64,000 nt of DNA from the NCBI GenBank assembly GCA_021824145.1, contig JAKALM010000005.1, positions 62,001 through 126,000 on the forward strand, given 5' to 3'. How positions within the stretch are numbered: the stretch's first letter is position 1; each line of letters begins with the position of its first letter. Below the pieces are notes generated by a model. It did not search any database, was not told the DNA's origin, and saw only the letters and a program-made list of their open reading frames with translations. Source of the DNA: Bacteroidota bacterium (GTDB taxonomy: Bacteria; Bacteroidota; Ignavibacteria; Ignavibacteriales; Ignavibacteriaceae). Made by a program: the position numbers and the translations under genes. Positions 1-64,000 of this stretch are shown here, in pieces.

Positions 1-590
1 TGAAATAAAGGAAGAGTACACAAAGTGTATAACAATATGTTTTTGTCAGGAAGTTTTAATAACCTTAATGTTAAATAAATTCCGTAGAGTGAGAGAATAT
101 CAAAAATCAAAAGTAAAAATTTTAAGCCGATAAAACTTTCGCCTCCTATTAAATAAGCAAAGAAAAAAATAACTTGACTTAATGGAGGGTAAATTGTTTT
201 CATCTCAGGAAAATTTACCTTTGAAGGCAAAATATCCGAATGAATATGCTGAAGATTTGAATCTGCTGGTGCATAACTATATGGATTGATTCCCGCAGCT
301 TGAACTTTACCATCCCAAAGATATCTGTAATAATCATCTGAACCGATTGGATGTACAAACATAAAAGCTATTCTTATTAAAATGCCTAATCCAATTAAAG
401 CAATAATATGTTTTTTTAATAAATCAAACTTTAGAATTTGCCAGCAAAGGAATAAATAAATGATCGAAGTTGAAATGTATGCTGCTGTAAAATTAATTAT
501 TGGTTTTGTTTGAAGAAATTCAAAGAGAATTAATATAAAAATGAAAGAAAATACTGATAATAAAAAGATAATTTTTTGAGAAGTCCGCAT
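1..590 (-). CDS. Multi-pass membrane glycosyltransferase (GT-C type), 3' end outside window
   Basis: An open frame reads leftward from ATG at 590 and is still open at base 1, giving at least 196 residues. The protein is strongly hydrophobic, with at least four apparent membrane spans. Between spans one finds HPIGSDDYYRYLWDG followed by GINPYSYAP and YPPLSQ. This acidic loop after the first spans, with the WDG and NPY signatures, is typical of GT-C polyprenyl-phosphate-sugar-dependent mannosyl/glucosyltransferases (GT87 and related); SDD would be the metal/catalytic acidic pair. The exact family and sugar cannot be decided without the missing part. It is transcribed divergently from the mannanase gene. 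The start is the only ATG in frame near the 5' end; the upstream bases contain no better candidate. Confidence 0.72.
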   Translation of the reverse strand, partial: MRTSQKIIFLLSVFSFIFILILFEFLQTKPIINFTAAYISTSIIYLFLCWQILKFDLLKKHIIALIGLGILIRIAFMFVHPIGSDDYYRYLWDGKVQAAGINPYSYAPADSNLQHIHSDILPSKVNFPEMKTIYPPLSQVIFFFAYLIGGESFIGLKFLLLIFDILSLYGIYLTLRLLKLPDKNILLYTLCTLPLF

Positions 591-749
591 TCTATCTTCA
601 TTTATTTTTATAGTTAAAGTTAATAAAGGATTGATTATTCTCAAATAAAATTATGACGATATAATATTAAATTAAGAACATTTATGTACAAAAAAGAATT
701 TATATTTATTAAGGAGTTAAAAAAGTTTAAAATATTTCAAATAATTTCT

Positions 750-2096
750 ATGAAATCTAAATATGCAAGATTGATTCTACTTATATCATTTTCAATTTTA
801 TTCAATGCTTGTGCAATTTTTTATCCGAACAGAAGTTCTACTTTTATAAAGGTAGATGGAACGCACTTCGAACTAAACAAAAAATATTATTACTTTGAAG
901 GTGCAAACTTTTGGTACGGTTGTTATCTAGGTGCTGCTGATAGTGTTGGAAATAGAAAAAGATTGATTAGAGAGTTAGATAGATTAAAGTCAATTGGCAT
1001 AACTAATTTGAGGATTCTTGGTGCTTCCGAAAATTCTTATATTGAACATACACTAAAACCGGCAATTCAGTCTAAACCTGAAATTTATGACGAAGATATA
1101 CTCGAAGGTTTGGACTTCCTATTATCAGAAATGCATAAAAGAAACATGCATGCTGTAATTTTTTTGAATAACTATTGGGAGTGGTCGGGTGGAATGGTCG
1201 TTTATAATTCGTGGTCTGGTGGACCTAAGATAAATCCGTATGATTCGGATTATACGTGGGAAGATTTCATGAATTATTCATCTTCGTTTTATAGGAATGA
1301 AAAAGCTAAAGAAATTTATTATCATTACATTTATAAGTTAATTACCAGAAAAAATATTTTTACTGGAAATTACTATTATGAAGATCCAACAATTATGGCT
1401 TGGCAGCTTGCAAATGAGCCTCGTCCAGGTTCTTTAATTAAAGGCGGGAAATGGTTAGAAGAATATTATCGATGGATTAATGCAACAGCAGAATTTATTC
1501 ATACACTTGATCCAAACCATTTAATTTCCACAGGAAGCGAAGGCATAATTGGCAGTTTATATTCTTCTAATATTTATTTAGCTGCCAATAATTTTAAAAA
1601 TATTAATTATCTCACTTTTCACCTTTGGCCAAAGAATTGGGATTGGTTGAATCCTAAAAAAATTTCCGAAACATATTCTATAGCAATTGATAGTTCTATC
1701 AATTACATAAATGAAAATTTAATGGATGCACAAAAACTAAATAAACCGATTGTTCTAGAGGAGTTTGGATTTCCGAGAGATAATGAATTACTTGGTCCAG
1801 GAACTTCAACTACAGAACGAGACAAATTTTATAGAAAAATATTACAGATAGTTTACGAATTAGCAATAGGAGGGAATCCAATTGCTGGCACAAATTTTTG
1901 GGCGTGGGCTGGTGAAGGAAGAAATCAAAATCGAGATCATTATTGGAAGCCAGGAGATTTATTAACAGGAGACCCGCCGCACGAACCACAAGGATATAAT
2001 TCAGTGTTTGATACTGATTCATCTACAATTTTTATATTAAAAGAATTTGCAGAAAAGATGAATCGATTAAACGTCAGTAAAAGCAATTTAAAATAA
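750..2096 (+). CDS. GH5-family beta-mannanase-like lipoprotein
   Basis: The 448-residue protein resembles glycoside hydrolase family 5 endo-mannanases (subfamily 7 style), which cut beta-1,4-mannan backbones. The acid/base Glu is seen at about residue 223 in QLANEPRP and the nucleophile Glu at about residue 338 in VLEEFGFP. The tryptophan-rich stretches NYWEWSGG and NFWAWAGEG also fit. The frame extends upstream to 684, but starting at 750 gives a clean lipoprotein signal (charged N-terminus, hydrophobic core, lipobox FNAC), so the enzyme is probably anchored to a membrane or the cell surface. Neither start has a convincing Shine-Dalgarno sequence. It stands alone, with a hairpin terminator directly after the stop. 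Substrate is inferred from the family, not proven. Confidence 0.82.
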   Translation: MKSKYARLILLISFSILFNACAIFYPNRSSTFIKVDGTHFELNKKYYYFEGANFWYGCYLGAADSVGNRKRLIRELDRLKSIGITNLRILGASENSYIEHTLKPAIQSKPEIYDEDILEGLDFLLSEMHKRNMHAVIFLNNYWEWSGGMVVYNSWSGGPKINPYDSDYTWEDFMNYSSSFYRNEKAKEIYYHYIYKLITRKNIFTGNYYYEDPTIMAWQLANEPRPGSLIKGGKWLEEYYRWINATAEFIHTLDPNHLISTGSEGIIGSLYSSNIYLAANNFKNINYLTFHLWPKNWDWLNPKKISETYSIAIDSSINYINENLMDAQKLNKPIVLEEFGFPRDNELLGPGTSTTERDKFYRKILQIVYELAIGGNPIAGTNFWAWAGEGRNQNRDHYWKPGDLLTGDPPHEPQGYNSVFDTDSSTIFILKEFAEKMNRLNVSKSNLK

Positions 2097-2123
2097 AAAA
2101 GCTTCGAAAAATCCGAAGCTTTT
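2097..2123. terminator. Hairpin terminator between mannanase and tRNA-Ser
   Basis: AAAGCTTCG and CGAAGCTTT form a perfect 9-10 bp stem with a 7-base loop, A-rich on the left and T-rich on the right. It can therefore work in both directions. It lies right after the mannanase stop and just downstream of the leftward tRNA-Ser gene. Confidence 0.8.
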
Positions 2124-2133
2124 ATTAATTAAG

Positions 2134-2220
2134 CGGAAAGGGAGAGATTCGAACTCTCGGTACCCGTTAAGGTACACACGCTCTCCAGGCGTGCCAGTTA
2201 AGCCACTCCTGCACCTTTCC
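2134..2220 (-). tRNA. tRNA-Ser (anticodon GGA)
   Basis: Read leftward, the sequence forms a class II tRNA. The acceptor stem is GGAAAGG/CCTTTCC with discriminator G, the D-arm holds the GTGGCTTAACTGG type motif, the anticodon loop is CTGGAGA (anticodon GGA), a long variable arm follows, and the T-loop is TTCGAAT. The long variable arm and the anticodon identify a serine tRNA reading UCC/UCU. CCA is not encoded. The short hairpin to its left can end transcription. Confidence 0.95.
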
Positions 2221-2369
2221 AAATAGGCGCTGTAAATATAAAAATTTCATTTTCTTTAACAAAACTGTGATTCTCTTTTCGAGTTTTTGAATCTAATAAT
2301 AAAATTATAATAAATCTAACGAGATTACATATATTTGTAACTTAATATTTTATACTGATGGTTTACTAA

Positions 2370-3113
2370 ATGGAAAATAATATTATTCGAGGTTTTCTTG
2401 CATTAATCTCAGCACTATCTGGAGCGGGTTCAACATTTTTTATAAAGCTAAATCATAAAAAACTTTGCAGTCTTATTTCTTTTTCGGCAGGGGCGCTTTT
2501 AGGTGCTGCTTTATTTGTTTTAGTTCCCGAAGCGTCAGAAAAATTAGCGATAATTCAAATTTTAATTGGTGTATTGTCCGGGTATCTTTTATTTTGGTTT
2601 ATAAGTAAATATTTTTCTCATATTTGTCCAGCTTGTTCTGCAAGTCATTTTGATGAAAAGACTACCCATAAATTTTCGGAAATAGTACTAACATTAATTA
2701 CTGCACTTTCAATTCATTCATTGTTAGATGGAATAGCATTGAGCACAGGCAATGGAATACATTCTCAAAACGAATCCATATTAGCAGCAATATTAACACA
2801 TAAATTTCCAGAGGGACTTGCTCTTGCTTCATTAATGTTTAGTTCAAGTTATCCAAAACAAAAAATAATATTATATGTAACATTGGTTGAATCAACCACA
2901 ATTATTGGTTCGATTATTGGCACATATTTATTCCAAACTGGCATTTCACCGGTAATTACAAGTGTGATAATGGCTCACATAGCAGGAGGGTTTATATTTT
3001 TGTCCTTGCACGCAGTTTTAGGCGAAATGTTAAAAAATCATACAAGATTGGTAATTTTTTCATTAAGTCTTGGTTTATTATTAATTTTGGGTGTACATTT
3101 AATTTTTAGTTGA
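2370..3113 (+). CDS. ZIP-family metal cation transporter
   Basis: The 247-residue protein has about eight hydrophobic spans. It carries the two ZIP signature helices: HSLLDGIAL at about residue 120 and HKFPEGLAL at about residue 147, whose His, Asp and Glu residues bind the transported metal in the binuclear centre. The usual substrates are Zn2+ or other divalent metals, moved into the cytoplasm. A cytoplasmic loop near residue 85 carries CPACSASHF, a Cys/His cluster that might bind metal. The upstream TATATTTG at about 2330 resembles the Bacteroidota -7 promoter element TAnnTTTG. The gene is single, between two tRNA-Ser genes. Confidence 0.85.
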   Translation: MENNIIRGFLALISALSGAGSTFFIKLNHKKLCSLISFSAGALLGAALFVLVPEASEKLAIIQILIGVLSGYLLFWFISKYFSHICPACSASHFDEKTTHKFSEIVLTLITALSIHSLLDGIALSTGNGIHSQNESILAAILTHKFPEGLALASLMFSSSYPKQKIILYVTLVESTTIIGSIIGTYLFQTGISPVITSVIMAHIAGGFIFLSLHAVLGEMLKNHTRLVIFSLSLGLLLILGVHLIFS

Positions 3114-3118
3114 AGTTA

Positions 3119-3207
3119 GGAGAGATGCCAGAGTGGTTGAATGGGACGGTCTCGAAAACCGTTATACTGAGTAATCGGTATCCAGGGTTCGAATCCCTGT
3201 CTCTCCG
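3119..3207 (+). tRNA. tRNA-Ser (anticodon CGA)
   Basis: This is a class II tRNA with acceptor stem GGAGAGA/TCTCTCC, discriminator G, an anticodon stem ACGGT/ACCGT around the loop CTCGAAA (anticodon CGA), a long variable arm and the T-loop TTCGAAT. It reads the serine codon UCG. CCA is not encoded. It begins six bases after the ZIP transporter stop codon, so it may share that transcript. Confidence 0.95.
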
Positions 3208-3318
3208 CTAACATTAAAAAATGGCTAAAGACCACTTATCGATTTGGTATTGACATTTTAATATTAAATACTAAATTATTGTTAACTTAAGATATATTTT
3301 ATTTTTAGGTAGCATTTT

Positions 3319-3558
3319 GTGAAAAAATTATTAATAAGTATTGTAATATTTCTAAGTATTTTCTTCCTCTTCGGTGGATTGTTTTTAGTTGGATTATTTA
3401 CAAACCACAATAATGAAAGTGCAATTAAATTTGTAACTGCTAAATCTGAAGCAGAGTCACTTTCAATGAAACAAATAGATAGCGTAACTTCAAAATATAA
3501 TTATCCATTTACTTCTATAAACGCCGCGGGAATTTCTGTTTATTCTGTTGGAAAATAA
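3319..3558 (+). CDS. Small membrane-anchored protein of unknown function
   Basis: The frame of 79 residues starts with GTG (KKLLISIVIFLS...). One strongly hydrophobic segment spans residues 4 to 28 and acts as a signal anchor. About 50 polar residues with no cysteine follow, and these would face the periplasm. No domain is recognised. The start is the first possible one in the frame and the N-terminal Lys-Lys plus hydrophobic core is convincing as a real translated protein. It stands alone, between tRNA-Ser and the MATE gene. Confidence 0.55.
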   Translation: MKKLLISIVIFLSIFFLFGGLFLVGLFTNHNNESAIKFVTAKSEAESLSMKQIDSVTSKYNYPFTSINAAGISVYSVGK

Positions 3559-3674
3559 CACTTCATTTGTCTCCAAATAAAAAAATATTTTTCTTTATTC
3601 TTTCTAATTCTAATTTATATTTATCTTTTAAAAATATTTTCTAACGTTAATCATTTCTAATAATTTTTTTATAA

Positions 3675-5012
3675 ATGTCAACAGTTAAAAACCATATAAA
3701 AAATACATTTACTCTTGCTTATCCTGTTATGATCGGTCAGTTGGGATATATTATGATGCAAGTTGTAGACAATATGATGGTTGGAGGTTTGGGTGATGCA
3801 CCTTTAGCTGCTGCGTCTCTTGCAAATGGATTATTTATTCTAATTCTAATTATTGGAATTGGAATTTCGTATGCGATTACTCCATTAGTTGCAATTTCTA
3901 TTGGAGCCGGTAGAAATGATGATTGCGAAAAATTTTTTAAACAATCTCTAATTGTAAATATGATTTTTAGTTTACTTCTATTAGGACTGACATTTTTATG
4001 TTCGAATTTATTTCAGTTTTTAGATCAACCTATTCAAGTTTATAAATTAGCAATTTCATATTCAAAAATTCTTGGATATTCGATAATACCAATAATGTTG
4101 TTTCAAACTTATAAACAATTTATTGAAGGATTGTCAATTACGCGACCGGCGATGATTATAACGATAATAGCAAATGTTATTAATGCTGCAATCAATTGGA
4201 TTCTTGTTTATGGGCATTATGGATTTCCAAGATTAGAATTGAACGGATCCGGATGGGCAACTTTCACTTCAAGATTATTTATGGCAATTGCTCTAATATT
4301 GTATGTTATGAAGTCGTCTCAATTCAAAAAGTTCGATGTTGCTTTGAAAATTTCAAAAATGGATTTCCATGTTGTTAAAAAAATTCTAAGTCTTGGATTA
4401 CCGAGTGCATTTCAATATATTTTTGAAGTTGGCGCGTTTTCATTCGCAATAGTAATGATTGGTTGGTTAGGAACAAAGCAATTAGCCGCTCATCAAATCG
4501 CAATAAATTTGGCATCAATAACTTATATGGCGACTTTAGGAATTTCTTCTGCCGGAGCCATTAGAGTAGGTGTTGCTGTCGGTAAACAAAATATCACTGA
4601 AGTTAGGAAAGCTGGATTTACGGCTATATCTTTAGGGGCAGCAATAATGTTTTGCTGCGGCATAGTTTTTATTCTTTTCAATAAATTTTTACCAACTCTA
4701 TATATTAAAGATCAAGATGTTGTTAATATTGCGTCATATCTTTTAATAATTGCTGCAATTTTTCAAATTTTTGATGGCACTCAGGCAGTTGGAATTGGGG
4801 TACTAAGAGGATTAACAGATGTTAAAGGACCGACAATAATAACTTTTATTTCTTATTGGATTATCGCTTTGCCCATAGGTTATGTTTTGGGATTTTTATT
4901 CAAACTAAATGTTATTGGAATTTGGATCGGTTTCTTAATTGGACTTATGACTTCTGCAATTTTACTTACATTAAGATTCAATAAAAAAAGCAGAAAATTA
5001 ATTACTATTTAA
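3675..5012 (+). CDS. MATE-family efflux transporter
   Basis: The 445-residue polytopic protein has about twelve membrane spans, the usual MATE length and organisation. The first half contains GQLGYIMMQVVDNMMVGGLG, the typical MATE N-terminal helix pattern. The second half contains FQYIFEVGAFSFA followed by LAAHQIAINLAS, which repeats the same fold. These proteins export cationic drugs or metabolites in exchange for Na+ or H+; the substrate is unknown here. It is a single gene ending at a hairpin shared with the convergent peptidase gene. Confidence 0.9.
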   Translation: MSTVKNHIKNTFTLAYPVMIGQLGYIMMQVVDNMMVGGLGDAPLAAASLANGLFILILIIGIGISYAITPLVAISIGAGRNDDCEKFFKQSLIVNMIFSLLLLGLTFLCSNLFQFLDQPIQVYKLAISYSKILGYSIIPIMLFQTYKQFIEGLSITRPAMIITIIANVINAAINWILVYGHYGFPRLELNGSGWATFTSRLFMAIALILYVMKSSQFKKFDVALKISKMDFHVVKKILSLGLPSAFQYIFEVGAFSFAIVMIGWLGTKQLAAHQIAINLASITYMATLGISSAGAIRVGVAVGKQNITEVRKAGFTAISLGAAIMFCCGIVFILFNKFLPTLYIKDQDVVNIASYLLIIAAIFQIFDGTQAVGIGVLRGLTDVKGPTIITFISYWIIALPIGYVLGFLFKLNVIGIWIGFLIGLMTSAILLTLRFNKKSRKLITI

Positions 5013-5017
5013 AAAAT

Positions 5018-5045
5018 AAAGGGATGAAAAAATTATCATCCCTTT
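5018..5045. terminator. Bidirectional terminator between convergent genes
   Basis: AAAGGGATGA pairs perfectly with TCATCCCTTT around a short A/T loop, between the MATE stop codon and the stop codon of the leftward peptidase. A-rich and T-rich flanks allow it to serve both genes. Confidence 0.85.
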
Positions 5046-5067
5046 AATCTAAAGTTGAAATTTAGTA

Positions 5068-7209
5068 TTACAAGTTGTCATTAAAATAATTTGTAATCTT
5101 ATCATACAAATGGAACGTATCAACTCCTCTTACTCCATGTTCTTGCCCAGGATAAACAAAATAATCTACCGGAATTCCAAGATCAGCACATTTTTTTATA
5201 AACATTAAATCATGTTGCCAAACAACTGTCGCATCCATTGTTCCATGAATCATTAAAAGTTTTCCTTTTAAATTTTGGACATAATTTAACAAACTTGATT
5301 CTTTATATCCTTCGGGATTTTGCTGCGGAGTATCCATATATCTTTCGGTATACATAACTTCGTAATAACTCCAATCAATAACAGAACCGCCGGCAACAGC
5401 AGCTTTGAATAATCCTGGTCTTCGAGTCATTAAAGATGTTGTCATAAATCCACCAAAGCTCCATCCGAAAACACCAACTCTTGTTGAATCGACAAAAGGA
5501 AGAGATTTTAAATACTCAGCTCCAAGTGTTTGATCTTCTATTTCTTCAGTTCCTAAATGCCTGAATGTTGTTTGTTCAAAAGCTAATCCTCGATTTGCAG
5601 AACCTCGATTATCAAGAGTAAAAACAACATAGCCTTGTTCTGCCATATAATTTAACCAAAGGCCTGCACCTCCAAGCCAGCTGTTTGTTATTAGCTGAAT
5701 ACCTGGTCCTCCGTATACATAAACAAGTGCGCGGTATTTTTTGGTCGAATCAAAATTTGGTGGCGTAATCATTCTGCAATAAAGATCAAATCCGTCTTTG
5801 CTTTTAAGAGTAAAGAATTTTGTTTTTCCAATATTATAATCTTCAAGAGGATTTTCTGCCTTCAAAACAGTTCTAATATTTTTATCGTTATTAAGTAGTA
5901 AAGTTTCGTTTGGAACTACCAAACTATTAAATGTATCAAGAAATAAATTTCCACCTTCATTTTGAATAACATGATGAACTCCAGGCTCTTTAGTAATTCT
6001 GTTGATTTTACCGGATTCAACGTTTACTTCGTAAAAATCACGATCGAGCGGGCTTTCTTTTGTTGCAGTGAAAAAAACATTTTCACCTTTTTCATCAAAT
6101 CCGTTTAAGTCAGTTACTTCCCAGTCGCCTTTGGTTAATTGTTTAATCAATTTGCCATTTGTTTTATAAAGATAAAGATGATTCCAACCATCGCGACGCG
6201 AAATCCAAATAAATTCATCCGGGTGATTTTTCAAAAAGATTGCGCCATGAAGCGGCTGAACATATTTTGCATTTGTTTCTTCAAATAAAGTATCAACTGG
6301 ATTTCCGGTTGAAATATCGTACTTGATTTCGTGTAAATCATTTTGGTCTCTGTTTAAAATGCCAATATAAACATATTTTTCATTTGGATCCCATGATACA
6401 CCAGTTAAATAGTGATCTTTCGGTTCCCCAGTTTTTAAGAAAATTGTTTTGCCAGTTTTAAGATCATAAATTCCAAGTGTAACTTCTTCACTTGTCATTC
6501 CAGCCATTGGATATTTTATATTTACTAACTTTGCCGGATGAAAAGAAATATCTACTAGAGGATAGTCAGTCACCATTGATTGATCTTTTCTGTAGAAAGC
6601 AAGATAATTATTATTTGGTGACCAGAATGTACCTTTATCAATTCCGAATTCATTTCTTGCAACTATTTGTCCGTTTACAATTCCTTCATTCGAATCATTT
6701 GTTATTTGTGTTTGTTTGTTATCTATAGAAATGAATAAATTATTTTTAATTGTATAAGCAGCGTAATTTTTATTTGTATAATCTAAGTTTTCAGCATTAT
6801 CTGAAGTACTGTTAAGCAGCTTTAATGAATTTGTTGAAAGATCAAAATTCCATAATGAATCATTATCCCAAAAACGGAAATTATTTTTATCAGTCCATTC
6901 GATGTTTGGAAATCTTCTAACAGATTGACGATTAATTTTTTCAAATTTATTATTAAGATCTTCAAGAGTTAGAAGAGTCTCTTGTTTACCAGATTTTGCA
7001 TCTTCTGAAATTAATTTTTCTTTTCCTTTGGTATTATCTACATATGTAAAAAAATTTTCGTTTGCACGCCATTGTAACTGCGCTAATCTTTTGGGGTAAA
7101 GAGAATAAGATTTAGTAGTTACAAGTTCAACTGTTAAATCCTTCTTTTGAGGAAAAGAAGAGACTACAAACAGTAATAAAAATAATGGAATGTATTTTAA
7201 GAATTTCAT
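5068..7209 (-). CDS. S9B dipeptidyl-peptidase IV-like serine peptidase
   Basis: The 713-residue protein has a signal peptide (residues 1 to about 20), an eight-bladed DPP IV-type propeller over about residues 50 to 470, and a C-terminal alpha/beta-hydrolase domain. The catalytic triad is visible as Ser584 in GWSFGG, Asp659 in HGTMDATV and His691 in GQEHGV. The YGGPG segment at about residue 510 matches the oxyanion-hole region of the family. Such enzymes remove X-Pro or X-Ala dipeptides from peptides in the periplasm. The propeller contains the RNEFG type double-Glu-loop region used to bind the peptide N-terminus. It is monocistronic and convergent with the MATE gene. Confidence 0.9.
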   Translation of the reverse strand: MKFLKYIPLFLLLFVVSSFPQKKDLTVELVTTKSYSLYPKRLAQLQWRANENFFTYVDNTKGKEKLISEDAKSGKQETLLTLEDLNNKFEKINRQSVRRFPNIEWTDKNNFRFWDNDSLWNFDLSTNSLKLLNSTSDNAENLDYTNKNYAAYTIKNNLFISIDNKQTQITNDSNEGIVNGQIVARNEFGIDKGTFWSPNNNYLAFYRKDQSMVTDYPLVDISFHPAKLVNIKYPMAGMTSEEVTLGIYDLKTGKTIFLKTGEPKDHYLTGVSWDPNEKYVYIGILNRDQNDLHEIKYDISTGNPVDTLFEETNAKYVQPLHGAIFLKNHPDEFIWISRRDGWNHLYLYKTNGKLIKQLTKGDWEVTDLNGFDEKGENVFFTATKESPLDRDFYEVNVESGKINRITKEPGVHHVIQNEGGNLFLDTFNSLVVPNETLLLNNDKNIRTVLKAENPLEDYNIGKTKFFTLKSKDGFDLYCRMITPPNFDSTKKYRALVYVYGGPGIQLITNSWLGGAGLWLNYMAEQGYVVFTLDNRGSANRGLAFEQTTFRHLGTEEIEDQTLGAEYLKSLPFVDSTRVGVFGWSFGGFMTTSLMTRRPGLFKAAVAGGSVIDWSYYEVMYTERYMDTPQQNPEGYKESSLLNYVQNLKGKLLMIHGTMDATVVWQHDLMFIKKCADLGIPVDYFVYPGQEHGVRGVDTFHLYDKITNYFNDNL

Positions 7210-7286
7210 ATTTATCCTATTAATATTTTTGAAATGGAAATTAGGGCATCACTATTTTATTTGCAAAGAAATTATGATAAGAAAAT

Positions 7287-8075
7287 TTAATCGGTTATTA
7301 TTTTTGTAATTAATTTTTTTGGTACTTCTTCAAAATAAATATTTTTAATTGTTAAGTTTTTATTCTGATAATTCCATACTTCGCTTTTTAATTGTTCATT
7401 TTGCCGTAAAGTTTTTCTATTCGTAAATTTTTCTTTTGTTGTTAAAACATAAAATGGTTTGCTTAATTGCTTGCACAATAACGCTGCGGTTAAACTTCCA
7501 ACTTTATTAATAACGTTTCCATTTTTTAAAATTGAATCAGCGCCAAGAATGACTGCATCAACTTTAGGAATAAAAAGCGAAATCATAAAATCAGTTATTA
7601 ATTCAACTTTTATGTTTTCATGAAGAAGAGTTCTTGCAAAAATCCTTCCTTCGTATTTTGGCCGAGACTCGCAAACAATCACTTTTAAACGTCTGTTTTC
7701 TTTTTTCCAAATCTTAAAAAATTCAGCAAGTGTTTTACTATTTGAAATTGTTAGAATAGTTTTTGCATTAATCAAAAATGGTTTAGAATTTTTATAAAGT
7801 TTCTGATACTTACTTAATTGTATCTTATAATAAGTATTTAAAAAATCTTCGATCTCTTGATGACTTTTTGTTGAATAAATTGTTTCCAAAGATTTTACAT
7901 AATTATCAACTGATGAAAAGTGTGAAAGTTCTTTTTTTACTATTTGAATTGTGAATTTAAATTTCTTCGGTTCACCTATAATATCTTTAAAATAGTTGTT
8001 CAATTTGAACAAAACCTCAGACGAGCCTGAAGTCTTGTCTTTTAATATTTTTTCTAAATCTTTATCAGTTTTCAA
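7287..8075 (-). CDS. eIF2B alpha/beta/delta-like (IF-2B) family protein
   Basis: The 262-residue protein has an N-terminal helical part and a C-terminal Rossmann-like IF-2B domain with CESRPKYEGR at about residue 135 and GADSILKNGNVINKVGS at about residue 178. These are hallmark motifs of archaeal aIF2B, ribose-1,5-bisphosphate isomerase and MtnA. The MtnA Cys motif (TxCNTG) is absent, so methylthioribose-1-phosphate isomerase is unlikely. A sugar-phosphate isomerase or a nucleotide/sugar-binding regulator is possible. It begins only 12 bp after the alaC stop codon and is probably cotranscribed with it. The true substrate is unknown. Confidence 0.7.
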   Translation of the reverse strand: MKTDKDLEKILKDKTSGSSEVLFKLNNYFKDIIGEPKKFKFTIQIVKKELSHFSSVDNYVKSLETIYSTKSHQEIEDFLNTYYKIQLSKYQKLYKNSKPFLINAKTILTISNSKTLAEFFKIWKKENRRLKVIVCESRPKYEGRIFARTLLHENIKVELITDFMISLFIPKVDAVILGADSILKNGNVINKVGSLTAALLCKQLSKPFYVLTTKEKFTNRKTLRQNEQLKSEVWNYQNKNLTIKNIYFEEVPKKLITKIITD

Positions 8076-8087
8076 TTTTAAATAAAT

Positions 8088-9260
8088 TTATTTATCCATT
8101 ATTTTTTTGATGTTCCTAATTGCCTGCTTTATGCGCTGTTCATTTTCCACCATTGAAATTCTTAAATAACCTTCGCCGTATTCACCGAAAGCTGCGCCGG
8201 GAGAGGTTACAACTTCTGCCTCATCAATTAGCATTTTGGAAAATTGAATTGATCCCATCGATTTAAATTTATCTGGAATTGGTGCCCAAACAAACATGCT
8301 TGCTTTTGGTTTCTTAACATTCCAACCAATGCTGTTTAAGCCGTCAACCAAAACCTCACGACGGTTGTAATAAACTTGAGCAATTTCTTTTGTTACCGAT
8401 TGCGGTGAATCGAGTGCCGTAATTGCAGCAACTTGAATTGGAGTAAAAATTCCATAATCATAAAAACTTTTTAATTTAGCCAAAGCTTGGCACACTTCGG
8501 AATTTCCCACGCAGAAGCCAACACGCCAGCCAGCCATATTGTAACTCTTAGACATTGTAAAAAATTCAACCGCTACATCCTTAGCTCCAGGCACTTGAAG
8601 AATTGAAGGAACTTTTGTTCCGTCAAAAACAATATCGCTGTAAGCCATATCGTGAATTATCAGCATGTCTGTTTTTTTTGCATAAGCAACAATTTCCTTT
8701 AAATAATCGAGATCAACAATTGCAGTAGTTGGATTAGCTGGAAAATTTAGAATTAACATTTTCGGCTGCGGCCACATATCTCGCGTAATCAAAGAAATAT
8801 CCGGAACAAAATTATTTTCTTCGCTCAATGGAATAGAAATTACATTTGCACCGGCAGCAATTACTCCGTAAATATGAATCGGGTAAGTTGGATTTGGCAC
8901 AAGCACAACGTCGCCGGCATCAAGAGTTGCCAAACAGAGATGAGCTAAACCTTCTTTGCTTCCAATTGTTGCGACAGCTTCTGTTTCGGGATTTATATCA
9001 ACATCAAAATCTCTTTTATATTTTCTGGAAATTGCTTTTAAGATTGCCGGAATTCCTTTTGACCTAGAATACCTGTGAGTTTTCGGATCGTCAATAGTTT
9101 GTTTCAACTTATTGATAATAAATTTTGGCGTCGCCTGATCCGGATTACCCATTCCAAGATCAATCATGTCTATTCCTTGCTGCCGCTTCTGAAGTTTAAT
9201 AGCATTAAGCTCGGCGAAAAGATAAGGCGGAAGCCTGTCAAGTCTTTTAGCAAATTTCAT
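8088..9260 (-). CDS. alaC: Alanine aminotransferase (AlaC type)
   Basis: This 390-residue fold-type I PLP aminotransferase closely follows E. coli AlaC over its length: RLDRLPPY at the N-terminus, GSKEGLAHL, PNPTYPIHIYG, and the PLP lysine (Lys238) in TMSKSYNMAGWR. It transfers an amino group between glutamate and pyruvate, giving alanine and 2-oxoglutarate, in the cytoplasm. Related LL-diaminopimelate aminotransferases share the same fold, so a second role is possible. It is the first gene of a probable two-gene leftward operon with the eIF2B-like gene. Confidence 0.85.
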   Translation of the reverse strand: MKFAKRLDRLPPYLFAELNAIKLQKRQQGIDMIDLGMGNPDQATPKFIINKLKQTIDDPKTHRYSRSKGIPAILKAISRKYKRDFDVDINPETEAVATIGSKEGLAHLCLATLDAGDVVLVPNPTYPIHIYGVIAAGANVISIPLSEENNFVPDISLITRDMWPQPKMLILNFPANPTTAIVDLDYLKEIVAYAKKTDMLIIHDMAYSDIVFDGTKVPSILQVPGAKDVAVEFFTMSKSYNMAGWRVGFCVGNSEVCQALAKLKSFYDYGIFTPIQVAAITALDSPQSVTKEIAQVYYNRREVLVDGLNSIGWNVKKPKASMFVWAPIPDKFKSMGSIQFSKMLIDEAEVVTSPGAAFGEYGEGYLRISMVENEQRIKQAIRNIKKIMDK

Positions 9261-9428
9261 TTCGTTCCTTTTGGTTAATGGGATTTTCTAATGACAAAGG
9301 TACGATATTTTATTAAAAAATAATTTATTGGTAAGCATTTGAAAAATAAATAGTATTTTAATGAATATTTTAATATCCTATTTAGTAATTTCGAAAAGTA
9401 TCTTTTATTAAATTAAGAAGGATTTAAA

Positions 9429-9914
9429 ATGAGGACGACTATTTTAGTTTTACTAACTTTTTTTGCTGCTTGTTCTGCAAATATAAATGCTCAAAAAAAA
9501 TCTTTTAAAAAAGAAAAATATATTTCCGTTACAAAGTTTGATCCGGCAAGAGATGCATCCAAGGATATTAAGGATGCTGTTGCTGAAGCTAAAAGAACTC
9601 ACAAAAAAGTTTATGTTGATGTTGGCGGAGAGTGGTGCATTTGGTGTCATAGGCTTGATGACTTCTATTCGGCTAATAAAGATCTTCAAGATTATCTTAA
9701 CAAACATTATGTTTTTGTTAAAGTAAATTACAGCAAAGAAAATAAGAACGAAGAAGTGTTATCAAAATATCCGAAGATCGAAGGATATCCGCATGTTTTT
9801 ATACTTGATAAAAATGGGAAACTAATTAAATCAAAAAATACCGGTGAGCTTGAAGAAGGAAAAGGTTACAATCACGATAAAGTGATGGAGTTCTTAAAAG
9901 AATTTGCCGGCTAA
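9429..9914 (+). CDS. Secreted thioredoxin-like protein with CIWC active site
   Basis: The 161-residue protein has a signal peptide ending near residue 21 (AACSANINA; a Cys at 15 might make it a lipoprotein) and then a thioredoxin fold. The redox motif is EWCIWCH with Cys70 and Cys73. A cis-Pro follows later in EGYPHVFI. The CxWC motif with a preceding Trp is of the thioredoxin_7/DUF255-like type, seen in periplasmic disulfide reductases. AAGAAGGA lies about eight bases before the ATG as ribosome-binding site. The gene is single; its target proteins are unknown. Confidence 0.8.
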   Translation: MRTTILVLLTFFAACSANINAQKKSFKKEKYISVTKFDPARDASKDIKDAVAEAKRTHKKVYVDVGGEWCIWCHRLDDFYSANKDLQDYLNKHYVFVKVNYSKENKNEEVLSKYPKIEGYPHVFILDKNGKLIKSKNTGELEEGKGYNHDKVMEFLKEFAG

Positions 9915-9942
9915 GAATTAACACATATTAATTAAAGCAGAA

Positions 9943-11679
9943 CTATTCAACTATTGCTTCTTGTTCTTCGTGGTTGATGAAATTTTTTATTTCAAACGTC
10001 GATGCTTCCGGCGGATTGCTGTAAACGCTAAAACTGGAAAGGTGAGAATATAATTCTTCTTTCGAGTTGTATTCCTTCAGATAAAAAGTTCTTACTTTGT
10101 TTCTGTTTTTAATTAACCAATTCAAAGTGATTTTCATTTTTTCAAGGTCTTCTTCATTTGGAAGGGCAGTTATATTAATTGTCCTTTCGAAATAGTCATT
10201 TAATGCTTCTTCAAAATAATCTTTATCATTAATTGCATATTTTTTTATAAAGATTTTCCCGGCAATCATTAAAACATAATCTCGGCTGCCGCTTTCAGTA
10301 ATCTCAAATAAAACATTTGCAGAGTTTACCGGCTCGGCAAGCAAGGATGATTTGTGCGTCTGTGAAAGAATCATATCAATTAAAGATTTTACTTCCGCAG
10401 CTTTTTCATATTTCTGTTTATCGGAATATTCTTTCATCCGGTTGATCAATCTACTTAATGCAAACTGATTTTTACCATAAAGAAATTCATAAACTTTATC
10501 AAGTTCGCTTTGGTAGACTGATTTTTCTTTGTTTACACAAGGCGCTGTGCATCGTTCTATTTCTGCAAGGAAACATGCTTTGCCTTTTGAAAGTTCTTTA
10601 TCCTCGCATTCTCTTATTGCAAAAGTTTTGGCAATCATTTCATCAACAAGAAGTGCTTTCTTTTTTGAAATAAAAAGTCCAAAATAATCATTCCCGTCAA
10701 AGTCAAAATAATTACAAATTTCAACTTTAGGAAATTGATGAGAAGAAGTTATTCTTAAGAAATATTTATTTCCGTATTCCTTAAGCATGATGTTATGTTT
10801 TGGATTTATGATCTTGATTAGCTCGGCTTCCATAAGCAGCGCGGTTAATTCTGAGTTTGTAATTTCAATTTTTAATCTCGATGCCTGTTTGACAATCTTT
10901 TTAGCTTTTCTTGGTGCTGTTTGAAGGAAATAAGATTTGACTCTGCTTTTTAAAGATTTTGCTTTGCCAATGTATATTACATCATTCTTTGAATTTAAAA
11001 AATAATATATACCTGGCGCATCGGGTAAAATTGAAATGTCTTCGCCAAGTTTTTTCTTTATCGGAATCTGTGTCTGCAAATTTTTTGGTATATACTGAAA
11101 ATTAAGTAACTGATCTACCTGATGAATGTTATGTTTCACCTTTAATTCTTTTATAATTTTTATTAAAAGTTTTGCAGTTACTTCGGAGTCACCAAGAGCA
11201 CTGTGTTCTTTAGTATTTTTTAATTTTAAATGATTGCAAACAACTCCAAGCGATTTACTTCTTAGCATTGGAAAAAGTCGCCGCGATAATTTCAAAGTAC
11301 AAAGATTTAAATTTTCAACTGGCTCTTTTCCGCAGTACCTAAATTCCTTTTTCAAAAATTCATAATCAAATGAAAAATTGTGCCCGCTTAAAATGTCCTC
11401 ACCAATAAAATCGGTAACTTCATCAGCAATATCTTCAAAAAATGGTGCGTCGTAAACATCTTCATTTGTAATTCCTGTAAGTTGAGTGATAAAATAGGGA
11501 ATATCTTTCCCGGGATTAACGTAGGAATGATACTTATCTACTATTTTTAATCCGGAAATTTTTACTAAACCGATTTCAATTATTCCATTATAACGCGGTG
11601 ATAGTCCAGTGGTTTCTACGTCAACAACACAAAAGCTGGCTTCTTCAATTGGTAATTTGGAAATGTCCTTATTCATCAT
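9943..11679 (-). CDS. DnaQ-like exonuclease fused to a UvrC/Cho-type GIY-YIG nuclease
   Basis: The 578-residue protein has an N-terminal DEDDh 3'-5' exonuclease domain (about residues 14 to 180) with Asp20 and Glu22 in VVDVETTGL, the Exo II GHNFSFDYEFL and the Exo III HSALGDSEVT. After a linker comes a GIY-YIG domain (about 220 to 300) with PGIYYFL, VIYIGKAKSLKSRV and the metal-binding Glu in LLMEAELIK. A UVR-like helix pair KQKYEKAAEVKSLID follows near residue 420. It lacks the UvrC C-terminal RNase H-like and HhH parts, as Cho does. The family is expected to act in DNA repair, making an incision and then trimming. It is convergent with the thioredoxin gene and single. Confidence 0.85.
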   Translation of the reverse strand: MMNKDISKLPIEEASFCVVDVETTGLSPRYNGIIEIGLVKISGLKIVDKYHSYVNPGKDIPYFITQLTGITNEDVYDAPFFEDIADEVTDFIGEDILSGHNFSFDYEFLKKEFRYCGKEPVENLNLCTLKLSRRLFPMLRSKSLGVVCNHLKLKNTKEHSALGDSEVTAKLLIKIIKELKVKHNIHQVDQLLNFQYIPKNLQTQIPIKKKLGEDISILPDAPGIYYFLNSKNDVIYIGKAKSLKSRVKSYFLQTAPRKAKKIVKQASRLKIEITNSELTALLMEAELIKIINPKHNIMLKEYGNKYFLRITSSHQFPKVEICNYFDFDGNDYFGLFISKKKALLVDEMIAKTFAIRECEDKELSKGKACFLAEIERCTAPCVNKEKSVYQSELDKVYEFLYGKNQFALSRLINRMKEYSDKQKYEKAAEVKSLIDMILSQTHKSSLLAEPVNSANVLFEITESGSRDYVLMIAGKIFIKKYAINDKDYFEEALNDYFERTINITALPNEEDLEKMKITLNWLIKNRNKVRTFYLKEYNSKEELYSHLSSFSVYSNPPEASTFEIKNFINHEEQEAIVE

Positions 11680-11901
11680 GATGCAAATCTATTATTAAAA
11701 TGAAATTTAATCAAAACCAAAGAATCATTATTATCATAATTTTTTTAAAATCGCTAAGCAAAGAATGTTTTCCAAAATTAAATTTTTCTTATAAGCGGTA
11801 AAAAGTGTAAGTAAATCAATCGTTACAATGTGTTTTTGAACCTTTTCAGTTTTTTAATTATTTCGATTTTCGATATATTAAACGCTCAAATAAGGAACAA
11901 T

Positions 11902-12702
11902 ATGACGTTAATTAATTTACTTTTTATCGGCGATATTATTGGCAAACCTGGCATGGATATGGTTCAAACTTGGCTGCCGAGTTTAATTCAAAAATATAAA
12001 GCCGATATTGTTATTGCCAATGGTGAAAATGCTTCCGATGGAAAAGGGTGCACAGATAAAGAAGGAAAAATTTTATTTGATTTAGGTGTAAATGTAATTA
12101 CTGGTGGAAATCATACTTGGGATAAACATCAATCACAAGAATATTTGAAAAACGAACCTCGTTCGATTCGTCCGTTAAATTACCCAAAAGGAACTTACGG
12201 AAATGGTTACTACATTGCTGAAACAAAAAAAGGAAAAGTTGCTGTTGTCAATTTGCAAGGCAGAACATTTATGTCTTCAATTGATTGTCCATTTAGAACA
12301 TCTGATTGGGTTTTAACAAAATTAAAAAATGAAACAAATATTATTTTTGTTGATTTTCATGCTGAAGCAACTGCTGAAAAAATAGCAATGATAAATTATC
12401 TCGACGGTAAAGTGAGCGCTTTAGTTGGCACACATACTCATGTACAAACTTCAGATGAAAGAATTTTTCCTAATGGCACTGGGTTTATAACTGATGTTGG
12501 AATGACCGGACCATATGATTCAGTAATTGGAATGAAGACACAAGCGGCAATAAACAGATTTATTTTCCAAACTCCACAGAAATATGAAACAGCTGAAAAA
12601 GATGTTCACCTTTGCGGAATATTTTTTAAGATCGATTCTGATTCAGGAAAAACTGTTGAGATAGAAAGAATTTTATTTCCCGAATTCATAAAAAAAAAAT
12701 GA
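11902..12702 (+). CDS. YmdB-type metallophosphoesterase (2',3'-cAMP phosphodiesterase family)
   Basis: The start at 11902 gives 266 residues, with AAGGA seven bases before the ATG; a longer frame from 11830 adds only a hydrophobic stretch not found in the family. The dinuclear metal site is clear: FIGDIIGKPG at the N-terminus, NGENASDGKG, GGNHTWDKH, DFHAEAT and GTHTHVQT. This is the TIGR00282/YmdB family, which in Bacillus hydrolyses 2',3'-cyclic nucleotides and affects biofilm and sporulation. It heads a rightward run of genes (methyltransferase, folD, deoC) with gaps of 2 to 28 bp. Confidence 0.88.
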   Translation: MTLINLLFIGDIIGKPGMDMVQTWLPSLIQKYKADIVIANGENASDGKGCTDKEGKILFDLGVNVITGGNHTWDKHQSQEYLKNEPRSIRPLNYPKGTYGNGYYIAETKKGKVAVVNLQGRTFMSSIDCPFRTSDWVLTKLKNETNIIFVDFHAEATAEKIAMINYLDGKVSALVGTHTHVQTSDERIFPNGTGFITDVGMTGPYDSVIGMKTQAAINRFIFQTPQKYETAEKDVHLCGIFFKIDSDSGKTVEIERILFPEFIKKK

Positions 12703-12711
12703 ATAATCAAA

Positions 12712-13749
12712 ATGAAAAATTTTCCGTTGCCAAGAATAGATGGTGATGAAAAATTAAGAAAACTTCTTCTTCCATATTGCAGATTTAAGGAAGGCGATAT
12801 TTGGACTGATCCATTTGGAAAGCACAAAATAGGATGTATTACCGCTGAAGATTCTGAATCAATAAAAAAAATTATTGCTGGTGAAAATTCGGTTTTGGCA
12901 ATTCACGATCCGCCATATAATTTTGTTGCATTTGAAGAAAGAGATTTGAAAAAATTTATTGAGTGGTGCAATATCTGGGTAAAAAATTCATTTGAAATTT
13001 TAGCTGATAATTCATCGCTTTACATTTGGCTTGGTGCAGATCAGAATAATCATTTCCAGCCACTTCCGGATTTTATGGTAATGATGCGTAATTCAGGATT
13101 TGATTCGCGAAGCTTTATTACAATGCGCAATCAACGCGGTTATGGAACTCAAAAAAATTGGATGGCGGTTAGGCAAGAACTTTTATTTTATACAAAAGGA
13201 AATCCAAAATTTAATATCGAGGCTGAGTACACAGACATTCCAAAAATTCTAAAAGGATATTACAAAACTGTAAACGGAAAAGAAACTGAAAATTTTGAAC
13301 GTAGTAAATCAGAATTTATTAGAGCTGGAAATGTTTGGGTTGATGTTCAGCAGGTTTTTTATAGAATGGAAGAAAATGTGAATGGATGTTATGCTCAGAA
13401 GCCTTTGAAAGCAATTGAAAGAATTATTCTCTCTAGCAGCAAACCTGGTGAAGGCGTAGTTGATTTCTTTTCGCATTCTGGCACAACGTTGCTTGCAGCA
13501 GAATTAACAGGACGAAAATGTTTTACTTCAGATGCTGATCCAGTTTTTTGTGAAATCACTTTGCGAAGATTAGAAAATTATAGAAATACAGGATTGAAGG
13601 GCTGGCAAAACTCTAATCCATTTGAAAATGAAATCTTGAATGATAAAAAGTTAAAAAAATATCTGAATGAAAAATATAATATCACATTTCAAGAAAATGA
13701 TGAAATAAAGAATAATCAAAAAAACAAATTAAAAGTAGTTAATGAATGA
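12712..13749 (+). CDS. Solitary beta-class DNA methyltransferase (N4/N6)
   Basis: The 345-residue protein has the catalytic DPPY at residues 66-69 and the SAM-binding FSHSGTT near residues 253-259, followed by GRKCFTSDADP. Motif IV before motif I places it in the beta class of amino-methyltransferases that make N6-methyladenine or N4-methylcytosine. The part between, with RNQRGYGTQKNW and RQELLFYTKG, would carry the target-recognition and motif X-like sequences. No restriction endonuclease gene lies nearby; neighbours are ymdB-like and folD. It starts nine bases after the preceding stop, so it is cotranscribed. It may be an orphan regulatory methyltransferase; the recognition site cannot be read from the sequence. 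Confidence 0.82.
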   Translation: MKNFPLPRIDGDEKLRKLLLPYCRFKEGDIWTDPFGKHKIGCITAEDSESIKKIIAGENSVLAIHDPPYNFVAFEERDLKKFIEWCNIWVKNSFEILADNSSLYIWLGADQNNHFQPLPDFMVMMRNSGFDSRSFITMRNQRGYGTQKNWMAVRQELLFYTKGNPKFNIEAEYTDIPKILKGYYKTVNGKETENFERSKSEFIRAGNVWVDVQQVFYRMEENVNGCYAQKPLKAIERIILSSSKPGEGVVDFFSHSGTTLLAAELTGRKCFTSDADPVFCEITLRRLENYRNTGLKGWQNSNPFENEILNDKKLKKYLNEKYNITFQENDEIKNNQKNKLKVVNE

Positions 13750-13777
13750 ATTTGATTTGAAAGAGAAAAAATAAAAG

Positions 13778-14656
13778 ATGAAATTAATCGATGGAAAATT
13801 AATAGCGGCTGAAATCCGTGAGGAATTAAAGAAAGAAATTTCAGAATTGATTAAGAAAGGGAAAAATGTCCCTGGGCTTGTTACAATTCTTGTAGGTGAT
13901 AACCCTGCTTCCGAAATTTATGTAAGGAACAAAGGTAAAGCTTGTGAAGAAATTGGAATGAGAACTAAAGCGGAAAAACGAAGTGCTGATATTTCTGAAA
14001 ATGAACTTTTAGAACTCGTAAATCATTATAACAAGGATAACAATTATCATGGAATATTGGTTCAGCTTCCATTACCAAAGCATATAAATGAAGATAAAAT
14101 TATTGAAGCCATTTCTCCTAAAAAAGATGTTGATGGTTTTCATCCAATAAGCGTTGGCAATTTAGTAATTGGGAAAGATACTTTTGCTCCTTGTACGCCT
14201 GCAGGAATACAAGAATTACTAATTAGATATAATATTGAAACCAAAGGAAAACATGTTGTAGTTTTAGGAAGGAGCAATATTGTTGGAAAACCAATTGCAA
14301 ATATTATGCTTCAGAAAAAGGAAGGCGCAAATTCGATTGTAACAATTTGTCATTCTGCAGCAAAAGATTTAGCTCATTACACAAGACAAGCAGATATTTT
14401 GATTGCTGCAATCGGCCAGCCAAATTTTGTTAAAGCTGACATGATAAAAGAAGGCGCAGTTGTAATAGATGTAGGAATAAATCGAGTTGAAGATTCAACA
14501 AAATCAAAAGGATATCGAGTTGTTGGTGATGTCGATTTTGAAAATGTTGCACCAAAAACTTCATTCATTACTCCGGTGCCTGGCGGCGTTGGATTAATGA
14601 CAATTGCAATGTTATTAAAAAATACTTTCAAAGCTTATTTAATGTTCGGGGAATAA
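13778..14656 (+). CDS. folD: Methylenetetrahydrofolate dehydrogenase / cyclohydrolase
   Basis: At 292 residues it has the normal FolD length. It shows the signature [13 protein letters not shown] holding the catalytic lysine, the loop [15 protein letters not shown], and the NADP-binding [12 protein letters not shown] plus the C-terminal [11 protein letters not shown]. The enzyme converts 5,10-methylene-THF to 5,10-methenyl-THF and then to 10-formyl-THF, feeding purine and formyl-methionine synthesis. It lies 28 bp after the methyltransferase gene and only 2 bp before deoC, so these genes very likely form one operon. Confidence 0.97.
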
Positions 14657-14658
14657 AT

Positions 14659-15513
14659 ATGGAAACAAAAAACAAAATCTCGCAGGAATTTCTTGAAAAA
14701 ACTTTGCACGATTTTTATTGTAAGGATGAATCTTGCAAAGGCTGGGAAACAAATGTTGTTACTCAACCGAAAGCTGTAAACAATATTGTAGGTATAGGTG
14801 CATCAAGAATAGCCGCAGGCCCTGGAATCGGAGAAGTAATTGATAAGTCATTAGCTAGAAAAATTGATCATACAATTTTAAAACCTGAAGCAACACCCAA
14901 AGAAGTAGTTGACTTATGTGAAGAAGCGAAGAAATATGATTTCGCTTCAGTTTGCGTTAACCCTTGTCATGTTTCACTTTGCAGCGAATTGCTTCAAGGA
15001 ACAGACGTTAAAGTTTGCACCGTAATTGGATTTCCATTAGGCGCAACAACAACTGAAACTAAAAGATTTGAAGCAGAACAGGCAATAAAAAATGGCGCTC
15101 AAGAAATAGATATGGTAATTAATATTGGTTTGTTAAAAAGTGGAAATTACGATTATGTTTTCAATGATGTTAACCAAGTTGTTCTTGCCGCAAAAAGAAA
15201 CGGCGCTGTTTGCAAAGTAATTTTGGAGACTGCTTTATTAAGTGATGAAGAAAAAGTAAAAGCATGTATTATTTGTAAAAATGCCGGAGCTGATTTTGTA
15301 AAAACTTCAACTGGATTTAGTAAAGGCGGCGCAACGGCTGGCGATGTTGCCTTAATGAAATATGTTGTAGGAAGTTCAGTTGGTGTGAAAGCCTCTGGCG
15401 GAATTAGATCTAGAGAAGATGCCGATGCAATGATTGCCAGCGGTGCAGATAGAATTGGCGCGAGTGCAAGTGTTAAGATTTTACTTGGCGGGAAAAGCGA
15501 AAGCAAATATTAA
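14659..15513 (+). CDS. deoC: Deoxyribose-phosphate aldolase with N-terminal extension
   Basis: The 284-residue protein carries a complete class I aldolase: [12 protein letters not shown] (about residue 68), [17 protein letters not shown], the Schiff-base lysine Lys215 in [10 protein letters not shown] and the proton-relay lysine Lys244 in GVKASGG. It splits 2-deoxyribose-5-phosphate to glyceraldehyde-3-phosphate and acetaldehyde. About 65 residues precede the aldolase core, with the motif [10 protein letters not shown], which most DeoC enzymes lack. ATG at 14659 directly follows folD. A later start would remove this extension, but no in-frame ATG lies at the domain boundary. Confidence 0.93.
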
Positions 15514-15515
15514 AT

Positions 15516-15743
15516 ATGGTAATTGATCTCATTATTAATAAAACCGATGACGGTTGTACTGCTGAAATTCCAAGTTTAAAAGGATGCGAATGCTGGGCGC
15601 ATGATGAAGACTCAGTAATGAATAAAATTTTGGATCTTGCTGCTTTTTATTTGAAAACTGATGTTAATAAATTTAAAGTAGATAAAGCAAGAGGAAGCAG
15701 AACTAAAATTATTTACAAACTTGTTTTTAATAAGAACTCTTAG
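15516..15743 (+). CDS. HicB-like small protein
   Basis: The 75-residue protein has the short beta-strand/helix pattern seen in HicB-type antitoxins: a TAEIPSLKGCECWAHDED segment followed by a helix (VMNKILDLAAFYL). The conserved EIPSLKGC-type sequence matches the partial RNase H-like fold of HicB. No HicA toxin is found on either side and there is no C-terminal DNA-binding domain. It starts 2 bp after deoC and its stop codon overlaps the GTG start of the TrmH gene by one base, so it is part of the operon. Function is unknown; a real toxin-antitoxin role is doubtful. Confidence 0.55.
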   Translation: MVIDLIINKTDDGCTAEIPSLKGCECWAHDEDSVMNKILDLAAFYLKTDVNKFKVDKARGSRTKIIYKLVFNKNS

Positions 15744-16333
15744 TGAAATCATATAAAACAGAAAAAAGAACTCAGAAGATAATTTCAGTTGCAAATGCCC
15801 GCCAAAAATCATTAAGAATTATCTTAGAAAATATTCACGATCCACACAATGTTAGTGCAATTTTCAGAACTTGCGATGCAGTTGGTATCCAAAAAGTTTC
15901 CTTAATCTATTATATAGAAAAATTTCCTAAGATTGGTAAGAAAACATCAGGTTCGGCATTTAAGTGGGTTGAGAAAGATAAATATAAAGATGTAAAATCT
16001 TGCTTTGACAATTTAAGAGCTGAAGGCTATTCAATCTATGCTTCCACTCTAGATGAGAATGCAGTTTCATTCTATGATCTTGATTTTACAAAAAAAGTTG
16101 CAATTGTAATGGGAAATGAACACCGCGGAATTTCAGAAGAAGTTGCAAGGTTGGCAGATAAAAAATTTTTTATTCCGATGCTTGGAATGGTTCAAAGTTT
16201 AAATGTTTCTGTTGCTACCGCTGTAGTTTTGTATGAAGCCTTGCGCCAGAGACAAAAAAAAGGAATGTATGAAAAAAGTGAATTCACGAAAGAAGAGTTG
16301 GAAGATTTGATAAATTTGTGGTGTAAAAAGTAA
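15743..16333 (+). CDS. TrmH/SpoU-family RNA 2'-O-methyltransferase
   Basis: At 196 residues it has the deep-knot SPOUT fold motifs: NPHDPHNVSAIFRT-like sequence near residue 30 (IHDPHNVSAIFRTCDA), VMGNEHRGIS in the middle and the knot motif MLGMVQSLNVSVA near the end. The length and motif set fit tRNA (guanosine-18 2'-O)-methyltransferase (TrmH) best, though other SpoU enzymes are possible. It methylates ribose in RNA using SAM. It starts at GTG overlapping the HicB-like stop, and aroA follows 13 bp later. Confidence 0.88.
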   Translation: MKSYKTEKRTQKIISVANARQKSLRIILENIHDPHNVSAIFRTCDAVGIQKVSLIYYIEKFPKIGKKTSGSAFKWVEKDKYKDVKSCFDNLRAEGYSIYASTLDENAVSFYDLDFTKKVAIVMGNEHRGISEEVARLADKKFFIPMLGMVQSLNVSVATAVVLYEALRQRQKKGMYEKSEFTKEELEDLINLWCKK

Positions 16334-16346
16334 AAAGGTTTTATGC

Positions 16347-17627
16347 ATGATTCAAGAATTTAATAAGATTGGAAAAGTTGAAGGCGAACTAGATTTACCA
16401 GGCGATAAATCAATTTCACATCGTTCGGTTATGTTTGCTGCAATGGCTAAAGGAACTTCTAGAATTTTTAATCTTTCAAATGGCAAAGATGTTATATCAT
16501 CTAAAAATTGTTTTAGAGAACTTGGTGTTGAAATAAATGCTAAAGAAAATTTTGTTGAAGTAATTGGAAATGGCTTTAAAGGATTTAGAAAACCTAACAA
16601 ACCACTAGATGCCGGCAACTCTGGAACTACTACAAGATTAATTAGTGGAATTTTAGCGGCACAGAATTTTGAAACAACAATAATTGGCGATGAATCTCTT
16701 TCAAAGCGGCCAATGAAAAGGATAATTACTCCATTAACCGAAATGGGCGCTAAAATTTCGGCTACAGATAATTTTACTTTGCCGATTACTATTTATCCAG
16801 TTGAAAAGTTATTACCAATAAAATATGAACTACCGGTTTCAAGTGCTCAAGTTAAAAGCGCTGTCCTACTTGCAGGACTTCACTGCGATGATCCAACAAT
16901 GGTGATTGAAAAAATTCCATCAAGAGATCATACTGAACGAATGCTTGGATTAAAAGTTGAACAAACTGATAATGCCAGAATTATTTATTCATCTAAAAAA
17001 GATTATCCTGAGCCGAAGGAATATGTTGTCCCTTCAGACATTTCAACAGCTGCTTTTTTTATAGTGCTTACGCTGCTGTCCAAAAATTCTTCTTTAATGA
17101 TTAAAAATGTATCAATGAATAAATCAAGAACGGGAATTATATCAGTTCTTAAAAAAATGGGTGCAAAGATTGATGTTCAAAATGAAAAAATAATTGCTGG
17201 TGAACCTTTAGGCGATCTGTTAATTCAAAGTAGTGGTCTTAAAAATATTGAAATTGAAGAAGAAATTATTCCAAACATAATTGATGAGATTCCAATTTTA
17301 ACAGTTGCTGGAATTTTTGCAGAAGGAAATTTTTTTATACGAAATGCAGAGGAATTAAGAGGTAAAGAAACTGATCGAATTTATTCTATTTGTTATAATT
17401 TAAAAGTACTTGGCTTTAAGGTAGAAGAATTTGAAGATGGATTTTCATTTGAAGGAAGGATAACAAATAATTTCCCGCTATTCGAAAGCTTTGGAGATCA
17501 CAGAATTGCTATGTCGTTTGGAATTTTATCTCTTTTATTGCTTGATGGCGGAAAAGTTAATAACTTTGAATGCGTTAGTATCTCTAATCCAAATTTTAAT
17601 AAACAGATTAACAAAATTGTTAGGTAA
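16347..17627 (+). CDS. aroA: 3-phosphoshikimate 1-carboxyvinyltransferase (EPSP synthase)
   Basis: The 426-residue protein shows all family signatures: PGDKSISHRSVMFAA at the N-terminus, DAGNSGTTTRLISG, RPMKRIITPL, SSAQVKSAVLLAGL, EELRGKETDR and GDHRIAMSF. It joins shikimate-3-phosphate and phosphoenolpyruvate in the sixth step of the shikimate pathway, in the cytoplasm. Other aromatic-pathway genes are not in the window. It follows the TrmH gene by 13 bp and precedes the ABC ATPase by 3 bp. Confidence 0.97.
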   Translation: MIQEFNKIGKVEGELDLPGDKSISHRSVMFAAMAKGTSRIFNLSNGKDVISSKNCFRELGVEINAKENFVEVIGNGFKGFRKPNKPLDAGNSGTTTRLISGILAAQNFETTIIGDESLSKRPMKRIITPLTEMGAKISATDNFTLPITIYPVEKLLPIKYELPVSSAQVKSAVLLAGLHCDDPTMVIEKIPSRDHTERMLGLKVEQTDNARIIYSSKKDYPEPKEYVVPSDISTAAFFIVLTLLSKNSSLMIKNVSMNKSRTGIISVLKKMGAKIDVQNEKIIAGEPLGDLLIQSSGLKNIEIEEEIIPNIIDEIPILTVAGIFAEGNFFIRNAEELRGKETDRIYSICYNLKVLGFKVEEFEDGFSFEGRITNNFPLFESFGDHRIAMSFGILSLLLLDGGKVNNFECVSISNPNFNKQINKIVR

Positions 17628-17630
17628 ATT

Positions 17631-18737
17631 ATGGCTGAAGTAATTTTGAAAAATATTTCTAAGGTTTATGAAAGTGGAAATAAAGCAGTAAATGATATTA
17701 ACATTAATGTAAATGATCGTGAGTTTGTTGTGCTAGTCGGGCCTTCTGGCTGCGGCAAATCAACAACATTAAGAATGATTGCCGGGTTAGAAGAAATTAG
17801 CGACGGCGAGCTTTATATTGATGGCAAAAAAGTTAACGATGTTTCTCCGAAGGATAGAGATATCGCGATGGTCTTTCAAAATTATGCACTATATCCTCAC
17901 ATGACGGTTTATGAAAATATGGCATTTGGCTTAAAGCTTAGAAAGTTTGACAAAACAGAAATAAAAAATCGTGTAATGGAAGCCGCTAAGATTTTGGAAC
18001 TTGAAGAATTTCTTGATCGGAAACCTAAAGCGTTGTCCGGTGGACAGCGTCAGCGTGTTGCAGTTGGACGCGCAATAGTAAGGAAGCCAAAAGTATTTTT
18101 ATTTGATGAGCCGTTGAGCAATCTTGATGCAAAACTTAGAGTTCAAATGAGAACTCAAATTTCAAAACTTCATCAAAGGTTAAATGCAACAATGATTTAT
18201 GTAACTCACGATCAAACTGAAGCGATGACCATGGGCGATAAAATTGTAATTATGAAAGACGGGAATATCCATCAGATTGATACACCGCTTAATCTTTATA
18301 ATAAGCCTGTGAATAAATTTGTTGCTGGTTTTATTGGCAGTCCTTCAATGAATTTTGTTGAAGGGAAAATTATACTTGATAATGGAATTACGTTTAAAAG
18401 TAATTCCGGCGGAATAATTGTTAATTTAACAGCCGGCTATGGAGAAATTCTGAAACCATATATTAATAAAAATGTTTGGCTTGGAATTCGTCCGGAAGAT
18501 ATTTATGATTCTGATTTGAATGTTTCATTGCAAAATTTTACTAAGTTAAATGTCCAACTTGATGTAGTTGAACCAATGGGCAATGAAATATTTTTATACT
18601 TTATTGTTGATGGAACTCAGCTTATCGCTAGAATTCCTGCACGGGAAATGCCAACGGCAGGACAAACTAAAAATTTAAAATTTGATATTGATAAACTTCA
18701 TTTCTTTGATTCAGAAACTGAGAAAGCAATTTGCTAA
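17631..18737 (+). CDS. MalK/UgpC-type sugar ABC transporter ATP-binding protein
   Basis: The 368-residue protein has an ABC ATPase domain in residues 1 to about 235 with Walker A GPSGCGKST, Q-loop MVFQNYALYPHMT, signature LSGGQRQRV and Walker B VFLFDEPLSNLDAK. A C-terminal TOBE/regulatory region (about 240 to 368) with LGIRPEDIYD follows. It belongs to the CUT1 group that energises import of glycerol-phosphate, maltose and other oligosaccharides. No permease or binding-protein gene lies beside it, so it may serve a distant transporter. Its stop codon overlaps the stop of the opposing bshC gene by 4 bp, and there is no terminator between them. Confidence 0.92.
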   Translation: MAEVILKNISKVYESGNKAVNDININVNDREFVVLVGPSGCGKSTTLRMIAGLEEISDGELYIDGKKVNDVSPKDRDIAMVFQNYALYPHMTVYENMAFGLKLRKFDKTEIKNRVMEAAKILELEEFLDRKPKALSGGQRQRVAVGRAIVRKPKVFLFDEPLSNLDAKLRVQMRTQISKLHQRLNATMIYVTHDQTEAMTMGDKIVIMKDGNIHQIDTPLNLYNKPVNKFVAGFIGSPSMNFVEGKIILDNGITFKSNSGGIIVNLTAGYGEILKPYINKNVWLGIRPEDIYDSDLNVSLQNFTKLNVQLDVVEPMGNEIFLYFIVDGTQLIARIPAREMPTAGQTKNLKFDIDKLHFFDSETEKAIC

Positions 18738-20362
18738 ATTAGTTTGATGATCTGATGCTCAAACTTGTTAATTGAAAGCTCTTCAAAAATATTTTTAAGA
18801 ATATCAGTCCTATATTTGTTTGCAAAATAAATAAAGTTAATCTGTCTTTCCTGTAAAGTTGAATTAGGCAGAATTACATTTACAACCTTATCAATTTGTC
18901 TTAAAGTTGTTTCATATTTTCTTTTTTGAGCATCAATAGTTTTTTCTTTTAGAATTTCGAGATCATGAAAAATTCTCTGTTTATATTTTGAACCGGCATC
19001 ACTCATAGTTTTATCAAATTCAAAAAGTCTTTCCTTTAACTGATCAAGCACATTTTCAATTTTGTAAGATGCTTCATTAAAAATTTCATCAACGGAAGTC
19101 TTAGATATCGAGTCCATAACTTTTAGTTTGAGCTTTTCTGGATCATGGAATAATTCATTTAGGTCAATATCGAATTTTTCAATAATTGGGGAAAGATTTT
19201 TTTCTATAACTGTTGCAGATGAACGTGGATAAATAATTGGCGATTCAATATTATAAAAATCATATAGCGGCATTACTTGAGCAAAATATGAAATTTCACT
19301 TGGCCCGCCTACATAAAATGAAGTTGGTAAAATGTAATCCTGGCAAATTGGTCTAAGTAATACATTTGGACTAAAGTTAGCTGGTTCTGATTCAATTAAA
19401 GATACCAACTCTTCAAGTGAAAATTTTTTTCTTTTTCTCTTTAAGCGAAATTCATTTTCTACAGGCTCAATTAAATATCTTCCTTCTTCATTGCTGTAAA
19501 AAAGATTTATTGGGCGAATTTTTACCTGAGCATGGTATACTTCTTCAAGCTTTGCACTGATTTTTACCAGTTTTTCTGTATGAATTCTAAAGTCAGAAAT
19601 TTCTTTTTTAAAAATTGGTTTAAGAAGATCTTTTATTTTTGAATCTTGCGGATCAAAAATTACAAGTCCATATTGATCAAATATCCAGAATATTAATTCT
19701 TTAAAAGCAGTTTTGAATGTATTGCCTGTTTTATAAAATGATTTGATTTTTTCTAATAAAGGTGCGGTGAATTCTGTAGTTCGTAGATTTTTTTCAAGTT
19801 CTTGATAGAATAAATCCAATGATTCATTAAATTGTAAAGTGCCGACACTTCCTTTATTATCTTCATCAATTAATTCCTTGTCGTAAGCGATATTAATAAT
19901 TTCATTTGAATCATTAACTAAATTAATTTCTCTTACTTCATTAAAATCGTGATCATCTCCTTCGAGCCAGAAAATCGGGACAAAATAATATTCATCGTAT
20001 CGCTCTGAAAGGAAAGAAGCTAATTTTATTGCCGTAATTATTTTATAAAATGTATAAAGCGGGCCGCCAAGAATACCTAACTGTTGGCCTGTAACTACGG
20101 CTAAGGTCTTTTTCTCATTTAAAGAAGAAATATTTTTTTGTGTTTTTGCTGAAGGATTAAATCCTGCATATTGATCTTTCAACACGGCGGCTAAAGTTTC
20201 TCTTGAATGGTTATGAGAATCAGAAATTTTTTTAAATATATTTAGATATTCTTCTTTATCTCGAAAATCAGTTTTGTAAAAATCTTTTACATTTTCAAAT
20301 TCATATAAGTAATCTAGAAATAAATTATGATTTCCTGGGATATCACTGAAACTGATATACAT
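18734..20362 (-). CDS. bshC: Bacillithiol biosynthesis cysteine-adding enzyme BshC
   Basis: From ATG at 20362 the protein is 542 residues. A frame opening at 20404 would add 14 residues, but CTGGAG lies seven bases before 20362, so this start is preferred. The BshC hallmark VTGQQLGILGGPLYTFYK is near residue 80, and further matches are FVPIFWLEGDDHDF with the HDF motif and the C-terminal coiled coil. The enzyme adds L-cysteine to glucosaminyl-malate, the last step of bacillithiol synthesis. BshA and BshB are not in the window. Bacillithiol use fits Bacteroidota/Chlorobi-type organisms. Confidence 0.9.
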   Translation of the reverse strand: MYISFSDIPGNHNLFLDYLYEFENVKDFYKTDFRDKEEYLNIFKKISDSHNHSRETLAAVLKDQYAGFNPSAKTQKNISSLNEKKTLAVVTGQQLGILGGPLYTFYKIITAIKLASFLSERYDEYYFVPIFWLEGDDHDFNEVREINLVNDSNEIINIAYDKELIDEDNKGSVGTLQFNESLDLFYQELEKNLRTTEFTAPLLEKIKSFYKTGNTFKTAFKELIFWIFDQYGLVIFDPQDSKIKDLLKPIFKKEISDFRIHTEKLVKISAKLEEVYHAQVKIRPINLFYSNEEGRYLIEPVENEFRLKRKRKKFSLEELVSLIESEPANFSPNVLLRPICQDYILPTSFYVGGPSEISYFAQVMPLYDFYNIESPIIYPRSSATVIEKNLSPIIEKFDIDLNELFHDPEKLKLKVMDSISKTSVDEIFNEASYKIENVLDQLKERLFEFDKTMSDAGSKYKQRIFHDLEILKEKTIDAQKRKYETTLRQIDKVVNVILPNSTLQERQINFIYFANKYRTDILKNIFEELSINKFEHQIIKLI

Positions 20363-20640
20363 TGCCACTCCAGTTATTGGGATTTTAATGATCAAAAGTA
20401 ACAAAAAGAATTTTTGATAACAATAATTTTACTTCACTTACAATGCTAATAAATCAACTTAAAGTAGTTACCATCACACAAAAATTAAATAATATTAAAA
20501 ATAATTTTTGATTTCTATAATTTAAAAACTACCACCCAGTTGTTCTAAATTAATTTAATGTTTTCAAAAAATAATTTTCAAGAATTTTGTTCTAATAAAT
20601 CTTAGGTTTGGATATTCATTTTAAAAAATATCGTAACTGA

Positions 20641-21525
20641 ATGAGACAAAAATTTCTTTTCAGCTTAATGCTTATTGCGACTATTATTCAGTCTTCGCAG
20701 CCTCAAACCAAAAAAGATTTTAAATTTGATTTTCTTCCGCAAGGATTAAACTTTCTTCCATTAAAAGCCGGAATAGACGAAGCAAGAATGGGACTTCTTT
20801 ATTATACAGCTAACTCAAATATAAAAGTAGATATTGGAAATTCAGTTGATGTTTTGGGCTTCAATTTTCCATCATCAAAAAGTAGAATAACAGTCGGTGC
20901 TGAATTTATGGCTTATGCATATGTAACTTCCTATCTAGCTTATCGGCTTCAAATAGATGCAGTTGATGGATTCTTTGGCGGCAATGTAGTTTATTCTAAA
21001 CAACTTGAAGGCGGTAGATTTGTTGCACGCTTTCGGTATATTCATAGCAGCGCACATTTAGTTGATGGGCATTGGGATAATTCAACAGGAGAGTGGATCA
21101 ATAATGAAAACCCAATTGCTTACGGAAATAATTATGGCGAATTAGTTCTAGCTAAAGAAGATAATTATGGTTGGAGCTTTTTAAGATATTATGGCGGTCT
21201 TTCAATTTCTACTGGAAAGAAAACAGGTGGCAGGCAATTAAACAGAATATTATATAAAGCAGGCGCTGAATATTCATTCCCAAATTTGTTTGGAAAAGTT
21301 TTTAGTAAAGATGAAAATATTTTTCTAGCATTTAATTTTGATGTTAAAGGTATTCCGGAATATATTATAAATCAAAATTATTTAGTTGGAATTAAATTTG
21401 GGAAATGGGAGGGAAAAGGTTTGGTCTTTTATGCTTCTTATTATAATGGTGGAGATGTGTTTAATCAATATTTTAACCAACGAGTGTCTAGGTTTGGATT
21501 AGGTTTTATGTTTGATTTTATTTGA
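20641..21525 (+). CDS. Exported protein, probable beta-barrel, DUF1207-like
   Basis: The 294-residue protein has a signal peptide (about residues 1 to 22, cleavage near QSSQPQ). The remainder is rich in alternating aromatic/polar stretches ending in MFDFI with a C-terminal aromatic region, as in outer-membrane barrels. The core includes ARFRYIHSSAHLVDG and YAYVTSYLAYRLQIDAVDG. I read it as DUF1207-like from the overall pattern (PLKAGIDEARMGL start and the HxSSH-like loop), but a profile search is needed. It lies in a separate rightward transcript whose role is unknown, just before the flippase-like gene. Confidence 0.6.
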   Translation: MRQKFLFSLMLIATIIQSSQPQTKKDFKFDFLPQGLNFLPLKAGIDEARMGLLYYTANSNIKVDIGNSVDVLGFNFPSSKSRITVGAEFMAYAYVTSYLAYRLQIDAVDGFFGGNVVYSKQLEGGRFVARFRYIHSSAHLVDGHWDNSTGEWINNENPIAYGNNYGELVLAKEDNYGWSFLRYYGGLSISTGKKTGGRQLNRILYKAGAEYSFPNLFGKVFSKDENIFLAFNFDVKGIPEYIINQNYLVGIKFGKWEGKGLVFYASYYNGGDVFNQYFNQRVSRFGLGFMFDFI

Positions 21526-21574
21526 GCAAAAATTATTAGCAAAAAATATTTTGAGAGTATGGGCAAAATAATTG

Positions 21575-22558
21575 ATGAAAATTAATTCAATAAATGTGAA
21601 GAAAAATAGTTTTATAACCAGCAAGAAGTTTTATATCATCTTGATAAAATTTATTATTGCTGGCGGTTTAATGTGGTTTATAATTTCCAAAATTGATCCA
21701 GAGGCAATTGTTACATCTGTTAAAGATGCAAATTTGTATTTAATATTTGCTGCTTTATTGTTGATGTTTTTAAATTTATATCTGCAATTCAAAAGGTGGC
21801 GGCTTACTTGCGTTAATGTTCTTTGCATCAATGAAAATAAGAAAATATTAAATTCATTGTTTCTTGGAATTGCAGGAGGTTCATTTACTCCTGCTCGAGC
21901 AGGAGAATATTTTGGAAGGGCAGTTGAACTAAAGGATAAAACATTTATCGAAGTTTCTATAGCTACGTTTATTGATAAAGTATTTCTTTTAATCATCGTT
22001 ACTTTTATAGGATCTTTGGCAGGAATATTATTCATTAAGATATATTATAATGTTACTATTTTTATAACCTTAGCTTTGTTTATAGTAGTGTTTACATTGT
22101 TTTATTTACTATTTATTCTGATTACGAGCAAAAAATTTTGGAGTAACTTATCGTTTGATTATTTAAAATCATCTAAGAGATTTGAAACTTTTCTTAATGG
22201 ACTTAAGATTGTAAAAAATCTTGATAAGAATTACTCAGCCAAGATGATAATTATATCGTTCCTGCAATATTGGTGTTATATTTTTCAATTTGCTCTTTTG
22301 ATTGCAGGCTTCTCAAATCATTTTCGTTTATTGCATTATTTATGGGCTAGTAATCTTGTAATGTTTGCAAAAACCATAATTCCATCAGTCACATTTGCAG
22401 AAATGGGAATACGTGAAGGTGCTTCTATATTTTTTCTTACGAAAATGGGAGAACTTAGTTCCGTTGCATTCAGCGCATCAATTTTTTTATTGATAATTAA
22501 TATTATCCTTCCTTCGTTAATTGGTTTATTTATAATTCTAAAAAAAAATAATGCTTGA
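21575..22558 (+). CDS. Lysylphosphatidylglycerol synthase-like / flippase-domain membrane protein
   Basis: The 327-residue protein has about eight membrane spans. The conserved segment with AGGSFTPARAGEYFGRAVELK near residue 95 and the later IPSVTFAEMGIREGAS are typical of the YbhN/TIGR00374 flippase-like family (LPG_synthase_TM). A preceding TTG at 21572 gives only one additional residue. Members often move or modify lipid-linked molecules at the membrane. Its end overlaps the next glycosyltransferase gene by 8 bp, which suggests the two act together, perhaps on a glycolipid. Confidence 0.82.
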   Translation: MKINSINVKKNSFITSKKFYIILIKFIIAGGLMWFIISKIDPEAIVTSVKDANLYLIFAALLLMFLNLYLQFKRWRLTCVNVLCINENKKILNSLFLGIAGGSFTPARAGEYFGRAVELKDKTFIEVSIATFIDKVFLLIIVTFIGSLAGILFIKIYYNVTIFITLALFIVVFTLFYLLFILITSKKFWSNLSFDYLKSSKRFETFLNGLKIVKNLDKNYSAKMIIISFLQYWCYIFQFALLIAGFSNHFRLLHYLWASNLVMFAKTIIPSVTFAEMGIREGASIFFLTKMGELSSVAFSASIFLLIINIILPSLIGLFIILKKNNA

Positions 22559-23687
22559 ATTTTACTTATTTCTAATATCAATTATTTTACTTCTTTTTTA
22601 TTTGCATTTCTTAGCAGGAATATTAAAAGGATTAAATAAACTAAGCTATTCTACATCCACAAAATTAATTGATGAATTCGTTTCAATAATAATTCCGTTT
22701 CGTAATGAATCGAAAAATATTTTAACAAGTTTGAAAAGCATTGAAAATCAAAATTATCCGAAAGAAAAATTTGAAGTTATATATGTAAATGATAATTCAG
22801 AAGACGATTCACTTAATAAATTAATTTGTGCAAAAAAGTCAGGTAATGTAAAAGTAATTTCGGTGCCGAATGAATTTTTATCCAATGCTCATAAAAAAAG
22901 AGCAATTAGTTTTGGGATTGAAAATTCGCAAGGTGAAATAATAGTTACTACTGATGCAGATTGTCAGCATGGTCCTAATTGGCTAAAGTCTTTAATGGAA
23001 AATTTTGATGATGAAACAGGATTTGTTTCTGGTCCTGTTGAATTTAATGAAGATCACAGTTTATTTAGCAAACTTCAGAAATTAGAGTTTGCAGGATTAG
23101 TTTTTACTGGAGCAGGATTGATCGGCAATAATACTCCAATTATTTGTAATGCAGCTAATCTGACGTACAGAAAATCTTTGTTCGACCAGGTTAATGGATT
23201 TAAGGATCATCTTAATCTATCTTCTGGTGATGATGAAATGCTAATGCAAAAAATTTGGAAAGAAACTAATTATAAAATAAAATTTTGTTTAAACAAGGAA
23301 GCAATTGTTCTTACTGATGCAAATGATACAATTGAACGATTTTATAATCAAAGAAAAAGGTGGGCAAGTAAAGGATTATTTTATGCTGATAAGTTATTAA
23401 TCTTCAAACTGCTTTTAATATTTTTGTTTTATCTAAGTTTTGTTTTACTTCCGGTTGCTGCTGTAATTTTATCAATTCATTATTTATATCTTTTTATTTT
23501 TAACTTAATGATGAAAATTGTTTTTGAGTCGAGAATTATGAAAAAAGGTACTCAATTACTTTATGGAAAAAGTTTACTAAAGTATTTAATTATTTCCGAA
23601 GTTTTTCAAATCCCGTATATAGTTATTGCTGGAGTATCGGGCTTGTTTGGAAATTACAAATGGAAAAACAGAAAAATTAAACGCTAG
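22551..23687 (+). CDS. Family 2 glycosyltransferase, membrane-bound
   Basis: The 378-residue protein has an N-terminal membrane span, a GT-A catalytic domain, and two or more C-terminal spans. Motifs are VSIIIPFRNES, VNDNSEDDS, the DXD-like TTDADCQHG, and a processive-type QRKRWASKG motif. The QxxRW motif is shared with cellulose/chitin/hyaluronan-type enzymes and related processive transferases. It overlaps the flippase-like gene by 8 bp, implying translational coupling. Donor and acceptor are unknown; a cell-surface glycolipid or polysaccharide is inferred from context. Confidence 0.88.
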   Translation: MLEFYLFLISIILLLFYLHFLAGILKGLNKLSYSTSTKLIDEFVSIIIPFRNESKNILTSLKSIENQNYPKEKFEVIYVNDNSEDDSLNKLICAKKSGNVKVISVPNEFLSNAHKKRAISFGIENSQGEIIVTTDADCQHGPNWLKSLMENFDDETGFVSGPVEFNEDHSLFSKLQKLEFAGLVFTGAGLIGNNTPIICNAANLTYRKSLFDQVNGFKDHLNLSSGDDEMLMQKIWKETNYKIKFCLNKEAIVLTDANDTIERFYNQRKRWASKGLFYADKLLIFKLLLIFLFYLSFVLLPVAAVILSIHYLYLFIFNLMMKIVFESRIMKKGTQLLYGKSLLKYLIISEVFQIPYIVIAGVSGLFGNYKWKNRKIKR

Positions 23688-23809
23688 TTTATTAATTATA
23701 TGGAAATATTTTTAAATAATTGTAATATGAATTCTGGTGAAATGGGTAAATTAGAACTTATCAAGTTGCGTTTATTTTAAAATTACAAACAGATTTTTTA
23801 AAGAAATTT

Positions 23810-25699
23810 ATGTCAAATAAAGTAGCGCCTGTAATATTATCGGCATTAGATATAGAAGTTAAATTCGGTGAACAGATAATTTTGGATAAAACTTCTCTTA
23901 GTATTCATGAAGGTGATAGAATTGGATTAGTTGGAAGAAATGGTGCGGGTAAGTCTACTTTTTTAAAAATTATTTCAGGCATAATACAGCCAGATGCTGG
24001 AGAAATAGCAAAGAAGAAAAACCTTGGAATTGGATTTCTATCTCAAGAATTCACTTTGGATGAATCTAAAAATGTTTATGAAAATATTCTTTTAGGGGCA
24101 CAATTAGAATTAGATTTAATTATAGAATATGAAAATTCAAAGTTTGATTCACCTAAGAAACGTCAACTAGAAGAAAAAATTAGGATGTTGGACTCATGGA
24201 GTCTTGAAAAAAGAATTAATATACTTATTCAATCACTTGATGCACCAGAACCTGAAAGAAATATTTCAATTTTGTCTGGCGGAGAAAAAAGGCGAGTTGC
24301 TCTATGCAGAGCATTAATTTCTAAACCAGACATACTCATTTTGGATGAACCAACAAATCATCTGGATACAAAATCAATTGAATGGCTCGAAAACTTTTTA
24401 ACTGGTTATAAAGGAACATTCATATTTGTAACTCATGACAGATATTTTCTTGATAGGATTGCAAATAGAATTGTTGAATTATCTTATGGCAAATTTTATT
24501 CTCATCAAGGAAATTATACTGACTACCTAATTAACAAAGCTGAAAGACAGGCTGTTAAAGAAGTTGAGGAACGCAAGCGTCAGCTTTTTCTTAAACGAGA
24601 ACTTGAATGGATAAGGCGAGGGCCAAAAGCAAGAAGAACAAAAGCTAAAAGCAGAATTGATAATTATTATGAAATTGCTTCACAAGATAACCTTGATGCG
24701 GAGATTGATGTTGAACTTATTATCCCGCCTGCAGAAAGATTAGGCAAAAAAGTTATTGAGCTTAAAAATGTGGGAATTAAAATTGGTGATAAAATTTTAT
24801 TCAAAGGATTTAACTTCAACTTTGAACCAGGAAGAAAAATTGGAGTTGTTGGACAGAATGGTGTTGGGAAAACAACATTATTAAAAATTATTTTAGGTGA
24901 AATATCTCCTACAGAAGGAAAAATAGAAATTGGAGAAACAACTGAATTTAATTATGTCGATCAAGCAAGACTTTTTTTGAATAACGAAGATACTGTTATT
25001 AAAGCAATTGGCGAAGGAAGTGAAATTGTAAAGTTTGGCAAGCAGCAAGTAAGTATATGGACATACTTAAGGCGATTTCTTTTTACAGATGATAAAATTA
25101 ATACTTTGGTTGGCAGACTTTCTGGAGGTGAAAAAAGCAGACTTACTTTAGCAAAGATTTTAGCTAATGGTGGAAATTTCCTTTTGCTGGATGAGCCGAC
25201 AAATGATCTTGACCTGCCAACACTCAGAATACTTGAAGAAGCACTTAATGCATTTGAAGGATGTGTTATAATTGTTAGCCATGATAGATATTTCCTGAAT
25301 AGAATTTGCGATGGTATTTTAGCATTAGAGGGAAACGGAGAAATTTATTTTAGCGAAGGCGATTACGACTATTATTTAGAAAAAAGGAAGTTGAGACTTC
25401 TGATTGATGATTCAACTAAAGGTAAGGAAAAGAAAGAAGATACTCGGATAAAACAAAAACCAAAGAAGCTTAGCTATAAAGATTCATTAGAATTAGAACA
25501 AATAGAAGAAAAAATAATTTCTGCTGAATCCGAAGTTGAAAAAATTGAAAAGATATTTTCTTCTCCTGATTTCTATGACAAGTATGCTGCTCAAACTAAA
25601 GAGCTAAATCAGCAGCTTGAAGATGCAAAAGGAAAAGTAAAAATACTTTATGAAAGATGGGAAGAACTTGAACAAAAGAAAAAATTTATTGAAGAATAA
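23810..25699 (+). CDS. uup: Uup-type ABC-F ATPase
   Basis: The 629-residue protein carries two ABC domains without membrane spans: Walker A GRNGAGKST with LSGGEKRRVAL and DEPTNHLD, then GQNGVGKTT with LSGGEKSRLTL and DEPTNDLD. An ABC-F linker lies between them. The C-terminal 65 residues form a coiled coil ending KILYERWEELEQ, as in Uup (about 635 residues) rather than EttA (about 555). ABC-F proteins act on the ribosome or, for Uup, bind branched DNA and suppress transposon excision. The gene is single, 122 bp after the GT2 gene. Uup versus another ABC-F is fairly certain from the C-terminal domain. Confidence 0.85.
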   Translation: MSNKVAPVILSALDIEVKFGEQIILDKTSLSIHEGDRIGLVGRNGAGKSTFLKIISGIIQPDAGEIAKKKNLGIGFLSQEFTLDESKNVYENILLGAQLELDLIIEYENSKFDSPKKRQLEEKIRMLDSWSLEKRINILIQSLDAPEPERNISILSGGEKRRVALCRALISKPDILILDEPTNHLDTKSIEWLENFLTGYKGTFIFVTHDRYFLDRIANRIVELSYGKFYSHQGNYTDYLINKAERQAVKEVEERKRQLFLKRELEWIRRGPKARRTKAKSRIDNYYEIASQDNLDAEIDVELIIPPAERLGKKVIELKNVGIKIGDKILFKGFNFNFEPGRKIGVVGQNGVGKTTLLKIILGEISPTEGKIEIGETTEFNYVDQARLFLNNEDTVIKAIGEGSEIVKFGKQQVSIWTYLRRFLFTDDKINTLVGRLSGGEKSRLTLAKILANGGNFLLLDEPTNDLDLPTLRILEEALNAFEGCVIIVSHDRYFLNRICDGILALEGNGEIYFSEGDYDYYLEKRKLRLLIDDSTKGKEKKEDTRIKQKPKKLSYKDSLELEQIEEKIISAESEVEKIEKIFSSPDFYDKYAAQTKELNQQLEDAKGKVKILYERWEELEQKKKFIEE

Positions 25700-25758
25700 A
25701 TTATTTCGTTAAATTTATTTAATAAAATTTACATCTAAATATTTGAAAAGGAGAAATA

Positions 25759-26475
25759 ATGAAAAAATTAGTAATTACATTCTTTTGTGTGCTTTTATAT
25801 TCTTCAATTTCTGATTTATTAGCGCAAAATGCTGTTAAAAGTGCAAGCTTGAGACCAGCGAGTGATTCTTCTAAAAACATTCGGACGTATAAAGCAAGCG
25901 AGATTAAAGAATATAAAAGCAAGGGAATAGAAGTTCAGAATTCAAAACAAATTGAAATCCACAAGAGCAGCGATATAAAAATACATAAAGCAAAAGAGGT
26001 TGAGATTTATAAAAGCAAAGAAATTGATGAATATAAATCTAAAAATATGGATTCGCATAATGGTAATGACGTTTTACCAAATGCAAAACATGATGAAAAA
26101 AAAGTGATTGAGAAAAAAATAGATACTAAAAATGATAACAATAAAAATAATGTAGAATCTTTAATCGGCACATGGCATACAAGAATTCCAGGTGCAGTTT
26201 GGCAAACTCCAAGCGGACGCGATGGATATGATAATTTGCATGTTTCTTCCGGATTGAAATCCGGCGATTTAGTTATCAACGCAAATGGTACATATAAATG
26301 GAATTCATATGGCGGAAAGAAAGGTAATTGGATTAAGGGCGATTCAGGTTATCCAATTGTTTTAATTGATAACGTTGAAAAGAAAAAGTGGAGAGTTGGA
26401 TATGACTCAAAACATACTGGTGGCAGAGATATAATTATTTGGGACGGATATATTTGGTACGATGGGAAAAAGTAA
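25759..26475 (+). CDS. Secreted protein with octapeptide repeats and a lipocalin-like tail
   Basis: The 238-residue protein starts with a signal peptide ending near LLAQNA at residues 20-25, preceded by AAAAGGAG ribosome-binding sequence. Residues 44 to 107 are eight consecutive eight-residue units following the pattern [Y/H]-K-[S/A]-x-x-[I/V]-[E/K/D]-x (for example YKSKEIDE and HKAKEVEI), highly Lys/Glu-rich. The C-terminal 100 residues begin LIGTWHTRIPGAVW and include NANGTYKWNSYGG and WRVGYDSK, resembling lipocalin-like beta domains that bind small ligands. I do not recognise this architecture. It is a single gene; ATPase gene uup ends 59 bp upstream. Confidence 0.7.
   Translation: MKKLVITFFCVLLYSSISDLLAQNAVKSASLRPASDSSKNIRTYKASEIKEYKSKGIEVQNSKQIEIHKSSDIKIHKAKEVEIYKSKEIDEYKSKNMDSHNGNDVLPNAKHDEKKVIEKKIDTKNDNNKNNVESLIGTWHTRIPGAVWQTPSGRDGYDNLHVSSGLKSGDLVINANGTYKWNSYGGKKGNWIKGDSGYPIVLIDNVEKKKWRVGYDSKHTGGRDIIIWDGYIWYDGKK
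25888..26079 (+). repeat. Eight 24-bp tandem repeats in coding sequence
   Basis: The coding sequence contains eight units of 24 bp each, each encoding an octapeptide of the form [Y/H]K[S/A]xx[I/V]xx. Units have diverged at the DNA level (Lys codons AAA/AAG, Tyr TAT, His CAT/CAC) but remain in frame. Confidence 0.75.
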
Positions 26476-26737
26476 ACATGTTGGAAATCAAGTAAAAATA
26501 TTTTTTGTAATGTTTGGATAACAAATAGATCTAAACTAAAAGAGTTTTAACTGATTTAACTTCAAATTGTGTTTGCAGATTATGATAATATCTTTTAGAT
26601 AATTATTTAAATTTAAGCTTCTTGCTTAATGTTTTGTGATTATATAAACATTCCCTTTAATTTATTTAAAAACATAAATTAAATCGTTTTAATATTTGAG
26701 ATTTAATTGTATATTGTACTCAAATAAGACATGCCCT

Positions 26738-28036
26738 ATGACGGAAATCGAAAACAATCAAATCAATAAATTAGCAGAAGAAAACAGAAGACTTAAAATT
26801 GCCATTGAAGAACTTTCTGCTTTAAATGATGTAGCAACTGCTATTACCTCTAATCAATCCGTAGAAGATGTAATTGACCTGATAGTTAGAAAATGTATAA
26901 AGCATTTGAAAGTTCAACAAAGTGTAGTTATGCTGCTTGATGAAAAAGATCAGGTTAATCCTTTCCACACAATGATTAGGAAGCAAGATTCAATTTCTGG
27001 CTTTATGCCGTTTCGTCTGGATGCTCAATTAACTGGATGGATGCTAAAAAACAGAAGTCCACTTCTTGTAAATAATTTTAAGGAGGACAACAGATTTAAG
27101 TACATAGTTAAAGAAGAATTTCCAATTAATAATTTACTTAGCGTTCCTATGCTCTTAAAAAATAAAATGGTTGGACTATTAACAGTATTCAATAAACATT
27201 CAGATAGCGGATTTACAATTGAAGATCAGCGGCTTCTTTCAATTTTATCAGCACAGTCTGCTCATATTATTGAAAATGCAAGACTTTATGAAAAAGAACA
27301 AGCATTAATCAGGCTTCAAGAAGAAATGCGGCTTGCAAATGATATTCAAGTCAATCTTTTACCCAAAGAAAATCCTATAATTCCAGGTTATCAAATTGCC
27401 GGAAAAAGTATTCCTGCTAAGGATGTTGGTGGTGATTATTATGATTTCATCCCAATTAAAAATAATCATTTAGCTTTTTGTCTTGGTGACATTTCTGGTA
27501 AAGGCATTCCAGCTGCGTTATTGATGGCTAATCTTCAGGCTTCATTAAGAGGCCAAACACTTATGGATATTCAGTGTAAAGAATGTGTAGCGTTTACAAA
27601 TAATCTTTTGTTTAATAGTACTGATTATAATAAATATGCTACTTTATTTTATGGAGTACTTCATACAGAACTTAACCAAATTACATTTTGCAATGCCGGG
27701 CATAACGAGCCAATTTTAATTGATCATAGTGGAAATGTTTCAAGATTAAAAGAAGGCGGAATGATAGTTGGAATTTTGCCTGAAGTGTCTTATGAAGAAA
27801 AGACAATTGATTTTCCTCATGATACAATTTTGGTAATTTATTCAGATGGAATTACAGAAGCAATGAATAGCAGCGAAGAAGAATTTGGCGAAGAAAAATT
27901 AATTGAATTAATAAAGAAAAATAGATCATTGCCAGCAGATCAATTAGTTAATTTTATTATAAAAACTGTAAATGAATATGTAGGAAATGCTGAGCAAATG
28001 GATGACATGACGCTGGTAATAATTAAAAATGCTTAG
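26738..28036 (+). CDS. GAF-domain PP2C (SpoIIE-type) serine/threonine phosphatase
   Basis: The 432-residue protein starts best at ATG 26738; a TTG at 26696 would add 14 unlikely residues. A GAF domain covers about residues 25 to 190 and a PP2C/SpoIIE domain the rest. The phosphatase metal-site motifs are AKDVGGDYYDFIP, LGDISGKGIPAALLMA, NAGHNEP and YSDGITEAMN with the final DDMTLVI. Such RsbU-type enzymes dephosphorylate Ser/Thr phosphoproteins, often STAS antagonists, in response to signals bound by GAF. No STAS-domain gene is nearby. It is a separate transcript, followed by a hairpin at 28040-28065. Confidence 0.9.
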   Translation: MTEIENNQINKLAEENRRLKIAIEELSALNDVATAITSNQSVEDVIDLIVRKCIKHLKVQQSVVMLLDEKDQVNPFHTMIRKQDSISGFMPFRLDAQLTGWMLKNRSPLLVNNFKEDNRFKYIVKEEFPINNLLSVPMLLKNKMVGLLTVFNKHSDSGFTIEDQRLLSILSAQSAHIIENARLYEKEQALIRLQEEMRLANDIQVNLLPKENPIIPGYQIAGKSIPAKDVGGDYYDFIPIKNNHLAFCLGDISGKGIPAALLMANLQASLRGQTLMDIQCKECVAFTNNLLFNSTDYNKYATLFYGVLHTELNQITFCNAGHNEPILIDHSGNVSRLKEGGMIVGILPEVSYEEKTIDFPHDTILVIYSDGITEAMNSSEEEFGEEKLIELIKKNRSLPADQLVNFIIKTVNEYVGNAEQMDDMTLVIIKNA

Positions 28037-28039
28037 TAG

Positions 28040-28065
28040 ATTAAAATCAAAAGAAAGATTTTAAT
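28040..28065 (+). terminator. AT-rich hairpin after the GAF-PP2C gene
   Basis: ATTAAAATC and GATTTTAAT form a perfect 9-bp stem around an eight-base A-rich loop, four bases after the stop codon. The T-run is weak, so function as an intrinsic terminator is only probable. Confidence 0.5.
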
Positions 28066-28218
28066 TATTGTGTTTATGTTTTGATAGTCATGAATATGGA
28101 AAGTTGATTCTTAAATTTATTATTATTTTTTATTGATATATTATTCATCTCAATTTTTGCGGATAAATTCTTTCATTAACATTTTTAATTTAAAACTCCT
28201 GGGAAGGAGGGAAATAAA

Positions 28219-28977
28219 ATGTTCATGCGTTTTCTTCAATTAAAGCTTAAACCTGATTATATAAGTGATTTTAAATATTTCTATGAAACAGAGGTTACAA
28301 AAGAGCTTTACAAAACCCCAGGCTGCTTATTTGCTGGATTAATAAAATCGAAGCCCGAAGAGAATGAATTTATTTCATTAACATTTTGGCAAACACAAAT
28401 TCAGGCAGAGAATTATGAAAGAAGCGGTGCCTTTAAAAAACTGTTCGATCAATCTAAAATATTTTTATCCGAATCTTCCGAATGGAAAGTGCAGCTGTCG
28501 GAAGATATGGAACTGAAATTTGGACCAGTAGAAGAAGAGCCTGTTATAAAAAAGTACAGTGTTGCAGTTCAAAATGGGGGACATGATGATTTCCAATTAG
28601 CTTCTTCAAATATGTACCTTCGAGTTCTTTCCTTAATAATCCAAAATGATAAAATTGATGAGTTTAAGAAACTTTATTCCGAGGTTATAATTCCAACCTT
28701 AAAATCAACCAAAGGATGCAGATACGTTTTTTTAACTGAGAGTATAAGTGAAAAAAATGAATTTATTTCTGTTACAATTTGGGATAGCAAGGAGGATGCT
28801 AAGGAATATGAAACAAATGGAAAATTTCAAGAATTAACTGATAAGGTAAAACATACATTTTCACAATTCTATTTATGGAAAATGTCTCTCGAAAAACAAT
28901 ACGGCTCAAGATTAAAAACTTCAGATGATTTTAAGGTTGAACATTACGACCTTGTAACTGGTAAAAGTTTTCTATAA
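28219..28977 (+). CDS. Tandem antibiotic-biosynthesis-monooxygenase (ABM) domain protein
   Basis: The 252-residue protein has two related alpha+beta ferredoxin-like domains: residues 2 to about 95 (MRFLQLKLKPDYISDF, CLFAGLIKS, ISLTFWQTQ) and about 130 to 220 (LRVLSLIIQNDKIDEF, CRYVFLTES, ISVTIWDSK). Each has the ABM pattern of an N-terminal strand, an acidic helix, and a strand ending in TFW/TIW. ABM proteins are small mono-oxygenases, heme-degrading or stress proteins, usually dimeric; here the dimer is within one chain. A strong ribosome-binding site GGAAGGAGGGAA precedes the ATG. The next gene starts 16 bp later. Substrate is unknown. Confidence 0.75.
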   Translation: MFMRFLQLKLKPDYISDFKYFYETEVTKELYKTPGCLFAGLIKSKPEENEFISLTFWQTQIQAENYERSGAFKKLFDQSKIFLSESSEWKVQLSEDMELKFGPVEEEPVIKKYSVAVQNGGHDDFQLASSNMYLRVLSLIIQNDKIDEFKKLYSEVIIPTLKSTKGCRYVFLTESISEKNEFISVTIWDSKEDAKEYETNGKFQELTDKVKHTFSQFYLWKMSLEKQYGSRLKTSDDFKVEHYDLVTGKSFL

Positions 28978-28993
28978 AACAATTATAGATTAA

Positions 28994-29332
28994 ATGAATC
29001 TCGAATTAAAAAATATGATTGAACAATCCGATAGTTTGATTCAACTGAAAAAATCTGATTTAAAACCAGGCGATGAAATCAAATTAAAAACTAAGAACTC
29101 GGTCTATTCCATCATAGTTGATATTGACGGCGGATTTATAGTATCCGGTGGATGGTTTGATAAGATGGCTTTATCGCCGGTAAAAACAAAAATAAACGGA
29201 TGCACCTGGGGTGGCAGTGTAATCAAAACAGATATTATTGCCGCTTGCGGATTAAACCTGGAATTTGGAAACAGAATTTTAACTAGTACTATTCGAGAAA
29301 TTATATACTTCCCAAGAAGTATAAAAAACTAA
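28994..29332 (+). CDS. Small cytoplasmic protein of unknown function
   Basis: The 112-residue protein has no signal peptide or membrane segment. It contains KPGDEIKLKTKNSVYSIIVD and a glycine-rich IDGGFIVSGGWFDK segment, suggesting an all-beta or SH3-like domain of around 60 residues. I recognise no family. It lies 16 bp after the tandem ABM gene and is probably cotranscribed, and the kinase run begins 226 bp downstream. Confidence in translation comes from the compact operon spacing and consistent coding composition. Confidence 0.55.
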   Translation: MNLELKNMIEQSDSLIQLKKSDLKPGDEIKLKTKNSVYSIIVDIDGGFIVSGGWFDKMALSPVKTKINGCTWGGSVIKTDIIAACGLNLEFGNRILTSTIREIIYFPRSIKN

Positions 29333-29419
29333 CTTTCTTTGCGGAAACTATTTCTATTTGTGTGCGGAAATTTTTGAATTCACGATTTCTATTTACATAA
29401 ATACATTTTTATAAAAATC

Positions 29420-29446
29420 GCCTATTGCCAAATGCGCTGGTTAGGC
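29420..29446 (+). repeat. Imperfect GCCTA/TAGGC hairpin upstream of kinase operon
   Basis: GCCTA pairs with TAGGC, and an inner CCA pairs with TGG around a 7-base loop, with a small bulge between. It is the only obvious structure in the 226-bp space upstream of the first kinase. Role unknown; it could be a regulatory RNA structure or chance. Confidence 0.35.
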
Positions 29447-29558
29447 TTTCAATTATAATTAATTAAATAAAGTAAAACTACTCATAGATTATCATCTTAA
29501 AATTAGAATGGAAAAAGAAGCCATTTTAATTTAGAAATTTTCTAAAAGGAGTTTATTA

Positions 29559-31673
29559 ATGATCGGTCAGACAATATTACATTATCAAGTTATTGAAGAA
29601 TTAGGTAGAGGGGGTATGGGGGTAGTTTATAAAGCTGAAGATTTACGATTGAAACGTGAAGTAGCAATTAAGTTTTTGCCGCTTCAAATTTCTGCCAATA
29701 AAGAAGAACGACAGAGGTTTGAAATTGAAGCACAAGCTGCTGCCGCACTTAATCATCCGAACATAGCAACCATTCATTCAATAGAAGAAAGCGGCGGAGA
29801 AATATTTATTGTAATGGAATATATCAACGGGCAAGAATTGAAGAAAAAGATCGAGAGCGGAAAATTATCAATAGATGAATCCTTGAATATCATTGAACAA
29901 ATTTCTTACGGATTGAACGCAGCACATCTAAAAGGAATTATTCACCGCGATATTAAAAGCAGCAACATAATGATAACATCTTCCGGTCAAGTTAAGATTA
30001 TGGATTTCGGTCTTGCAAAAGTTCGCGGCAGCAGTCAGATAACAAAAATAGGCACAACCATTGGTACAACTGCCTACATGTCTCCAGAGCAAGCTCACGG
30101 CGAACGTGTCGATCAGCGTTCAGATATCTGGGCTGTGGGAGTAATTTTATATGAGATGCTTGCAGGGCATGTGCCTTATAACGGCGAATTTGAACAAGCA
30201 ATAATTTATTCTATCATAAATGAAGATCCTGTTCCAATCTCCAAACTACGTCCCGAAGTTCCGCTGAAACTGGAGCAGGTTCTTAACAAACTTCTTACAA
30301 AAGATAAAGAAAAAAGGTTCCAAAATGTTGATGAGTTTATTAAAGAATTAAATGTTATAAAAAATTATAAATCTATGGATAAAGAAAACGAAGGAAAAAC
30401 AATTGCAGTACTGCCCTTTGAAAATATAAGCCCCGACAAAGAGACAGATTATTTTGCAGACGGACTTGCTGAAGAGCTTATAATCAATTTGTCAAAGATT
30501 AAAGAAGTTGGAGTTGTTGCAAGAACTAATTCCATGCAGTATAAAGGAACAAAAAAAGATATTAGTACTATAGGGAGAGAGTTAGGCGCGCGTTATATAA
30601 TGGAAGGCAGTGTAAGAAAATTTAGAGATGACGTAAGAATTTCAGCTCAGCTTATTGATGTTCATAAAGGTACGCAATTATGGGGAGAGACATTCAAAGG
30701 CAAGCTTGCAGATATATTCGACATCCAGGAAAAAGTTTCTAAAGAAATTGTGGATGCACTTATGGTTAAGCTTTCGCCAGTTGAGAAAGTCGTTTTAACA
30801 AAGAAGCAAACTACAAATGCCGAGGCATACGATTATTATCTTAAAGCAAGAAATTTCCTCGCCAGCAGGACAAGAAACAATATCGATTTTGCAGTTATAC
30901 TTTTTCAGAAAGCAGTAGAACTTGATTCTCGTTTTGCCGCAGCTTATGCAGGACTTGGTGAAGCATATGCAATTATTTATCGAGATTTTGACAGAAAAGA
31001 CATTTGGCTTGATAAGGCTTTAGATGCAAGTCTAAAGGCACTAATGTATGATTCAACTTTATCGGATGCTTATGCTTCTCTTGGTTTATCTTATTTTGGA
31101 AAAAATGCACTTGATGATGCTCTCACTTCCAGCAAAAAAGCAATCGAACTTGATCCAAACAATTTTAATGCATACTGGATATTGTCTCGAATTTACCATA
31201 CTACTGATAGGGATATAGAAGCTCTCGAATGTTTGAATAAAGTTATATCTATAAATCCAAATTTCTTTACCGCCTATGATGATCTTGAAATGTATTATGA
31301 AAGAACCAATGACGAAGAGAATTACAAAAACACTCTTCAAACAGTTGTTCAGATAGTTTCAAAGTATTTAGCGCAGCACCCGGAAGATACTTACAGGCGG
31401 ATGGCGTATGCAGTTACTCTTGCAAAACTTAACAAGCTAGAGGAAGCTAAATCAGAAGGCGAAAAAGCGTTGGAACTCAGTCCCAACGATGCCATAATGA
31501 TGTACTACGGCGCTTGTCTTTATGCAAGGCTGGGAGATAAACAACGTGCTGTTGAACTTATCACTGATTCCGTAAATAACGGTTACGAAAATTTCGAATG
31601 GATAAAACGCGACCCGGATTTTAACAGTATCCGAAACGAACCTGGCTATAAAAAATTAATTGAAGGTAAGTAG
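29559..31673 (+). CDS. Ser/Thr protein kinase with FlgO/TolB-like and TPR domains, no membrane span
   Basis: The 704-residue protein has a Hanks kinase domain (about residues 9 to 270): glycine loop LGRGGMGVVY, Lys38 in VAIKF, HRD with Asp131, DFG at 149-151 and APE-like MSPEQ. A region starting TIAVLPFENISPD at residue 281 resembles the TolB/FlgO-like domain often joined to adenylate cyclases and kinases. TPR repeats occupy about residues 415 to 690. Unlike the related kinase at 43793 it shows no membrane span, so it should be cytoplasmic. AAAGGAG precedes the ATG. A second kinase follows 25 bp after its stop codon, probably in one operon. Confidence 0.93.
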   Translation: MIGQTILHYQVIEELGRGGMGVVYKAEDLRLKREVAIKFLPLQISANKEERQRFEIEAQAAAALNHPNIATIHSIEESGGEIFIVMEYINGQELKKKIESGKLSIDESLNIIEQISYGLNAAHLKGIIHRDIKSSNIMITSSGQVKIMDFGLAKVRGSSQITKIGTTIGTTAYMSPEQAHGERVDQRSDIWAVGVILYEMLAGHVPYNGEFEQAIIYSIINEDPVPISKLRPEVPLKLEQVLNKLLTKDKEKRFQNVDEFIKELNVIKNYKSMDKENEGKTIAVLPFENISPDKETDYFADGLAEELIINLSKIKEVGVVARTNSMQYKGTKKDISTIGRELGARYIMEGSVRKFRDDVRISAQLIDVHKGTQLWGETFKGKLADIFDIQEKVSKEIVDALMVKLSPVEKVVLTKKQTTNAEAYDYYLKARNFLASRTRNNIDFAVILFQKAVELDSRFAAAYAGLGEAYAIIYRDFDRKDIWLDKALDASLKALMYDSTLSDAYASLGLSYFGKNALDDALTSSKKAIELDPNNFNAYWILSRIYHTTDRDIEALECLNKVISINPNFFTAYDDLEMYYERTNDEENYKNTLQTVVQIVSKYLAQHPEDTYRRMAYAVTLAKLNKLEEAKSEGEKALELSPNDAIMMYYGACLYARLGDKQRAVELITDSVNNGYENFEWIKRDPDFNSIRNEPGYKKLIEGK

Positions 31674-31698
31674 TATAAAAAATCTAAAAGAAACTGAA

Positions 31699-34395
31699 AT
31701 GGCTAATTTAATAGGAAATACAATTTCACATTATAAGATATTGAATAAAATTGGGGAAGGCGGAATGGGCGTTGTTTATCAAGCTCAGGATACAAAGCTT
31801 GACCGCTTAGTTGCACTAAAGTTTCTACCGGGTCATGCTCTTTCAAATATGGAAGACAAAGAAAGATTTATTAGAGAAGCCAAAGCTGCGGCTTCTCTTA
31901 ATCATCAGAACATTGCACACATTTACGAAATCGGAGAGAGCAGCGAATCCGAATCGGGTAAGCAAATGTTTATTGCAATGGAATATATTGAGGGAAAAAC
32001 TCTTGAAGATGTTATTCATTCTAAAGGAGGTTCGCCGCTTCCATTAAAAACTGCGATCAATTATACAATTCAAATTGCAGAAGGTTTGCAGGCTGCACAC
32101 GAAAAAGGTATTGTACACCGCGATATTAAGTCAGCTAATATTATGGTTAATGAAAAAGATCAAGTCAAGATTATGGACTTTGGCCTTGCAAAGTTTGCCG
32201 GCGGAACTAAGGTAACAAAACTTGGGACCACTATGGGAACAGCTGCCTATATGTCTCCTGAGCAGGCAACTGGCGAGAAGGTTGATAGTCGGACTGACAT
32301 ATGGTCGCTTGGAGTAGTAATGTACGAAATGATTAGCGGTCAGCTTCCATTTAAGAATGATTACGAGCAGGCTTTAATGTATGCGATTATGAACGAAGAA
32401 CCTGAACCGCTTACATCAAAAAGAACTGGGGTTCCAATTTTGCTTGATGGAGTAATATCAAAAGCTCTTGCTAAAGATCCATCAATGCGTTATCAGCATA
32501 TTGATGAAATTCCTGCTGATCTTAGAACAATAGAATTAAAATCTGGAAGCTTGACCACAAAAGTTTCAGCTCAAACTAGAATGTTTCCTGTAGTTCAAAA
32601 AAAATCTAATAATATTAAAGAAAAAATTCCGTGGATGGTAACAGGTGCTGTTGTTCTCTTTTCCTTGTTTTTAATTTTATTTAATAAAAACAGCAGCACT
32701 ACAACAAGTATTACAAAACTAAGTATAGTTATTCCACAAAATGATCCACCGTTTTTTTCAGATAACCAAATAATATCTATCTCGCCTAATGGAAAGTATC
32801 TTGCTTATATAGGTACAAGAAACGACGCTTCACTTATATATCTAAGGTCAATAACGGATTTTGACATGAGACCTATTGAAGGAACCGAAGGAGCTGATAA
32901 CCCGTTCTTTTCACCGGATGGTAATTGGATTGCTTTTTTTGCTAATGGAAAACTTAAAAAAATATCAATAATCGGAGGTTCACCGGAAATATTAGCAGAT
33001 GCACCTGGAGATAGAGGTGGATTTTGGGCTGACAACGACAAAATTTATTTCACTCCTAATTATTCATCAGGAATAATGGAAGTACCTTCTGGCGGTGGAA
33101 ATGTAACTGTGGTTTCAAAATTAGATACTTTGGCGAATGAAAGAACGCATCGCTGGTGTCAAGTGCTGCCGGGAAGCAAATGGATTTTATATACCATCGG
33201 AAACCAAACCAATGTTAATTCTTATGATAATTCTAAAATTGCATTGCAGTCTTTAATAAATAATAAACAGTACATTTTAAACATTCGCGGAAGTATGGCT
33301 CGATATATTCAACCTGGTTTTTTGATCGTTGCGAGGAATAGTAATCTTTATGTAACTAAGTTTGATCCCGACGATATTAAGAACTCATTATCTCCTGTAA
33401 CCGGCATTCAGGATGTAGCAGGAAATCCAAGCAGCGGCATTTCATACTTTAGTGTAGCAAATAATGGTGAATTATTTTTTCTGCCTAGCAGTGGTAAAAA
33501 TAATAACAACCTTGTATTAATCAATATGGATGGAAAGGTTACTCCTCTTAAAACAGAAGAAGGCTTTTATAGCACTCCGCGTTTTTCACCAGACGGCAGC
33601 AAAATAGCTGTTACAATAGGCAGAAATCCCGAAAATGACGGCAGTATTTGGATATATAATTTAAAGGAAAATTCTATTAACAGATTTACTTTTGGTGAAG
33701 GAAATTACGATCCGGTTTGGAGTAGAAACGGTAAAGATATTTATTATGCATCCGGTATGAGTGGTTCCGAAGGTATTTTAGTCAGACCTGCTGACGGCTC
33801 AGCTTTACCAAAAAGAATTTATAAATTAACCCAATTACTTTATCCGCAGTCAGTTACTACCGATTCAAAATATTTAATTCTGAATGCATTTTCTGGCCCA
33901 ACACAAGGCGATATTTTGGGGCTGAATCTTAACAATTATAAGATTGACACATTAGTATCGACAAAAAATAATGAATATTTCGGCGAAGTATCACCTAACG
34001 GTAAGTGGTTTTTATATGGATCAAATGAAACAGGCAATAATGAAAATTTTTTAAAATCCTATCCAGATTTAAATGGCAAATGGCAGATTACAACAGGCGG
34101 TGGCGGAGATCCTATATGGTCACCCAATGGAGATAAAATTTATTACATAAACTTTCAAGCAAAATTAATGTCTCTTCCAATTATTACTAATCCTTCACTC
34201 GTTATAGGAAATCCTAAAATTCAATTTGATATTTCGGCTATGGATATGCAGGATGCACTTGGCGCTACTTATGATATTTCACCTGATGGGAAGGAATTTG
34301 TTTTTATAATGAGAAACAGTAAAACAAAAACACAAACTGAGATAAATGTTATTCTTAATTGGCAAAAAGAATTGAATGAAAAGTTAAAAGAATAA
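31699..34395 (+). CDS. Membrane Ser/Thr protein kinase with PD40/WD40-type sensor propeller
   Basis: The 898-residue protein starts best at ATG 31699; a TTG at 31660 would overlap the previous gene. Kinase domain residues: GEGGMGVVY, VALKF, HRD with Asp142, DFG and MSPEQAT. One membrane span lies at about residues 312-331 (WMVTGAVVLFSLFLILF). The C-terminal 560 residues form repeated beta-propeller blades with PD40 signatures such as FSPDGNWIAF, FSPDGSKIAV and WSPNGDKIYYI. The propeller should face the periplasm and sense a ligand while the kinase works inside. It is 25 bp downstream of the TPR kinase and 120 bp before the first giant histidine kinase. Confidence 0.92.
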   Translation: MANLIGNTISHYKILNKIGEGGMGVVYQAQDTKLDRLVALKFLPGHALSNMEDKERFIREAKAAASLNHQNIAHIYEIGESSESESGKQMFIAMEYIEGKTLEDVIHSKGGSPLPLKTAINYTIQIAEGLQAAHEKGIVHRDIKSANIMVNEKDQVKIMDFGLAKFAGGTKVTKLGTTMGTAAYMSPEQATGEKVDSRTDIWSLGVVMYEMISGQLPFKNDYEQALMYAIMNEEPEPLTSKRTGVPILLDGVISKALAKDPSMRYQHIDEIPADLRTIELKSGSLTTKVSAQTRMFPVVQKKSNNIKEKIPWMVTGAVVLFSLFLILFNKNSSTTTSITKLSIVIPQNDPPFFSDNQIISISPNGKYLAYIGTRNDASLIYLRSITDFDMRPIEGTEGADNPFFSPDGNWIAFFANGKLKKISIIGGSPEILADAPGDRGGFWADNDKIYFTPNYSSGIMEVPSGGGNVTVVSKLDTLANERTHRWCQVLPGSKWILYTIGNQTNVNSYDNSKIALQSLINNKQYILNIRGSMARYIQPGFLIVARNSNLYVTKFDPDDIKNSLSPVTGIQDVAGNPSSGISYFSVANNGELFFLPSSGKNNNNLVLINMDGKVTPLKTEEGFYSTPRFSPDGSKIAVTIGRNPENDGSIWIYNLKENSINRFTFGEGNYDPVWSRNGKDIYYASGMSGSEGILVRPADGSALPKRIYKLTQLLYPQSVTTDSKYLILNAFSGPTQGDILGLNLNNYKIDTLVSTKNNEYFGEVSPNGKWFLYGSNETGNNENFLKSYPDLNGKWQITTGGGGDPIWSPNGDKIYYINFQAKLMSLPIITNPSLVIGNPKIQFDISAMDMQDALGATYDISPDGKEFVFIMRNSKTKTQTEINVILNWQKELNEKLKE

Positions 34396-34515
34396 CCGAA
34401 ATGGTAACGTTTATGATTGGAAAGACATTCCAAATTTTATAAGAAACAAAGGATATTAACACATAAATATTTACACAAAACAAAATTTATTTATAGTAAT
34501 AATAAATTCGGAAAT

Positions 34516-37500
34516 ATGAAAAACCTGTTACTAATGTTTATTTGTCTCTGCTTTTTTGATGTTTCTACAAAAGCGCAGCATTATACTGAAATGGGCTCTC
34601 AAGCAGTTATAAATTATACGCCCAAAGAATATAACGCCAATCCACAGAATTGGGCAATTACTCAAGATGAAAGAGGCGTAATGTATTTTGGCAATGATGA
34701 TGGACTGCTTGAGTTTGACGGCAATACATGGCGCCTTTATCAGGTACCTAACAAGACGATCATTCGCGCTTTAGACAAAAGCAGTAACGGAAAAATTTAT
34801 GCAGGTGCAGCAAGTGATTTAGGATATTTTCTACCGGATTCTGCTGGGAAATTAACATTTCACTCGTTGATGAAATATTTACCTGAAAATATGAGAAATT
34901 TTTCTGATGTCTGGGATACTTATGTAAGCGGCGGTATGGCATATTTTAATACTGGTAACTACATCTTTGTATGGAACATTCAAAATAAAAAATTTATAGC
35001 AATTAAATCCCATAGTAGTTTTAAGGGAATATTTAAAGTAAACAATTCCATTTATGTACGGGAAACAGGTATTGGTCTTGAAGTCTTCAAAAGCGATTCT
35101 CTTAGGCTTGTTAAAGGAGGAGAAAAATTTGCCAATTTAAGAATTAAAGTAATGCTTTCATTCCCTGGTGAAAAAGGAACAAGTTTAATTATTACAGATT
35201 CCATGGGCTTATTTAAGTATGATGGCAGTAAATTTATCCACTTTAAAACATCAGCGGATAAGTTTATAAAAGAAAATCCAATTTATTGCGGTACAGTGCT
35301 TTCAGACGGAAATATATTTTTGGGAACAAGTTTAGAAGGAGCAATTGTAATTGATACAACGGGAAAAGAAATTCACATTTATAACTTGAAAAACGGTATT
35401 ATAGATGATTATATAAATTATGCATTTCAAGATCGTTCTGGTGGAATATGGCTGGCTACACAAAACGGCATCTCGAGAATAGACTATTCCTCACCGGTTA
35501 GCTATTTCGATTCAAGAAATAATTTTTCAGGTAATTCAACCGATATTATTTGGCATAATGGAATTATATATGCGGCATCTAATCATGGTGTTTATTCGCT
35601 TGATCCAAATACTTCAATTTTTCATTTGCTAAAGGGTAACAACAGCAACGCTTGGTCGTTTGTTGAGATTGGAAATGAGCTCCTAGTTGGGACCGACAAT
35701 GGTTTATTTAAAGTTGAAAAGGATGAATTAAAATCAATAAAAAATACCGTTGGAGATAATTATGAAATTAATTATTTAAAACATTCGAAACTGAATCCTA
35801 ATAGAATTTATGTCGCGACTTATAATGGATTATGGTCTGTTTTAAAATCTGGTAATAATTGGAAAGACGAAGGTAAAATCCTCAATAATAATGATCAAAA
35901 TACTTCCATCGTAGAAAACAAAGATGGCAGTTTGTGGCTGGGAACTTTTTCTACTGGGCTTTTTAGAATTACTTTTCATAAAGATGAAAAAGGAAACATC
36001 ATATTGAATGAACCAGTCATCGAACATTTTAATAAAAGAAATGGGCTGCAAGATGGTTATATAGAAGTAGAGAAAGTCAACTCGACAAATTATTTTATTA
36101 CAACAGACAGCATATACAAATTTAACGAAAACAAAAAATTTTTTTATACCGATACTTCTGATAAAATCATAAGTGCAGTTTATAAGATGAACAATAAAAA
36201 AGCTATTATCGATTTTAGACAAGACCAATTGGGAAGAGTTTGCATATCATTTAAAGATAGAATAGAAATGGGTATACCTGAGGAAGCAGGTTCATATAAA
36301 TGGATATCTGATCCTTTTAACCGTTTTGAAGGCGATGAACCTTGGGAAATGTATGCTGAAAGCAATGGTATTACTTGGTTTGGTACAGGTTCAAGTATTA
36401 TTAAATATGATTTTAATAAGAAAAATTTTGACAGTTCTGAATATTCAACTCTTGTGCGCAGTGTTGAGATTGGAGATGATTCAACAATTTTTTTCGGCGA
36501 TAATGATAATAAATCTATTGTCCCGAGCCTAAACTTCAAAAACAATTCAATTAAATTCACATATTCAGCTGCAAGCTATGAAGAAAAGAACGGAAATAAA
36601 TTCAGAACATTTTTAATCGGATTTGACAAAGGATGGTCTTCTTGGTCAACAGAAACAACGAAAGAATATACAAATCTTCCTCCCGGAAAGTATATGTTTA
36701 AGGTGGCATCGTTAAACATTATCGGAATTGAAGGCAAAATTGGAACCTATGCGTTTATAATCTTTCCTCCATGGTATAATACATGGTGGGCTTACTTTAT
36801 TTATATAGTTCTTTTCGGAATTGTAGTATTTGTTATTGACCGGATGCAGAGAAAAAGACTAATAAAAAAAGAAAGGTATCGGGCAGAAATTGAGAGGAAA
36901 GAAAATGAACTTAAACATGCAAAAGAAATTGAAAAAGCTTATAAGGAACTCAAAGATACTCAAGTACAATTAATTCACTCGGAAAAGATGGCATCACTTG
37001 GTGAATTGACAGCAGGCATTGCGCACGAAATAAAAAATCCTTTGAACTTTGTGAACAATTTTTCTGAAATAAGCAATGAATTACTAGATGAATTGAAATC
37101 TGAATTACTGAATGATAGAAAAGAAGATGTGTTGGAGATTATTGATGATCTAAAACAAAACCTTGAAAAAATAAATCATCATGGCAAAAGAGCAGACTCA
37201 ATTGTTAAAGGAATGCTTCTTCATTCTCGGGGAACTACCGGTGAAAAAACTTTAACGGACATAAATAGTCTTCTCGATGAATATGTTAATCTTGCCTATC
37301 ACGGAATGAGAGCACAGAATAAAGATTTTAATATTACGATTGAAAAAGATTATGATGAATCAATTGGAAATATTAATGTAGTACCCCAAGATATCAGCCG
37401 GGTATTTTTAAATATAATTAATAACGGTTGCTACGCTGCCAATGATAAAAAGAAAACAAGCGGAGAAAATTTATCCCCGAAAATAAAAATCTTAACAAAA

Positions 37501-37731
37501 AATCTAAAAGATAAAGTCGAAATTCGAATTGCAGATAATGGAAATGGAGTTCCAGATAAAATAAAAGATAAACTCTTCCAGCCCTTTTTCACAACAAAAC
37601 CGACAGGCGAAGGTACTGGTTTAGGATTATCATTGAGTTATGATATTGTTGTAAAGCAGCATAACGGAGAAATTAAAATTGTAAGCAATGAAGGCGAAGG
37701 AGCAGAGTTTATTTTAACTCTGCCTAAATAG
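34516..37731 (+). CDS. Reg_prop/Y_Y_Y sensor histidine kinase 1
   Basis: Starting at ATG 34516 gives 1071 residues and a proper signal peptide (MKNLLLMFICLCFFDVSTKA); a longer frame from 34417 lacks one. About residues 35 to 680 form two Reg_prop propellers with repeated WAITQDERGVMYFGNDDG-like and IWLATQNGISRIDY blades. A Y_Y_Y domain follows, with NLPPGKYMFKV at about residue 720. The membrane span is at 757-775. A coiled coil leads to HisKA with His837 in AGIAHEIKNPLNF and an HATPase with IADNGNGVP and GTGLGLSL. No receiver or AraC output domain is fused, unlike many Bacteroides hybrid sensors. The likely partners are the receivers 4-5 kb downstream. Confidence 0.93.
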   Translation: MKNLLLMFICLCFFDVSTKAQHYTEMGSQAVINYTPKEYNANPQNWAITQDERGVMYFGNDDGLLEFDGNTWRLYQVPNKTIIRALDKSSNGKIYAGAASDLGYFLPDSAGKLTFHSLMKYLPENMRNFSDVWDTYVSGGMAYFNTGNYIFVWNIQNKKFIAIKSHSSFKGIFKVNNSIYVRETGIGLEVFKSDSLRLVKGGEKFANLRIKVMLSFPGEKGTSLIITDSMGLFKYDGSKFIHFKTSADKFIKENPIYCGTVLSDGNIFLGTSLEGAIVIDTTGKEIHIYNLKNGIIDDYINYAFQDRSGGIWLATQNGISRIDYSSPVSYFDSRNNFSGNSTDIIWHNGIIYAASNHGVYSLDPNTSIFHLLKGNNSNAWSFVEIGNELLVGTDNGLFKVEKDELKSIKNTVGDNYEINYLKHSKLNPNRIYVATYNGLWSVLKSGNNWKDEGKILNNNDQNTSIVENKDGSLWLGTFSTGLFRITFHKDEKGNIILNEPVIEHFNKRNGLQDGYIEVEKVNSTNYFITTDSIYKFNENKKFFYTDTSDKIISAVYKMNNKKAIIDFRQDQLGRVCISFKDRIEMGIPEEAGSYKWISDPFNRFEGDEPWEMYAESNGITWFGTGSSIIKYDFNKKNFDSSEYSTLVRSVEIGDDSTIFFGDNDNKSIVPSLNFKNNSIKFTYSAASYEEKNGNKFRTFLIGFDKGWSSWSTETTKEYTNLPPGKYMFKVASLNIIGIEGKIGTYAFIIFPPWYNTWWAYFIYIVLFGIVVFVIDRMQRKRLIKKERYRAEIERKENELKHAKEIEKAYKELKDTQVQLIHSEKMASLGELTAGIAHEIKNPLNFVNNFSEISNELLDELKSELLNDRKEDVLEIIDDLKQNLEKINHHGKRADSIVKGMLLHSRGTTGEKTLTDINSLLDEYVNLAYHGMRAQNKDFNITIEKDYDESIGNINVVPQDISRVFLNIINNGCYAANDKKKTSGENLSPKIKILTKNLKDKVEIRIADNGNGVPDKIKDKLFQPFFTTKPTGEGTGLGLSLSYDIVVKQHNGEIKIVSNEGEGAEFILTLPK

Positions 37732-37787
37732 CTGATATAGATAAATCATTATTAGATGTCCAAAATAAAATAATATTTAGGAATCAG

Positions 37788-40700
37788 ATGAAACAATTTA
37801 ATCGAATAGAAGGTTTTTTTATAAAAATAAGTAATGCTGGCATGCTTGTTATTTTTACATTTCTGTTGCTTACAGCTAATAATGCATATGCCCAAAATAA
37901 AATTAAAAGCGGGTATCCTCTCATAAATAATTATTCACCTAAGGAGTATGGCGCATTTCAATCCAACTGGGCAATTGCTCAGGATAAAAGAGGTGTAATG
38001 TATTTCGGGAACGATAGTGGGCTTCTCGAATTTGATGGTGAATCTTGGAGACTTTATCAAGTAACAAATAAAACCACTGTCCGTTCTATATCAATAGCTG
38101 ATGATGGAAAATTATATGTTGGCGCCGTAGCCGAATTGGGATATTTCATGTCGGATGATTTAGGAAGGCTAACATATCATTCATTAATTAAATATATACC
38201 TAAAAACAATTTGGATTTTGCTGATGTCTGGGGAACATTTATATACGGCGATAATGTATATTTTAATGTTAATAAATACATATTGATTTGGAATATAAAA
38301 AAGAAAAAATTTTCTGTTATAAAGGGAAAAGATAACTTCCACCTTGTCTTTCTTGTCAACGGGAAAATTTATGCCAGAGAGTGGGGGAAGGGCATAGAAG
38401 AAGTTAAAGATAATTCTCTCAAACTTCTTAAAGGAAGTGAAAAATTTGCTAATGAAAGAATATACATAATGCTTCCTTTTCCCGGAGAAAAAGGTACCAG
38501 CCTGTTAGTAACCCGTAATATGGGTTTATTCAAATACGACGGCAATAGTTTTTCACCCTTTAAAACTCAAGCAGATAATTTTATAAAAGCAAATCTTGTC
38601 TATACTCCAGGGGCAGTGCTTATGGATGGGAACATTCTTATAGGAACTGTTAGCGGTGGTGCAGTAGTTATAGATACAACCGGAAAAATAGTTCAAATCT
38701 TTAACAGGCAATGCGGAATTATTAGTAATTCTATTGATTTTACTTTTCAGGACAATGCGGGTGCAGTATGGCTGGGTACAGATAATGGAATCTCAAGGGT
38801 TGATTACACATCACCGGTTAGTTATTTCGACGGTAGAAGCAATTTCTTAACAACTCCTAACGATATTATTCGATATAAGGGTACAATTTACGCTGGAGGT
38901 AATAATGGAATATATTATCTGGAACCTGGAACTTCGTTGTTCCATCTTGTCAAGAACGGCAGCAATCAATTCTTCTCTCTTCTTAATATAGGATCCGAAC
39001 TAATTACTGGTGGCATTAACGGATTATTTAGAATTGAAAACAACGAATTATTTCCTATAAGAAAAACTGTGGGAAATGAATACAACATTCAATCGTTAAA
39101 GCAGTCAAAATTGAATCCGGATAGGATTTACGTAGGTGCGCAAGGCTTATGGTCGGTTCTGAAGACAAAGAACAGTTGGAAGGACGAAGGGCGGATTCTG
39201 AATATAGCCGATGTTGTTTCTTCAATCATCGAAGAGAAAGATGGAACATTATGGCTGGCTACAAATGCTTCCGGTGTGTTTAAGATAATTTTTAAAAAAG
39301 ATGAACATGGTAATTTGTTAATCAATAAGCCGAAGATAGAACATTTTGGTAAATCAAACGGTCTTCAAAGCGGCTATATGAAAATTAGTAATTTTAATGG
39401 TGTAAAATATTTCGTTACTTCCGACAGCATATACAAATTTGACGACACAAAAGAACGATTTTACTCAGATACGTCGGATAAAATAATATCGTCTTTTTAT
39501 AAGCTTGAAGGTAAACATGGTGTTACAACTTTTCAGCAGGATAGTCTAGGACGCTACTGGTTTTTAAGTCAAAATACTATAGCTATGGGCAACCGTCGCT
39601 TGGATGGATCGTTCAACTGGCTTACTGCTCCATTTAAAAGATTTGCAGGAGACCAGTTAACAGAAGTATACTCGGAAAAGAATGGTGATGTCTGGATGCT
39701 TGCAGGTTTAGGCCTCATCAAGTACGATTTTTCAAGGGAGCACTCGAAATTCGCTCATTATGATGCGCTTATAAGAAGTGTGGATGTGGGAAGGGACTCA
39801 ACAATATATTTCGGAGAAACACTTATTCATCCTTTAATTCCTGAAATTTCATTTAAGGATAATTCTGTAAAATTTAAGTTCTCGGCAGCCAGCTACGAAG
39901 GAAAAGGAGTTAACAGATTTGAAACTTTTCTTCAAGGCTTTGATGATGAATGGTCTACATGGTCAACAGATAATGCTAAGGAATATACCAATCTTTCTCC
40001 TGGAAAATATACATTTAGAGTTAGAGCAAAGAACATCAGCGATTTGGACAGCAGAGAGGCATACTTTTCTTTCGTGATACTTCCTCCATGGTACAGAACA
40101 TGGTGGTCGTACTTGGGATATTTTTTAATTTTCATCGGAATGATTTTTACAATAGACAAAGTTCAGCGCCGCAGGCTGACAATTAAAGAAAGACAGCGTT
40201 CTTATTTGAGGGAGACAGAACTTAGAGCCGAAGCTGCAGAAGCTGAAACAAAAGCTTTGCAGGCTGAAAATGAAAGGAATAAAAATATAGAGTTGTTAAG
40301 CGAAATCGGTAAAGAAATAACCGCAACGCTCGATCTCGATAAAATATTCTACAAGCTTTATGAGCATGTTAACCAATTAGCCGATGCTACAATATTCGGC
40401 GTAGGTATTTATCATCCGGAAAAAGATGAGATTGAATACAGGCTGGCTTTGGAAAAAGGTAAGAAATATCCAACCTATACTAGAGATACCAAGAATGTAG
40501 ATCAATTTCCTGTTTGGTGTATCAAGAACCGGAAACCAATATTTATAAACGATGTAAGAGCGGAATACAAAAACTATATAAAAAATTACAAAGAGCCAGA
40601 AACTATGCTGGAAGACGGTACGCTCTCTGAGGAACCAAGGTCGTTAATTTATCTGCCTTTAATTTCGCAGGAGCGGTTGTGGGGGATAATCACCATACAA

Positions 40701-41654
40701 AGCTTCAGTAAAAACGCTTATCAGGACTATCATCTTGGTCTGCTTCAAAATCTTGCATCTTATACTGCTATTGCTCTAGATAACGCAGAAGCATATAAAA
40801 AATTAAATGAAACTGTAGACAAATTAAATTCAACTTTGAACGATCTAAAAGCAACTCAAGAAAAATTAGTAGTTCAAGAAAAATTAGCTTCACTTGGGCA
40901 ATTGACGGCTGGCATTGCACATGAAATAAAGAATCCTTTAAACTTTGTAAACAACTTTGCGGAGCTTTCCAAAGAACTTGTAGCTGATTTAAGAGAAGAA
41001 TTTGACAATGTAAAAGATAAACTCGGTTCCGGGATTATGGAAAACTTTGAAGATATTATTTCTAACATTGAACAGAACGTAACGAAAATAAACGAACATG
41101 GTAATAGAGCTGACAGCATTGTAAGAAGCATGTTGCAGCATTCGCGCGGCAAGTCGGGTGAAAAAATTCTGTCCGATATAAATGCAATTTTGGATGAAGA
41201 TCTCAACCTCGCTTACCATGGTTTAAGAGCACGCGATACTTCTTTCAATATTACTATGGAGAAAGATTACGATAAAAATTTAGAAAAGATTTCAGTAGTT
41301 CCTCAAGATTTAAGCAGGGTTTTCCTTAATATAATAAATAACGGATTCTATGAAGCTAACAAAAAGAAAAAAACGCTGGGAGACCAATTCACTCCAAAAT
41401 TAAAAGTTTCTACAAGTGATGATGAAAATAATATAATAGTGAAAATAAGAGATAATGGTAATGGCATACCTGAGGATGTCCGCGATAAATTATTCAATCC
41501 ATTTTTTACTACTAAGCCAACTGGAGAAGGTACAGGACTTGGTTTATCGTTGAGTTACGATATTGTTACTAAAGTACATGGAGGGAAAATTAAATTTGAT
41601 AGCGAGGAAGGAAAGTTTACAGAATTTATAATTACAATACCTAAATCAATATGA
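37788..41654 (+). CDS. Reg_prop/Y_Y_Y sensor histidine kinase 2 with GAF domain
   Basis: The 1288-residue protein is a paralogue of the preceding kinase, with the same signal peptide plus two-propeller plus Y_Y_Y layout (NLSPGKYTFRV), and a membrane span at 772-790. It differs by an added cytoplasmic coiled coil and GAF domain (about residues 840 to 1000, with YLPLISQERLWGIITIQSF) before the HisKA/HATPase. The phospho-acceptor is His1045 in AGIAHEIKNPLNF. It thus combines an external sensor with an internal one. It starts 56 bp after kinase 1 and ends 7 bp before the lone receiver gene, so the four genes look cotranscribed. Confidence 0.93.
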   Translation: MKQFNRIEGFFIKISNAGMLVIFTFLLLTANNAYAQNKIKSGYPLINNYSPKEYGAFQSNWAIAQDKRGVMYFGNDSGLLEFDGESWRLYQVTNKTTVRSISIADDGKLYVGAVAELGYFMSDDLGRLTYHSLIKYIPKNNLDFADVWGTFIYGDNVYFNVNKYILIWNIKKKKFSVIKGKDNFHLVFLVNGKIYAREWGKGIEEVKDNSLKLLKGSEKFANERIYIMLPFPGEKGTSLLVTRNMGLFKYDGNSFSPFKTQADNFIKANLVYTPGAVLMDGNILIGTVSGGAVVIDTTGKIVQIFNRQCGIISNSIDFTFQDNAGAVWLGTDNGISRVDYTSPVSYFDGRSNFLTTPNDIIRYKGTIYAGGNNGIYYLEPGTSLFHLVKNGSNQFFSLLNIGSELITGGINGLFRIENNELFPIRKTVGNEYNIQSLKQSKLNPDRIYVGAQGLWSVLKTKNSWKDEGRILNIADVVSSIIEEKDGTLWLATNASGVFKIIFKKDEHGNLLINKPKIEHFGKSNGLQSGYMKISNFNGVKYFVTSDSIYKFDDTKERFYSDTSDKIISSFYKLEGKHGVTTFQQDSLGRYWFLSQNTIAMGNRRLDGSFNWLTAPFKRFAGDQLTEVYSEKNGDVWMLAGLGLIKYDFSREHSKFAHYDALIRSVDVGRDSTIYFGETLIHPLIPEISFKDNSVKFKFSAASYEGKGVNRFETFLQGFDDEWSTWSTDNAKEYTNLSPGKYTFRVRAKNISDLDSREAYFSFVILPPWYRTWWSYLGYFLIFIGMIFTIDKVQRRRLTIKERQRSYLRETELRAEAAEAETKALQAENERNKNIELLSEIGKEITATLDLDKIFYKLYEHVNQLADATIFGVGIYHPEKDEIEYRLALEKGKKYPTYTRDTKNVDQFPVWCIKNRKPIFINDVRAEYKNYIKNYKEPETMLEDGTLSEEPRSLIYLPLISQERLWGIITIQSFSKNAYQDYHLGLLQNLASYTAIALDNAEAYKKLNETVDKLNSTLNDLKATQEKLVVQEKLASLGQLTAGIAHEIKNPLNFVNNFAELSKELVADLREEFDNVKDKLGSGIMENFEDIISNIEQNVTKINEHGNRADSIVRSMLQHSRGKSGEKILSDINAILDEDLNLAYHGLRARDTSFNITMEKDYDKNLEKISVVPQDLSRVFLNIINNGFYEANKKKKTLGDQFTPKLKVSTSDDENNIIVKIRDNGNGIPEDVRDKLFNPFFTTKPTGEGTGLGLSLSYDIVTKVHGGKIKFDSEEGKFTEFIITIPKSI

Positions 41655-41661
41655 GGTCAAA

Positions 41662-42024
41662 ATGAAACTTTTAGTTGTTGACGATGAAATTGACGTTCAG
41701 TTTTTATTCCAACAAAAATTTCGGAAGGAAATAAAATCCGGTAAAATGCAAATTATGTATGCTGGCAATGGTAAATCTGCACTGGAGATATTAGAATCAA
41801 TTGAGAACCGCACCGAATATTTAATATTGACAGATATAAACATGCCGGGGATGACTGGAATTGAACTGCTTAGGGTTATTAAAGCAAGATATCCCGAATT
41901 AAAGGTCTTTATGATTACCGCTTATGGTGATGAGCATTACTTTAATACTGCTAAAAATCTTGGGGCAGATGATTATTTTGTAAAACCTCTTCAATTTGAA
42001 GTACTAAAAGAAAAACTTAGTTAA
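41662..42024 (+). CDS. Single-domain response regulator (CheY-like receiver)
   Basis: At 120 residues it holds only a receiver domain: acidic VVDDE at 5-9, phospho-acceptor Asp58 in LTDINMPGMTG, Thr/Ser in MITAYGD and Lys in DYFVKPL. It has no output domain, so it passes a signal by binding or acts as a phosphate sink. It lies 7 bp after histidine kinase 2, the most probable donor, and 26 bp before a receiver-phosphatase gene. GAGGTC before the ATG is a usable ribosome-binding site. Confidence 0.93.
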   Translation: MKLLVVDDEIDVQFLFQQKFRKEIKSGKMQIMYAGNGKSALEILESIENRTEYLILTDINMPGMTGIELLRVIKARYPELKVFMITAYGDEHYFNTAKNLGADDYFVKPLQFEVLKEKLS

Positions 42025-42050
42025 CAAAATGTATTTGAAGGAAAAATAAA

Positions 42051-43220
42051 ATGCCAAACTCAAAAATATTGGTCGTTGATGATGAACCTGATCTTCAGAT
42101 TCTTATCAAGCAAAAATTTCGCACCAAAATTAAAACAAATGAATACGAATTTCATTTTGCAGAGAACGGCTCAGAAGCACTGGAAAAAATTAAAAACGAT
42201 GGAACTGTAGATTTGATTTTGACTGACATAAATATGCCTGTCATGGATGGGCTTACATTGCTTTCTAAAATTAATGAGCTTAATAATAAATTATTGCGGT
42301 CTGTTATTGTTTCTGCATACGGCGATATGGAAAATATTAGGACCGCAATGAATAGAGGAGCTTATGATTTTATAACGAAGCCTATTGATTTAAGAGATCT
42401 CGAAATTACAATTGAAAAATCATTAAAAGAAATTGAGCTTTATAAAAAAGCATTATTATCTCATGATAAATTAGTTGCACTGCAGCAGGAACTGGATATT
42501 GCTACGGCAATCCAAACATCAATTCTTCCAAAAACTTTTCCGCCTTTCCCTGACAGAAAAGAATTTGAAATTTATTCTAAAATGATTACTGCAAAAGAAG
42601 TAGGCGGAGATCTATTTGATTTCTTTTTTATTGATAAATACAGACTAGCAGTTATAATTGGTGATGTAACCGGAAAGGGAATAGCAGCAGCTCTGCTAAT
42701 GGCAGTCTGTAAATCCTTGTTAAAAGCAACTGCTCAAAAAGGAAGACCGACTGATGAAGTCTTATCAGAAGTAAATAACATTTTAGTTGATGAAAGTCCG
42801 TCGAATATGTTCGTTACGGTTTTCTTTGGAATACTTGATACAAGAAACGGCTCTTTTGAATATTCAAACGGCGGCCATAATCCGCCGTATTTAATTACTT
42901 CAGATGGAAATATTAATCAGCTTGAAAATATAGGCGGACTTATGCTGGGTGCAATGAACGATTCGCCATATTCATCCAATATTATAATGCTCAAACCGGA
43001 TGATAGCATTTTCTTTTATACTGACGGTGTGACAGAAGCATTTAATAAAGATGGCGAAGAATTTAATGAAACACGTCTTGTGGATTCACTATTAAATGCA
43101 AATAATAAAAATTCGGATAGGTTTGTAGAGAATATAATTTCTAATGTACAGAACTTTATGTCCGGTGCCGAACAATCAGATGATATTACATGCATGATGT
43201 TAAAATATTTAAAACATTAA
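42051..43220 (+). CDS. Receiver-SpoIIE/PP2C phosphatase fusion (RsbU-like)
   Basis: The 389-residue protein joins a receiver (residues 1 to about 120; Asp59 in LTDINMPVMDG) to a PP2C/SpoIIE phosphatase domain (about 160 to 389). The phosphatase carries AKEVGGDLFDFF, IGDVTGKGIAAALLMA, NGGHNPP, YTDGVTEAFN and DDITCMML, all the metal-binding acidic residues needed. Phosphorylation of the receiver is expected to switch the phosphatase on or off. The preceding genes are two histidine kinases and a lone receiver, so it is the natural output of that system. AGGAAAAAT precedes the ATG as ribosome-binding region. Confidence 0.93.
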   Translation: MPNSKILVVDDEPDLQILIKQKFRTKIKTNEYEFHFAENGSEALEKIKNDGTVDLILTDINMPVMDGLTLLSKINELNNKLLRSVIVSAYGDMENIRTAMNRGAYDFITKPIDLRDLEITIEKSLKEIELYKKALLSHDKLVALQQELDIATAIQTSILPKTFPPFPDRKEFEIYSKMITAKEVGGDLFDFFFIDKYRLAVIIGDVTGKGIAAALLMAVCKSLLKATAQKGRPTDEVLSEVNNILVDESPSNMFVTVFFGILDTRNGSFEYSNGGHNPPYLITSDGNINQLENIGGLMLGAMNDSPYSSNIIMLKPDDSIFFYTDGVTEAFNKDGEEFNETRLVDSLLNANNKNSDRFVENIISNVQNFMSGAEQSDDITCMMLKYLKH

Positions 43221-43792
43221 AATAAATTATGAATTGATTGTTTACATCAAAGGCGAAAGTAATTTAGTTTTGAATGACAAACGACATTATTATTCAAAGG
43301 TAATTCTTTTTTTTGTTTATTCTATTCCTTTTCAATTGCGGATAATTCTAAAATAAATCTATATAATTAAATAATTCTATCAAGAAGTTAATAATATCAA
43401 AATATGGAGATTCTAATTGAAAGTTAATTGGATTAAGTATATGACATTTTGACTAAATTATTATTACTGATAACAGAAATTATATGATTTTAACACTATT
43501 TTAATTACTCTCTAACCAGTCTGTAACTAGCCTATGAAAGGCATCTGACAAGCCTGGCCTTAACTAGGCAAGTATTTATGGTCTTGGTTAGCAAAATTAT
43601 CTGCCATATTGGCATAAGTATTTTATGAATCAAAATTTTATTGCAAATATGCTTAAGAATTTCAAATACTAAAGTTAAAAATGTATAGACAAATGGATTA
43701 TCTAAAAATGTATAATAAAATATATAACGCTTAATTAGCCTAATGATCCATTTAGAAAATTAATATAAGATAAAGAAAGCTGCAGGTTTATA
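43221..43792. other. 572-bp intergenic stretch without a recognised gene
   Basis: No frame longer than about 15 codons with a start was found that looks real. It contains CTAACCA at 43512-43518 and its inverse TGGTTAG at 43585-43591 with short GCCT/AGGC pairs between, a possible but unconvincing structured leader. The kinase gene follows, with no clear ribosome-binding site. Confidence 0.55.
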
Positions 43793-46390
43793 ATGATTGG
43801 AGAAACAATTCTTCATTACAAAATAATAGAGAAACTCGGCGAAGGCGGAATGGGTGTTGTCTATAAAGCCGAGGACTTAAAGCTTAAACGCATTGTTGCT
43901 TTGAAATTTTTGCCTTCTCATGTTACATCATCCATAGATGACCTTGCACGATTCAACCAGGAAGCGCAAGCTGCGGCAATTCTTAATCATCCTAATATAT
44001 GCATAATATATTCTATTGAAGAAGAAAACGGAAAGCAATTCATATCAATGGAATTTATTGACGGAATTACTCTAAACAGAAAGATTGCCGGTGTACCAAT
44101 GAAAGTTAGCGATGCAGTAACTTACGCAATACAAATTGGAGATGCGCTTCAGGAAGCACATACAAACGGTATTGTTCACAGAGACATTAAGTCCGAGAAT
44201 ATAATGGTCAATTCGAAGAACCAAATAAAAGTAATGGATTTCGGTCTCGCTAAACTAAAAGGTTCAATCAAGCTTACGAAAGCTTCAAGTACAGTTGGAA
44301 CTCTTGCCTATATGGCGCCGGAACAAATTCAAGGTGGAGATGTTGATGCCCGCTCAGACATTTTTTCATTCGGCGTTGTGCTGTTTGAAATGCTGACTGG
44401 CAGACTGCCCTTCTACGGAGAACATGATGCCTCGATGATGTATTCGATATTAAATGAAGAGCCTGAACCGTTGCAAAAATATTTACCGGATGCAAATTCT
44501 GATCTTATTCATTTGATGAATCGTCTACTTGAGAAAGATCCCGAAGACCGGTATCAGTCAATGAGAGATATTGTTATTGAGCTTAGAAGAATCATAAAAC
44601 ATACCGGCAGTGTTTCAAGAAAAATGATTCAGCAGCCTTTGCCATCTGCAAAAGTAAATATTAGTTCTGATGAAATTCAAAAAGAAAATATTAATGTCGA
44701 AGAACTTCAAGGGAAGGGAAAATCTGCGGGTGATATTCCTTCAAATAAAAATAACAAAAGGAAAATTACTGTTGTTGTATCTGCAGCTGCAGCAGTTGTT
44801 CTAATTGTATTACTTTATTTCTTGGTATTTAATAAAAGTGCTGTGCCGGCTTTGGGAAAATCGATTGCCGTTCTCCCATTTAAGAATTTGAGTGCGGATA
44901 AGAATGACGACTATTTCAGTGATGGTATAACTGAAGACATCACTGTTGAACTTTCTCAGATTGGTGACCTGAAAGTAATCGCAAGAAACGCTGTTATGAA
45001 ATATAAGAACAGCGATGCGAGCATTAAAGAAATCGGAAACGATCTTGGTGTATCAGCTATTCTTGAAGGAAGTATTCAAAAAGAAGGAAATGAAGTTAGA
45101 ATAGTTGCACAGCTCGTTGATGTAAATTCTGGTGAATATCTCTGGGCTGGGACTTATGATAAAGAATTAACACAGATATTTGCGATCCAGAGTGATGTTT
45201 CAAAGCAAATTGCTGCAGCGCTTAAGACCAAGCTTACTCCCGAGGAAGCGTCTAGGATTGATAAGAAGCCAACTGATAACATAACTGCCTATCAATATTA
45301 TCTTAAAGGGAGAGAATATTATTACAGGTACAAAAAAGAAGATAATGAAAATGCGATATCGCTGTTTAAGCAAGCTTTGGAGCTGGATCCGAAATACGCT
45401 TTAGCTTATGCCGGATTAGGAGATTGTTACGGACAGCGTGTTCAGAAATTCGGTTTCCCTGAAGAATGGAACGATTCTGCAATAGCCGTAAGCAAAAAGG
45501 CAATATCAATTGATCCGGATATTGCAGAAGGGTATAAAGCCTTGGCTCTTGCCCAGTTTAACAAAGGCTGGATGAAGCAGGCATTAGAAACTAACATGGA
45601 GGCAATTAAAGCAAATCCTAACTACTGGCCAGCTGTTGGAAATGTTGGTGCTTGTTATGAATTTTTAGGTGAATTGTCTAATGCAGTAAAATGGGATATT
45701 AAATCAAATCAATTAAATCCTACTGGTGCCTTTGGATATTCACTTCTTGCACGCGTGTACATACTTCTTAATGATTATCAAAATGCAGAAAAGAATTTAA
45801 ATATTGCATTAAACCTTCAGCCTGATTTGCCCTCGGCTTATGAAGATTACGGTCATCTGTATTTTATCCAGGGCAATTATAAACAGGCAATAAAGTACTT
45901 CGAAAAGATTTTTGAAATTACGCCGGATGATCCTGCGACAATTATTGATATTACACCGTCATACATCAACTTAGGTAAATATGATAAGGCTGAAGAAATT
46001 CTTAAACAGGTTCCTGCCGGCAGCATATTCAAAATAGATGCCGATATTTATTCAGCATATATAAGTAAAAAGAAATATCCCGGGAAAAATATAAATAGCT
46101 TGATTGAACCGTCAGAGCAAAAGTTAAGAAAATATATTTCAAACGGTGACGAGTTTAATGAAGATATACTTCTTATGTCCTTTATTGAAATTGTCAAAGG
46201 CAATAAAACGGAAGCTTACACTTGGCTTAATAAAGCTGTTGACTTTGGTTTTAGGGATTATATGCGGCTTCTTAACAATCCTCTAACTTCAGATATTCGC
46301 AATGAGAAGCAATTCAATGATGTAATTCAAATTATTAAGAACAAGGTGAAAGAACAGCAAAATATTTTAGCGTTGAATCAAAATAAGTAA
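43793..46390 (+). CDS. Membrane Ser/Thr protein kinase with FlgO/TolB-like and TPR domains
   Basis: The 865-residue protein is a paralogue of the first TPR kinase. Its kinase domain has GEGGMGVVYKAED, VALKF (Lys38), HRD with Asp131, DFGLAK and MAPEQ. A hydrophobic span lies at about residues 325-347 (ITVVVSAAAAVVLIVLLYFLVF), which the first kinase lacks. It is followed by the same IAVLPFKNLSADKNDDYFSDG-type domain and TPR repeats to the C-terminus, probably outside the cytoplasm. The following gene is another PD40 kinase, so the arrangement repeats that of 29559-34395. A GTTTATA sequence precedes the ATG without strong ribosome-binding site. Confidence 0.93.
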   Translation: MIGETILHYKIIEKLGEGGMGVVYKAEDLKLKRIVALKFLPSHVTSSIDDLARFNQEAQAAAILNHPNICIIYSIEEENGKQFISMEFIDGITLNRKIAGVPMKVSDAVTYAIQIGDALQEAHTNGIVHRDIKSENIMVNSKNQIKVMDFGLAKLKGSIKLTKASSTVGTLAYMAPEQIQGGDVDARSDIFSFGVVLFEMLTGRLPFYGEHDASMMYSILNEEPEPLQKYLPDANSDLIHLMNRLLEKDPEDRYQSMRDIVIELRRIIKHTGSVSRKMIQQPLPSAKVNISSDEIQKENINVEELQGKGKSAGDIPSNKNNKRKITVVVSAAAAVVLIVLLYFLVFNKSAVPALGKSIAVLPFKNLSADKNDDYFSDGITEDITVELSQIGDLKVIARNAVMKYKNSDASIKEIGNDLGVSAILEGSIQKEGNEVRIVAQLVDVNSGEYLWAGTYDKELTQIFAIQSDVSKQIAAALKTKLTPEEASRIDKKPTDNITAYQYYLKGREYYYRYKKEDNENAISLFKQALELDPKYALAYAGLGDCYGQRVQKFGFPEEWNDSAIAVSKKAISIDPDIAEGYKALALAQFNKGWMKQALETNMEAIKANPNYWPAVGNVGACYEFLGELSNAVKWDIKSNQLNPTGAFGYSLLARVYILLNDYQNAEKNLNIALNLQPDLPSAYEDYGHLYFIQGNYKQAIKYFEKIFEITPDDPATIIDITPSYINLGKYDKAEEILKQVPAGSIFKIDADIYSAYISKKKYPGKNINSLIEPSEQKLRKYISNGDEFNEDILLMSFIEIVKGNKTEAYTWLNKAVDFGFRDYMRLLNNPLTSDIRNEKQFNDVIQIIKNKVKEQQNILALNQNK

Positions 46391-46466
46391 TAAAATAATA
46401 AACTTTGTAGTGAACAGGAGAGAATTAAAATAAAAAAACAAATGATTAATTATTTGAGCGATTATC

Positions 46467-46523
46467 ATGAACGGTGAAACAATTCTTCATTACAAAATAA
46501 TAGAGAAACTTGGCGAAGGCGGA
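46467..46523 (+). pseudogene. Truncated copy of the 5' end of a Ser/Thr kinase gene
   Basis: An ATG at 46467 begins a 19-codon stretch encoding MNGETILHYKIIEKLGEGG. Over 57 bases it agrees with the kinase start at 43793 at 53 positions, and with the kinase start at 46564 at only 48, so it derives from the former or its ancestor. The homology ends exactly at GGCGGA, where a palindromic element begins. The frame then continues as unrelated sequence to TGA at 46572, overlapping the start of the real kinase by 11 bases. Confidence 0.75.
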
Positions 46524-46533
46524 CCTGTCCGCC
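46518..46533. repeat. GC-rich 16-bp palindrome
   Basis: GGCGGACCTGTCCGCC is a 7-bp perfect inverted repeat with a two-base centre, much richer in G+C than its surroundings. It joins the truncated kinase start to the leader of the complete kinase. Palindromes of this kind are known as small interspersed elements in bacterial genomes; only one copy was found here. Confidence 0.6.
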
Positions 46534-46563
46534 GAAGCATCCGCAATAAATTGGAGATGCCAA

Positions 46564-49317
46564 ATGATAGGTGAAACGATTTTACATTATAAAATATTAG
46601 AGAAACTCGGTGAAGGCGGAATGGGCGAAGTATATAAAGCCCAGGATACAAAACTCGACCGCTTTGTTGCGCTTAAGTTTCTTCCGTCTCAAATGATCGC
46701 AACAGAAGACGAGAAAGCAAGATTCATACAAGAAGCCAAAGCTGCATCCGCAATGAATCATCCGAATGTCTGTACGATTTATTCCATCGAGGAATACAAT
46801 AAGCAGCTTTTCATATCGATGGAATACATAGACGGAATAACTCTGCGGAATAATAAACAGCCTCTTTCTGAAAAAAGGATACTTGATATTGGAGTGCAAG
46901 TTGCTGAAGGGTTAGCGGCTGCTCATGAAAAAGGAATTGTACACAGAGATATAAAACCTGAAAACATTATGATCCGTAAAGATGGAATAGTGCAGATAAT
47001 GGATTTCGGGTTAGCTAAGCTTAGAGAAACCTCCGGCGTTTCAAGATTAACAAAAGCCGGTACTACAATGGGAACGATGGGTTACATGTCGCCCGAACAA
47101 GTACAAGGATTGGATGTAGATCATCGGACAGATATATTTTCTTTAGGAGTAGTTTTATATGAAATGCTCGCTGGCGAATCTCCATTTAAAGGTGTTCATG
47201 AAACTGCAATAATGTATGAGATAGTGAATGTTGATCCGCCGCCAATCTCAACAGTTAAAGAAGGAATTGATCCACAGCTAGATGGAATTATTCTTGAGTG
47301 TCTTGAAAAAGATAAAGATGAAAGGTTCCAGTCCGCAAAGGAACTTGCTAAGAATTTAAGAAAGATTCAGAGAACGTTAACTTCTAGCAGATCAAGCAGA
47401 ATGTACAGCGTTAATTCTCAGATTCTAACTCCAAAAAGCGGGCAAACAACAGTCGTTAATACTCCATCTAAATCTTCTATTGGAGAAATGCAAGTAAAAA
47501 ATTTATTCAAAACTATATTCTATAATCCTAAAATTTTCTGGTCGGCGGCAGCGGTATTATTTATTGCGGTTCTTTTGCTTCTTATCTTTTCCGTATTCAA
47601 TAAAACAAAAGTTGACTTGCAGGAAATTAAAGCGACAATTCTTACTCCGCACGGAATCAATTTAGACAATAGCCTTGGAAGCAACCTATCAATTTCTCCC
47701 GATGGTCAGTATATTTCTTTTGTCGGAGCTGATTCTTCAGGCATTGAAAAATTATGGGTAAGACCAATTAATTCATTAGCCGCAAGACCATTAACAGTTG
47801 CTACAAATGAGGCATATCCGTTCTGGTCTCCAGATAGTAAAACAATAGCTTATTTTGATAAAGGTAAGTTGATGAAAATATCTCTTGATGCTGGAACTTC
47901 GCTTCCGATTTGCGATGCGGCATCGGGCAGAGGCGGTGCGTGGAGTGCTAACGGAACAATTGTCTTTTCTCCAACTCCATCAGGTCCTCTGTATAAAGTT
48001 CCTTCTTCAGGCGGAAAGCCTGAAGAAATTATTAAAACGGATACGTCAATACCAGCTCAGAGTTTAAGATGGGCTTACTTTTTACCAGACGGGAATCATT
48101 TCATTTATTCTACTGAAAATAGTTATACTGGATCAACCCCAACTGACGCTATCTTTATTGCATCTTTGGATAATCTAAAACCTAAAAAACTTATGATTAC
48201 TTCATCCAACTGCCAGTATGCAGATGGATATTTACTTTTTGTAAGACAGTCTATTCTTCTTGCACAAAAATTTGATCCCGGTAAATTAAAGCTTGAAGGA
48301 GAAGCTATGCCGATTGCGGAAAATATTCAGTATTGGGATTCAAGAATCTCCGGAACATTTGCCGTTTCTCAAAACGGAAAGCTGATTTATCTTCAAGGAT
48401 ATCAGAATGACCAAAGCTTGGTATTGCTGGATAAAAATGGAAATGAAATAAAAAAATTATCGGACATGGTTCCATATACTTCTGCACAATTCTCACCGGA
48501 TGGGAATAGAATTGCCTGCGATTTGTACGACCCGAATGAAAAAAAATATGATATTTGGGTCTATGATTTGAATAGAAGTGTTTGGACCAGGCTGACATTC
48601 GACAAAGGAGATATCGTACCCCGGTGGACACTTGACGGTAAGCAGATAACTTACAGCTCAAATAATAACAGCTCCGTTTTCGATGCTTATATAAAAAATG
48701 CCGACGGCTCCAGCGATGCGACACTTATATATAAATCAAACATAACAAAAGTTGTAAGCAGTATATCCAATGACGGCAAATATTTTTTATATATGGGAAT
48801 AGATTACTCTAACAGTACTAGCGGCTTTGATATATTTTTACTGCCTGCACATGGAGATCAAAAGCCTATTCCGATAGCAGCAACTAATTTTAATGAAATT
48901 GGTGCTATTTTTTCACCTAATAATAAATGGATAGTTTATCAGTCTGATGAATCCGGAAAATTTCAAATATATATAATCCCGTTTAATCCGGATAATCCAT
49001 CTAGCAATTCCAGCGGCAAATGGCAAATATCTATTGATGGAGGCACAGACGCAAGATGGATGAACAACGGGAAAAGCATTTATTTCGTTACCCCGGATAA
49101 TAAAATAATGGGTGTAGATATAAATGAAAACGGCTCGTCTATTTCACCGGGAAAACCGTATACTGTTTTTTCTCCAAGCAATTTGAATATCTTAAAACTC
49201 TTCGATATAAACAAAGCCGGTACGGAAATAACTGCAACTATTCCAAATGGGCTAGCCTCTCAGCCCTCTATTACTTTAGTTGAAAACTGGCAGAAAGAAA
49301 TAGATAATAAAAAATGA
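46564..49317 (+). CDS. Membrane Ser/Thr protein kinase with PD40 propeller
   Basis: ATG 46564 gives 917 residues and matches sibling kinases; an upstream TTG at 46510 would add 18 residues coming from the palindrome. TTGGAGATG precedes the start as ribosome-binding site. The kinase domain has LGEGGMGEVYKAQD, VALKF, HRD with Asp129, DFGLAK and MSPEQVQG. A membrane span at about 324-344 is followed by a roughly 570-residue propeller with ISPDGQYISF, WSPDSKTIAYF, FSPDGNRIAC and FSPNNKWIVY blades. It is the partner of the TPR kinase just upstream, mirroring the first kinase pair. Confidence 0.92.
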   Translation: MIGETILHYKILEKLGEGGMGEVYKAQDTKLDRFVALKFLPSQMIATEDEKARFIQEAKAASAMNHPNVCTIYSIEEYNKQLFISMEYIDGITLRNNKQPLSEKRILDIGVQVAEGLAAAHEKGIVHRDIKPENIMIRKDGIVQIMDFGLAKLRETSGVSRLTKAGTTMGTMGYMSPEQVQGLDVDHRTDIFSLGVVLYEMLAGESPFKGVHETAIMYEIVNVDPPPISTVKEGIDPQLDGIILECLEKDKDERFQSAKELAKNLRKIQRTLTSSRSSRMYSVNSQILTPKSGQTTVVNTPSKSSIGEMQVKNLFKTIFYNPKIFWSAAAVLFIAVLLLLIFSVFNKTKVDLQEIKATILTPHGINLDNSLGSNLSISPDGQYISFVGADSSGIEKLWVRPINSLAARPLTVATNEAYPFWSPDSKTIAYFDKGKLMKISLDAGTSLPICDAASGRGGAWSANGTIVFSPTPSGPLYKVPSSGGKPEEIIKTDTSIPAQSLRWAYFLPDGNHFIYSTENSYTGSTPTDAIFIASLDNLKPKKLMITSSNCQYADGYLLFVRQSILLAQKFDPGKLKLEGEAMPIAENIQYWDSRISGTFAVSQNGKLIYLQGYQNDQSLVLLDKNGNEIKKLSDMVPYTSAQFSPDGNRIACDLYDPNEKKYDIWVYDLNRSVWTRLTFDKGDIVPRWTLDGKQITYSSNNNSSVFDAYIKNADGSSDATLIYKSNITKVVSSISNDGKYFLYMGIDYSNSTSGFDIFLLPAHGDQKPIPIAATNFNEIGAIFSPNNKWIVYQSDESGKFQIYIIPFNPDNPSSNSSGKWQISIDGGTDARWMNNGKSIYFVTPDNKIMGVDINENGSSISPGKPYTVFSPSNLNILKLFDINKAGTEITATIPNGLASQPSITLVENWQKEIDNKK

Positions 49318-49481
49318 TGAAATATTACATTTAAGCAGAAGTTCAAAATTGAATTAAAGTAATCAAATTTAGTGTAAGAATTTTAACTTAGATTACGTGC
49401 TTAATAACCTATAAACAATTAACATATTTTATTTATTTTATGTTTATAATTTCTTAAGTATTTCTTGTACTGGAGGCTAAA

Positions 49482-50966
49482 ATGTTAATTAAAGTAGTAT
49501 CAGGTGGATTTAGGAATATTACTCACAGTTTGTCCAAACAAACATCCCAAATATTACAATTCTTTTTAAGTTCACTTCTTATTTTAACAATGTCATATCT
49601 ATATTCTCAGCCATTATATGGATTTGAGTATTTGTACTCAAATAATGATTCTTTGAATGTTAAAGTTGATTCAGTAGCTATTCAAGTTTTAAGAAAAACC
49701 GGTACGCCAAGCGCTTCCATTGCTGTTGTTAAGAATGGGAGAATTTTTTTAGCTAAAGCTTACGGTGATGCAAAATTAAATCCATCGGAAGCAGCAACTC
49801 CGAAAATGCGTTATGCAATAGGATCAATAAGCAAACAGTTTACTGCGGCTTGTATACTTTTGCTTGAGCAAGAAGGTAAACTTTCACTTAACGATCCTAT
49901 CTCAAAATGGCTTCCGAATTTAACTCAAGCGAAAGATGTTACAGTTAAGGAGATACTTTCACACACATCTGGTTATCAAGATTTCTGGCCGCAAGATTAT
50001 GTTCCTCCATTAATGTTAAAATCAATGCCGCCTCAAGAAATATTGAACCGCTGGGCAAAAAAGCCCTTGGATTTTGAACCGGGAACAAAGTGGCAATACA
50101 GCAATACTAATTTTGTAATTGCTGCACAGATTGTTGAGAAAATTTCTGGTAAACCTTTTTTTGAATTTTTGTATGATTATATTCTAAAGCCATTGAATTT
50201 ATCTAGTGCAATAGATTTTGATAAAGGAAAAATGACTAAAGATGATGCTTCAGGATATATGCAATATGGACTTGGCCCACTAAGGCCTGCACCTGAAGAA
50301 GGTGAAGGCTGGATGGCTGGTGCAGGCGAGTTGGCAATGACACCGCAAGATTTAGCTAAATGGGATGTATCTTTAATCGATCAAAGTTTATTAAGTCATA
50401 ATTCATACAAGCAGCTTGAGACTGAAGTCCTTTTAAAAAATGGTGTTGGTACTCATTACGGATTAGGTGTTCAAGTTGGGATGATGAATGGACATAGATT
50501 GATATCTCATAGTGGCGAAGTTTCTGGTTTTACAGCTGATAATTTGGTTTTTCCGGATGATAGTGCTGCTATAGTTGTTTTAACAAATCAAGATGCATCG
50601 CCAGCGGCGGGTGCAATTGCTAATGAAATATCAAAATTGCTCTTTAATACACAAGATGCTCAAACGGAAATGCGAACTGAGCAAGCTCGTAAAATATTTG
50701 AAGGACTTCAGCAAGGTACAATTGATAGATTTCAATTTACTGACGATGCGAATTTTTATTTTAGTGAACAAGCTCTAAATGATTTCAAATCTAGTTTAGA
50801 TTCTCTTGGTGAACTTAAAGTTTTTGTGCAAACAGGTCAACAAATGCGCGGAGGGATGCTTGAACGGTCATTTAGGGTTGTTACACCAAAAAAGAATTTA
50901 AGAGTATGGACATATCAAATGCCAGATGGCAAATTAGAACAATATCAGATAGCTGCTCAACCATAA
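49482..50966 (+). CDS. Class C beta-lactamase-like serine hydrolase
   Basis: The 494-residue protein has a signal peptide (hydrophobic ILQFFLSSLLILTMSYLY, cleaved about residue 44). The beta-lactamase/DD-peptidase domain has the nucleophile Ser in GSISKQFT (SxxK), Tyr in YSNTNF (YxN) and HSGEVSG (HxG in place of KTG). A C-terminal 100-residue beta domain follows. Members include esterases, D-peptidases and penicillin-binding-like hydrolases; a true antibiotic resistance role should not be assumed. CTGGAGGCT is a good ribosome-binding site before the ATG. It is a separate gene within the signalling region. Confidence 0.88.
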   Translation: MLIKVVSGGFRNITHSLSKQTSQILQFFLSSLLILTMSYLYSQPLYGFEYLYSNNDSLNVKVDSVAIQVLRKTGTPSASIAVVKNGRIFLAKAYGDAKLNPSEAATPKMRYAIGSISKQFTAACILLLEQEGKLSLNDPISKWLPNLTQAKDVTVKEILSHTSGYQDFWPQDYVPPLMLKSMPPQEILNRWAKKPLDFEPGTKWQYSNTNFVIAAQIVEKISGKPFFEFLYDYILKPLNLSSAIDFDKGKMTKDDASGYMQYGLGPLRPAPEEGEGWMAGAGELAMTPQDLAKWDVSLIDQSLLSHNSYKQLETEVLLKNGVGTHYGLGVQVGMMNGHRLISHSGEVSGFTADNLVFPDDSAAIVVLTNQDASPAAGAIANEISKLLFNTQDAQTEMRTEQARKIFEGLQQGTIDRFQFTDDANFYFSEQALNDFKSSLDSLGELKVFVQTGQQMRGGMLERSFRVVTPKKNLRVWTYQMPDGKLEQYQIAAQP

Positions 50967-51110
50967 CTATTTTATAGAAATGATGATATAGTTTCTGAAT
51001 TTAATAATTTAAATTGTTCCTTTACTTTAAGATCTTATGAGAAATTTAGAACAAATTATGAAAAGTAAAGGAGAGAATTGAAAAATTTATTATCATCAAA
51101 TCATATTGAT

Positions 51111-51127
51111 TGATAAATTATTTATCA
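51111..51127. promoter_or_regulatory. Palindromic possible operator
   Basis: TGATAAA and TTTATCA are perfect inverted arms separated by TTA. It lies about 130 bp upstream of a sigma-54-like promoter, the distance expected for an enhancer site of a bound activator. AT-rich palindromes can also occur by chance. Confidence 0.4.
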
Positions 51128-51238
51128 GTTATATATTGGTATTTGTATTAATTGAAATATTCTGTTAAATAATTTATCAAAATATTTTTTTAAGCCAATA
51201 AAATCTTTTTATCTCTTCTAAAACCATAATTAAATTGC

Positions 51239-51254
51239 TGGCATTTTAGTTGTT
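51239..51254 (+). promoter_or_regulatory. Sigma-54-like -24/-12 promoter
   Basis: TGGCAT, five bases, then TTGTT matches the sigma-54 consensus TGGCAC-N5-TTGCW with the right spacing and the invariant GG. It differs at the last base of the -24 box and the C of the -12 box. The next bases CTATTAT match those after a better site at 56487. Confidence 0.5.
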
Positions 51255-51282
51255 CTATTATTGACAACATATGGAGGGTAAA

Positions 51283-52278
51283 ATGCTTAAGCGAATATTA
51301 TTAATTGATGATGATTTATCAATAAGAAGATCATTATCATTAAGTCTAAATCAACTCGGCTATGATGTAGAACCATGTGATAGCGGAATTACAGCATTAA
51401 ATAAGCTTGATCTTTACGAAAAGAATTCAATCAAAATTGATTCTATAGTTGTAGACATAAATCTACCCGATATAAACGGAGTTAAGCTTGGAAAAATCAT
51501 CAAGTCAAAATATCCTAATAAAAATATGATGTACATAACTGGATATGCAGATAATATGGAATTCCCTGACATTGAAGATATAAAAGAAATTGGTTTGCTT
51601 GAAAAACCTTTCACTGCTGATGATCTAATTTCAGAAATAAACAAACTAATTAATAAACATGCTGCTGAAGCAAAACCAGAAATTGAGGAAAAGAAAGAAC
51701 TGAAACCTGCATCAGCATATATTATAATTAAAGTAAAAAACAGCGATGATTTATTTCCCTTATACAGACGATTATATTTTATGGATAATGTTGTTTATTG
51801 CGACGCAACGAGAGGCGGTATTGATATATTTCTGTTACTTCAATCAGATTCAAATGAAAAGTGCTTTGAATTTTATGAAAAGGAAATCAAGAATTTGAAT
51901 GAAATGCAAGAGACAAAATATCTTAGTATAAGTGAACCAGTATTAAATGATAATATAAGAGAAATCATTCAAACGGCGGGAATTACTTTATTTGAAGATA
52001 TGCCAGGAATGAGCAAAGTGAGAGACGGGAAAAAGTCAGTTTATTCATACGTTATGCTTGATGTTGAAAGAGAAAAGCTTGATAAAATTTATCCAATTTT
52101 AAGATTAACCGAAAATATCCTTTATTGTGATTTCATTGAAGGAAATTATAATTTGATTTTGATGGTTTATGGAACTCAATTTGACGAGATAACTAAAATT
52201 ATACAAAACAAAATCATTCGTTTAGAAGGGATTAATAAAATAAAAGTATATCCAGTAGTAAATATTTTTGAAATGTAA
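51283..52278 (+). CDS. Receiver domain fused to two Lrp/AsnC-like sensor domains
   Basis: Starting at ATG 51283 (GGAGGG six bases upstream; ATG 51271 sits on that site) gives 331 residues. The receiver covers 1 to about 120 with IDDD at 8-11, phospho-acceptor Asp58 in VVDINLPDING and Lys in LLEKPFT. After a Glu/Lys-rich linker come two related alpha+beta segments at about 144-222 (SAYIIIKVKNSDDLF, LFPLYRRLYFMDNVVYCDAT, GGIDIFLLL) and 254-328 (YSYVMLDVEREKLDK, ILRLTENILYCDFIEG, YNLILMV). Their strand-helix-strand-strand pattern recalls the Lrp/AsnC ligand-binding (RAM) fold. There is no DNA-binding domain. The histidine kinase gene follows 105 bp later. Confidence 0.8.
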   Translation: MLKRILLIDDDLSIRRSLSLSLNQLGYDVEPCDSGITALNKLDLYEKNSIKIDSIVVDINLPDINGVKLGKIIKSKYPNKNMMYITGYADNMEFPDIEDIKEIGLLEKPFTADDLISEINKLINKHAAEAKPEIEEKKELKPASAYIIIKVKNSDDLFPLYRRLYFMDNVVYCDATRGGIDIFLLLQSDSNEKCFEFYEKEIKNLNEMQETKYLSISEPVLNDNIREIIQTAGITLFEDMPGMSKVRDGKKSVYSYVMLDVEREKLDKIYPILRLTENILYCDFIEGNYNLILMVYGTQFDEITKIIQNKIIRLEGINKIKVYPVVNIFEM

Positions 52279-52383
52279 TTTTTTATTTCACTCAAAGATT
52301 TCTATTCAATACTTTTTTATATGTTATAATTATTTGGGAGAATTATTATATTACAGCTGTGAATATCAAAATGGGGTAACTTC

Positions 52384-54276
52384 ATGGTTTCAAAAAATGC
52401 TTTACGGCTAGTTAATGATTTACTTGATAACATTGCTATTGTAGACAGCAAATTAAATCTTATCCTTGAAGGCAAATCATTAAAACATATTTTGCAGAAC
52501 CAAAATATAAATTTAGAGCTATTAAAATTTATTGACCAGCCTTGCCAAGATGAATTAAAAATATTGATCAAGTCATTTGAATCTTCAAAGGAAAATAATC
52601 TTCCCTTAGAAATAAAATTGCCTAGAATAAAAGATGATCTTATAATACTTCCAACTGCTGACGGAAATTTTTTCTTCGGAATAAAAAATAAAATTATTTG
52701 GATTTCTCAAATTGAAATTGATCTGAAAGGACGGGTTAAAGAACTTGAGTGTTTATATAATATCAGTAAAGTTGCTGATGTATCTAATACCTTGGAAGAA
52801 TTTTTAACTAATTGCACAGATATAATTGAAGAAGGCTTTCAACATCCAGATGAAACAATAGTAAATATAGAATTGGGGAATAAAGTTTATGGTAAGACTA
52901 GCGTATCTCCTCATGAAGTTACAGATTTATTGTCTGATAATATTATGCTTGAAGGAAATGAATTTGGCAAAATAAAAGTTTACAGAATGAAAGGGGCGGC
53001 GTTTTTAACTGAAGAAGAAAATTTGCTTCATGAAATTGCTATAAAAATTTCCAATATTATTGATAAAGATGAGAAGACAAAAAATCTTAAGAAGCAGCAA
53101 AAAATACTTAAATCAAAAAATGAAGCTTTGTTAAAAATGACTGAGGAATGTTACAAAAAAAGAGAAGAACTAAATACTTTCTTTACAGCAATTGCAGACA
53201 AAATTGTTGTAATAGATAAAAATTTTAATATTATAATGTCAAACAAAAATGAAATTGGAAACTCTGGAAAATGTTATGAAAAGCTTTTTAATGTTGATAG
53301 ACCATGTGAGAATTGCGCGGCATCCGAAGTTTTTAATACAGCAACGGATTCTGTTAAAGCAAAAGAATTAAATGAAAAATATTTTACTTTAAGAGCACAT
53401 CCAATTAAAGGTACGGATGGTAAAGTAGATAGAGTTCTAGAAGTTTGCCATGATATTACTGAACAAAAGAGAATGGAAAGTCAGTTAATTCAATCTTATA
53501 AACTTGCTTCACTTGGAAAATTAGTTGCAGGAGTTGCGCATGAAATTAACAATCCCAATACTTTTATCCTTGGTAATTTAAAAATCCTTCAGGAATCATT
53601 AACGGATATATTTCCTATCCTTGATAAATATTACCAAGAAAATAAGGAGCTTAAAATTGCAAGATTGAATTATGAATTATTTAAAGACAACATTACTGTG
53701 CTTGTAAATGACATGATAATTGGAGCTAATCGCACCAAAAAAATTGTTGCCGATCTAAGAAATTTTGCAAAGAAAGATGAAGGAGCATTAATAGATTCAG
53801 TAGATTTGAATGAATTGATAAAAAATAATTTGAATCTTACAAGCAAGCAAATAAAGAAACATGCCCAACTAGAAATTGAACTAAATGAAAATGTTCCTAA
53901 ATTTTTGGGTAATATCAATAAACTTGAACAAGCGTTTTTTAATCTTGTAATGAATGCTTCTGAAGCTATTGAAACTGACTATGGCTTAATTAAAATTAAA
54001 ACCGATTATGATTTTAAAAAGCACGAGGTTATTTTAATTATTTCCGACAATGGTTGCGGAATGGATGAGAATTTAATAAAAAATATTTTTGACCCTTTCT
54101 TCACAACAAAAAGAGAAAAAGGCGGAATAGGTTTAGGGCTATCAATAACTTATGGAATTATAAAAGATCATAACGGCAAAATTGAAGTTAATTCAAAATT
54201 AGGCGAAGGGACAACGTTCATTATTACTATTCCAGTAAAGGATGAAGTCGATGCCCAAAATATTAGCGATAGATGA
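52384..54276 (+). CDS. Cytoplasmic GAF-PAS histidine kinase with PAS cysteine cluster
   Basis: The 630-residue protein has no membrane span. A GAF-like region covers about residues 120-222, a coiled coil follows, then a PAS domain (about 262-360) with Cys297 in KCYEKLFN and Cys308/Cys311 in RPCENC. This CY...PCxxC pattern is frequent in PAS domains of anaerobe kinases and might bind heme, metal or act as a redox switch. HisKA has His386 in AGVAHEINNPN, and the HATPase has MNASEAI, ISDNGCGMD and GIGLGLSI. Its 3' end overlaps the sigma-54 regulator gene, so the two form a pair. Confidence 0.9.
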   Translation: MVSKNALRLVNDLLDNIAIVDSKLNLILEGKSLKHILQNQNINLELLKFIDQPCQDELKILIKSFESSKENNLPLEIKLPRIKDDLIILPTADGNFFFGIKNKIIWISQIEIDLKGRVKELECLYNISKVADVSNTLEEFLTNCTDIIEEGFQHPDETIVNIELGNKVYGKTSVSPHEVTDLLSDNIMLEGNEFGKIKVYRMKGAAFLTEEENLLHEIAIKISNIIDKDEKTKNLKKQQKILKSKNEALLKMTEECYKKREELNTFFTAIADKIVVIDKNFNIIMSNKNEIGNSGKCYEKLFNVDRPCENCAASEVFNTATDSVKAKELNEKYFTLRAHPIKGTDGKVDRVLEVCHDITEQKRMESQLIQSYKLASLGKLVAGVAHEINNPNTFILGNLKILQESLTDIFPILDKYYQENKELKIARLNYELFKDNITVLVNDMIIGANRTKKIVADLRNFAKKDEGALIDSVDLNELIKNNLNLTSKQIKKHAQLEIELNENVPKFLGNINKLEQAFFNLVMNASEAIETDYGLIKIKTDYDFKKHEVILIISDNGCGMDENLIKNIFDPFFTTKREKGGIGLGLSITYGIIKDHNGKIEVNSKLGEGTTFIITIPVKDEVDAQNISDR

Positions 54277-55618
54277 TAATCAAGCTGTACTCAATTTTCT
54301 GAAAATATTAATTCTTCAAAAGAATAAATACGATATTGATATTCTTCAGGATAGCACGCAAGCTTATGATTTAATTAAAAATAATCTGTACGATGTGCTG
54401 ATTTTAGATATGGACATGCCTAATGTTACCGGATTAGATATTCTAAAATTTATTGGCAGTAACAACATAAATGTCAGGACTATTGTTCTTACCGGAGTTG
54501 AAGATATTGATTTAGCTATTTCCGCAATGAAACTTGGAACATACGATTATTTGTTGAAACCGGTTGATGAAAATCTGTTATTTAAAACAATTGATGCGGC
54601 AATTGAACAGAATGAGATTCATAAGAAAAAGAATTATAATCTTCAAAAATTATCTCTAGAAAAGCTTGAACATAAAGAAATATTTAAAGATATAATTACA
54701 AATGACGAAAATATGCTTAAAATATTTCATTTAGTTGAAGTGTTCGCACAGACTGATAACAGCATTTTAATATGGGGTGAAAGCGGTACAGGCAAAGAAT
54801 TAATTGCAAGAGCTATACATCAAATTAGCAGCAGGCGGGATAAAAAATTTATTGCAGTAAATGCTGGTACTTTTGCACAAGAATTATTTTCATCCGAATT
54901 TTTTGGTTATGAAAAAGGAGCATTTACAGGGGCATTAAAAGATAAATCGGGATTTTTAGAAGAAGCGGAAGGTGGTATCCTATTTCTCGATGAAATTGGT
55001 GAACTGCCATTATCAATACAAGTAAAACTTTTAAGAGTTCTACAAGATGAAGAATTTTATAGGCTTGGCTCCACAAAAAAATTAAAAGCTGATGTTAGAA
55101 TTATTGCGGCAACAAATAAAAATTTATTTGATGAAATTATTAAAGGGAGTTTCAGGAAGGATTTATTTTTTAGATTAAATATTAATTCTATAAGCCTTCC
55201 GCCGCTGCGCGATAGAAAGGGCGATATCGAGCTTCTTTCTAATTATTTCCTTAATAAGTTTAATCAAAAATATGGGAAGAAGATTGAAAAAATTTCTGAA
55301 CTAGTATTGAAGTGCCTAAAATCTTATTCGTTTCCTGGAAATGTTCGCGAATTGATGAATATTATAAACAGTGCAATAATAATTGAATCAACTAATTCAC
55401 TTACAAAAAAATCATTACCAAGTTATTTTTTGCAAATTGAAAATGTAGAAACACAAGAGGAGGAAATTCCGCAATCATTAGAGGAAATTGAAAAATTACA
55501 TATTATAAAAGTTTTAAAATTTGCCCATAATAACCATTCAAAAGCTGCTTCGATACTTGGCATTTCGAGAGTAAATCTTCTTGCAAAGATTAAGAAATAC
55601 AATCTTAATAATTTTTAA
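54251..55618 (+). CDS. Sigma-54-dependent response regulator (NtrC family)
   Basis: ATG 54251 is preferred (AAAGGA eight bases upstream) over ATG 54242; the protein is 455 residues. The receiver has Asp53 in LDMDMPNVTG. The AAA+ domain shows Walker A GESGTGKE (176-183), the sigma-54-contacting GAFTGA loop (223-228), Walker B GGILFLDEIG, and sensor Arg-rich ADVRIIAATN. A Fis-type HTH (SKAASILGISRVNLLAKI) ends the protein. It activates sigma-54 promoters after phosphorylation, most likely by the overlapping kinase. Two sigma-54-like sites in the window are candidate targets. Confidence 0.95.
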   Translation: MPKILAIDDNQAVLNFLKILILQKNKYDIDILQDSTQAYDLIKNNLYDVLILDMDMPNVTGLDILKFIGSNNINVRTIVLTGVEDIDLAISAMKLGTYDYLLKPVDENLLFKTIDAAIEQNEIHKKKNYNLQKLSLEKLEHKEIFKDIITNDENMLKIFHLVEVFAQTDNSILIWGESGTGKELIARAIHQISSRRDKKFIAVNAGTFAQELFSSEFFGYEKGAFTGALKDKSGFLEEAEGGILFLDEIGELPLSIQVKLLRVLQDEEFYRLGSTKKLKADVRIIAATNKNLFDEIIKGSFRKDLFFRLNINSISLPPLRDRKGDIELLSNYFLNKFNQKYGKKIEKISELVLKCLKSYSFPGNVRELMNIINSAIIIESTNSLTKKSLPSYFLQIENVETQEEEIPQSLEEIEKLHIIKVLKFAHNNHSKAASILGISRVNLLAKIKKYNLNNF

Positions 55619-55758
55619 TTTTATAGAAAAATTAGTTAGTATGATAGGAAGTGTTTTGGAACAAAAGTGAAAAGTAATAATCCAAATTAATAGTTATATA
55701 ACTTTGTAATGATTAATTTTTAATAAAATTTACAAATTAAAATTTAAAAAGATAAATT

Positions 55759-56355
55759 ATGTGTGGCAGATTTGAGGCAACACCATCGATTCAATATATC
55801 ATTGAAGTTCTAAAAGAAGAAAAGATAAACATTCAACTCGATTATAAAAAAAAGGAAAATAAAACAGTTAATATTTCACCAACTGAAAGTATTCTTATAG
55901 TATTAAAATCGGATCAAAATTATAAACTATCCATTGCGAAGTGGGGGATTAAATTTAAAATTGATTCTCCCTTAATTTTCAATAGCAGAATAGAGACTAT
56001 AAAAGAAAAAAAATACTGGCTTAATTTATTTGATAAAAATAGATCGCTTGTTCCAATGTCGGCTTTTTATGAATGGAAAAAGGAGGGGACAAAAAAAATT
56101 CCATATAGAATATTTCTCCCAGATAACGAAATGTTTTTTGTGCCGGCATTGTATTTTTTAGATAAAGAAAAAAATATTTGCACTTCTTTAATTACCACAA
56201 CACCAAACGGATTTATAAAACCTATTCATCATCGTATGCCTGTTATTTTTTCTATTAATGAAGGAATAAAATATTTGTCTAACTCACTTGAATTCAATTT
56301 ACAAAAATGCGTACCATACTCAGGAGAAATGAGCATGGAAAAATATTATTTATAA
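55759..56355 (+). CDS. SRAP/YedK-family abasic-site protein
   Basis: The 198-residue protein starts MCGRFE, where Cys2 becomes the catalytic N-terminal residue after Met removal. The other active-site sequences are present: FNSRIETI (Asn and Arg), MSAFYEW with the Glu, and PIHHRMPVI with the His. SRAP proteins form a covalent thiazolidine link to abasic sites in single-stranded DNA and protect it. It is a little shorter than the usual 220 residues but complete in motifs. AAAAGATAAATT before the ATG has no strong ribosome-binding site. It stands as a single gene. Confidence 0.9.
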   Translation: MCGRFEATPSIQYIIEVLKEEKINIQLDYKKKENKTVNISPTESILIVLKSDQNYKLSIAKWGIKFKIDSPLIFNSRIETIKEKKYWLNLFDKNRSLVPMSAFYEWKKEGTKKIPYRIFLPDNEMFFVPALYFLDKEKNICTSLITTTPNGFIKPIHHRMPVIFSINEGIKYLSNSLEFNLQKCVPYSGEMSMEKYYL

Positions 56356-56486
56356 TTGCTTCCAACCATAAAAATCATATAAATGATTCTCATCTTCTGT
56401 TCAGAAATAAATTCGCTTTGTTTAGTTTAATGTACATTGAATGCATTAATTTTAATCATAGAATAGCAAAAATTGGATATTATTAG

Positions 56487-56502
56487 TGGCACAATGCTTG
56501 TT
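56487..56502 (+). promoter_or_regulatory. Sigma-54 -24/-12 promoter of the DUF6600-type gene
   Basis: TGGCAC, five bases, then TTGTT fits the consensus TGGCAC-N5-TTGCW with an exact -24 box. It ends 32 bp before the ATG at 56535, an ordinary leader length. It shares the downstream CTAT with the site at 51239. Confidence 0.65.
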
Positions 56503-56534
56503 CTATATAATTTAAGAAATGAAGAGGTGTAAAA

Positions 56535-57773
56535 ATGAAACGCTTAGTCATATATTTATTTATTCTATTATTTGGTTTAGCTTTTGGTTTCACCAAAGCT
56601 CAAGATTATGGAAATGGAGGCGATAATTACCAAGGCGATGAAAGTGTGGGAATGTTTTATTCTTCTTTATCACCTTATGGTACTTGGATTCAATTGGATG
56701 GAGGATTAACTGTTTGGCGACCGCTTCATTTAAGACGTGATTGGGCACCATATAGAAATGGACATTGGGTATGGACAGATGATGGCTGGTATTGGGATTC
56801 TTACGATCCATTCGGTTACGTTGTTTTTCATTATGGCAGATGGTATTATGATAATTTTTATGGATGGATTTGGGTACCAGATAATGTTTGGGCGCCTGCT
56901 TGGGTAGAGTGGAGATATAACGATAATTATATCGGTTGGGCTCCTTTACCGCCTTACGCTTCATTTTCTTTTGGATTCGGAATTAGTTTTACAACAAATT
57001 ATGTAACACCATATTCATATTGGCATTTTGTAAATTATAGATACATGTGCGCTGCGCATCCTTTTGATCATTTCGTTCCAGATCAATTTAAGTATAGGAT
57101 TTATTCTGATACAAGATACAGAACGAATTACGGTTATTCTGATGGTAGAGTTATTAACCGTGGAGTTGATGTAGATTTCATCCGGCAGAGAAGCGGGGGT
57201 AGGATAGTAGAAAGACAAATTGAACGTACCAACGATCCAAGAAATATTGGCAATGGAAGGAATTCCGATTTTGTTAAAGCATTCATCCCATCACGAGATC
57301 AAGCTGCAAGAAATGATTATAGGAATTTTGATATCAAAAGAGGTACAAGATCATCCAGTCTTGATATTTCGAGAATAGCAGTTGGCAATAGAGATAATTT
57401 TCAAAGAAATAATCCTATGATTGATCGAAATAATCAACCAAATCCTAGAAATGAAAATTTAAATAATCCAAGAGAATTATCTCCGCAGCCAAGAACAGTA
57501 AATCCTTGGAATACAAATCGTACTCGACCAGAAACAAGGAATGAAAATCCTTGGATACAAAGAAAAAATATTCCAGAAAATAGAAATGACAATCCATGGA
57601 TTCAAAGAAATAACAAAACAGAACCAAGAATAAGTAATCCTTGGCAACAAAGAAATAACCAGCCTCAAGTTAGGCAAGAAAATAGAGGACCGAGGCCACA
57701 GGAAATGAAAAGAGAAAATAATAACAACCGGAATAATCAAAAAAGAGAAAACGGAAATAGAGAAAGGCATTAA
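56535..57773 (+). CDS. Secreted DUF6600-type Trp/Tyr-rich protein with NPW repeats
   Basis: The 412-residue protein has a signal peptide (ends near FTKAQD at 24) and an aromatic domain up to about residue 170. The domain has repeating SPYGTWIQ, YRNGHWVWTDDGWYW, YGWIWVPDNVWAPAW and YIGWAPLPPY, typical of DUF6600 (YXWGXW-like) domains. The rest is Asn/Arg/Gln-rich and unstructured. It includes four 15-residue units starting NPW (residues 323-382). GAAGAGG precedes the ATG. The function of the family is unknown; a cell-envelope or matrix role is inferred from secretion and composition. Confidence 0.82.
   Translation: MKRLVIYLFILLFGLAFGFTKAQDYGNGGDNYQGDESVGMFYSSLSPYGTWIQLDGGLTVWRPLHLRRDWAPYRNGHWVWTDDGWYWDSYDPFGYVVFHYGRWYYDNFYGWIWVPDNVWAPAWVEWRYNDNYIGWAPLPPYASFSFGFGISFTTNYVTPYSYWHFVNYRYMCAAHPFDHFVPDQFKYRIYSDTRYRTNYGYSDGRVINRGVDVDFIRQRSGGRIVERQIERTNDPRNIGNGRNSDFVKAFIPSRDQAARNDYRNFDIKRGTRSSSLDISRIAVGNRDNFQRNNPMIDRNNQPNPRNENLNNPRELSPQPRTVNPWNTNRTRPETRNENPWIQRKNIPENRNDNPWIQRNNKTEPRISNPWQQRNNQPQVRQENRGPRPQEMKRENNNNRNNQKRENGNRERH
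57501..57680 (+). repeat. Four 45-bp coding repeats (NPW units)
   Basis: Exact 45-bp spacing of NPW codons at 57501, 57546, 57591 and 57636 gives four units of 15 residues (NPWIQRNN type). Units are similar but not identical. Confidence 0.8.
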
Positions 57774-57850
57774 AATATTGCTTATATAATTTTATTGGAA
57801 CATATTGATAAAAATTAAGAATAAAACTTTTATCCTAACTCTCTCCACAA

Positions 57851-57884
57851 AAAAGCAGCATCAGAAAATTTTGATACTGCTTTT
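57851..57884. terminator. Bidirectional terminator between DUF6600-type gene and aminotransferase
   Basis: AAAAGCAG pairs with CTGCTTTT and an inner ATCA pairs with TGAT around an A/T loop, with one mismatch. A- and T-rich flanks allow both directions. It reaches into the stop codon of the leftward gene. Confidence 0.8.
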
Positions 57885-58980
57885 ATTTTTTAAAAAACTT
57901 AGCAATTTTGTCAGCAATAAACTCGATTTGGTCTTTCTTCAAATCTGGATAGCTTGGTAGGTTAATTCCATGCCATCCTAAATATTCGGCAACTGGAAGT
58001 TTCTGATATTTTTGAGAAAACATAGGCATTGTGTGAACTGGGAAAAAAGTTGGGCGTGTTTCTATTCCTTCAGCTTTTAAAAAATCTCTAAGAGAATCTC
58101 TAACGGATGGAGATTCGACCAAAATTGAATACATCCAATATGAATGAAAAACATTTTTCTTCTCGCCATGATGTTTGACTGGAAGATTTTTTAATGCTTC
58201 ATTATATAATTCAGCTACTTTTCTTTTCTTTGAAATTTTATCTTTTGCATTTTCAAGTTGAGCTAATCCAATTGCAGCACAAATGTTTGTCATCCTATAA
58301 TTAAACCCAATTGTGTCATGCCAATATTCTCGGTACTTAGCTAAGCCGTGCATTTTAAGATGATAAGCTCTATCATAAAGAGTTTCATCATTGGTTACAA
58401 TCATTCCGCCTTCACCGGTAGTGATTGTTTTATTTCCGTAAAAACTGAAAGTTGCTAAATCTCCAAAAGTTCCAACGTGCTTTCCATTGTAGATAGAACC
58501 AAAAGCTTCAGCGCAATCTTCAATTAAAAAAATATTATATTCTTTAGATATTTTTACTAACTCATCCATTTCACATGGATGTCCGTATAAATGTACTGCC
58601 ATTATTGCTTTAGTTTTTGGTGTAATTTTTCTTCTAACATCATTTGGATCAATCTGCCAAGTTTCTTCAATTGAATCAACAAAAACGGGTGTGGCTCCAG
58701 TCATTGAAATTGTGCTGACTGAAGCAATGTATGTAAATGACGGAACAATAACTTCATCACCATTTCCAATCCCTAATGTAACCAAAGCAAGGTGTAATGC
58801 TACAGTACCGTTGCTTACTGCTGTTGCGTGTTCAACACTAATAAATTTTCTAAATTCGTTTTCAAATTTTGAAATAAATTCACCGCGAGATGAAATCCAT
58901 GAGGAATCTAGACATTCATTCACATATTTTTTTTCATTTCCGTCAAGTGAAGGCTGATAAATTTGGATTTTGTATGCCAT
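57883..58980 (-). CDS. DegT/DnrJ/EryC1/StrS sugar aminotransferase
   Basis: The 365-residue fold-type I PLP enzyme has the PLP lysine Lys184 in FYGNKTITTGEGG, the EDCAEAFGS aspartate motif and SNGTVALHLAL. Such enzymes convert keto-sugar nucleotides to amino sugars, or make perosamine-type residues for O-antigen and capsule. It lies 123 bp downstream of two GT9 transferases on the same strand, which supports a role in surface polysaccharide. The exact nucleotide sugar is unknown. Confidence 0.92.
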   Translation of the reverse strand: MAYKIQIYQPSLDGNEKKYVNECLDSSWISSRGEFISKFENEFRKFISVEHATAVSNGTVALHLALVTLGIGNGDEVIVPSFTYIASVSTISMTGATPVFVDSIEETWQIDPNDVRRKITPKTKAIMAVHLYGHPCEMDELVKISKEYNIFLIEDCAEAFGSIYNGKHVGTFGDLATFSFYGNKTITTGEGGMIVTNDETLYDRAYHLKMHGLAKYREYWHDTIGFNYRMTNICAAIGLAQLENAKDKISKKRKVAELYNEALKNLPVKHHGEKKNVFHSYWMYSILVESPSVRDSLRDFLKAEGIETRPTFFPVHTMPMFSQKYQKLPVAEYLGWHGINLPSYPDLKKDQIEFIADKIAKFFKK

Positions 58981-59103
58981 GATTTAATACTTTTTGATGT
59001 TAATAAATTAATATAAAAATTCATTCAATTAATAAAACAAGTTTAAATTCTAGATTAATAAGATTTTTAAACTGGCTAATTCAAAACTAATATTCAACTA
59101 TAT

Positions 59104-60261
59104 TCAAATGATTTTTCTTTTTGAAAATTCTTTAGTCAAGCTAATTATTTTTTCTAAGTCAATCATCTGAATACATTCTAAGTTATAAGGGCAAACTTTT
59201 TTCCAACAGGGTGAACATTGCAAACCATCTGGAGTCAATTTTTCTCCGCCGTCATACATTTCAATTTCTGCCGCGCAAGAAAGTCCAAACCAAGCAATTA
59301 CATATTTTTTTAATCCAATTGCCATGTGCATTCCAAAAGAATCTCCAGTAATTACAACATCGCAAATATCCATAAAGCAAGCACCGCGTCTCAAACCTAA
59401 TGTTGATGGTGTATTGATTATCTTCTGTCTATTTTCAAAATCAAACGATTCATAAATCTGCGTATTGCGTTCAGTATCCTCTCTACCTCCAAGCAGCACA
59501 ACTTGAAGATTTTCATCTTTCAGCATTTCAGTAATCAATTTTACATGCTGTTCAATTGTCATCTTTTTATTTGGAAAAAGAGTTGAACAACCGGTATTAA
59601 ATCCAACATATGTTTTGCGGGTATTATAATTAATTTCTTTTTTATAATCTTCAACAAAATTTTTTTCTTCGTCAGTTAAGCCAAAAACGTATGGATCACG
59701 TTTATAATCAAGCTCAAAAACTTCATGAATTATGTCAACACCGCTTCGAGTATTTTCTCTAAATTTCTTTTGATCATTGTTACCTAATAAGTAACTATAC
59801 ATTGCACTTTCGTTTGCTGGAATTATTTTACCATCTTCATTCAGTAGAAAACCAAGTTTCTTTTTTGCTTTTATTTCATTGGCAAATGCGCAAGCATAAT
59901 CAGATTTGTCGGCATTCATTAAATAATCATATTCAATTTGGTGCACAATCATTCGCTGCTCGTCTGTCCAAGTGAAAACTTTATCAATAAAAGGATTGTT
60001 AAATAAAATCTTATCAGCGCCTGGCATTGTAATCCAATGAATTGTGCTGACAGGAAATTTTCTTTTAATTGCATAAAGTATTGGGGTATTATCAAGAACG
60101 TTTCCAAGTGCATCAAGAGAGATAATTAATATTTTCACTCCCATTTTTGTTTGATCGTTTTCATGCTGGCAGCCTTTCTCCAAACATTCTTCATAAGAAA
60201 AGCATGGCTTGTAGCCGCTAAAGTTTTTACACTTTGGAATTTTTAATTCAGAAAATTTCAT
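59104..60261 (-). CDS. GT9 heptosyltransferase-like glycosyltransferase with Cys clusters
   Basis: The 385-residue protein resembles ADP-heptose:LPS heptosyltransferases: LIISLDALGNVLDNTPIL near residue 45 (the usual RxDALGD is altered), FNTGCSTLFPNKKM, and VVITGDSFGMHMAIGL near the end. Unusually, about 37 residues precede the domain with Cys11, Cys20, Cys26 and Cys31, and the C-terminal end has CSPCWKKVCPYNLEC. Eight such cysteines suggest a bound metal or Fe-S cluster or disulfide clip. Its ATG overlaps the stop of the next GT9 gene by 4 bp, so both are translated together. Confidence 0.85.
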   Translation of the reverse strand: MKFSELKIPKCKNFSGYKPCFSYEECLEKGCQHENDQTKMGVKILIISLDALGNVLDNTPILYAIKRKFPVSTIHWITMPGADKILFNNPFIDKVFTWTDEQRMIVHQIEYDYLMNADKSDYACAFANEIKAKKKLGFLLNEDGKIIPANESAMYSYLLGNNDQKKFRENTRSGVDIIHEVFELDYKRDPYVFGLTDEEKNFVEDYKKEINYNTRKTYVGFNTGCSTLFPNKKMTIEQHVKLITEMLKDENLQVVLLGGREDTERNTQIYESFDFENRQKIINTPSTLGLRRGACFMDICDVVITGDSFGMHMAIGLKKYVIAWFGLSCAAEIEMYDGGEKLTPDGLQCSPCWKKVCPYNLECIQMIDLEKIISLTKEFSKRKII

Positions 60262-61310
60262 TTCGTTTCCTTTGGATAAACAATCTTTCTATTAATTATA
60301 GTTTTTATACTTTCAACTACTTCTTCAGTGGCTAAAGCATTTTCAATACCGCAAGTGTTTTGATCAGCACTGCAATACTTTTTACAATTCTCGTTTGTTA
60401 CTTCAAGGTTTATAGAATTTTGATTAATTATTCCTTGATGGATTGTGCAGCTCATCGCTCGGTGACAGTGAATTACAATTGTGCTTTTGCCAAGTGCATC
60501 AGAAATATGCATTGGCCCAGTTGAAGGCCCGATAAAAATATCAAACTGATCGATAATTTTTATAAAGTCCCTCAAATCATCAACAGAATTTGAAATATCT
60601 ACAATTTTTTCTGGTGCAAGTTTAATTACTTCTTCCTTAAATTCTTTACTCATTTCTTTAGAAGTAAGAATTATTTTTAAATTCAGGTTTGAAAATTTTT
60701 CTAAGATTTTTTTGATAAGTTCTAGATATTTTTTTTCGCTCCAATTTGGAGCTGACTTAAGTGAACCGGAATGGATTGCAATTTTAAAATCATTTTCTGA
60801 AATATTTAAATTCGATAGGATATTTTTCGCTTCTATTTTTTCTTGATCAGTTAAAAAAATTTCCAGATTTATGTTATTAGTTTTCACTCCAATTTTTCTG
60901 GCAAGATCCATACAATAATCAGCTTCGTGGCGAAGAGGAGTATAATTATTTCTTGAAACACTTTGCATGAAAGTTATTACTTCATAAAGCTTATGTCCAA
61001 CACCAATTCGCTTTTTTATTCCTGCCCAAAACATTTGATAAGCTGCCCGCTCAGTCGGCATCATTAACAAACCATGAGTAAAATTATATTTTCTAATTTC
61101 TTTTACTACATTCCAAAAAGTTTCTTTTCTCAAGTCGTCTGTAATCATTGCATCAAGATAAGGATTGTTTAGCATAATATTTTTTGTATGCGGTTGAGTA
61201 AGCGTAGCAATAAAGGCATCCGGAAAAGCTTTCCGAATTTCCCGAATCATTGGTGTTATAAAAACAACATCACCAACTCTATCGGTTCTTACTAATAATA
61301 TTCGTTTCAT
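60258..61310 (-). CDS. GT9 heptosyltransferase-like glycosyltransferase
   Basis: The 350-residue protein has RTDRVGDVVFITPM at the N-terminus, IHSGSLKSAPNWSEKKY in the middle, and FIGPSTGPMHISDALG as nucleotide-sugar site, all typical GT9 motifs. These enzymes transfer heptose or related sugars to the LPS core at the cytoplasmic face of the inner membrane. The C-terminus has CKKYCSADQNTCG, a cysteine cluster akin to the neighbour's. It is the first gene of the leftward operon; the SDR gene is divergent on the other side of a 163-bp gap. Confidence 0.9.
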   Translation of the reverse strand: MKRILLVRTDRVGDVVFITPMIREIRKAFPDAFIATLTQPHTKNIMLNNPYLDAMITDDLRKETFWNVVKEIRKYNFTHGLLMMPTERAAYQMFWAGIKKRIGVGHKLYEVITFMQSVSRNNYTPLRHEADYCMDLARKIGVKTNNINLEIFLTDQEKIEAKNILSNLNISENDFKIAIHSGSLKSAPNWSEKKYLELIKKILEKFSNLNLKIILTSKEMSKEFKEEVIKLAPEKIVDISNSVDDLRDFIKIIDQFDIFIGPSTGPMHISDALGKSTIVIHCHRAMSCTIHQGIINQNSINLEVTNENCKKYCSADQNTCGIENALATEEVVESIKTIINRKIVYPKETK

Positions 61311-61473
61311 CGATAAAATTATATTTAGAAAATGTGACTCAAAAATAATAATTTTAAATCAAAATGCTTTATCACAAAAAATCCAAATTCACACCTATTG
61401 ATTGAAAAATATCGAGTTAATGAAATTTTGTCTTATAAATTTTATTTTTGTTCAAACTTTTAAGGTAAATAAA

Positions 61474-62229
61474 ATGAAATTATCTGAAAATAAAATATTA
61501 ATTACCGGCGGAGCTACGGGAATTGGTCTATCTTTAGCAGAAAAATTCTTAAATGAAGGGAATGAAGTTTTAATTTGTGGAAGAAGGGAAGAAGTGCTTA
61601 TTGAAGCGAAAAAGAAAAATCCCAATCTTCATATAAAGCGGTGCGATGTATCGAATGAAACAGATAGAAATAAATTATATTATTGGATTAAGACAGAGTT
61701 CCAAGATCTAAATATTCTTGTGAACAATGCTGGAATTCAAAGGGAAATTGATTTTACAAGAGGAACCGCAGATATTGAAAAAGCTATTGAAGAAATAAAA
61801 ATTAATTTTGAAAGTCCTGTTGTACTTTCTTCAATGTTTATTCCAATTCTAAGAGAAAATGAAAATAGTGCAATCATAAATGTTTCATCAGGATTAGCAT
61901 TTATTCCACTTTCAATTATGCCGATTTACTGTGCTACCAAAGCTGCATTACATTCGTTTTCGATTTCATTAAGACAACAATTGAAAAAAACTGGAATAAA
62001 GGTTTTTGAAGCAATTCCTCCGACAGTTGATACTGATCTTGATAAAGGTGCTAGAAAGGCAAGGGGACAGTCAGATTTTGGTATTAGTCCAAATGAAACA
62101 GCAGAAGCAATTGTTAATGGATTAAAGAATGATGAATTTGAAATCGCAATTGGAAAAGCTAAGTTTTTAATTAATAGTTCCAAAACTGATTTTGAAAATA
62201 TATTTTCTTTAATGAATAAAGGAAATTAA
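61474..62229 (+). CDS. Short-chain dehydrogenase/reductase (DltE-like)
   Basis: ATG 61474 (AAGGT seven bases upstream) gives 251 residues; a longer frame from 61402 adds a hydrophobic leader not seen in the family. It has the Rossmann motif TGGATGIGLS, LVNNAG, catalytic Ser in NVSSG and YxxxK in PIYCATKAAL. The sequence resembles DltE-type oxidoreductases that use NAD(P)H and act on unknown carbonyl compounds. It is divergent from the GT9 operon and convergent with the barrel gene. Substrate is unknown. Confidence 0.88.
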   Translation: MKLSENKILITGGATGIGLSLAEKFLNEGNEVLICGRREEVLIEAKKKNPNLHIKRCDVSNETDRNKLYYWIKTEFQDLNILVNNAGIQREIDFTRGTADIEKAIEEIKINFESPVVLSSMFIPILRENENSAIINVSSGLAFIPLSIMPIYCATKAALHSFSISLRQQLKKTGIKVFEAIPPTVDTDLDKGARKARGQSDFGISPNETAEAIVNGLKNDEFEIAIGKAKFLINSSKTDFENIFSLMNKGN

Positions 62230-62239
62230 ATTTTGAAAA

Positions 62240-64000
62240 TCAAAACGCTCTAATGTTATAAACGAAAGAAAGAAGAAAATATCGTCCAAGAACATTTGTT
62301 CTCACATCTTCTATATAAGAATCAGAAACATTGTGCTGAATATTTGTATTTTGATTTAAAACGTCATTTGCAGATAATTTTATTTCACCATTGTCATTTG
62401 CTAAGAATTTCTTAGCAATGCTGATATTCCATATTACTGTACTTGGGCTGTAAGAAGCTGGTAATCCATTATTCAATTGATTATTCACCTCGTTCTGTAA
62501 AAAGAATCCTTTCCAAAATTCCCAATAAAATTTTAATGAAGAGTTTTGGCTGAAGTAATTATTGTTAGGCGTACTGCTCAATTGTCCACTATTATTTACA
62601 ATATTATAACTGCTGTTGCTTGAGAGAGTAAAATCAATTTTATCATTTATATTGCTGCTGATTACTATTCCCAATCCGTATGTACTGGAATTTGCAAAAT
62701 TAGTAATTCCATTTATTATTCCAGGTGTTCTTGTATAGCTGGCACTCAAATTAAAATTTAAATTTGATTTGATTAGTTCAACAGGAACTCCATAAGTAAC
62801 AAATGAATGTACATTAACATATCCATTTATGTTTGTGGGAATTGATAACTTTGTTCCTCGGTTGAGTAAAATATTATTTAATACAGTTGTGTCTTTCAAT
62901 GCAATTATAGTATTGTTCCCAATGTAGTTTTCAATAAAGTTTGCACTTAGCATAGCAAAAAATGTATGCATATGCTGTGCATTTGTTTGTAAATATCTAA
63001 TTGCAATAAAATGTGAATAATCCTGACTTAAATTTGGATTGCCTATACTTAATTGCGTTGGATTTGTATTATTTAATACTTGCTGCAATTGGTCAATACT
63101 TGGATCATCATTCGTAGTGCGATAAAAAATTCTTAAATTTTCATTTCTAGAAACCATATACCGAAGCATAAATGAAGGAAGCCAAGAATAAAATTTCCTT
63201 TCGATATTGCCAAGTTGAGGAAAAGATTGTGCGTTTTGAAGTTCTGCAATATTATAATTTAAACCTAAATTAAAAAGTAATTTATTTTTTCTAAATCTGT
63301 AACCTGTACCAACCGATTGAGTTCGATATATTTTTTTGTAAACATTGCTCAAGGATGTATCTAAAGATGGAGTAGAGTAATTTAAATTATCAAAAGTTTT
63401 TTGGTCGCTGTTATCTTCAGAATAATTTATTCTAGCATTTAATTGAAGCATACCATTTTCATTTATTGGTTCAGTATAAACAATGTTTGATCCACCGCTG
63501 AATCCGTGTTTATCAAGATTAGCAAACTGATCAATTGTGTCCGAAGTTGTTGAACTGTTGTAGAAAATATCCTGAGCGTTTAGATTATTGTTCCCATTGT
63601 TCTTGTTAAATGTTCCTGTAAAATTGATGGATAAAGTTCTGCCAGGGGTTTCAAATCTATGTCTAAATAATAAATTATTTGTTGATGTAATTCCTGTAAG
63701 ATTTGAATTAAACAAGTTGTTCGTTGAGTTAAGTTCACTTAGCCCTGAAGTTGTAATTCCAGAAATTTTACTTGTACCGTTATTCAACTGTGCCGCAAAT
63801 GTGGGGTTAAATAAAATTGAATTGTTCTCATCAACTTGATAATTAAGCCTAAGATTTAATCGATGATTTATATTTTGAGTAATCGAAGAATTTAATTCAT
63901 TATAAATCTGACTTGACGGCGAAGTTAAAAAGTAATCTCTGTTTGTGCTTGATTCGGCATCATTATTTGTAAGATTGAAAAAATAACTTCCAGTTATATC
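62240..64000 (-). CDS. Outer-membrane beta-barrel (TonB-receptor-like) protein, 5' end outside window
   Basis: The frame is open from the right edge (64000) to its stop at 62240, at least 586 residues. The sequence is rich in Asn, Ser, Thr and Tyr with alternating strands (LNARINYSED, FNLGLNYNIAEL, LSASYTRTPG) and ends in VYNIRAF with a C-terminal Phe, the outer-membrane sorting signal. It looks like the C-terminal barrel of the OMP_b-brl_3/TonB-dependent receptor family. The plug and any carboxypeptidase-like domain would lie beyond the window. It opposes the SDR gene with 10 bp between stop codons. Confidence 0.75.
   Translation of the reverse strand, partial: DITGSYFFNLTNNDAESSTNRDYFLTSPSSQIYNELNSSITQNINHRLNLRLNYQVDENNSILFNPTFAAQLNNGTSKISGITTSGLSELNSTNNLFNSNLTGITSTNNLLFRHRFETPGRTLSINFTGTFNKNNGNNNLNAQDIFYNSSTTSDTIDQFANLDKHGFSGGSNIVYTEPINENGMLQLNARINYSEDNSDQKTFDNLNYSTPSLDTSLSNVYKKIYRTQSVGTGYRFRKNKLLFNLGLNYNIAELQNAQSFPQLGNIERKFYSWLPSFMLRYMVSRNENLRIFYRTTNDDPSIDQLQQVLNNTNPTQLSIGNPNLSQDYSHFIAIRYLQTNAQHMHTFFAMLSANFIENYIGNNTIIALKDTTVLNNILLNRGTKLSIPTNINGYVNVHSFVTYGVPVELIKSNLNFNLSASYTRTPGIINGITNFANSSTYGLGIVISSNINDKIDFTLSSNSSYNIVNNSGQLSSTPNNNYFSQNSSLKFYWEFWKGFFLQNEVNNQLNNGLPASYSPSTVIWNISIAKKFLANDNGEIKLSANDVLNQNTNIQHNVSDSYIEDVRTNVLGRYFLLSFVYNIRAF

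Follow-up and report, generated by a model that had tools for sequence, protein, structure and literature searches.

The product of ORF 25759-26475, in the 64,000-nucleotide stretch of DNA analysed here (the window), belongs, as judged from its sequence, to a small orphan family with a neat, apparently selected array of eight-residue repeats (octads), and no catalogued family matched it in the libraries searched. The layout runs from a signal-peptide-like start through a short Ser-rich stretch, the octads and a linker to a C-terminal domain (Table 1). Two relatives were found, one from the same genus (G012) and one from another family of the same order (G743). We tentatively read the three members as exported two-domain proteins in which a beta-prone octad stalk of fixed length holds a conserved aromatic-rich domain, an interpretation that falls somewhat short of probable. 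The gene has a GC content of 32.2% against 32.0% for the window, and thus bears no compositional sign of recent import; a promoter scan returned 4 sites, with 6.9 expected, and was uninformative.

Table 1. Features of the octad-repeat gene and its product (positions in the window).
Feature	Position	Strand	Basis
Whole coding sequence	25759..26475	+	Open frame, 238 aa plus stop
Shine-Dalgarno-like AAGGAG, 5 nt before ATG	25748..25753	+	Direct sequence reading
Signal peptide (by pattern), aa 1-22, likely cleavage between A22 and Q23	25759..25824	+	Q23 invariant in 3/3 members
Degenerate octad 'unit 0' DSSKNIRT, aa 36-43	25864..25887	+	In phase with the array and with G012 PSSGQIQT
Seven clear octads, aa 44-99	25888..26055	+	Lag-8 test; in-phase conservation in two relatives
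Degenerate octad 8 HNGNDVLP, aa 100-107	26056..26079	+	In phase with G743 TKANDVIE; missing from G012
Polar K/D/N-rich linker, aa 108-129	26080..26145	+	Length and sequence vary between members
Conserved C-terminal domain, aa 130-238, Trp/Tyr-rich	26146..26472	+	73-79% identity among three members

Eight octads follow one another in frame at 25888-26079, as the first-pass annotation of this DNA had proposed: YKASEIKE, YKSKGIEV, QNSKQIEI, HKSSDIKI, HKAKEVEI, YKSKEIDE, YKSKNMDS and HNGNDVLP. Units 1-7 are clear and unit 8 is degenerate; counting the latter is defensible because TKANDVIE stands in phase with it in the G743 relative. The degenerate 'unit 0' precedes the start given in that annotation, and its counterpart in G012 is not present in G743. 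The motif originally described, [Y/H]K[S/A]xx[I/V]xx, does repeat and is better written as [YH]-K-[ASG]-K-x-[IV]-[ED]-[VI]. The claimed strictness of the period was borne out by a lag-8 self-match test on the stretch between the signal peptide and the C-terminal domain, in which the window protein gave 24 identities against a shuffled mean of 9.3. None of 20000 shuffles reached the lag-8 value, and 1 of 20000 was as good when the best of lags 2-24 was taken. The alternation of charge along the repeat was likewise upheld. The window repeat has 13 K/R and 11 D/E in 56 residues; Gly or Pro accounts for one residue of 56 in the window repeat and three of 56 in that of G012. At the DNA level the array is not listed as a tandem repeat by Tandem Repeats Finder at its threshold, and the mean nucleotide identity between octad units is 56% within the window gene and 61% within the G012 gene.

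The period recurs in both relatives, with lag-8 counts of 25 in G012 (shuffled mean 6.7) and 24 in G743 (shuffled mean 7.4), neither of which was reached in 20000 shuffles. Units 1-7 of the three members, which come from two families of the order, align in phase without insertions or deletions, and the octad number is nearly constant across the three species (7 clear plus 1 degenerate in the window, 7 in G012, and 8 in phase in G743, the last ones degenerate). All 21 units have A, S or G at position 3, whereas these residues fill 10 of the 147 remaining places. Lys occupies position 2 in 17 of the 21 units and position 4 in the same number; position 6 is I, V or M in 18 (I or V in 17) and position 8 is I or V in 13. 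In G743, octads 5-7 carry T, A and P at position 6, so that the hydrophobic residue is lost. The combination of predicted disorder with no repeat conservation in relatives, named beforehand as counting against an ordered repeat, was not what was found, since the repeat is conserved in two relatives.

The two parts of the protein evolve at different rates. The repeats of the three members are 41-45% identical and their C-terminal domains 73-79%. Between the window and G012 genes, dN is 0.43 for the repeats as against 0.19 for the C-terminal domain, with dS at 2.75 and beyond saturation, respectively. Over the coding sequences of these two genes, nonsynonymous changes are far fewer than synonymous ones. 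The order of units cannot be traced between them: of 5040 possible arrangements, 1250 give a match no poorer than the actual one. Given this and the low identity between units, the motif seems to be held by selection and not to stem from recent duplication, and the octad pattern looks old.

The family is patchily distributed. The gene is present in 3 of 164 genomes of the order, the source genome included, and in 2 of 80 genomes of the family. Whole-genome searches, run on samples that overlap, covered 59 relatives, 80 genomes of the family, 79 relatives (with the repeat) and 164 genomes of the order, as well as 395 genomes of the phylum, 391 of the class, 296 of the phylum (with the repeat) and 390 of the class centred on G743. 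These class and phylum samples yielded no further credible member, their weak matches being judged by eye to be chance or low-complexity. Protein and profile scans of genome contigs, viral contigs and plasmids returned nothing beyond the G012 relative, and phage sequences, scanned with the C-terminal part only, contained no relative. By eye, no neighbouring gene is shared among the three loci, which therefore suggest no partner. A transposase-like gene (by eye; L039, 7289-8719) lies directly downstream of the G743 relative and may be tied to the patchy spread of the family.

Octad-like arrays of other kinds were encountered in the course of the searches. At about position 1500 of locus L043 (G211:C49), a 24-base satellite has frames that read as octapeptides such as LPYFGTSV; three of its frames are octapeptide-like, read on the opposite strand and unrelated to the window repeat, and this satellite is a source of false octad matches. 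An array of FKSESTAV octads, in a 186-residue frame at about position 1500 of locus L046 (G621:C7) in a genome of the same class, is also unrelated in sequence to the window repeat.

The protein is likely to carry an export signal, to judge by pattern: its start is signal-peptide-like, in agreement with the signal peptide that had been placed before the repeats. No match to a type IX secretion C-terminal sorting domain was obtained in Pfam or NCBIfam, as judged by the names of what we take to be the sorting-domain families of these libraries. The predicted cleavage site lacks a cysteine. On these two grounds the protein is most likely soluble and periplasmic, or otherwise exported. Signal peptidase I would cleave before Gln23, a residue invariant in the three members, to give a non-lipoprotein exported protein. 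According to the paper on the Bacteroidetes Q-rule, most Bacteroidetes substrates of signal peptidase I have Gln following the cleavage site, and the Q-value of Ignavibacterium album is 77% (PMC5837995).

The C-terminal domain contains 7 Trp and 6-8 Tyr in 109-110 residues in the three members. It has no credible match in Pfam, NCBIfam or the PDB, and the whole protein has none in Pfam, NCBIfam, PHROGs or PDB sequences, in keeping with the unrecognised architecture ascribed to it at first. Nothing credible came out of PDB sequence searches, whether the query was the protein itself or a profile of the C-terminal part, of the repeat or of all three members; in PHROGs the matches were weak (best E 0.018) and fell on uncharacterised or unrelated families. 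A literature search on octapeptide or octad repeats in bacterial secreted proteins brought up nothing on this protein among the titles listed, and one on octapeptide repeats in Bacteroidetes periplasmic proteins gave no match. The first-pass annotation had also described the tail as lipocalin-like, a description that no profile tried supports. To the eye alone, the domain recalls Lipocalin_4 and Lipocalin_5 through a G-x-W close to its beginning and a pattern that looks like beta structure, but neither profile (PF13648 and PF13924) matches the gene in three genomes at E 10, behind the search tool's initial screen; other places in G743 and G000 were matched. A lipocalin-like domain would be an eight-stranded up-and-down beta-barrel, a trait on which the low-confidence structure model described below says little. 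Pfam scans of the C-terminal domain likewise brought up no lipocalin family. The domain would be the part that binds specifically, perhaps to a carbohydrate or another small ligand.

In our preferred reading the octads would form a fixed-length, charge-balanced, beta-prone stalk or spacer, each octad contributing a K-small-K corner followed by a short extended I-E-V stretch, and the stalk would set the conserved, aromatic-rich C-terminal domain at a distance from anything that the N-terminal part contacts. The periodicity of all three members, the gap-free alignment of units 1-7 across two families and the constraint on positions 2, 3, 4, 6 and 8 support a stalk, as do the apparent age and selection of the motif and the lower dN of the C-terminal domain. 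The aromatic richness of that domain, the missing cysteine and the lack of a type IX sorting-domain match fit an exported protein of this kind. In composition, I/V at positions 6 and 8 and a small residue at position 3 favour an extended structure. Against a stalk stand the hydrophobic residues lost from G743 octads 5-7, the lack of a shared gene neighbourhood, and the charge-hydropathy and AlphaFold2 results. On the charge-hydropathy index the repeats score -0.19 and the linker -0.39, both on the disordered side, an index that is weak here because the C-terminal domain itself scores -0.02, at the boundary. The structure prediction proposed in the first-pass annotation was run with AlphaFold2 and yielded no usable model. 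From a two-sequence alignment without G743, mean pLDDT was 35 over the full length, with block means of 25-27 in the repeat (residues 41-100), and 39 for the C-terminal domain, which had three strands of 3 or more residues at low confidence; such low confidence says little when only two sequences are aligned. The folds suggested in the first-pass annotation, a charged beta-solenoid, an amyloid-like or a surface-binding stalk, keep the status of candidates.

The same scores would suit an intrinsically disordered polyampholyte tether, its period arising from recurrent short K-rich sticky motifs that would bind an anionic surface such as peptidoglycan, LPS or a polymer, with the C-terminal domain working independently; this pairing is a real but doubtful possibility. 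The density of opposite charges in the 56 repeat residues, the charge-hydropathy score, the low AlphaFold2 confidence and the faster divergence of the repeats than of the C-terminal domain all favour it. A strict, gap-free eight-residue phase over units 1-7 of three members is nevertheless more than a tether normally needs, and the invariance of the small residue at position 3 and the recurrence of I/V at positions 6 and 8 likewise speak against a tether.

A homotrimeric triple-stranded beta-helix, like the T4 gp5/VgrG needle and serving as an exported trimeric stalk outside that family, is an unlikely form for the octads to take. The gp5C domain is likewise built of eight-residue units, in which Gly dominates position a, Asn/Asp position b and Val position g (PMC3004832). 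The profile search proposed for the repeat gave one lead in this direction: PF22178, the T4 gp5 C-terminal trimerisation domain, aligns 59 of its positions with 59 residues of the G012 repeat (E 0.005), a match that is not specific to the order of residues within the octad. PF22178 matched the G743 repeat at E 0.25 and the window repeat not at all, and its best hmmscan score, 17.3 bits (17.9 in the genome search described below), compares with a curated cut-off of 30.9. When octad columns were scrambled at random, 5 of 10 arrays continued to match, with E values between 0.00086 and 0.054; one scored above the real array, and the other nine scored lower or had no match. Tested exhaustively against the T4 gp5 octads, 4145 of the 5040 possible column orders of the window repeat and 1779 of those of the G012 repeat equalled or outscored the real order. 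With Val8 placed at gp5 position g, 17 of the 21 units have Lys at position a and none has Gly; at position b all 21 have A, S or G. A genome search with PF22178 at E 1 recovered the same G012 gene and a second, weaker location in that genome, and gave no match in the source genome; the profile also matches weakly in 6 of 14 control genomes and exceeds the cut-off in one. Homology to T4 gp5 was dropped on the strength of the scrambled octads, the column-order test and the missing glycine. The likeness comes down to the period of eight, seen in all three members, and to a beta-branched residue at a set position of the octad; the shared period is compatible with a similar geometry but falls short of showing it. 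The octads here lack both the glycine at a and the N/D at b, and, unlike gp5, the protein has a signal-peptide-like start and no phage baseplate neighbours were seen.

It is also unlikely that the octad represents a new, nearly glycine-free, charge-laddered oligomeric beta-rod, an exported stalk independent of the gp5/VgrG needle and joined to an undescribed ligand-binding domain. The repeats of ice-nucleation proteins are of octapeptide origin. The likeness to these bacterial repeats lies in an octapeptide-related period and an exposed bacterial protein; they differ in forming long arrays whose 16-residue units carry ladders of Thr and Tyr, whereas the present arrays comprise 7-8 K/E-rich octads. 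A monomeric beta-solenoid or amyloid-like stack of the ice-nucleation type, with two octads (16 residues) per coil, is very improbable. In its favour, the alternating pattern is typical of strands, a 16-residue coil appears in AlphaFold models of ice-nucleation proteins (PMC9418140), and lag 16 about equals lag 8 in G012 (24 and 25 matches). Against it, the window and G743 proteins each give 16 matches at lag 16 and 24 at lag 8, so that a two-octad unit is not evident there, turn-forming Gly and Pro are few, and an array of 56-64 residues makes about four coils.

Octads that fold would offer a minimal rod module of eight residues, poor in glycine, balanced in charge and open to design, in an array whose length selection keeps nearly constant. 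Should they instead be disordered, the proteins would be a small orphan exported family whose conserved C-terminal domain merits structure determination.

Other features of the window are recorded here. ORF 56535-57773 (+) encodes a Trp/Tyr-rich product with a signal-peptide-like start, and a 45-base (15-residue) tandem repeat in three copies, at 57527-57659, falls in its Arg/Asn-rich tail. The region 29559-49317 is dense in signalling genes: by eye, four Ser/Thr protein-kinase-like genes (29559-31673, 31660-34395, 43793-46390 and 46510-49317) are interspersed with histidine kinase and response regulator genes.
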